Origin: Oidiodendron maius Zn
Lineage: Eukaryota; Ascomycota; Leotiomycetes; Myxotrichaceae
Length of the DNA stretch: 38,453 nucleotides
Assembly (NCBI GenBank): GCA_000827325.1
Contig: KN832880.1
Location: forward strand, 34,975 to 73,427
Direction of reading: 5' to 3'
Part shown: positions 1-38,453 of the stretch, in pieces
Layout of the letters: each line of letters starts with the position of its first letter
How positions within the stretch are numbered: the first letter of the stretch is position 1
Program-made: the position numbers and the translations under genes
Notes under the pieces: model-generated
What the model saw: the letters and a program-made list of their open reading frames with translations, nothing else
Databases searched by the model: none
Told to the model about the DNA's origin: nothing

Positions 1-539
1 TGGTGCTGTATGCTTTTGACTCGCACGAGTTGGGCTATATGGTCTGATCCAGCGTAGTCTTGGCCCCCCTCATAGCGTACCTGCAGCGTCTCTGTATACC
101 ATGCAAGGTCTAATGTTCCGTCCCTATCCTCTCTACGCTCTGTGTTTCTCCGCCTAGTAGGTTCTCCCCATGGTGTAGCTAGTGCGAGGTTCCAGCGTTG
201 TGTCAGTGAGAGGAGCACTTCTGCATGTTGCGATATTCTCCCTTCTCTATCCCATTGTGGGTGATGGAGGTTCATATCGCCTACTACCAGGTGGCGACCC
301 TCTGGCGGTCTCTCAGGGAGTGTCTGGAGAGGGCTCTGCCAGTCTGTTCCCTCACATGGTGAGTATATTGACCATATTGTTAGCGGTTCAGGCTCAGCCT
401 TGAAGGTGACCCTACACCAGTTTGTCCCTGTAGCCTGCGACCACCCTGCGATCCCGTGGCGTTTATGGATGTATAGCGCTGCCTGGCTGACTATTAAAGT
501 AACTATAATAGAACTATATAGAAAGCCTTTAAGCTCTAT
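1..539 (-). pseudogene. LINE (non-LTR retrotransposon) endonuclease fragment, runs off the left edge
   Basis: The minus strand is open from about 539 to the window edge and reads as an apurinic-like (EEP) endonuclease of a fungal LINE. Visible landmarks in order are a segment with an AALYIHKR-like start (about 430-480), IWSIYSPC (about 345-385), the catalytic-core motif GDMNLHHPQWD (about 249-287), and GSDH near the C-terminus (39-50). These correspond to the GDFNxHHxxW and SDH motifs of the family, which nicks target DNA for target-primed reverse transcription. The reverse transcriptase would lie beyond position 1. Base composition is balanced and there is no stop, so this part escaped RIP, whereas everything right of about 490 is AT-rich. 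The first in-frame stop upstream is TAA at 540-542. The true N-terminal part of the domain is not recognisable beyond 490. Whether it belongs to the same family as the other LINE copies here cannot be tested, because those lack this domain. Confidence 0.8.
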
Positions 540-906
540 TTAAAAGCAAGATTTAAAGATACTCTATAATATTACTACTAGTATATAGTATATATTTAAT
601 AAAGAAAGAGTAAACAAGATATCTATTAATATCTAAAGAATATTAAAAGATAAGTTAGATAAGTATATCTCTATTAATAGAGAAAACCTTTATCTTAAGA
701 GAAAATATAAGTATATTAAAGTAAAGTAGTAGAGAGAGATTCTAGTTATAGATCCCTTTAAGTTTAATAATTCTATAGACTTTATCTCTAAATACTCTAA
801 ATAATAACTTTAAAGAGAGAGTAATATAAGGATCTAGCTTCTATCTTTAAGGTTCTAGAATAGTAATTATACTAAAATATAGAATTTTATATTTAATCTA
901 GAGAAC
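491..906 (+). pseudogene. RIP-degraded remnant of unrecognised coding sequence
   Basis: Starting just right of the GC-balanced endonuclease fragment, the plus strand keeps one reading frame for about 400 bases if TAG/TAA are read as mutated glutamine codons. The reading is lysine-, glutamine- and isoleucine-rich. A LINE (915-2645) interrupts it. After the candidate target duplication the same kind of frame seems to resume at 2654-2880. The style resembles a retrotransposon Gag or transposase, but I do not recognise the family. AT content is very high and C:G to T:A decay is extreme. Confidence 0.3.
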
Positions 907-914
907 TAGTTCTA
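907..914. repeat. Candidate target-site duplication of LINE A, left copy
   Basis: TAGTTCTA here is repeated at 2646-2653 on the other side of LINE A; with one RIP-type C/T difference the match extends one base outward. Eight bases in AT-rich DNA is modest support. Confidence 0.45.
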
Positions 915-2645
915 TTATTATTATTATTATTAATACTCTATTTAGCTATCTAGCTATAGAATCTCTATTAGAAATATTATAAGATAAACTATACTCTTAA
1001 AGCTAAATAAAACTCTTATATATTAGTCTTTATATATATAAAGTATCTTTATCTAATCCTTATTACTACTTAGCTAGTCTTACTACTAACTATATAATAC
1101 TATCTAGAGTCTCTATAGCCCTCTTTCTTTCTCCTTCTTCTAGTCCTAGATTACTATATATCTATAGGCTTACTAGAACTTAAAGAGATAGCTAGTAGCT
1201 AGTAGCTACTTTACTACTATCCTTATATAGACTAGGTTTACTATTACTATAATAGCCTAGCTACTATAAGCTTTATAAAGAGAGATAGTAGCTAGTTAAA
1301 GTACTATATTAATAAAGACAATTAAACTAAGGAGAGAAAAGCTCTCTAGATAAATGCTTAACTATATAAATACTACTTAGCCTAGATTAAACCTAATATC
1401 AAGAGGATATAGCAAATCGCTAGCAGCTACTCTAGCCTACTAGTCCTAATCTATTATAAATCCTCTTTAACTACTATATCTAGATCCTAGCTACTGCTAG
1501 TCTAATAGAACTACTCTATCCTAGCCTAGCTAGGCTATTATAATTACTACTATAAAGTTATAGATAGTTTAAAGAGAGTATAGTAGAAGGGCTTTCTAAA
1601 GCTTCTTTCTCTTTTATTATAGTTCTAGATAATAGAGGACTATATAGACTAGTATTTCCTCTATAATACTATAGTAATAGAGTAGTATATTTACTTCTAG
1701 AACTCTTTACTAGAATAAAAATACTTAAAGTCTTACTTTATCTATATAGATCTATATAAGAAGGGAGCTTTTATACTTCTTAAAGCTCTAGTATTTCTAG
1801 AGTACTTTCTTCCCTTTAAATTTAGAGTCTATATCTACTAGTTTTATACTAGATTCTTCTTAAGACTTTATCTATATTTTAATCTTACTTTCCTACTATA
1901 GTCTCTAGTCTTTCTTTATTACTTTATCTATTATTAGCTTCCCTTTAGTATACTACTTATTTATCTACTTTGTCTTCTATTCTCCTCCCTTAAGTAGAAG
2001 TTATAGTTCTACTAGCCTAATTCTTATCCTTTACTATTAGAGATAAGTTACTACTATAGTATAGATACTATATATCTTTTTAGCTATATTTATATATTTA
2101 AGCTTTAACTTAAATTCTATAACTCTTTTATTAAGGTATATATAGATTAATAAAGTAGTTACTTTAACTTTAAAGTATTAAATCTAAGTTATATAATATC
2201 TTCTAATTATTATATAGAGATAGTTAGACTATACTATATTAAAGTAGTTAGTAATATCCCTAAAGCTTATCCTTACTTTATTAGATTTATACTATATAGA
2301 TATTCTATATACTATTATTACTCTTATAACTTTAGTATAGATTTCTTTTATATAGATTAGACTATATCTCTAGACTAATACTATAAGCTTTATAAATATA
2401 AGCTTCTAGATAACTAGCTTTTTCTTAACTTCTTTTAAGTAATAACTCTATTAGAGCTTTCTATCTAGTTAGACTCTAAGGAATTAGACTAACTCTACTA
2501 GATTAATTATATATTCTACTAGATAAACTACCTTTAAAAACTCTATATACTTCTAGATAAAGTATATAAGTTTATTCTTTTAAGGAGTAAACTCTATACC
2601 TTTTATTTTAGTCTAGTATTTATAGAGTAGTAGAATTAAGGTTAT
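915..2645 (-). mobile_element. LINE A: 5'-truncated Tad1-like LINE, RIPped, interrupted by a solo LTR
   Basis: The minus strand is the 3' part of the same LINE family as 33431-35579. The (TAA)n tail is at about 915-931 (read as TTA repeats on plus). The 3' UTR and C-terminal zinc-knuckle region follow to about 1780, then the region between the reverse transcriptase thumb and the knuckle up to about 2627. Alignment by eye with the less mutated copies at 35270-35540 and 35790-36300 shows almost exclusively C to T and G to A changes. A 295-bp solo LTR with its own duplication is inserted at 1248-1542. Clear similarity to the plus copy stops at about 2627, so this copy is 5'-truncated before the RT catalytic motif and carries no X module. 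The right boundary is taken from the candidate 8-bp duplication. Confidence 0.8.
1248..1542. repeat. Solo LTR of the gypsy family, with 5-bp target duplication
   Basis: This 295-bp block has the same length and sequence (apart from RIP changes) as the LTRs at 17689, 23774, 25206 and 31291. It begins TATAATAG and ends CTATTATA, the RIPped form of TGTAATAG..CTATTACA inverted ends. It is flanked by ATTAC at 1243-1247 and 1543-1547, a perfect 5-bp duplication. No internal sequence remains, as expected after LTR-LTR recombination. The flanks join into continuous LINE sequence, matching around 36093-36130, so the LTR landed inside LINE A. Confidence 0.92.
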
Positions 2646-2653
2646 TAGTTCTA
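2646..2653. repeat. Candidate target-site duplication of LINE A, right copy
   Basis: TAGTTCTA, matching 907-914. Confidence 0.45.
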
Positions 2654-2890
2654 GATTTTATAGTTATTTAATTTTATATTAAGGTTTAAGGTTAAATATA
2701 AAGTATAAATTAAAATCACAAAAGTTTTTTTTTTAGATAGTCTATTTATTTATAAACTATATTATATTAAAATAATATTATAATAAATTTAGTTTTTATC
2801 TAATATAGCTAATACTAGAACTATTAGAGGTTTTAGTAATTCTTAAGCTTATCTTAAGCTTTTAAGCTTAAGAGATAATCTAGTCTTAAT
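2654..2890. other. AT-rich RIPped flank, no recognisable gene
   Basis: AT-rich sequence between LINE A and the GC-balanced Helitron fragment. A plus-strand frame consistent with the 491-906 remnant can be followed with mutated stops, but no family is recognisable. The composition changes sharply near 2890. Confidence 0.5.
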
Positions 2891-2907
2891 ACTCGAGCTT
2901 TTTCGAT

Positions 2908-4101
2908 TCAATAAAAGGCCATGAGATTCTCCAGTGTTGGTTTAGATAATCTAGCCCATGAAATCATCACATACTTGTGAAGTTCTAGAGCCGAAGATAG
3001 AAGTATCGTTAATAGCCATGATAGATCTTGCTTAAAGGTGATAAAGTGGCCCCGACTCCCACTGTACTCTATTCCTGATAATCTTCCACCACTAGTCAAC
3101 TTGACGATTGCGGCAATAGAATATGCTAACACGATCACACACTCCTCAATATAGGTGAGACCTTCTAACTCAACAGGATATGCTTGGCATAGTGTAGTAT
3201 TAATGAAATTATTACCCGAGAATTTAGGGGCCTTATTCTCCCGTAGTGAAATTTTGCATTCATTGCATAAGGTCACTAGACTTTCCCTAATCCTACAGCT
3301 GTCTAGATATGACAGATTTGCGGATATATAGGGCTCCTCTTTAGTAACCTGGAATAGGCTCCCGGTTTCCAAAAGGACACCACATGACGCGCACGACTCT
3401 CGTCTAGACCCAGTTTCGAGAATTTGGTAGTACTCTTTAGTACATTTCCGCAAGATTGAAGAAATTATTATAGGGGGGAAGGCTTCGCTTGCCACTGCAA
3501 TCCTAGAGTGCTCTTCTTCTAATAGCCTTAACCTCGTGCAAGAGTTTTCCTTCACTTGGGATAGCTCCTGAACTCGCGGCCTCTGGACTCGTGGCGACCT
3601 CTCCTCAAACACTATATTCTGTATTAATCGTGACTCTGCTCGGATCTTCTCTCTCGTTTCCTCAACTAGCTCTGATGGGAATGCTTGTAAACTAGCTGCT
3701 ATTGGACTCGACTGTCCATTACGGAGCGTTTGAATCCTCGGGATTTGAATCCTTGGAGTCTGAGTTGTTGGGGGGTGAACTCTAGGCATTAAAACTCTCG
3801 GTGTGTCCTTGATTACTATATCCTGGAGTAGTTGAGATTCTGCTCGGATGCTTGTTCTCGTTTGCTCGACGAGCTCTGACAGGAACGCATGTAAATTAGT
3901 CGTTATTGAGCTTAACTGGAGAACCCTATCTGAGGGTAGCAGCTCTCGGCTGGGGGGCACCTGAATTCGAATCCTTGGGCTTTGAACTCTCCGTTCCCTA
4001 CTCGGTCTCTCTTCAGCTCGGATCCCAGCTACTATTGAACTTGACTGTTGCACTCTTCCATCTTCTATTACCTCCTGACTGCATGGCCGAGGAAGATTCA
4101 T
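2908..4101 (-). pseudogene. Helitron Rep/helicase protein, N-terminal part with DUF6570-like domain, truncated
   Basis: A 397-codon open frame starts at ATG 4099-4101. Residues about 1-185 are low-complexity and contain two diverged copies of a repeat (an AFxSELVEx3R..IRAES core, at about residues 72-95 and 137-160) separated by PRIQIPRIQ-like stretches. Residues about 235-397 match the region that precedes the Helitron Rep domain in fungal elements: a Cys pair (CASC), a second Cys pair (CNEC), then PKFSxxNxxNxxLCQ, YPxELEGLTxxEEC, GGR, and RGHFIxxxQD. The frame ends in TGA at 2908-2910, where family members have an aromatic residue. The same frame reads on as IEKARVLRL for a few codons, so the stop is probably a RIP-type TGG to TGA change. 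The Rep and helicase domains are missing. Full-length members are well over 1,000 residues, so this is a broken fragment. Codon composition is normal, unlike the AT-rich DNA on its left. Confidence 0.75.
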
Positions 4102-4515
4102 AATGATATGATATTAATATGAATTTGAATTTTTATATAAGGATGTAATCTCAATCGTGAAAGAATTCGATCATAGGTGCTAGTATGCAGTGCAGTTTAA
4201 TAGTTGTTATTGTAATTGATTCTCCTCCCCATCCAGTATGGAGTATGGAGTATAATGTAATGTAATATATGATTGAAATTTTATGGAAAATTCTATGGAA
4301 TGGAAGGTGCCAACGTATGAGACATCCGCTGAGCTGGCTCGTAGTCGAATAAAAAAAGTGACCCAAGCCCAAAGTGATTGGCCAAAAACACGTGACGACC
4401 ACGCCGCCATCTTGTTCAGCTTTTGTCCCTTCAGTCGTAACCTCCCTCAGGCATTTCTTTACCATTAGAATTATAGAATTATTATTGACTAAATATTACA
4501 TACTTAAACTACTTA
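4102..4515. other. Spacer upstream of the Helitron fragment
   Basis: Balanced composition from about 4280 to 4450, including a CACGTG E-box-like site near 4390. Short open frames on both strands overlap one another and have no recognisable features. No gene is supported. It could hold the 5' leader of the Helitron reading frame. Confidence 0.4.
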
Positions 4516-4520
4516 TAATA
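4516..4520. repeat. Copia target-site duplication, left
   Basis: TAATA, repeated at 9509-9513. Confidence 0.8.
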
Positions 4521-4821
4521 TATTGGCCAGAAATAAAGGGTCAATATAGGAAGGTGTTGCACAGGTCGTAATCGTGAATCAAGGTGAAACTCAGTTATAT
4601 TGACTATAGGCTTTCAGCATAGCAGAATGCTGAAAGCAGTGGATAACTTAAGTGATGCAGAGACAACTAAGGGGTTTAGACTACAGAGCGCAACGCTTAT
4701 TATAAGCCTGCTTATATGGCAATATACGTAAGCCATTACGACTATACAGTCGTATGCTATTGCGTATATTGCCACTGCTTCTGAGACATCGTGACATATA
4801 TGCTTGAAGCCCTAGTCAATA
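4521..4821 (-). repeat. Copia 3' LTR
   Basis: Direct repeat of 9208-9508, 301 bp. It carries an internal inverted repeat (GGCTTTCAGCAT..ATGCTGAAAGC) around 4610-4640. In the other LTR the same stem is GGCTTTCGGCAT..ATGCCGAAAGC, so both arms differ in a paired way. Confidence 0.93.
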
Positions 4822-4829
4822 CTCCCCTG
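4822..4829 (-). other. Copia polypurine tract
   Basis: CAGGGGAG on the minus strand directly abuts the 3' LTR, the usual place for the plus-strand primer. Confidence 0.7.
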
Positions 4830-4872
4830 GCTGAATATATATATTTGAGTAAAAACACCTCGAATACCCTCC

Positions 4873-7800
4873 TTATTTGACCTCCTTTACCAGCGTCAGG
4901 AGTCTTATGAACCTTGCATATGCTGGTGATTTCAGGACCTTAGTTAGGCCATCAGCTGGCATACAGTCTGTAGGTATGTAGGCTAGTTGTAGCCTACCCT
5001 CTTCGACTTCCTGGCGTATTAGGTGGTATCGGACAGCTATATGCTTGCTTCCGCGATGAAAGGTGGGGTTCTCAGCCAATAAGAGTGTACCCTGGTTGTC
5101 CCCATATAGGGTAATAGGGTCTAAGTCCTGACCCTTATATTCTAATCCCTCTAGAAGGTATTGAATCCAGGCTCCCTCCTTAGCTGATTCTGATATAGCT
5201 ATATACTCAGCCTCTATACTAGACTGAGCAACTACTGACTGTTGCTTTGATTGCTATGATACTGGCCCTCCTGCTATAAAGGTTATGTATCCACTGGTCA
5301 ACCTGTATATATCACGGTCCCCAGTATAGTCTGAGTCTGTATACAGTCGAATATCCAGGTTGTACAGGCTGTATTTCAGCCCTCCGAGGATAATCCTATA
5401 TATTATAGTCCCCTTAAGGTATTGTAGGGCCCTCTTGGCTGACTTAATATAAGCTGGTGCTGGATTAACCAGGAATCGTGATAATATAGAGGCTATGAAT
5501 ACAATATTACACCTTGTTTGAGTAGCTAGGTAGTTAATTTGCCTGATCAGAGACTGATAGAGCTTGATTTGATCCTCGGAGGCTGTTCCCTGGTAGGGGA
5601 CTAGCGATTTGCTGGCTCCTGGATCAAGGGGTATTAATACAGCCCTGTATTCTAGCATACTGTACTGATCTAGGGTCTTGTGTATATATATGTCCTGACA
5701 GAGGGTAACCTGGTGCCTCTGTCTGTCCTATATAATCCTGACCCCTAAGAAGTATTGGCACTTGCCTAGGTCCTTTATATTAAAGGCCTCTGATAGCTGC
5801 TACTTCAGCTTCTTAAGCTCCTCCTCTTGCGGTCCGATCAGCAGGAAATCGTCTATATATATAACGATTATTAAGCCTGTATCAGTATATTGATATACAC
5901 ATTGATCCGCAACTAAGGGCAGGTATCCTAGCCTTTTAAATACTGCTTTCAGGGTAAGTTGCTAGAGCCAAGGTGACTGTTTTAGACTATATAGAGCCTT
6001 TTGGAGTAATAGGGCTGTCTCCTCTAGTTTAAATATATCAGGGAACAGCTCCTAGCTATCAGGCAGGTCAATATAAACCTCTTTATCAATATCGCTATAT
6101 AGGAAGGCTGATTTGATGTCTATCTGATCAACTATCCAGTTATTTGCTGCTGCTAGCCCTAGGACAATCCTCCAGGTGGCTGCATGTATAACGCCAGCAA
6201 AGGTTTGATCATAATCTAGGCTGTATTGTTGTTTATATCCTTTGACTACCTAGTATGCCTTATACTGGATAATCTGGTTATCAGCACCATACTTGATCTT
6301 GAATACCCACTTAGCATCTAGGGGCTTCTTGCCCTGGGCTTTAAGGTGGCCGTTGCTGACTGATATAGCTCTCCAGGTATTATTTTTAATTAAGGACCTT
6401 AGCTCTGTATATATAGCTTCCAGCCACTCTGGCCAGTCAGGTGAGTCCTTAGCCTCCTGGAGTGTTTTTGGTTCCTCATAGTCTGTAACAGCTGCTATAT
6501 ATCCGCTAACCTGTATGGCTAGTAAGGCAGTTGCAAATAGGGCTAGATTACCCTGGGTATATGATCGAGTGATCTGTTGGTTTGAGAGATCTAGGGGAGG
6601 ATAGTCCTGGCTACCCTGAGGTACCTCCTTATACCCCTGACTAGGCTCCTCTTGATCGATTTGATCTGGTAGTCCTGTCCGACTAGGTATCTCTGAACCT
6701 AGTTGAATAGTTGATAGTGCTGAAGCTCTTGGCTTATTCTTTGATCCTTTTGGTTAACCTCTCCCTCTAGGTACAGGTACTGGATTAGTATCAGGGTTAC
6801 TGTCACTATCCTCCTGATCTACCTCTGTATTAACTACTATAGTCAAGAGGGGGTTGTATTCCTGATCAAGGCTACCGTCTTCCCCTTGGCTAGTAGCTTT
6901 AGGGATATATCTGATTTCCCCTGGCAGCCAGGTTAAATTATCTGTATTTTCAGGGGTTTCTAGGTCTTCTAGAGGCTCTGACTTGTCGAATATATAGTGT
7001 GATGATTATACGATCTTTTGAGCCCTGCCTGGGAGGTAGACATGGTATATCTTACTCCCCTTAAACCCTACTAGGTAGCCTTCCTCTGTATAAGAAGCTA
7101 GCTTTATGCTCTTAACCTGTCTTTCCTTAGGGATATTTATATATACCTTACAGTCTAGGACATGTAGGTGGCTGATATCTGGCAAGTAGTTAGTGTCTTG
7201 TAGTCCTGGTTTGACCTGGCGTTTAAATGCTTCTGCTGGAGTTATCTTATCAAGTGATAAGGTGGCTATATAATTCATAATGTATACTGCTCCCAGTAGT
7301 ATTTCAGGCTACAATTCTGGTAGCAGGTTAGAGTCCTTAATAGTACTCCTTACCTTACTGAATATTGTATAGTTTATACACTCTGCAACACTATTCTGTT
7401 CTGGTGTATAGGGAGTGGTGATCTCAGACAGTATACTATGCTTCTTTAGGTACTGGACTAGCTTATATCCACTATACTCCTTGCCCCTATTAATCCGATA
7501 TGCCTTTACAGTGGTATTCCACTGTATCTTAACCAGTTGGTTGAAATGTACAATTGAATGATGTATATCACCCTTATTCTTATAGGACCAGGCCTATCTA
7601 GTATATGTTGCGTTATCTGTGAATAGGCTGGCCCATATATGGCTATTGAAGCTGACTGGTGATATTTTCTCAATATCGATATACACTAACTTAAATACGT
7701 TCCGTTGCCTTAGTTGAGGCATACGTGATACATTCCGAATCGAATTAGCCACCTGGTATATACAGTACAGGCCTGGCTCTAGCTCTAGCTCTGATTAGCT

Positions 7801-9141
7801 GGCTTTAATTGATATACCCTTTGTTATCTATACTGTCTCTTTTACCCTATCAATTGAGGTATATAGTAGACGTCTATACTATAGGTCTAAGGGCTTCGGC
7901 TTTGAGCTTACTGAGCTTAATAATGCATGTATAAATATAGGCTCCTTCACTACCTTTAGGAAGTACCCTGACTCAGTAGTCTTGATTAGAGCTACTGGTT
8001 TATCGCTACCAGTATAGAGGACTCCCTTCTTAAGGTAGTCTCCCCTAGTGCTTTTTTCAAACAGCTGTCTAGAGAAGAGGTTGATTGGTATAGAGGGTAA
8101 GTGCAATATATCCTTTAGCTCTAGCTTTAGAGGCTTGCCATTAATACCCTCGATCTCTATTCTGACTGTACTACTGCCTAGTGGCTTAGCAGGTCCATTG
8201 GCTGTTAATACAGTTGGTAAAGACCTATCGTTTGAAGTATACAACTTAAAGTTGGTATATATATATATAATATGCAATGCTGCACCATTATCGAAACACC
8301 AGGAGTGTCGGTCTAGCCCTGACTTAGTCAAAAGGGCCATTACTGAGAGTGCTAGAGTATCGTCTTTGTCGTCATTCTTCTTCTTCTGGTTCTTGCCCCT
8401 AGAGGGTCTTAGTTCAGGGTGCTTTGCCCAGTAGCTATTGTTATTATAGCTATCCTTTTTACAGTGGCCATACTTGACTGTATCACCCTTATTCTTATCA
8501 CTCTTACGACCCTTGCGTCCCTTCTTTGTGTCCGGCTTCCCACTATATAGTGCAGTTGTTGCTTTTTCGGCTTTCCGAGACTTATCCAGGATATCAGCTA
8601 TAAGGTCTAGCAGGGTTGGTGATGTTTTGCATGCATTAGACCTTTGCCAGTCTGCCTATACAGGGTACTGTATGTCTAGGAGAGCGATAAAGTTGATTGT
8701 ATAAACCTCCTCTAGTAGGGGTAGTCCAATCGTATCAAGCTTTGACTTAAGAGCCTTGTATTGGTCGACAAACACACCAATCGAGTTGTAGTGTTCGACT
8801 CTTAGGGTGTTGTATTTAGTCAAATACTTGTGCTTGAGGTTCCACCTAGTTAAGGTGTACCTCTGGTCGAGTAGGCATATCATTTTAGCTGGATCTATAA
8901 CCCCCTTTAGCCCTACAGCTGGTTCAGGGTGAACTGACCCTTTAATTGATATTGTGTATATCATCTTCTGGCAGTCGACTTCATCTGATTCAGGTATAAT
9001 CGACCCCTTTATGATAAACTTGGCTAGTCCTTTCAAGCCTAGGAACAGGGTTATATTATCCTTCCAGTCTTTATAGTTATCCTCTCCCTCTAGCTATATA
9101 GGCTTAGGGAGGAACATCGAGCTGGAGCCTTGATTGGCCAT
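4873..9141 (-). pseudogene. Copia gag-pol polyprotein with about twelve in-frame stops
   Basis: One frame runs from ATG 9139-9141 to TAA 4873-4875. Gag (about 9141-8400) reads well, but its zinc knuckle is damaged (Cys and His replaced by Tyr near 8460). The protease site reads CFDNGAALHI at about 8290, with Asn where Ser or Thr is usual. Integrase spans about 7870-7000. The Leu-Asp-Leu segment before its zinc-binding region is followed by a stop, and one catalytic-type Asp reads Asn (INRGKEY). The reverse transcriptase (about 6400-5700) keeps QIDIKSAFL and an intact YIDD at 5848-5859. RNase H (about 5340-4960) keeps the DSDYTGD and SSIEAEY motifs. Stops lie near 8653, 7877, 7832, 7594, 7310, 7004, 6756, 6053, 5963, 5803, 5730 and 5255. 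Most sit where Gln or Trp is expected, as RIP would give. Confidence 0.93.
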
Positions 9142-9207
9142 AATCGAGTGACTTGAGTTGAAACTGGATGATTCCGACTTCTCCTAATGCAACCGGTGCT
9201 TATAACC

Positions 9208-9508
9208 TATTAGCCAGAAATAAAGGGTCAATATAGGAAGGTGTTGTGCAGGTTGTAATCGTGAATCAAGGTGAAACTCAGTTATATTGACTATAGGCTT
9301 TCGGCATAGCAGAATGCCGAAAGCAGTGGATAACTTAAGTGATGCAGAGACAACTAAGGGGTTTAGACTACAGAGCACAACGCTTATTATAAGCCTGCTT
9401 ATGTGGCAACATGCGTAAGCCATTACGACTATACAGTCGTATGCTATTGCGTATATTGCCACTGCTTCTGAGACATCGTGACATATGTGCTTGAAGCCCT
9501 AGTCAATA
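9208..9508 (-). repeat. Copia 5' LTR
   Basis: 301-bp direct repeat of 4521-4821. On the minus strand the LTR is followed by GGTTATAAGCACCGG, the likely primer-binding site region (about 9193-9207). Confidence 0.93.
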
Positions 9509-9513
9509 TAATA
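9509..9513. repeat. Copia target-site duplication, right
   Basis: TAATA, matching 4516-4520. Confidence 0.8.
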
Positions 9514-9618
9514 TAAAACCCCGAGTTTTTGGGAGCTAAAATTCGATATTTTAAATTTGCACTCAAATAAATAATTTGGATACTTTACAATTCTTGACAG
9601 CTTGCAGCTCGAATATCT

Positions 9619-10261
9619 TCAAATCTTCTCATGATATACCGTCTTTCTTTCCCATTCATGGACTAGAACACTCATGGAAATAATATCCCACCACTCTCGG
9701 TCATATCAACAACCTTCCCGCTCTCTACCCTCTTCAAAAAACCCCAGTCTTTTATACACCTTATAAGCCTTTTGTGTTGTATTCACATACCTGCAATCCG
9801 ACCCTATGCAGCCCAGCCATCCTGAATCCCCAGTTTAGACCCGATTTAATTGCCTCGGGTCCGTATCCGCTGCCGTGATGCTCTTTGGCAATGACAATGC
9901 CCATGACTGTCGATCTATGATGAGTGAGATGCGCCAGAGGTGGATTTCTTAGGCTTAAGAAGCCAACTGGTGTCGGAGCCAGCGTCTTGCGTTCTTGGTC
10001 ATCGCCAGTGGCCTTGCCCTTAAGTCTCAGTGGATTCAGACGTTGATCCTGGAATCTTGCATATTATAACCCACAACAAAGCCCCGTGATCATACTTTTT
10101 CTGGCTTCCGCTGTTTCCTCAGCACTCCATGGACAGGGCAGAAGATTGACTGCGTTGATGAATACTTCTGGATTGCGATATGTGGAGAACAGAAATTGAT
10201 CATCTGTAGAGGTTTCGAGGGCACGATAGAGAAGACGCTCAGAGCGCCAAGTTCCGTCCAT
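9619..10261 (-). pseudogene. GNAT-family N-acetyltransferase pseudogene (RimJ/RimL-like)
   Basis: The minus strand reads as a small fungal acetyltransferase of the GNAT fold, which transfers acetyl from acetyl-CoA to an amine. Residues 1-65 are open from ATG at 10261. They are followed by a stop (near 10062), then TPVGFLSL, and the acetyl-CoA-binding motif A region (GIVIAKEHHGSGYGPEAI, about 9842-9903, with the family's Q/RxxGxG/A loop as HHGSGYG). Next comes WGFRMAGLHRVGLQVCEYN. A one-base frameshift at about 9778 follows, because the family's N-xx-RA..VYEKLGFxxEGR motif (here KAYKVYKRLGFFEEGR) is in another frame. An in-frame stop lies near 9686, then EWWDIISMSVL, ending at TGA 9619-9621. 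Three lesions make it non-functional unless an unrecognised intron removes the first stop. No RIP bias is obvious. The substrate is unknown. Confidence 0.75.
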
Positions 10262-10460
10262 TGCGCTGTGCTCTTCTTAAGACCAACGCATGTCTAATGC
10301 AGCAAAGTATAATAACAGCCCAACGATGGTGGTAGAGTTTCCGTGAAGGAGATATTAGGCTGGACCTTGCTCTTGCTATTAACACGTTCAAGGTGTGTGT
10401 CTAGTCCCTTACTCAGCCTACGGAGGCCGCCCAACCCCTTTTCAAACCAGTCTCTAGGTA
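10262..10460. other. Intergenic spacer
   Basis: Balanced composition. One short minus-strand open frame shows no family features. Nothing else recognised. Confidence 0.4.
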
Positions 10461-10770
10461 CGAAGTACGGTGTCAAAAGTCTTGAACCACGCTACAATGT
10501 TAGAGGTTAGAGTTAGGTTTCGCGCTACCGCCCAGCTTAGCGGCGCGGTGTACATGGGATTTAGCGTTACCACCCAAACCCCTGAATGCCTCTAAAAATC
10601 CCAAGCGCATTTCCTTTTTGCATATTGTGTTTATGTGTACACTATCAGGGGTTTGGGCGGTAACGCTAAACCCCATGTACACCGCGCCGCTAAAGCTGGG
10701 CGGTAGCGCTAAACTTAACTCTAACCTCTTAACACTGTAGCGTGCTTAACACTTTTGACACCGTACTTCG
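10461..10770. mobile_element. Foldback MITE, 310 bp, with ~125-bp terminal inverted repeats
   Basis: The left arm (10461-10585) and right arm (10645-10770) are near-perfect reverse complements. Both start CGAAGTACGGTGTCAAAAGT and both carry the GTACATGGG and AACCCCTGA blocks. The loop is about 59 bp. The element is flanked by TA on both sides (10459-10460 and 10771-10772), and the outer GTACGAAGTAC is itself palindromic, so the exact end is uncertain by a few bases. It has no coding capacity, so it would need a transposase in trans. A TA target suggests Tc1/mariner, but TA is short and this is inference. The few arm mismatches are mainly A/G and C/T. Confidence 0.85.
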
Positions 10771-10772
10771 TA

Positions 10773-11170
10773 CCTCGTATAGCAGTTAGGATTTAGCCTA
10801 GCATATGATGCGGAATCATCCCGCATATAGGCCTAGGTCTCATTTCGATTTGCTACCCTGAAGATTTGCTGTGCCGCCGCAGAGCCTAACGATTACAGGA
10901 AGAGCCAGTGTTCAAGCACAAGCAAGGCAGTGGGCCTGGCTTCTTCGCCCCTTGTTGGCTTATGACTTAATCAGGTATAGTTAGACACTTGGCATACCTC
11001 CGTAGGTTTCTCACTTTTGTGTAAAGATGCTAGACACTAGTCGGAAGGCTATGAGAGTTATCTTATAAGCTGTCCAGCCTCTTCCAAACAAAACGATAAC
11101 CGCAGCTTCTCACCGACAAGAGCTCCGGCGATTTTCTCAGAAGCTGGCCTGTTCAAAAACCCCCTCAACC
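10773..11170. promoter_or_regulatory. 5' region of the HD-domain gene
   Basis: About 400 bp without a supported coding frame between the MITE and the ATG at 11171. A TATA-like TTATAAGC lies near 11062, followed by pyrimidine-rich sequence. These are ordinary fungal promoter features. The MITE sits about 400 bp upstream and could influence expression. Confidence 0.35.
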
Positions 11171-12070
11171 ATGAAACTTAAGCTCACTTGGATTGCTCAA
11201 GCGCTTTTGGCATTCTACGCTTGCCCATCCCTCTGCTTCCAGCATGTAATTCCCCGAAATATCAATCAGAAGCCAACACAGGTGATCGGTGGCGTCACGG
11301 TCATTGACACCCCTCTGTAAGTCGAGCCATGTAACTCAAAAGCACATCTTGAGGTTGCTCACTGATTCCTTCTTACCAGTGTACGTGCAGCCCAGGCTTA
11401 TGCGCGGCAAGTCAGCGCAAACTACCTCTATAACCATATCATTCGGACCTGGCTTTTTGGGGCATTAACTATCAGTCACAACACCACACTGCAAGAAACC
11501 GTTGATCTTGAGGTTCACGCTCTCGCTTCCATACTGCACGACCTCGGCCTCGTGCTTAACGGGACCTGGATTACTAAGGAACGCCGCTTCGAGGTCGACA
11601 GTGCCGAGACCGCTACCAGCTTCGTCGAAGACCAACTTACGTACAGAGATGAGGCCGCTGAATGGGACGCCCATCGGTTGCAGCTGCTGTTTGACTCGAT
11701 TCTACTGAGCTCGGAGCCAAAGTTCTCCTTGTACAAGCAGGCAACAGTGGCTGCAACGGTACAGGGTGTACTAGTTGATGTGGGAGAGGCGGCCTACGGA
11801 ATTACAAGTACGGAGTATGACAATGTTGAGGCGGCGTTCCCGAGACTGAACTTTATATCGGGTGTTAATCGGACACTCGTGGAGCTTTGTGCGACAAAGC
11901 CGAATACAACATACGGTTCGTGGCTACACATGCTATACTTTATATATACGATATAAAATTGATGCTGACGATAATGAGTTCTGCCAGATTCATGGCAACA
12001 AGCTTTTGGAGATGCTTTCGTGCCCGGCTACTCCGCGATTGGATATCGTCTTTTCGACGTTTTCCATTAG
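11171..12070 (+). CDS. Secreted HD-domain protein, cyanamide-hydratase-like, two introns
   Basis: Exons are 11171-11316, 11380-11915 and 11988-12070, giving 254 residues. The introns (63 and 72 nt) have GTAAGT..CAG and GTTCGT..CAG ends and a GCTGACG branch site in the second. Residues 1-22 form a hydrophobic signal peptide (LLAFYACPSLC), so the product is probably secreted or vacuolar. The rest matches fungal HD-domain proteins related to cyanamide hydratase (urea hydro-lyase). Landmarks are NHIIRTWLFG (about 67-76), the metal-binding HD in VHALASILHDLGL (about 97-109), RRFEVD, WDAHRLQLLFDSI, TSTEYDNVEAAFPRLNF, CATKPNTTY, and a C-terminal AFGDAFVPGYS. Members usually have His after the DSIxL segment; here it reads LLSSEP, so one metal ligand may be lost. 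Reading into intron 2 gives a premature stop at 11956, but splicing restores the conserved C-terminus, which supports the model. The true substrate is unknown. Confidence 0.85.
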
Positions 12071-12862
12071 GCATATTACCTCGAAAAGGTGATTCAATAA
12101 TTTCGAGGCTTCTGGCGGCTGCTTTCCATCTAGCTCATTTTCATTTAGCTACGTGTTACAAATTATGAGCTACGTAGTTAGTTACAATACTACTTATGTT
12201 TGATGAGGAAATACCAGAGATAGCAAGTCAAAGCAGGCGCATATTTTCTTAAAGCTAATCAATAATTCCTTATTATGGTTTGAAGGTTTTATCAATAGAA
12301 GACTATGCACAGTTCACAGTAATCACACCTCTGCAACAACGAAACAGCGTCACAAAACCTTCCACGGCCCAGTCTAGCAAAACAATGCCAACGCTTGGGC
12401 TAAATGCTACAACTCTAGCACAGCACAGCACATCATCCAATGTTTTTGTCTCCAGGAAAAATATACCCTGCAGTTGGTGGGTGTCTCAGACAGAATCCCT
12501 TAATCTTTCATACGTACACTCCTACACTTGCTCTGAACTCCCCTTGAGACCGGATAATGCTTTTGCTTCGTATACACATACATACATATATACATGGCGG
12601 TGAAGATGAAAACTCTTTATGTTCATCAATAATAGTACATATGCTATCAGTATCAATATTGACTTCTGCTGACCTTCCTCCAATCACCATCTGCCGTCCC
12701 TTGGCCCGACCTGCATTCATGTATGATAAAGTACACTATTAACCGAGCAGAATGTCTGGTAATTTTTTTGAGTAGCCAGTCAGATAGATTTTTAGTGAGA
12801 AACCGATACTGTGCTTAAATTCGTATTCTAAACAACCTCTATTTACAGAATCTTCTTAAGCA
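12071..12862. other. Intergenic region
   Basis: About 790 bp between two convergent genes, with balanced to AT-leaning composition. Several overlapping open frames of 60-107 codons exist on both strands, but none has a recognisable motif or splice structure. A TACATA-type short repeat lies near 12573-12597. It must contain both 3' UTRs. No further feature is supported. Confidence 0.4.
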
Positions 12863-13793
12863 TCAGATATTCATGCACCATTTCTCGTCCAGTCCTTCAA
12901 CATCCAGCGTTCTTAAGTTCAGCAGTACGCTATTATTTTCGCTGGGACTTTGCGCCTGGGCTGGAACTCCGCAAGTGCGGCAGAACATTACCTTTGTTAA
13001 GCCGTCCTTTGTTGTATACTCCCTGACATTCGTCTCATTCATTCTGAATTGAATGTCATTTTTCAGGGGAAGCACAAGGATGCCGTGAGAAAGGAGCGCG
13101 GAACCATTGCTCTGTGGCTTGACATCCTCCACAGACTTGACCTTTGCAGCATATGTCACTTCTCCGCAGTGGCAGCTGCCATTCACTATCTCCGTATCGT
13201 CTTCTTGCCCTGGTGGTAGCTCCCCAGTGTATGATTTAGGCTCGTACACGACCCCGAAGGCCTTCCCGCCGATTCTGAAAAGTGTTAATTAGCTCGTCGC
13301 CTGTGAAGGTGTTCTACATGTTACATACTTATTCCATTCTCTGCTATAAAGCTTTTCGGCTTCATCGAGTGCTCGCAGCTGCGTTGCATCAGCGTGTTAT
13401 GTGCAATATCTTCGGAACACATCTTAAATTCCTTACATTTACAGCCATAGGCCAGCCAGATCCCCGGGCCGAGACCTTCACATTCACACCGCACGTCTCA
13501 CAGAACTGTAATCCAAGTTAACATAACCACTCTCTTCATCAGCATAAGAGTGAGCGAGTGACCTCATGCGACCAGACTTTGGCGTCAAAGGTGTAGGATT
13601 TCAAATTCCCGTCATCCTTGAGAATGATGAAGTCGTCCTGGCTAGGTGGAGGGACCCAGAGCGCTCCTTTCTTCCTGCATATAGCACAGTTACATCTACG
13701 AGGCTGCCAGCCTGCCTCGAGGTTCTTGACTTGGAATTTGTAGGCTCCACAGAGACATCCTCCTTGAAAGGTAGCATCATTGTTGTCCTTCAT
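12863..13793 (-). CDS. Double GFA-domain (glutathione-dependent formaldehyde-activating/CENP-V type) protein, three introns
   Basis: Minus-strand exons are 13793-13563, 13505-13437, 13378-13329 and 13274-12863, coding 253 residues. The introns are 54-58 nt: GTCACT..TACAG (weak donor), GTAAGG..CGCAG with a GCTGATG branch, and GTATGT..TTCAG. All joins keep frame. The upstream ATG at 13826 would add 11 residues; the inner start fits the family's short N-terminus better. The first GFA domain has the full zinc set: GGCLCG, CNCAIC and FCETCG. The second begins GSCHCG and ends FCRTCG, but where CNCSxC is expected it reads SNGSALLS, so the central C-x-C-x-x-C is lost. GFA domains bind zinc and, in the founding enzyme, condense glutathione with formaldehyde; most fungal homologues are uncharacterised. 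Possible reasons for the damaged second domain are a real loss of function or an indel pair. Confidence 0.82.
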
Positions 13794-13971
13794 GATGATG
13801 ATATAGGAGTAGCAATTTGTTTTCAATTCGTAAAGGAATGGTCAAAGAGAGGCGGGGTTACTCCTATCATTGCTTGACCATAAGGGTCTTATCTACCTGG
13901 GGCCCAACCCCTGTATATAGACAAATCGTGCACAAATTGCTAATGTCTAGCACCAATCGGCGGTGCCGTCC
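13794..13971. promoter_or_regulatory. Upstream region of the GFA gene
   Basis: About 180 bp of spacer with a TATATAG-like element near 13913-13919 and CCAAT near 13953 (CACCAATCGG). It also flanks the Gag fragment to the right, so the promoter assignment is tentative. Confidence 0.3.
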
Positions 13972-14570
13972 CTAATCTGAGTCACCTACGTCAGACGGAC
14001 AGGATCCGTGAATTGCGTAGTATTCGTGGCGTCGCTCGTTTGCCTGCTGAAAGGTCTCACCGCATGCAGGGCACTCCGTTGTTGTGTGTATGGGACTAGT
14101 TCCAAGGGGCTTTCTCGGCCTTAACCTTGCACTGGGCTGCTCGGTGGCCAAACTGTCCACAAGTGTGGCACTTCCCGGTAGTGCCACCTCCGCTGTGGGA
14201 TCCTCTCCCACCTTTCCTGTATCCGCTCGTGCGTCGGGAGGCGTACATTGAACTATCGAGCCGGATGGATTCTGTGATGATTGCGTCGACGTCGCCATCC
14301 TCCGCATTGACAATGAGTCCTTCTCGGACATGCTGTTTCAGTCCTTTCGTGAACTGTGCAATCGCTGTGACGTCTGGTATCTGGAGCAGCGATGCGAGCT
14401 GTTTGAATTCAATGGCGTACAGCTGCACGGACGCCTTCTGGTAACAATTTGCGTATTTGCTAGCTGCTCGGGACTTGGCAGCAACTTCGGACAATACTTC
14501 GTACATGGCCGAAAGATTCATAATTCGGTGTCTGAGCGCAACCGTAGAAGCAAGGGTAGGATTTTGACGC
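13972..14570 (-). pseudogene. Ty3/gypsy-type Gag fragment with CCHC zinc knuckle
   Basis: The minus-strand frame from ATG 14519-14521 to a stop at 14096 gives 141 residues, and similarity continues upstream of the Met (TVALRHRIMNLSAMYEV). The core EFKQLASLLQIPDVT..FTKGLKQHVREGLI is typical retrotransposon Gag. It is followed by a Gly/Ser-rich basic linker and a perfect CX2CX4HX4C knuckle (CHTCGQFGHRAAQC, about 14123-14165), which binds nucleic acid. Just past the Gag stop, another minus-strand frame (ending 13972) carries a C2H2-like CPACGETF..RRHEYYAIH. It may be the shifted continuation or an unrelated join. No protease or reverse transcriptase follows, so this is a relic. It is not RIPped. 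Confidence 0.7.
14496..14549. repeat. Inverted repeat arm 1 in the Gag fragment
   Basis: This 54-bp arm is the reverse complement of 14678-14731 with essentially one mismatch. It covers the Gag MNLSAMYEV region. Confidence 0.85.
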
Positions 14571-14821
14571 TGCTTTACTATTTAGTATATTTAAAGTATG
14601 GTGTTGAGGCTTAGCTTCAAAAATGGGTTAAAGCGGGATATAAATCTATTGGCTACCACCCATGCAATACTAGAACTTTCTACGGTTGCGCTCAGACGCC
14701 GAATTATGAATCTTTCGGCCATGTACGAAGTAATAAACCGGTGTTCAGAGCAAGCTCCGATGTCAGTCAAGTCAGGGCTGACCCGCGGAAGAGACTAGCC
14801 AGTGCCGCGCACTGTCCAGGC
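14550..14821. other. Spacer holding the second inverted-repeat arm
   Basis: Between the Gag fragment and the helicase-like fragment. The plus strand at 14678-14740 repeats the Gag start in opposite orientation, after which the frame is lost. Nothing else recognised. Confidence 0.45.
14678..14731. repeat. Inverted repeat arm 2
   Basis: Reverse complement of 14496-14549, leaving a 128-bp loop. On plus it reads TVALRRRIMNLSAMYEV, i.e. a second, inverted copy of the same piece of gag. Confidence 0.85.
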
Positions 14822-15451
14822 TCAATTAGGAATTGTTATGATGCTGCTATTATAATTGATTCCTGACTCCTTAGATATTACAATTACCATTGAAAATGCC
14901 GCCTCCACCGCTCCGGCGGCGTAATGCTGAACTGAGCCCTCAAATACGTTCTCGAATATATGAACTGGGGTAAGGTAAATAACAAAACCGTTCCAGATGT
15001 AGATTCCACGCTCCGTTGAAGGACCATTTTGGACCTCAAGGCCAAGGAGCTCTGGTGCTCGAGGAACCTGGCCGCCTGCTGTATGTAGTCCGCCTAGAAG
15101 TATCTCCTCGAGACGCTCGACCTGTTGACAGTAAGAGAAGATAGCTTTCCAGTCCCACTGGCCTCGCTGAGATAGCCAATTGCGTCGGGTAGTACAAGCT
15201 TTTGCTGTCAGGTCAAGATAAGCATCGACCAGTTTATTATCAGGATAGTTCACGAAGGAAAAGCCGTATCGTGTGTTTGATAGGTCATCCTTTATACTAG
15301 CAAGCTCAATACTCGGATTAAGGTCAAATATCAGCTCCTCGCATAGTTCCTCGGCTTGAACGGTGAAGTATTCTGCTAGACAACGGAACTCCTTCATAGT
15401 GAGGTGGAATTCGTCCCTATAGAACACAGTCTCTCTTACTTTCAGAAACAA
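14822..15451 (-). pseudogene. Fragment resembling the N-terminal region of fungal RecQ/telomere-linked helicase genes
   Basis: A 209-codon minus-strand frame starts at ATG 15449-15451. The block of about residues 95-160 (a YCQQVERLEEILLG helix, then GGQVPRAPELLGLEVQNG, then RGIYIWNGFVIYLT) corresponds to a conserved stretch of large fungal proteins of the telomere-linked RecQ helicase type. In those proteins a GGQPxRxxELL..NT..G..RNIFxxxGMVxYVTxYHK motif lies ahead of the helicase domain. After residue about 163 the similarity disappears, so the frame is probably shifted or truncated, and no helicase motif is present. The family call is from memory of the motif, not a search. Such genes are often subtelomeric and often copied as fragments. 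Confidence 0.5.
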
Positions 15452-15868
15452 TTATTTCTCAAAAGCATACGATTAACTCTTATAAACTTTCGCGATTTTA
15501 ATCTATACCTTATAATCAACCTTAAACCTCAATATAAAATTAAATAACTACAAAATCTAGAACTAGCAACCCTGGTTCTACTACCCTTTAAGCCACCTGC
15601 ATCCCCCTAGCGTTATAGCAGCTCTAATAGTAGTCAACAGCAGATATACTAGTCTTAAGCAAAGTATATATCACCTACTAGCAGGTATAAGTATATATAT
15701 ACAGACCTAGCAAAGCAGCAGCGATAAGGGAGAAGGGAAGCTAGAGGATAATTATAAGTAGGCTGTATAATAGGTACCTATAGATAACCTATCAAGGATA
15801 ACTATCTATCTATTAGATACCTAATAGATACCTATTATTTCGGGTATATAACTATATATGATTTAATA
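15452..15868. other. AT-leaning intergenic region with short repeats
   Basis: No coding frame is supported. Around 15770-15840 there is a cluster of short related words (TAGGTACCTATAGATAACC, AGATACCTAATAGATACCTA). Composition falls from balanced to AT-rich here, marking the edge of the transposon block. Confidence 0.45.
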
Positions 15869-15876
15869 TAGTAATC

Positions 15877-15959
15877 GGCCAGCAAAAGTCGAACTCCCAC
15901 CTGTACGTGATGCTGGCTACGAACCTATAATTGCGATATTATCATAGAGCCAACGGGAG
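15877..15959 (+). ncRNA. Candidate HDV-like self-cleaving ribozyme at the 5' end of module X (best-preserved copy)
   Basis: 83 nt that fit the nested double-pseudoknot layout of HDV-like ribozymes. P1 is GGCCAGC (15877-15883) with GCTGGCT (15912-15918), seven pairs with a terminal G-U at the cleavage site as in HDV. P2 is CTCCC (15894-15898) with GGGAG (15955-15959). P3 is ACC (15899-15901) with GAT (15909-15911); the other copies read AGT there, so the ancestor was probably GGT, fully paired. L3 is seven nt, TGTACGT. P1.1 can form between GT (15903-15904) and AC (15919-15920). P4 is an AT-rich hairpin at about 15925-15947. J4/2 reads GCCAAC before GGGAG, as in the HDV GCGAAU-GGGAC segment, with C15950 in the place of the catalytic cytosine. 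Cleavage would be just before G15877. The J1/2 linker (10 nt) is longer than in HDV. No folding program was run. Confidence 0.6.
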
Positions 15960-16418
15960 ACCAGTGCATTCGATAGAGCTGGCGTGGGCGTCGCTGGTTA
16001 TACGACGGGGTTGCGCCTGTATAACGCTGGTAATAAGCTACCACCTAGAACAGAGGACTACTATCAAAATAGGTATAAAAACCATCCAATATATGACTAC
16101 CTATCTAGGGAATAGGCCTTCAATCACTATAACGGAGAATACTAGTAGAGGTAATATAGAACCGCTGCCTAATTATATAATAGAACACCTCTAGGGTATA
16201 TGAAAAATTTTCACCTAAAAGTATTGAGATTATAGGTATAACAATAGTTACTTGAAGGACCTACAAAACATCTATTAAAGCTCTTATTAACCAATAAACA
16301 CTTGGAGCTCTTATTAAGTAAAGAAATCTATATAAGGACTAAAGGGTTATAGTAATTATACTAGTCAATTAAAGGAATTCTAGAGGGATAATATAGGTAC
16401 TATAGCTTTAGCTTTATA
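15877..16418 (+). mobile_element. Module X, 5' part only (third copy, least RIPped)
   Basis: Matches the first ~540 bp of module X at 32245 and 37493 (minus), starting at exactly the same base. Many sites that are T or A in those copies are C or G here (for example TGGCGTGGGCGTCGCTGG), so this copy is close to the source sequence. Similarity ends at about 16418 in AGCTTTATA. The X 3' half and LINE part are absent. TAGTAATC precedes it (15869-15876) and recurs at 16541-16548, a candidate target duplication that would make a 664-bp unit. It contains an 87-codon open frame (15931-16194) with no recognisable domain. Confidence 0.75.
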
Positions 16419-17688
16419 TTATAAATATAGAATAAGGGTCTAAGGCTTAGTAGACAATAGTCTATATAGAGAACTCTTATAAGTAGCCTAGAAAGGGTTA
16501 TATAATATATATAGAATCATTGGAATCATTAGAATTAAGGTAGTAATCCAAATAATTCAGATAATCTAGGATAATAAAAGTTCTATATAAGTAGTATATA
16601 TTCCTTAGTAGATAGAAGCTTTATACTTAACTTAAATAAAGTATCTTATTTACTACTTTAGTAACTTATTGAATCTATATATTATTTCTTAACTTAATAG
16701 TATCTCTATCTTATTTAACTTATTTAATGATTTATCTAATACTAGATATAAGCTATTATTATACTTTAAATATCTAATCTAAAGTACTAATATATTATTA
16801 TTATTAAGAAGTTAATATATCTTCTATTAAAGAAGAAAGTTCTACTAGTAAGTAATAAATAGTTAAACTACTTATAAGATCCTTATATAAAGATATTAAA
16901 ATAAAGACTCTATAGACTTTCTTTAGAGAGAAATCTAAGCTTAAGGGTTTTCTAGTATAACTAAACTTATACTTAATATTCTATACTTAATGTTTTATCT
17001 CTTTAATTAAAAGAGTATTATATACTATTATTCTCTTTAAAAGGGAAGTATTAAACTAGATTAAAGGATTTATATAAGACTATCTTATTAATACTAGTCT
17101 ATAAGGATAAGTAATATCTAAAATAAAACCTAAGATATACTATATCTTTAGAAGCTTTAATAGATTCCTTAAGAAACTTAAGTATACCTTTAAAGACTTT
17201 AATAAAATTAAACAAGTAGTTTAAAGGATCTAATCTCTTAAATAGAAGGGATCTATAGCTATATATATAGTAGAACTTAATAGATATTCTATTAAGATAG
17301 AATAGAATAATATAATATTTAAGAATAAATACTATAAAGAGCTTAAAGAAGTTATAAAGGATAAACTATCTAGAACTAACTTCCTTAACTTATTTAAAGA
17401 ACTAATTAAAGATACTATATATATTAATAACTAATTTTATAAAAGAGTTAAAAAAAGGAAAGGATTTTATAATCTTATCTTTAAGAAATAATATAACTAT
17501 AGAAACTATTATAGTCTTTAACTAATAGAACTTAATACTACTAATAGAAAGGAACTATTACTCTAGAAATAATAAAACTATATAGAGAAGAAATTATATT
17601 TCAAATATAAAAAACTTAGTTATATAGTATATAACTATAAGTCTAAAGGAAATAGATAAAACTAACTTTATAAAGATAAGATTAATAT
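16419..17688 (+). pseudogene. RIP-degraded gypsy-type Gag of an older element (host of the nested insertions)
   Basis: With TAG/TAA read as mutated Gln/Trp codons, the plus strand gives a long Gag. It has an N-terminal variable region, then KLKGFL..LNLY, an F..KLKYTFKDFN segment, a QKGSIA.YI.ELNRY helix, ELKEVIKDKLSRTNF, and IYINNxFYKR..KRKGFYN, followed by an ELNTTN linker and a decayed knuckle region before NYKSKGNR. These follow the order of Retrotrans_gag domains in fungal Ty3/gypsy elements. The frame is cut at 17688 by gypsy element 1. Joined at the duplication, it continues in frame at 24074 for at least 40 codons. The element's own LTRs were not identified. Confidence 0.65.
17684..17688. 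repeat. Target-site duplication of gypsy element 1, left
   Basis: AATAT, repeated at 24069-24073. Confidence 0.85.
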
Positions 17689-17983
17689 TATAATAGCCTA
17701 GCTACTATAAGCTTTATAAAGGAAGGTAATAGCTAGTTAAGGTACTGTATTAATAAAGACAATTAAACTAAGAAGAGAAAAGTTCTCTAGATAAATACTT
17801 AACTATATAAATACTACTTAGTCTAGATTAAGTCTAGTACTAAGAGGATATAACGAATCGCTAGTGGCTGCTCTAGCCTACTAATCCTAATCTATTACAA
17901 ATCCTCCTTAACTACTATATCTAGATCCTAGCTGCTGCTAGTCTAGTAAAACTACTCTATCCTAGCCTAGTTAGGCTGTTATA
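17689..17983 (-). repeat. Gypsy element 1, 3' LTR
   Basis: 295 bp, TATAATAG..CTGTTATA on plus; direct repeat of 23774-24068. Confidence 0.93.
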
Positions 17984-17997
17984 CTACCCCCCCCTTC
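17984..17997 (-). other. Gypsy element 1 polypurine tract
   Basis: On minus, GAAGGGGGGGGTAG directly abuts the 3' LTR. Element 2 has the RIPped counterpart AAAGAGGGAAGTAG at 31277-31290. Confidence 0.85.
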
Positions 17998-20900
17998 AAG
18001 TAGTAGGTACCCTTAACTATAGTAGTCAAGTAGGTATATTAGGCCTATTGTCTATTAGATCCTTATAGCTATTATATCCCTGCTTCTAAGCCTTAATCTA
18101 ATCAACTAGTCTATATAGTAGTTCTAGCTACTATAGATATTCAGTATAGAAATCATATAGTTTATATAGAGAGTATTTGAAATCTAAAGCTAGATAGAAG
18201 TTAAGGTCTTTATTATAGCTGACCTAGATAGCCTAGTATAGCAGCTTACTCTATAAGAGCTTAGTAGCTAGTATCTTATCTACTTTATACTTAGTATTAT
18301 CTATAATATATATAGGCTCTAGCTCTAGATTATATTACCCTAGTAAAGGATTATCTACTGTCTTATATAGCTAGTCTATATAGAAAACATTATATACCTT
18401 AATAGAGTCTAGTAGCTTTAGTTAATAAGAGTAGCCTATCTTCCTTAAGATCTTAAAAGGGCTTTTATTCTAGTTATCTAGCTTCTTACTAGGTTATAGT
18501 ATATACTAGTCTTTCTAGATAATCTAGACCTTATCTCCTATATTAAAGTTAGAGACCTATTAGTATAGATTGATATTATACTCTTTCTTATACTAAGTCT
18601 TCTTAATAGCTTCTTTATCCTTATTAAGGGCTTCTTCTATATAGGTAGTAATATCCTTAGTATATTCCTAACTAAGCTATAGTATAGTATTAGCTAGTAC
18701 TAGCTATAATAGAGTTTAGTTAAAGGAGGTTTAGAGTAGATAGTTATTCTAGACCTTATATAGGGATAAGCTACTAAGACTACTATAGAGTAGGGTTAAT
18801 TAAGTATAGTTGATTATTAGTAGATAGTCTAACTAGTTATTCTAGTAGTAGCTTATAAAAGAATATAGATATAAATTATTATATTGATTAATAATCTTAG
18901 TTTAGCTATCTATCTATAGGTAATTAGTAGTTAATAGCTTATACTTAATCCCTAATATATAGTAAAAGGCAGCCTAAAATTCTAATATAAACTAGAGACT
19001 TTAGTCTAAGACTATCAAGTTAGAGGCTCTATAGTATCAGTAGATATATTAGGTAAACAGCTAGACTAAATCCTTAGTGTTTATAGTCTTAAAGCAAGGG
19101 ATAGATATTGCCTACTTAGTAAACTAGTCAACTATAACTAGTATAGTATTAAACCTCTTTTTGTCTAATAGAAAACTCTTAAAGTCTACTAATATATCCC
19201 TCTAGAGCTTATCTAGTATTAGTAAGGGGTATAGTAAGCTAAAGGTCTTATCTCTAGCTATATAGGATCTATAATAGATATAGTAGTTATATATATACTA
19301 CTTAATATCCAACTATATACCTAGCTAGTAATAGTATAGCTATAAGAGCTAGTAAATCTTATCCTTATCTAGATAAGCAATTAATATCTGATTATAAGCT
19401 TCTTGGATTAGCTTTATATAAAGGTTATCTAGAGTAATAGAGATAACTAATTGATCTATATATAGTAATAGTCTATTCTTAATAGTATATTTGCTTAGAG
19501 TAGCTAACTTGGCTTATATATAGAGGGCTTCTAGAGACTCTATATCTTTATTAGCCTAAAATATCTAGTCAACCAGGTTATTAGACTTATTAAAAGGGTC
19601 TTCTTCTTTAATAAGTAGTAGATCAATTGCTGATATCTTAATACCTAAGTCTTAAAGAACTCTAGGATCTATCTAGTCCTAGAATAGGAAGGTATAGGTT
19701 TAATATTAGATCTTGATTCTATCTTAAATAGCAACTTTAATATCCCTCTAAATAAATATATCTGCTTTCTAGTTCTGTTTACTAGGCCTATAGGATATAA
19801 CAAAATAGTATTTAGCTAGCGCTTTAGTCTAGTAAGTCTAATAGCTAGTTAGCTACTTTATTAATATAAAGTACTCTAGAGCCTTATAGTTAGTATAGAT
19901 TTTGACTTGTTTTATAATCCTTTAGAACTCTAGATACTACTTAGCTAGTAATCTAACTATAGCTAATATTTCCTTATTATATATCTTATAGTTATACTTA
20001 GTAGATACTATAGTCTTTAAGAAATAAACAACTAGATACTATTCCTTATTAGAGTAGAGCTATAATAAGATACTAGTAATTACCCTATCTAATATATCTG
20101 TTTTGATTATTAATTTATATTTAGGGCTATAATAGTATAGTATTAGTATAGCTATAAGCTATAGCTTTAGCTCCTTAAAAGCCTTCTAGTACTACTTATT
20201 GAATATAAATAGAATATTAGTCTTTATAAGTTAGATTAGAGGCTTAGTAATCCTTCTATAATCTTAGATAAAATACCTATAAAAGTTATAGAAGCCTAGG
20301 AACGACTAGATTCCCTTTACTATAGTAGAAGTAGTCTAGTTAACTACTATAGAGACCTTTTCTAGATTAACCTTAATACTATCTATAGTAATAATAAAGT
20401 CTAGATATTTAGTATACTTGATCCTAAATTTATACTTCTTTAAGTTAGCCTATAGGCTTATATCCCTTAGCTACTATAAGACTTTCTTAATATACTCTTT
20501 ATAGTCTAACTTATTCTTAAAGTAAATAAGGATATTGTCTAGATAAGTAATATAGAAATTATCTAGGTAATCAAATAGAATATTATTTATATACTACTAA
20601 TATATTACTAGTCTATTAGTAAGGCTAAAAGAAAGGACCTTATACTTATATAAACTATAATAAGTCTAGAAGGTAGTTAACTTCTTAGACTTAAAGTCTA
20701 TCTAGATCCAATTAAAAGCCTAGCAGATATCTAGCTTAATATAAAGCCTAGTATAGCTAATCTAGCTTAATAACTTATTAATTAATAGAAGGGGATATTA
20801 ATCCTTATAGGTTATTTAGTTTAAGTTCTAGAAATTAATATAGAGATATAGGTATCTATTAGCCTTATAAATAAAGAGGATCAGTATAGTAAAGGAGGTC

Positions 20901-23773
20901 TAACTAGGCTCTATAAAACCTTTATAAAGGTTCTTGATAAGGTAATACTTAACCTCCTTTAGTTCCTCTATAGTTATATAGTATAATAGTCTAAAACCTA
21001 GGTTATTAGACTCTATTAGGTTAATCCTATAATTATAAAGCTAGTTAGAAGGCAATATATCTGATACTTCTTTAGAAAAAATATCCTAGAACTCTTTATA
21101 AGCTACTAGTAGTAGTAGTTCTTATAGTATAGTAGACTCTAACTAGCTAATTTAATAGAGGTTAGTAGTCTAGCTACTACTATCTATAAGGCTTTAGTCC
21201 TTCTAATCTTGGATTAATTAGTCAATCTTATATAGGCTAGTTAAAAAGAGCTTACTATCCTTTTAATATAGATATAGACAAAAACTATTTACTAAGATAG
21301 TATTAATATCTATCTAGTAAGGCCTTTTAGCCTTAATAGGCTAGTAGGGCTTCTTTTAGTAAGGGAGGTTAAGGGTTTACTATTAGTCTAAAAGGTTATT
21401 ATTTATCTTCTATAGATAGTCCTAGAGCTCTAGCTTAAAGGAGACTTTAGATTAAAGCTTCTGTTTTAGCTTTAATTAAAAGGTTAATTTAACCTAGTTA
21501 CTAGAGGAAATTATAGTAATCTCTATACTCTTATAGTCTAAGTTGCTTCCCTAATCTATAGTAGTAAAGGCCTAGTCTCTATAATCTATATTCTTTTAGT
21601 AGCTAAAAGCCCTTAAGGCTAGGATTAGATCCTAGTAGTTCTACTAGATTTCCTTGATTACTAAGTAGCTAGGTAGTAACTTAACTAGCTAGACTAAGTA
21701 GTATTACTAGTAATCTAGTAAGATATCAAAATAGACTAGCTACTTCTATCTAATTATTATATTATAGCTTTCTAGATTCAATATTAAGAGAGGTATATTA
21801 TACTAGTAATACTAGTTAATAGTCAGATATAGCTATATATAATAGGTAACTAGCCTCTCTAGCTAGCTATTATATCCTTTAACCTAGATAGAGCTAGATA
21901 GTCAAGTAGTTTTAATATTAAAGGACCTAGCTAGATCAATTATAAAGAGTATATTAATAAATATAAATCTATTTACTCTAGAGTTAATAAAAGTATATAA
22001 AGCAATACTAGTTCTATTAGTTAATAGTATATAAGCTATAGTAAGGTACTATCCTCCTATAAGACTTCTTAAGTCAATTCCCTATAAATTAACCTTTAAA
22101 GAGTCTAGACTAGAGTCTTTATCTAGGTCTCCTCTTTTCCTGGGTCTATATTAGCGACTCTGTCTCTATAAATAGCATTCTTATAGACTCCTAGATCTCT
22201 AGCTTTATTATTCTTAATATCCTTAATATTAGCCGCTTGGTCTAGTAGCTTATAGTCTATATATAGGTGGCTAATCCCCCTATAATTAAAGTATCTAGTC
22301 TACTAGTATAGCTAGAACAGTAATATAACTAGCTAGGGGTTGATTAGCTTAAGCTAAGGTAGCTAGTCTAGGGCTAGTAGTAGTATACTACCTATTTAAC
22401 TAAGTAGCTTTAGGAGTTAAGGATACCTAACAGCCAGACAGGCAGGAAGTAGCTATATAGTAGCTTTAGCCTCTTAGTCCTTTATAATCTAGCTATTGAA
22501 GTATTATAGATCAGTATCAATATAGTCTAGATAATTGCAGAGCTTCTAGAAATCACTGTCTAGGTTATACTTAGTAGCTAGGATATATAACTAAAGAGGA
22601 GCTATAACCTTCTTATATAAGTTATTAAAATAGTCTGCTTCTGGAATCCAGTCTCTATTAACTAGCTAGAGGAATTATATCTTGAAGTCCTGGAAAAACT
22701 CTTTATCCTTTATTTTCAGTTTCTTATATTCAGTATAGAAGTCTTCCTTATAGTATTAGTTATAATAGATATTATTAAAGGCTATTAGTATTTTAGTATA
22801 ATCAAGGTAAAGGTTATTATTCTCTATATTACTAATATATTAAGGGTATAAGTACTACTAAGCCTCTCTCTCTATATAGTTAAAGATAAAGGACTAGATC
22901 TCCTAATCGCTATTAAATTAAAAGCTATTAATTCAGAGTTTATCTATAACTTGCTCCTTCTAGACTTAATACTCTATAGTTCTATCCTTCTTTCTAGAGA
23001 ATTAAGGAGAGTCCTTATACTTTAGTTTATATTAAACTATATACTAGAATTCAGATCTAGTTATTGGTTCTAGAGAAGCTTAGAGAGGAGTTAGGTTTTA
23101 GAGTAACTAGACAACTATAGCCTCTAGCTTTTCAATCTGCTTCTAGATAGTCTTAGCCTCTATTTAACTCTTGATTTAGGTATACTAAAGAGCTAAAAGG
23201 TTAGTATACTAGTCTAGGCTCTTAAAGGGTTCCTGATTAAAGGGGTTGCTTTTAAAAGAGGCTAGATACTAAATAGATCCTTATAGTTTAAAAGGTCTAT
23301 AAGAGGTATCCTTTACTTTACCCTTATCTTTAGCTAGAGGGGCTATATTAGTAGTCTTGAATTCAAAGGTTAAGCTTAGAGTATTAAATCAGTTATATAG
23401 TTATATTATAGATATATCCTGATTTCTATTACTATAGGCTATTAGAGACAGTATTCTTGCTAGGATATATTTACTAGTTATATAGGTATATATTTAAAGA
23501 TTAAAGAGTATAAGAGGTTTAATAGATTAATAAAGGTAGTAAGTATAAACAGGCTTAATAAATACTAGTTCTGATTAAATTCTAGCTTCTAAGGCTTCTC
23601 TAGCTGCCTTTACTTTAATAGCTTGTTTTATAACTATATAGTTAGAGCTAGTAATATTAAAGGTATAAAAGAGCTATAGATTAACTAATCTAGTAGCTTT
23701 TAGTAAGCAGCAGTAGTATTTAATCTTAACTAACTATAAGAGTAAAGAAGAAGAAGAATAAGTTTAATTATAA
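17996..23773 (-). pseudogene. Gypsy element 1 Gag-Pol, many stops
   Basis: The minus strand carries Gag, protease, reverse transcriptase, RNase H, integrase and chromodomain regions, aligned throughout with element 2. The Gag zinc knuckle (about 22252-22294) has its first and last Cys as Tyr but keeps His. The reverse transcriptase active site reads YLDN (20534-20545) instead of YLDD, a single GAT to AAT change. The frame is interrupted by very many TAG/TAA codons, nearly all at expected Gln positions. The frame ends with TGA at 17996-17998. Element 2 has TAA at the same place, so this appears to be the original pol stop. Not translatable. Confidence 0.9.
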
Positions 23774-24068
23774 TATAATAGTCTAGCTACTATAAGCTTT
23801 ATAAAGGGAGATAGTAGCTAATTAAAGTATTATATTAATAAAGATAATTAAACTAAAGAGAGAAAAGTTCTCTAGACAAATACTTAATTATATAAATATT
23901 ACTTAGTCTAGATTAAACCTAGTACTAAAGGAATATAGTGAATTGCTAGTAGCTACTCTAGCCTACTAGTCCTAATCTATTATAAATCCTTCTTAACTAC
24001 TATATCTGGATTCTAGCTACTACTAGTCTAGTAGAACTACTCTATTCTAGTCTAGCTAAGCTATTACA
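23774..24068 (-). repeat. Gypsy element 1, 5' LTR
   Basis: 295 bp, ending CTATTACA on plus, so the original TGTAATAG terminus is intact on the minus strand. Next to it on minus, TTATAATTAAA is the probable primer-binding region. Confidence 0.93.
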
Positions 24069-24073
24069 AATAT
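24069..24073. repeat. Target-site duplication of gypsy element 1, right
   Basis: AATAT, matching 17684-17688. Confidence 0.85.
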
Positions 24074-25205
24074 TATAAACTATAGAGAATATAATAGACT
24101 AATAGAATATAATATCTTCTTTATAAAAATAATATTTAACTCTTATAAGAAGTTAAGCTTTATAGAAACTTTTAATACTTAAATCTATAATATATATATA
24201 TAGTAAGTTAACTAAATAAATAAATCAACTACTTTTTCTAAGATCTATTATAAAACTAATTATTATTTAACTATAATACCTTAAAATTAATTACTATTAT
24301 ATAAGTCCTTTTCTTTAAAGGTCTTTACTATTATTTAATAGATATATATATTATATCTAGTCTTACTATAGATACTATAGTACTAAATATATAATTATAT
24401 CCCTTAGTTCTAACTACTACTACTATTTATTTTATTACTTTATTAACTATCTATATTAGTTTAAGCTACTAGATCCTTTACCTTCTATATAGAGAATAAT
24501 TCTCCTTTTTATAGTCTAGTTTTTTTTAGCTTTATAGTATTTACTAAGCCTTTTATTTACTTCTTCTAGCTTAGTAATCTATAATTATAATAGAGTTACC
24601 TTATATATAATTACTATTAAACTCTTAGTAAATTAATCTATAGTATTAATAGTCTATATTAAAAAGCTACTCTAATAGTAATTAATTCAGGTTTTAATAA
24701 AGGTAGACTATTATAAAGTATTAGTTATATTCTTTAAAGTTATAGGATTCTAGATTTAAGCTATACTAGAGTATAAGTTTAAAGGAGTTAGTGTTTTTAT
24801 ATAAGAAAGTAAAGTATCTAGTATTTATTAAGGGTTAAAAGGTATAATTCTAGTCCCTTTAAAGCTTCTCTAGATATTTTATATAGTTATTAACTCTTGA
24901 AATACTATCTAGAATACTAGAAAGAAATTCTTCTTTATAATATAGATCTAACTACTATATATTAATCTCTTGATTTGCTTATTATATATCTTTTTCAATA
25001 GACTAAAATAGCTTATATTAAATAGCTAAAGTATATAAGAGGAATAAACAGATATATAGAGTATAATAATATTATAGTTTTAATAGAAAATCTTAAATTT
25101 AGTTAAGTAGTAGGATTTATAGCTATTAAGTATTAGAAGTTAATATCTATCTATTTTTTAAGATTATATATATAATTTGAAATACTTAATCTAATCTAGA
25201 CTAAT
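24074..25205 (+). pseudogene. Continuation of the older Gag-bearing element between the two gypsies
   Basis: The Gag frame of 16419-17688 resumes here in phase. With Gln-type stops read through it continues for several hundred bases. Beyond the first part I cannot assign a domain, and no protease or RT motif is visible. Very AT-rich and heavily RIPped. The last five bases (25201-25205, CTAAT) are the left duplication of gypsy element 2. Confidence 0.45.
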
Positions 25206-25500
25206 TATAATAGCTTATCTAGGCTAGGATAGAGTAGTTCTACTAGACTAGTAGTAGCTAGAATCTAGATATAGTAGTTAAGGAGGATTTATAATAGATT
25301 AAGACTAGTAGGCTAGAGTAGCTACTAGTAATTTACTATATCTCCTTAATACTAGGCTTAATCTAGACTAAATAGTATTTATATAGTTAAGTATTTACTT
25401 AGAGAACTTTTCTCTCTTTAGTTTAATTGTCTTTATTAATATAGTACCTTAACTAGCTACTGTCTCTTTTTATAAAGCTTATAGTAGCTAGACTATTATA
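25206..25500 (+). repeat. Gypsy element 2, 5' LTR
   Basis: 295 bp, TATAATAG..CTATTATA (RIPped TG..CA ends); followed by TTATAATTAAATTTACTC, the probable primer-binding region. Confidence 0.93.
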
Positions 25501-25539
25501 TTATAATTAAATTTACTCTTCTTCTTCTTTACCCTTATA

Positions 25540-28500
25540 GTTAATTAAGATTAAATACTACTACTATTTACTAAAAGCTACTAGATTAGTTAATCTATAG
25601 CCCTTTTATATCTTTGATATTACTAGCTCTAACTATATAGTTATAAAATAAGCTATTAAAGTAAAGGTAGCTAAAGAAGCTTTAGAAGCTAGAATTTAAT
25701 TAGAACTAGTATTTATTAAGTCTATTTATACTTACTATCTTTACTAATCTATTAAACCTTTTATACTCTTTAACCTTTAAATATATACTTATATAACTAG
25801 CAAATATATTCTAGTAAGAATACTATCTTTAATAGCCTATAGTAACAGGAATTAGAATATACCTATAATATAACTATATAACTAATTTAATACTTTAAGC
25901 TTAATCTTTAAATTCAAGACTATTAATATAGTCCCTTTAGCTAAGGATAAGAGTAAAGTAAAGGATACCTTTTATAGACCTTTTAAACTATAAGGATCTA
26001 CTTAATATCTAGCCTCTTTTAAAAGCAACTCCTTTAATCAGGAACCCTTTAAGAGTCTAGACTAGTATACTAACCTTTTAGCTCTCTAGTATACCTAAGT
26101 TAAGAGTTAAATAGAGGCTAAGACTATCTAGAAGCAGATTAAAAAGCTAAAAACTATAGTTATCTAGTTACTCTAAAACCTAACTCCTCTTTAAGCTTCT
26201 CTAGAACTAATAACTAGATCTAAATCCTAGTATATAGTTTAATATAAGCTAAAGTATAAGGACTCTTCTTAGTTCTCTAGAAAGAAGGATAGAACTATTA
26301 AGTATTAAGTCTAGAAGGAGTAAGTTATAGATAAACTCTAAATTAATAGCTTTTAATTTAATAGTGATTAGAAGATCTAGTCCTTTATCTTTAACTATAT
26401 AAAGAGAGAGGTTTAGTAGTACTTATACTCTTAATATACTAGTAATATAGAGAACAATAACCCTTACCTTAACTATACTAAGATACTAATAGCTCTTAAT
26501 AATATCTATTATAACTAATATTATAAGGAAGACTCCTATACTAAATACAAGAAACTAAAAATAAAGGATAAAGAGTTTTTCTAGAACTTCAAGATATAAT
26601 TCCTCTAGCTAGCTAATAGAGACTAGATTCTAGAAGTAGACTGTTTTAATAACTTATATAAGAAGGTTATAGCTTCTCTTTAGTTATATATTCTAGCTAT
26701 TAAGTATAACCTAAATAGTGACTTCTAGAAGCTCTATAACTGTCTAGGCTATATTAATACTAATCTATAATACTTTAATAGCTAGATTATAAAAGACTAA
26801 GAGACTAAAGATACTATATAGCTATCTCTTATCTATCTAGCTATTAGGTATCCTTAACTTCTAAAGCTACTTAGTTAAATAGATAGTATATTACTACTAG
26901 CTTTAGGCTAGCTACCTTAGTCTAAGCTAACTAACCTCTAGCTAGTTATATTACTATTCTAACTATACTAGCAGACTAGATACTTTAATTATAGGGGGAT
27001 TAGCTATCTATATATAGACTATAAGCTACTAGACTAAACAGCTAATATTAAGGATATTAAGAATAATAAAGCTAGAGACCTAGAAGTCTATAAGAATACT
27101 ATTTATAGGGATAGAGTTACTAATATAGACCCAGGAAAAGAGAAGGCTTAGATAAAGACTCTAGTCTAGGCTCTCTAGAGGTTAATTTATAGGGAATTAA
27201 CTTAAGAAGTCTTATAGGAGAATAGTACTTTACTATAGTTTATATACTATTAACTAATAGAACTAGTATTGCCTTATATACCTTTATTAACTCTAAAGTA
27301 AATAGATTTATATTTATTAATTTACTTTTTATAATTAATTTAGCTAGATTCTTTAATATTAAAACTATCTAACTATCTAGCTTTATCTAGATTAAAGGAT
27401 ATAATAGCTAGCTAGAGAGACTAGTTATCTATTATATATAGCTATACTTAACTATTAACTAGTATTACTAGTATAATATACCTCTTTTAATATTAGATCT
27501 AGAAAGCTATAATATAATAATTAGATAGAAGTAGCTAGTCTATTTTAATATCTTACTAGATTACTAGTAATACTACTTAGTCTAGCTAGCTAAGTTACTA
27601 TCTAGCTATTTAGTAGCTAAAGAAATCTAGTAGAACTATCAGGATCTAATTCTAGCCTTAAGAGCTTTTAGTTATTAAGAGAATATAGATTATAAAGACT
27701 AGGCCTTTACTGCTATAGATTAGGGAAGCGATTTAGACTATAAGAGTATAGAGATTACTATAATTTCCTCTAATAGCTAGATTAAATCAACCTTTTAACT
27801 AAAGCTAAAGTAAAAGCTTTAATCTAAAGTCTTCTTTAAGCTAGAGCTCTAGGACTATCTATAGAAGATAAATAATAACCTTTTAGACTAATAGTAAACC
27901 TTTAATCTCCTTTATTAAAAGAAGCTTTACTAGCCTATTAAAGCTAAAAGACTCTATTAAATAGATATTAATACTATCTTAATAAATAGTTTTTACTTAT
28001 ATTTATATTAAAAGAATAATAAGCTCTTTTTAACTAGTCTATATAAGATTAACTAATTAATCTAAGATTAGAAAGACTAAAGCCTTATAGATAGTAGTAG
28101 CTAGACTATTAACCTCTATTAAATTAGCTAGTTAGAGCCTACTATACTATAAGAACTACTACTACTAGTAGTTTATAAGGAGTTTTAGGATATTTTTTCT
28201 AAAGAAGTATTAGATATATTATCTCTTAACTAGCTCTATAATTATAGGATTAATCTAATAGAGCTTAATAATCTAGGTTTTAAACTATTATACTATATAA
28301 CTATAAAGGAACTAGAGGAGATTAAGTACTACCTTATTAAGAACCTTTATAAAGGTTTTATAGAGTCTAGTTAGGCCCCCTTTACTATACTAATCCTCTT
28401 TATCTATAAAGCTAATAGATATCTATATCTTTATATTGATTTCTAGAACTTAAACTAGATAATCTATAAGGATTAGTATCCCCTTCTATTAATTAATAAG

Positions 28501-31278
28501 TTACTAAGCTGGATTAGCTATACTAGACTTTATACTAAGCTAGATATCTACTAGACTTTTAATTGGATCTAGATAAACCTTAAGTTTAAGGAATTAACTA
28601 CTTTCTAGACTTATTATAGCTTATATAAGTATAAGGTCCTTTCTTTTAGCTTTACTAATAGACTAGTAATATATTAGTAGTATATAAATAATATCCTGTT
28701 TAATTATCTAGATGATTTCTATACTACTTATCTAAACAATATCCTTATTTACTCTAAAAACAAGTTAGATTATAAAGAGTATATTAAGAAGGTCTTATAG
28801 TAGCTAAAGGATATAGGTCTATAGGCTAACCTAAAGAAGTATAAATTTAGAGTTAAGTATACTAAATATTTAGGCTTTATTATTATTATAGAGAGTATTA
28901 AAGTCAATCTAGAAAAGATCTCTATAGTAGTTAACTAGACTACTTCTACTACTATAAAGGGAATCTAGTTATTTCTAGACTTCTATAACTTTTATAGATA
29001 CTTTATCTAGAACTATAGAAGGATTACTAAGCCCTTAATCTAACTTATAAAGACTAATATTCTATTTATATTCAATAAATAGTACTAGAAGGCTTTTAAG
29101 GAGCTAAAGCTATAGCTTATAACTATATTAGTACTATACTATTATAGCCTTAAATATAAGTTAATAATTGAAATAGATATATTAAATAAGGTAATTACTA
29201 GTATCTTTTTATAGCTTTACTCTAATAAGGAATAGTATCTAGTTATCTATTTCTTAAAGACTATAGTATCTACTAAATATAACTATAAGATATATAATAA
29301 GGAAATACTAGCTATAGTTAAATTACTAGCTAAGTAGTATCTAGAGCTCTAGAGGACTATAAAATAGATCAAAATCTATACTAACTATAAGGCTCTAGAG
29401 TACTTTATATTAATAAAGTAGTTAATTAGCTATTAGGCTTACTAGACTAAAGCACTAGCTAAATACCATTTTGTTATATCCTATAAGTCTAGTAAATAGA
29501 ACTAGAAAGCAGATATACTTATCTAAAGGGATATTAAAGTTACTATTTAAGATAGAATTAAGACCTAATATTAAACCTATATCTTTTTATTCTAGAACTA
29601 GATAGATTCTAGAGTTCTTTAGAACTTAGATATTAAGATATTAGCAATTGATCTACTATCTATTAAAGAAGAAGACTCTTTTAATAAGTCTAATAATCTA
29701 GTTAACTAGATACTTTAGGCTAATAAGGATATAGAGTCTCTAGAAGCCCTTTATATATAAGTTAAATCAGCTATTCTAGACAAATATACTATTAAGGATA
29801 GACTATTACTATATATAGATTAATTAGTTATTCCTGCTACTCTAGATAATCTCTATATAGAGCTGATTTAAGAAGCTTATAATCAGATATTAACTGTTTA
29901 TCTAGATAGAGATAAGACTTACTAGCTCTTATAGCTATACTATTACTAGCTAGATATATAGTTAAATATTAAGCAGTATATATATAACTGTTATATCTAT
30001 TATAGATCCTATATAGCTAGAGATAAGACCTCTAGCTTATTATATCTTTTACTAATATTAGATAAACTCTAGAGAGATATATTAGTAGACTTTAAGAGTT
30101 TTCTACTAGATAAGAAAGGGTTTAATATTATACTAGTTATAGTTGACTAGCTTACTAAGCAGGCAATATCTATCTCTTGCTTTAAGACTATAAACACTAA
30201 AGACTTAGTCTAACTGTTTATCTAATATATCTACTGATATTATAGAGCCTCTAACTTAATAGTCTTAGACTAAAGTCTCTAGTTTATATTAGAGTTTTAG
30301 ACTGCCTTTTACTATATATTAGAGATTAAGTATAAGCTATTAACTACTAATTATCTATAGATAGATAGCTAAACTAAGATTATTAACTAATATAATAATT
30401 TATATCTATATCCTTTTATAAGCTATTACTAGAATAACTAGTTAGACTATCTACTAATAATTAACTATACTTAATTAACTTTACTTTATAGTAGTTTTAA
30501 TAGCTTATCTCTATATAAAGTCTAGAATAGCTATCTACCTTAAACCTTCTTTAACTAGACTCTATTATAGCTAGTATTAGCTAATACTATACTATAGTTT
30601 AGCTAGAAATATACTAAGAATATTACTATCTATATAGAAAAGGCTCTTAATAAAAGTAAAGAAACTATTAAAAAGGCTTAATATAAGAAAGAGTATAATA
30701 TCAATCTATACTAATAGGTCTCTAATTTTAATATAGAGGATAAAGTCTAGATTATCTAGAAAGGCTAGTATATACTATAATCTAGTAAGAAACTAAATAA
30801 CTAGAATAAGAGCTCTTTTAAGATCTTAAGAAAGATAGACTACTTTTATTAACTAAAGCTACTAGACTCTATTAAGATATATAATATTTTCTATATAGAC
30901 TAGCTATATAAAATAATAGATAATCCTTTACTAGAGTAATATAATCTAGAGCTAGAATCTATATATATTATAGATAATACTAAATATAAAGTAGATAAGA
31001 TACTAGCTACTAAGCTCTTATAGAGCAAGCTACTATACTAGGCTATCTAGATTAATTATAATAAAGACTTTAACTTCTATCTAGCCTTAGATTTTAAATA
31101 TTCCCTATATAAACTATATAATTTCTATACTAAATATCTATAGTAGCTAGGACTACTATATAGACTAGTTAATTAGATTAAGGCTTAGAAGCAGGGATAT
31201 AATAGCTATAAGGATCTAATAGATAATAGATCTAATATATCTACTTGACTACTATAGTTAAGAGTATCTATTACTTAA
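25540..31278 (+). pseudogene. Gypsy element 2 Gag-Pol with chromodomain, many stops
   Basis: Domains in order, reading through TAG/TAA. Gag lies at about 25540-27100, with a knuckle at 26981-27025 in which Cys and His have become Tyr. Protease is at about 27230-27520, where the DSGA site is ruined. Reverse transcriptase (about 28370-29010) shows LYIDFQNLN, YPLLLINKLL, KLDIYQTFNWI and a YLNN active site (28729-28740) with both catalytic Asp changed to Asn. RNase H follows at about 29100-29460. Integrase (about 29760-30560) has a decayed HHCC finger, VDFKSF and VIVDQLTK. A chromodomain-like segment at about 30960-31130 (KVDKILATKLLQSKLLYQ..NYNKDFNFY) would target heterochromatin in an active element. 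The frame ends at TAA 31276-31278. The Asp to Asn changes are G to A, as RIP predicts. Confidence 0.9.
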
Positions 31279-31290
31279 AGAGGGAAGTAG
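31277..31290 (+). other. Gypsy element 2 polypurine tract
   Basis: AAAGAGGGAAGTAG next to the 3' LTR; RIPped version of the G-run in element 1. Confidence 0.75.
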
Positions 31291-31585
31291 TATAATAGCT
31301 TATCTAAGCTAGAATAGAGTAGTTCTATTAGGCTAATAATAGCTAGGATCCAGATATAGTAGTTAAAGAGGATTTATAATAGATTAGGACTAGTAGACTA
31401 GAGCAACTACTAGCGATTTACTATATCCCTTTAGTACTAGACTTAATCTAAACTAAGTAGTATTTATATAGTTGAATATTTATCTAGAGAACTTTTCTCT
31501 CTTTAGTTTAATTGTCTTTATTAATATAGTACTTTAACTAGCTACTATCTCCTTTTATAAAGCTTATAGTAGCTAGACTATTATA
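31291..31585 (+). repeat. Gypsy element 2, 3' LTR
   Basis: 295 bp direct repeat of 25206-25500. Confidence 0.93.
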
Positions 31586-31590
31586 CTAAT
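31586..31590. repeat. Target-site duplication of gypsy element 2, right
   Basis: CTAAT, matching 25201-25205. Confidence 0.85.
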
Positions 31591-32233
31591 CTTATTTATA
31601 GTCTATCTATTATTACTAATAGAGAATCTCTAACCCTTTAGTAATTTAAACTTATTATATTAGAAGAATAGAATATATATACTCTTTATAACTATAAATA
31701 ATAGTAGTAACTAGCTAAGTATATCTATAGCCTAGATTACTATAACCTATTTATAATTATTAGGCTACTTTAACTTTACTTTATTAGACCTCTTTAAACT
31801 TATAACTACTATTACTATAAAGATAATATCTATTATAAACCTAGTCTTATTAAAATTATAGATATCTATATCTATAATCCTATATTTTATAATTATATTC
31901 TTTAGGAGTAAAAACTAGCTTTAAATTAATATTAGATCTTTATATTTAGCTCTTTAATAGTTATATCTTTAATTAAAATATATAATAAACTATAGTTATT
32001 ATTTTATAAAGTTTAATAGCTAGTATATTCTAATATATCCTATATTTTACTTAGTAAATAAACAATTAGTTATATCTTTAATACTATAAAGTCTAAAGGG
32101 AAACTCTTTAGAATTAAGGTTAAGAATATATTGAATAATTACTAATTCTTCTAAATTAATAAGCTTTTAAGATTTAGACTAAATATTATATTATAATTAT
32201 TAGCTACTATATTAATTAATAAGTATTATATAT
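31591..32233. other. RIPped remnant, continuation of the older host element
   Basis: AT-rich DNA between gypsy element 2 and the first composite element. A plus frame with Gln-type stops can be followed in parts, but I do not recognise a domain. By position it should continue 24074-25205. Confidence 0.4.
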
Positions 32234-32244
32234 AGGATATTATA
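32234..32244. repeat. Target-site duplication of composite element B, left
   Basis: AGGATATTATA, repeated exactly at 35580-35590 after the (TAA)n tail. Confidence 0.9.
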
Positions 32245-32327
32245 GGCCAGCAAAAGTCGAACTCCTACCTGTATATAGTACTGGCTATAAACCTATGATT
32301 GCAATATTATTATAGAGCTAACGGGAG
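32245..32327 (+). ncRNA. Candidate HDV-like ribozyme, RIP-altered copy
   Basis: Same 83-nt span as at 15877. P1 GGCCAGC is intact and its partner is ACTGGCT. P2 is CTCCT with GGGAG. The P3 partner reads AGT, L3 is TGTATAT, and J4/2 GCTAAC keeps the catalytic-type C (32318). It begins at the first base after the target duplication. Probably weak or inactive after mutation. Confidence 0.5.
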
Positions 32328-33430
32328 ACTAGTGTATTCGATAGAGCTAGTATAGGCGTTACTGGTTGTATAATAGGGTTATACCTATATAATACTGGTG
32401 ATAAGCTACTATCTAGAATAGAGGACTACTATTAAAATAGGTATAAAAACCATCCGATATACAACTACCTATCTAGGGAATAGGCCTTTGATCACTGTAA
32501 TATAGAGGTGATATAGAACCGCTATCTAGTTGTATAATAGAACACCTCTAGAGTATATAAAAAATTTTCATTTAAAAGTATCGAGATTATAGGCATAATA
32601 ATAGTTATTTGAAGGACCTATAAAACATCTATTAGAGCTTTTATTAACTAACAAACACTTGGAGCTCTTATTAAGTAAAGAAATCTATATAAGGACTAGA
32701 GGGTTATAGTGATTATACTAGTCAATCAAGGGAATTCTAGGGGGACAATATAGGTACTATAGCTTCAGCTTTATAGTAAACCTACAGGTATATAGTATAG
32801 AGGAACTCTACTATAGAGGTAGGCCTGAGGATATATAGCGACTATATAGTACTATAACTTCAACTTTATAAATATAGGGTTTAATAAATATAGGCAAAGC
32901 AAGGTGTTTAAAGGATAGGCAAAGCAGGTAGTTAGGAAGTAGAGGAGAGGATATATATACTTTGGTTAGTAGGAGGGAAAAGCGTTTATATAATACCTAG
33001 CTAGGGTTATATACTTTATAACTCCTATAAGATATAGTTAGTCTTACTATAAGAGAAGACCTAGTAAGGTAATACAAAACAGTATACTGCTATAAGGTAT
33101 AGTATATAATAGTAGTAATAGTTAGGTAAAGTAGCTACAAGGTATCTATAAGGGACCTATATAACACTATCTATATAGCCTAAGAGGACAGATATATATA
33201 TTAGTCTATAGATAGAGCTATAGGGCAGTAGGTATAGTAGGCTGATATAGGCTTAGGGAGCAAACAGGGTAGAGGGTATAAGGGAGGTCGCTAGAGCCTT
33301 AATGTCCCTTTAAAATATATACTGGAGGTGAGCTTTAGCAACAGACTAAGGATATATAGGAAAGTGTAGTAGGAGCTTGCTACTCTCTCTTGTATTGTAG
33401 ACTAGCTTTGTAATATAATTCTGTTCCTGC
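32245..33430 (+). repeat. Module X, full length (~1,186 bp)
   Basis: Reverse complement of 36309-37493 and, for its first ~540 bp, direct repeat of 15877-16418. The 5' half has no recognised coding. From about 32890 a plus frame with Gln-type stops can be read, ending near the conserved stretch GANRVEGIREVARALMSL (about 33260-33312). I do not recognise it. The 3' end is the same base in both full copies. Confidence 0.85.
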
Positions 33431-35420
33431 TTCTAGTAGGGTTCCTGAAGGCATATAGTAGACCCCTCTCAACGATTCTTGCAGCTATAACCCAAGCTAG
33501 CTTTAACCTTAAATACTTCCTGAAGCGGTTCTGTAGTACAGGAGTAGTAGTCCTTAAGAAACTAGGCAAGATACTAATACAGCAACAAACAGCTAGAGGC
33601 TAGAGACTAATCTCTCTACTAAGTACAGTTAGAAAACTTATTGAAGGGGTAATAGAGAGTCAAATTACAGATACAGTAGAGTTATAGCAACTACTGCTAG
33701 AGGGTCAAACAGAGAACAGAAAAGAGCGGTCTATAGAACTTGCTATATACCTGGTTACTGAAGCAGTATAGATAGCCTAGAGCTATAGAGTAGTAGCCTT
33801 ACTACTCTAGCTTGATATTAAAGGAGCCTTTGATACAGTCAACTATACTAGACTCCTAGACACCCTATATAAACAGGGCTTCCTGATATAGGTAGTAAGA
33901 TAGACTAACAGCTACCTTAAAGTATACTCTATAAGGCTTATATTTGATAGCGAAGTATTAGAGCCAATACAGATTAGGGTAGGGGTCTTACAGGGATCCC
34001 CTTTATTACTAATCCTATTCCTGCTCTATATAGCCTTGCTCTATAAAGCCCTAGAGAAGTATAGAAACCTGATAATTATAGGATTTATAGATAATACAAA
34101 CCTTCTAGTAGCTAGCTATAATGTCTAGGAGAACTGCTAGTAACTCAAGAGTATATTCAAGGTCTATAAACACTAGACTAAAACAAGAGGTATAGAGTTT
34201 ACCCCTTAAAAGAGTAAACTTATACACTTTATCTAGAAGTATATAGGGTTCTTGAAGGTGGTTTATCTAGCAGGATATATAATCAATCTAGTAGAGTTAG
34301 CCTGATTCCTTAGAGTCTAGCTAGATAGAAAGCTCTAATAGAGTTGCTATCTAAAAGAAGTCAAGAAGAAGCTAGCTATCTAGAAGCTTACACTTATAAA
34401 GCTTGTAGTATTAGTCTAGAGATATAGCCTAGTCTATATAAGAGAAATCTATACTAAGGTAATAAGGGTAATAATAGTATATAGAGTATCTGTATAATAT
34501 AAACCTAGTAAGGTAGGAGTGAACTCTAGAGGTATTACTAACCACTTTAGTATAGTATAGTCTAACTGTCTCTATATAGTAACTAGAGGATATTATATAA
34601 TCCAGATTCAATATCTTAAGATTAAAGCAACTACTCTATTAATCTATATATACCTTAATAAGAGAGTTATAGAATTTAAGTCAAGGCTTGAATATACAGG
34701 TATAGCTAAGAAGGTATATAGTACCTATACTATAATAGTAACCTGCCTCTGATAATAGAGGACAAGAATCAGGCTAGTAGGACTATAACTCCTATCTAAA
34801 AGAGGAGAATAGAAGGTAAAGTAGACAAGCAGGTAGTATACTAAAGGGGAGCTAACAATAGATAAAGCAGTAGAGAGGGACTAGAGACTATAGTAGGAAG
34901 GTAAAGTTAAGATATAGGTAAGGTTCTAGAGAGGACCTAGTATAGAACTAGTAGATATAGACCCTGAATTTAAAGGGAAAAAGATACTCCAGAAATACTA
35001 GAACCTTAAGAAGTATAAAAGCTCCCTTCTTATATAGATCTATATAGGCAAGATAGGGCTCCAAGTATTCCTGTTCTAGTAAAGGGTCCTAGAAGTGAAT
35101 ACACTGCTCTGTCGCTATAGCATTATAGGGGAAACACTAGCCTATATAGTCCTCTATTGCCTAGAACTATAATAAGAGAGAGAGGAGCTCTAGAGAGCCC
35201 TCCTACTATACCCTCTTTAAACTACCTGTAACTTTATAGTAGTAATAGTAGACCCAGCCTATATAGGGATAGTAGTAAGGTGGCTGCTAGCTAGCGGCTG
35301 CCTCCCTGAGTTCCGGCAAGCCTATAGGTATACAGCAATCCAGGACCAGGAGGAGAAGGAGGAAGAAAGGGGGCTATAGAGGCTCCAGGTAGTATTATAT
35401 AGTCGGCGGTGAGACCAGCT
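33431..35420 (+). pseudogene. LINE reverse transcriptase, C-terminal part (Tad1-like), RIPped
   Basis: The plus-strand frame starts inside the fingers and proceeds with a LISLLSTVRKLIEGVI motif (about 33610-33650), LDIKGAFDTVNYTRLL (about 33811-33858), GVLQGSPLLLILFLLYI (about 33985-34035) and the active site FIDN (34084-34095) in place of FxDD, a GAT to AAT change. Thumb and connection follow. Near the C-terminus a GKIGLQVFLF..L..CRYSIIGET..YIVLYC block (about 35045-35167) matches the CxCG..ET..H...C knuckle of fungal Tad1-like LINEs, with one Cys lost. I see no RNase H domain between thumb and knuckle, although many Tad1 elements have one. Stops are mainly TAG at Gln positions. RIP is heavy up to about 35250 but almost absent at 35270-35420. 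Confidence 0.88.
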
Positions 35421-35560
35421 AAGTAGCAGCAAGGACCAGGCAAAGATACTTCATGTATATAGGGACCAATATATAAGGGTTTCATCCAGCTCTAAGGGGT
35501 ATAGTTTACCTTATAATATTTCTAGTAGAGGTTCTATAGCTAGATAGCTAAACAGAGTAT

Positions 35561-35579
35561 TAATAATAATAATAATAAT
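35561..35579 (+). repeat. LINE 3' (TAA)n tail, copy B
   Basis: About six TAA units directly before the target duplication. A simple-repeat tail in place of poly(A) is known for several LINE clades. Confidence 0.88.
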
Positions 35580-35590
35580 AGGATATTATA
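35580..35590. repeat. Target-site duplication of composite element B, right
   Basis: AGGATATTATA, matching 32234-32244. Confidence 0.9.
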
Positions 35591-35762
35591 GATTTTAGCT
35601 ATATATCTAGTAGTAAAATAGAGATTATTTTTAAGGGCTTAAAGAGTAAAGATAACTCTACTTTTTTAAGAACTTAATTCTATACTATATAATAGAGAAA
35701 AAGTATTATAAAGTATAAAAGAGAGTAAAATTAAGAAAAGTAGTTAACTTACTTATTTAGTT
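35591..35762. other. Short AT-rich spacer between the two LINE tails
   Basis: About 170 bp of the older RIPped host sequence. TTAACTTACT occurs twice in tandem near 35743-35770, the second copy being part of the duplication of copy C. No gene. Confidence 0.5.
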
Positions 35763-35775
35763 AACTTACTATATA
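35763..35775. repeat. Target-site duplication of composite element C, left
   Basis: AACTTACTATATA, repeated at 37494-37506. Confidence 0.88.
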
Positions 35776-36308
35776 TTATTATTATTAATACTCTGTTTAG
35801 CTATCTAGCTATAGAACCTCTACTAGAAATATTATAAGGTAAACTATACCCCTTAAGGCTAGACAAAACCCTTATATATTAGTCTCTATATATATAAAGC
35901 GTCTTCGCCTGGTCCTTGCTGCTACTTAGCTAGTCTTACTACCAACTATATAATACTACCTGGAGCCTCTATAGCCCCTTTTCTTCCTTCTCCTCCTCCT
36001 AGTCCTAGATTGCTGTATACCTACAGGCTTGCTAGAACTCAGGGAGGCGGCCGCTAGCTAGCAGCCACCTTACTACCGTCCCTACACAGGCTAGGTCTGC
36101 CGTTGCTGCTATGAAGTCACGGGTGGTTCAAAGGGGGTGCAGCAGAAGGGCCCTCTAGAGCTCCTCTCTCTTTTATTATAGTTCTGGGCAATAGAGGACT
36201 ATATAGGCTGGCATTTCCCCTATAATGCTGCAGCGATAGAGCGGCATGTTCATTTCTAGGACCCTTCGCTGGAACAGGAATACTCGGAGCCCTATCTTGC
36301 CTATATAG

Positions 36309-37493
36309 CAGGAACAGAATTATATTACAAAGCTAGTCTATAATATAAGAGAGAGTAGTAAGCTCCTATTATACTTTCCTATATATCCTTAGTCTATTAC
36401 TAAAGCTTACCTCTAGTATATATTTCAAAGGGACATTAAGGCTCTAGCAACCTCCCTTATACTCTCTGCCCTATTTACTCCCTAAGCCTATATTAGCCTA
36501 CTATATCTACTGCTCTATAGCTTTATTTATAGACTAATATATATATCTATCCTCTTAGGCTATATAGATAGTATTATATAGGTCCCTTATAAATACCTTA
36601 TAGCTATTTCGTTTAACTATTACTACTATTATATACTATATCTTATAGTAATATACTGTTTTATATTACTTTACTAGATCTTCCCTTATAGTAAGGCTAA
36701 CTATATCTTATAGAAGTTATAAAGTATATAACTTTAGCTAGATATTATATAAATGCTTTTCTCTTCTATTAACTAAAGTATATATATCCTCTTTCTTACT
36801 TTCTAGCTACTTGCTTTATATATCCTTTAAATACTCTACTTTACCTATATCTATTAAACTCTATATTTATAAAGTTAAAGTTATAGTATTATATAATTAC
36901 TATATATCTTTAGACCTACCTCTATAGTAGAGTTTCTCTATATTATATATCTATAGGTTTACTATAAAGCTAAAGCTATAGTATCTATATTATCCCTCTA
37001 GAATTCCCTTAATTAACTAGTATAATCACTATAACCCTCTAATCCTTATATAGATTTCTTTACTTAATAAGAGCTCTAAGTGTTTATTAGTTAATAAGAG
37101 CTTTAATAGATATTTTATAGATCCTTTAAGTGACTATTATTATACCTATAATCTTAATGCTTTTAGATAAAAAATTTTTATATACTCTAGAGGTATTCTA
37201 TTATATAACTAGATAGTAGTTCTATATTATCTCTATATTATAGTAATTAAAGGTTTATTCTCTAGATAGATAGTTATATATTAGATAGTTTTTATATCTA
37301 TTTTAATAGTAGTCTTCTATTCTAGATAGTAGTTTATTACTAGTATTATATAGATATAACTCTATTATACAACTAGTAATACCTATACTAGCTCTATTAA
37401 ATATACTAGTCTTCTATTAGCTCTATAATAATATTGCAATTATAGGTTTATAGCTAGTACTATATATAGATAGAAGTTTGACTTTTACTAGCT
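36309..37493 (-). repeat. Module X, full length, inverted copy
   Basis: About 1,185 bp, reverse complement of 32245-33430. It ends at the same X base before switching to LINE sequence. Confidence 0.85.
37411..37493 (-). ncRNA. Candidate HDV-like ribozyme, heavily RIPped copy
   Basis: Again exactly 83 nt from the target duplication to the end of the P2 strand. P1 is mutated to AGCTAGT. P2 reads CTTCT with AGAAG, still pairing because both strands changed. Probably inactive. Confidence 0.4.
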
Positions 37494-37506
37494 AACTTAC
37501 TATATA
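37494..37506. repeat. Target-site duplication of composite element C, right
   Basis: AACTTACTATATA, matching 35763-35775. Confidence 0.88.
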
Positions 37507-38453
37507 TATATATATTATATAATTTTGATATTAATTATTAAGGTTTAATTTATATATTACTATAAATTTAGCTAATATAAATTAGATTTATATTAGATAA
37601 AGGATAGATTAATATAAATATTATTATAAAATTAATAAAGTATTTAATATATATTTATTAATATCCTATAATTAAGTATATACTTAATTAACTTTCTTAT
37701 ATTCTAGTATTCCTAGTTTTATTTACTAGATAAGAAGTATATCCTTTTACTAAATTATAACTCTTTTAGTATATATTACTATTAGATTAGTTATTATAAA
37801 TATTAATATAATTAATAAAGAAGATATAAGTAATACTTATACTTGAATTTATAAACTAATACTATCTCTATAGCTTCTTATAGAGTATAACAAGTAGCTT
37901 CTTAGAATTAATATAATCTATTAATTTAGTTATCTAAAGTAATTCTATTTATAATTTCCTTAACTATATATCTAAATAGTATCTTTAGAATAAGGAGTTT
38001 AGTAGACTTTTAATAATATCTGATTTTATATAAAGTATAAACTAAACTAGTTAGTAACTTATAGTAATCTTTATATTAATTAATATTACTTATATTTTTG
38101 TTTTTTATACTTTAAGATTAGAGTCTTTCTTATTTCTTTAGTCTCTAGCTTTATTATAGAGTATATTTTAGATAGAGGAAAGAGTATAGTTTTATCTTCT
38201 ATAACTAAACTAGAATAGGTTTTAGTTCTAGCTTTATAAAAGTTAGTAGTATTTTATTATAGAGGTAATTATACTTATATTTTATAGTAATCTTTCTAGT
38301 AATATACTTAGATTAAAAAGACTAGCTAATTAAAGTAGATTAGAGTAAAAGTAAAAAATAGATATCTAGTAAAAAGAAGATTAAAGTTATCTAGCCTTAT
38401 AGAGATTAGTAGTATTTTATTATTAGATTAATTTTCTTATAATTTATAGTAAT
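37507..38453. pseudogene. RIP-degraded AT-rich remnant to the window end
   Basis: Very AT-rich. A minus-strand frame with Gln-type stops reads fairly continuously (for example near 37690-37910), so a decayed mobile-element gene is likely, but I cannot name it. A (TA)n run lies at 37500-37521. Confidence 0.35.

Follow-up and report, generated by a model that had tools for sequence, protein, structure and literature searches.

MINE chimeras are said to have been described since 2005, in work attributed to Fudal. In Magnaporthe grisea, they consist of WEIRD, a noncoding and highly expressed sequence of 1113 nt, joined to a truncated MGL or Mg-SINE and bounded by duplications of 10-20 bp; according to the available part of the source, WEIRD had no solo copies and no relatives then known (PMC2104539). 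The same part contains no mention of a ribozyme in WEIRD and no statement of what sets the 5' end of WEIRD RNA (PMC2104539). U6-L1 and other mammalian LINE chimeras likewise carry a full-length cellular RNA at the 5' side and a truncated LINE at the 3' side, arising by template switch (PMC2104539, available part). Their 5' parts are known cellular transcripts, unlike the module described here. To our knowledge, no ribozyme is known in U6-L1 or the other mammalian LINE chimeras.

HDV-like ribozymes are found at the 5' ends of LINEs, namely R2, L1Tc/ingi (Pr77), and the element carrying drz-Agam-1, which we take to be an RTE ribozyme. The module reported here, termed module X, shares with them the fold, a predicted cut at the element 5' end, and the retrotransposon setting, and drz-agam-1 was the Rfam model closest to its ribozyme family. 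In contrast to these systems, the ribozyme of X heads a separate noncoding module, and the LINE itself showed no match to the ribozyme model built in this study (R1, see below). In filamentous fungi, 230 variants of the HDV class were reported from 26 species, with cleavage of two bimolecular constructs, and 11 fungal ribozymes of the usual type were known earlier (PMC5640933, in the part available). X resembles these variants in ribozyme class and in occurring in filamentous fungi. However, according to that part, the variant typically shows C-G where cleavage occurs, a loop E within P4, and one additional nucleotide separating P2 from P3 (PMC5640933). In X, the corresponding pair is G-U, P4 is a plain hairpin, and P2 abuts P3. 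The string "retrotranspos" is absent from the main text of that paper.

The likeness of X to WEIRD is one of build. As in MINE, whose description was available in part, a noncoding, full-length 5' module of about 1.1 kb is joined to a variably truncated LINE or a SINE (PMC2104539). X had a fixed 3' boundary, nine junction points in the LINE in nine copies, and duplications of 12-16 nt at 10 insertions, compared with 10-20 bp in MINE. Unlike MINE, X occurs in another class (Leotiomycetes), carries a ribozyme fold, which that part does not mention for WEIRD, and has junctions that include a SINE 5' end and a second LINE-like element.

Module X and its ribozyme fold in the window

The genome searched was that of the soil-dwelling Oidiodendron maius (Leotiomycetes; 45.9 Mb, 58 contigs), a single fungal genome. 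The window, i.e., the whole stretch of 38,453 nt analyzed here, is located on contig C11 and contains three copies of X (W1 to W3; Table 1). The initial annotation had placed an 83-nt HDV-like fold at the start of W1; P1, P2, P3, P1.1, P4, and the C of J4/2 were all located as it described, and the 83-nt span was retained in 3/3 window copies. Because W1 has a single mismatch in P3 and another in P4, its ribozyme may be weak or dead. C-to-T decay across many repeats is typical of RIP, and the RIP-damaged ribozyme copies of the window may be dead.

Table 1. Features of module X and its ribozyme fold mapped in the window.
Feature	Position	Strand	Remark
HDV-like ribozyme fold, copy W1	15877..15959	+	cut predicted before G15877; C15950 putatively catalytic
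P1 of W1	15877-15883/15912-15918	+	7 pairs, first G-U
P2 of W1	15894-15898/15955-15959	+
P3 of W1	15899-15901/15909-15911	+
P1.1 of W1	15906-15908/15919-15921	+
P4 of W1	15925-15931/15941-15947	+
J4/2 C of W1	15950	+	within C-N-A-A
Copy W1 of module X, initial ~540 nt	15877..16416	+	X 1-527 matches 15877-16414; some copies match to 16431
LTR-like repeat, ~345 nt, interrupting X copy W1	16417..16763	.	several places match ~query 38-384 alone
HDV-like ribozyme fold, copy W2, decayed	32245..32327	+	R1 100.9 bits at 32245-32338
Module X, copy W2, full length	32245..33430	+	X 1-1186, 84.7% identity to L036
5'-truncated LINE fused to X copy W2, (TAA)n end	33431..35577	+	LINE matches from 33435
W2 target site duplication, left	32232..32244	+	13 nt; 14th base G32245 shared
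W2 target site duplication, right	35578..35590	+
HDV-like ribozyme fold, copy W3, strongly RIP-mutated	37411..37493	-	R1 81.0 bits at 37493-37400
Module X, copy W3, full length	36308..37493	-	X 2-1186, 76.1% identity to L036
5'-truncated LINE fused to X copy W3	35777..36307	-
W3 target site duplication at X 5' end	37493..37507	-	15 nt, base 1 of X included
W3 target site duplication at LINE 3' end	35762..35776	-

The strict structure descriptor missed W1 and reported one unrelated site in the window, at 21320 (0.18 expected per shuffled strand). The loose descriptor, which tolerates one P3 mismatch and a 4-bp P4, found W1 together with two unrelated sites on the + strand and none on the - strand. 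As the loose descriptor yielded a mean of 1.8 sites per strand in 60 shuffled windows and W1 passes this form only, the W1 fold, judged from the window alone, is not beyond chance. At base 1 of the other copies, the strict and loose descriptors succeeded in 11/29 and 15/29, respectively; the copies that failed carried RIP changes, a non-G base 1, or single mismatches. Rfam at gathering thresholds gave nothing in the window, and its permissive mode gave no HDV-type model for W1.

Other features of the window were also recorded. Two stretches of 6.4 kb with LTR-type ends (17686-24082 and 25192-31588) are inverted relative to each other, 91% complementary, and separated by 1.1 kb. Near-perfect inverted repeats (10537-10693 and 14495-14732; arms of 49 and 55 nt, 96-98%) are present in the GC-richer part of the window. 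Further, an ORF bearing DUF6570 was identified at 2908-4101 (-); domains of this type occur near Helitron-type helicases.

Comparative evidence for the ribozyme fold

A DNA search of the genome listed 40 places, and a core pattern search found 21 places, with 0 in the reversed control. DNA, pattern, and further searches combined showed the fold, in some cases decayed, at 34 places. Exact core patterns were found 0 times in viral_contigs and genome_contigs. Two alignments were used: A1, with 17 copies drawn from 31 of the places and including RIP-damaged copies, and A3, with 17 rows (16 distinct) comprising less damaged copies, the window copy, and L050 to L052.

In A3, the 24 pairs of the HDV double pseudoknot were paired in 96.1% of 384 cells, compared with 31-55% for slid versions. 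Two-sided changes, which the initial annotation expected of a genuine fold, were present at 10 pairs (37 cells) in P1, P2, P1.1, and P4, and 0/500 shuffles matched either the pairing fraction or the number of two-sided pairs. A1 gave similar values (95.8% of cells paired, nine two-sided pairs). The number of pair types in A3 was not above that of shuffles, which equaled or exceeded it in 119/500. Within P1, pair 4-40 was CG in 8, UA in 4, and UG in 4 rows, and pair 5-39 was AU in 9, GC in 4, GU in 2, and unpaired in 1. Pair 21-82 of P2 was CG in 13 and UA in 3 rows, so the pseudoknot helix also covaries; the three UA rows (L050 to L052) may represent one event. Two-sided changes were found in four pairs of P4 and in none of P3. 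RIP converts C to T on either strand and can thereby give the appearance of some two-sided changes. Copies of about 50% GC also show this fold together with two-sided changes.

Both P1 and P2 were whole in most undamaged copies. The two deviating P3 triplets of the window, GAT and AGT, had been ascribed to an ancestral GGT, and GGT was indeed present in 16/17 A3 rows, the exception being the window copy. The pair at the predicted cut site was purine-pyrimidine throughout the 16 distinct A3 rows (G-U in 15/16, A-U in 1/16). In HDV-like ribozymes, the catalytic C of J4/2 is followed by N-A-A. This C was conserved in 17/17 A3 rows, and the next bases fitted C-N-(A/G)-A; it can be T in the strongly RIP-mutated L013 and L022, which are outside A3. 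RNAalifold alone, whose scope does not extend to pseudoknots, recovered P1 and P4 and placed a different small helix instead of P3. On this comparative evidence, we regard the HDV-like ribozyme family as real.

Model R1 was built from A1 with P2 omitted. Searched over 31 sources, it gave 28 matches of at least 37 bits, two of them at the same place, and the next best match scored 15.0 bits. Matches to A1 rows hold by construction; W1 scored 109.2 bits, but it is a row in the alignment from which R1 was made. Matches outside A1, among others W2, W3, L019, L022, L025, L032, L043 to L047, and L050 to L052, scored 37.3-116.2 bits.

Among the Rfam models, drz-agam-1 matched the undamaged relative L050 at 27.4 bits (E 0.0043), followed by HDV_ribozyme (22.2 bits) and HDV-F-prausnitzii (20.1 bits). 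The three HDV-type models shared one register on L050, their first matched base being identical or lying two bases upstream. L029, L031, and L052 matched drz-agam-1 at 19.9-22.3 bits, the match of L029 being without the true 3' half, and no HDV-type model matched L010, L021, L023, L024, L026, L028, or L051. No copy reached the curated Rfam cut-offs (best 27.4 vs. 37 bits for drz-agam-1), and these HDV-type models are family-specific rather than defining for the HDV-like class.

L039 (C1:1841200-1851100) contains three related ribozymes, at 247, 1753, and 8252, with shared conserved upstream sequence and CCCTACGGG repeats; the upstream conservation extends over about 170 nt in two of the three, and the adjoining ORFs are HNH-like and NB-ARC-like by eye. 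Because of the shared upstream sequence, not every ribozyme copy is a retro-inserted 5' end. L039 may have arisen by duplication of a gene cluster, or it may be a source locus resembling X. L031, L050, L051, and L052 form a second group, distinguished by a short P4 and by the sequence that follows P2 (GAGTCGCAA). They lie in undamaged DNA with mixed gene neighborhoods, and no attached element was recognized beside them.

Ends and fusion partners of module X

Module X is about 1186 nt long and noncoding, and its 5' end coincides with the start of P1; no forward ORF of at least 60 aa starting from ATG was found in L036, L037, or L034. In a profile of 19 copies, conservation set in abruptly at base 1-2: base 1 was G in 13/19 and bases 2 and 3 were invariant (19/19), whereas the commonest base at upstream positions reached only 7-12/19, like AT-rich background. 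The 3' boundary was fixed as well; in 12 copies, the last 12 bases agreed in 8-12/12, compared with 4-8/12 for the following bases. The global fold of X (-359 kcal/mol) was unremarkable against 8 shuffles (-333 to -370 kcal/mol). Within the one genome searched, no source gene of X was found, and no X-X junction was detected with up to 3 mismatches.

Target duplications of 12-16 nt were identified for 10 insertions among 13 copies with a located 3' end: L036, L037, L006, L049 (with one mismatch), L044, W2, W3, L047, and L041 and L043, which carry swapped halves. The remaining three of these 13 copies, L003, L034, and L048, had no duplication. An automatic scan reported none for 14/25 entries, L038 among them, many with a 3' end that was cut, unlocated, or beyond reach. 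The 10 duplicated insertions started at base 1 in five cases, at base 2 in two, ambiguously at base 1 or 2 in two (W2 and W3), and with one extra base in one. Elsewhere in the genome, too, the 5' ends fell at the same G or one base off it. The initial annotation had P1 start immediately behind the duplication. This is right for 32245 to within one shared base; at 37493 it holds to ±1, since the first base, A, lies inside the 15-nt repeat.

L041 (C11:1546429 +) and L043 (C11:1486589 -) are oppositely oriented X-SINE copies carrying each other's duplication halves, and one of the swapped duplications carries one mismatch. Such an exchange is expected if the intervening 60 kb had been inverted by recombination.

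In nine copies, X continued into the same LINE at nine different points, located about 457 (L049), 1327 (L038), 1435 (L020), 1786 (L034), 2210 (L047), 2359 (L015), 2370 (L048), 2987 (W2), and 4597 nt (W3) from the LINE 5' end. L044 also ran into this LINE, with its junction masked. The X of L034 was diverged (67-68% identity over 1.1-1.2 kb) and met the LINE after position 1139 instead of 1186; its terminal sequence was that of the other copies. This LINE codes for a reverse transcriptase (RT) and an endonuclease-like domain. Judged by coordinates, X lay upstream in the same orientation, at a distance of up to 1 kb, for 3 of the 41 LINE matches listed (40/52 candidates scored).

Other partners were found in addition to this LINE. 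The X of L036 ran into a second LINE-like element, which showed 27% identity over a stretch to the ORF of another LINE and had a (CA)n tail; the whole composite sat within a 15-nt duplication. In L036 and its flank (oriented positions 3242, 7166, 8237, and 9309), this second element, with a (CA)n/(TA)n tail, repeatedly preceded the same ACCTGGATCTTAGC, which suggests target specificity. In L037, L041, L043, and L006, X ran into a 706-nt SINE from the first bases of the SINE, as judged by eye past RIP changes in three of the four. The SINE gave 43 matches listed (40/48 candidates scored; best 99% identity), of which 4 lay behind X, and its (TAA)n tail is like that of the LINE. Its head carries a tRNA-like box B; ARAGORN found no tRNA there.

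No full-length X without a partner was found among the 15 copies read beyond the X 3' end. X ended before its usual 3' boundary in L035, L042, and L045, and mixed or short high-copy repeats followed the truncated X of L035 and L042. In L003 (1501-3446), the sequence behind X consists of an X fragment, pieces of the SINE, and another X fragment, possibly reflecting several template jumps in one insertion or a rearrangement.

Proposed origin of the chimeras and alternatives

We consider it likely that X is a noncoding RNA unit headed by an HDV-like ribozyme of about 83 nt, and that LINE RTs jump to the 3' end of the released X RNA. The fold and its position, the fixed ends of X, the varied partners, and the target duplications are features of the DNA itself; from them we infer cleavage, release of X RNA, and the RT jump. 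A transcript entering X from upstream would be cleaved immediately 5' of the first P1 base, so that the remaining RNA starts at X. As the junctions suggest, a LINE RT would copy its own RNA or SINE RNA at the nicked target and, at the 5' end of this template or when stalled part-way, would jump to the 3' end of X RNA. It would then copy X up to the ribozyme-made 5' end. The expected product has the build seen in the genome, a full-length X joined to a complete SINE or to a truncated LINE, with target duplications on both sides. Because each copy would keep both the ribozyme and a tail recognizable to the RT, chimeras could move again. The joining of the X 3' end to several different jumping elements suggests that self-cleavage frees the RNA for template-jumping enzymes. 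For R2, whose RNA is cut at the element end, the available part of the source describes variable junctions with microhomology and added bases (PMC3774820), and the gain or loss of bases at X 5' junctions follows this pattern. Pr77 of trypanosomes serves as a promoter as well as a ribozyme (PMC4035085, in the part available), and by analogy X could combine the two roles.

One alternative takes X for the normal 5' end of the LINE and explains the chimeras by internal deletion, in the way that SIDER or NARTc elements relate to L1Tc. The LINE 5' end is the usual site of an HDV-like ribozyme (PMC4035085, available part), and wherever copies were read through the X 3' end, LINE or SINE sequence follows X. 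However, a 5' end other than X is common to five LINE copies and lies about 460 nt above the longest X-LINE junction; in L054 to L057 it had no R1 match, i.e., the ribozyme is not the autonomous LINE's own 5' end there, and the only R1 match in the fifth, L019, was a separate X copy in opposite orientation. X is also fused to the second LINE-like element and to the SINE. Because the LINE has its own 5' ends and X has several partners, X as the 5' UTR of this LINE is largely refuted, and we regard this origin as quite improbable. Slightly less improbable, and still unlikely, is that transcription of a separate X gene starts at the sharp 5' end and that the fold is a relic or serves another role without cleavage. 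High expression and full-length presence in chimeras are described for WEIRD with no ribozyme mentioned in the available part of the source (PMC2104539), which would fit such a start, but it leaves unaccounted for both the start of P1 at base 1 and the conservation of P1, P2, P1.1, P3, and the J4/2 C.

Two further explanations appear far less probable. Both ends of X are fixed, as would be the case if X RNA came from tandem or circular viroid-like multimers in which one ribozyme makes both ends; multimers existing only as RNA would escape a DNA search, but the X-X junction is absent from the genome (up to 3 mismatches) and the fold energy of X is like that of shuffled sequence, and we give this origin very little credence. 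Even less credible is a chance fold in AT-rich, RIP-mutated DNA. The frequency of loose-descriptor sites in shuffled windows and the failure of W1 in the strict form would allow it, whereas the recurrence of the fold, two-sided changes included, in copies with a GC content near 50% and the agreement of three Rfam HDV-type models on register speak against it. Barring an alignment artefact, it is refuted by the pairing and covariation in A3.

The initial annotation regarded an HDV-like ribozyme heading a fungal composite element as new. This may hold for the combination; fungal HDV-like ribozymes (PMC5640933) and fungal composites of the MINE type (PMC2104539) are each already known from the available parts of these sources. 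No paper joining an HDV-like ribozyme with a MINE-type chimera was found in the open-licence literature searched, mostly at listing level. What appears to be new is that ribozyme and MINE-type chimera are united, that the ribozyme stands apart from the LINE, and that two LINE-like elements and a SINE share X.

More tentatively, and with rather less than even confidence, X might be a selfish noncoding RNA whose 5' end is set by its ribozyme and whose 3' end is a landing site for unrelated LINE RTs, and which spreads only as a 5' passenger without an RT-priming end of its own; WEIRD might be of the same kind, with its ribozyme undetected. If the ribozyme acts at base 1, it would answer what defines the 5' end of a fully copied WEIRD-type RNA. 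An HDV-like ribozyme would then be uncoupled from the LINE that does the copying, and 5'-end formation would be a module shared by different RTs.
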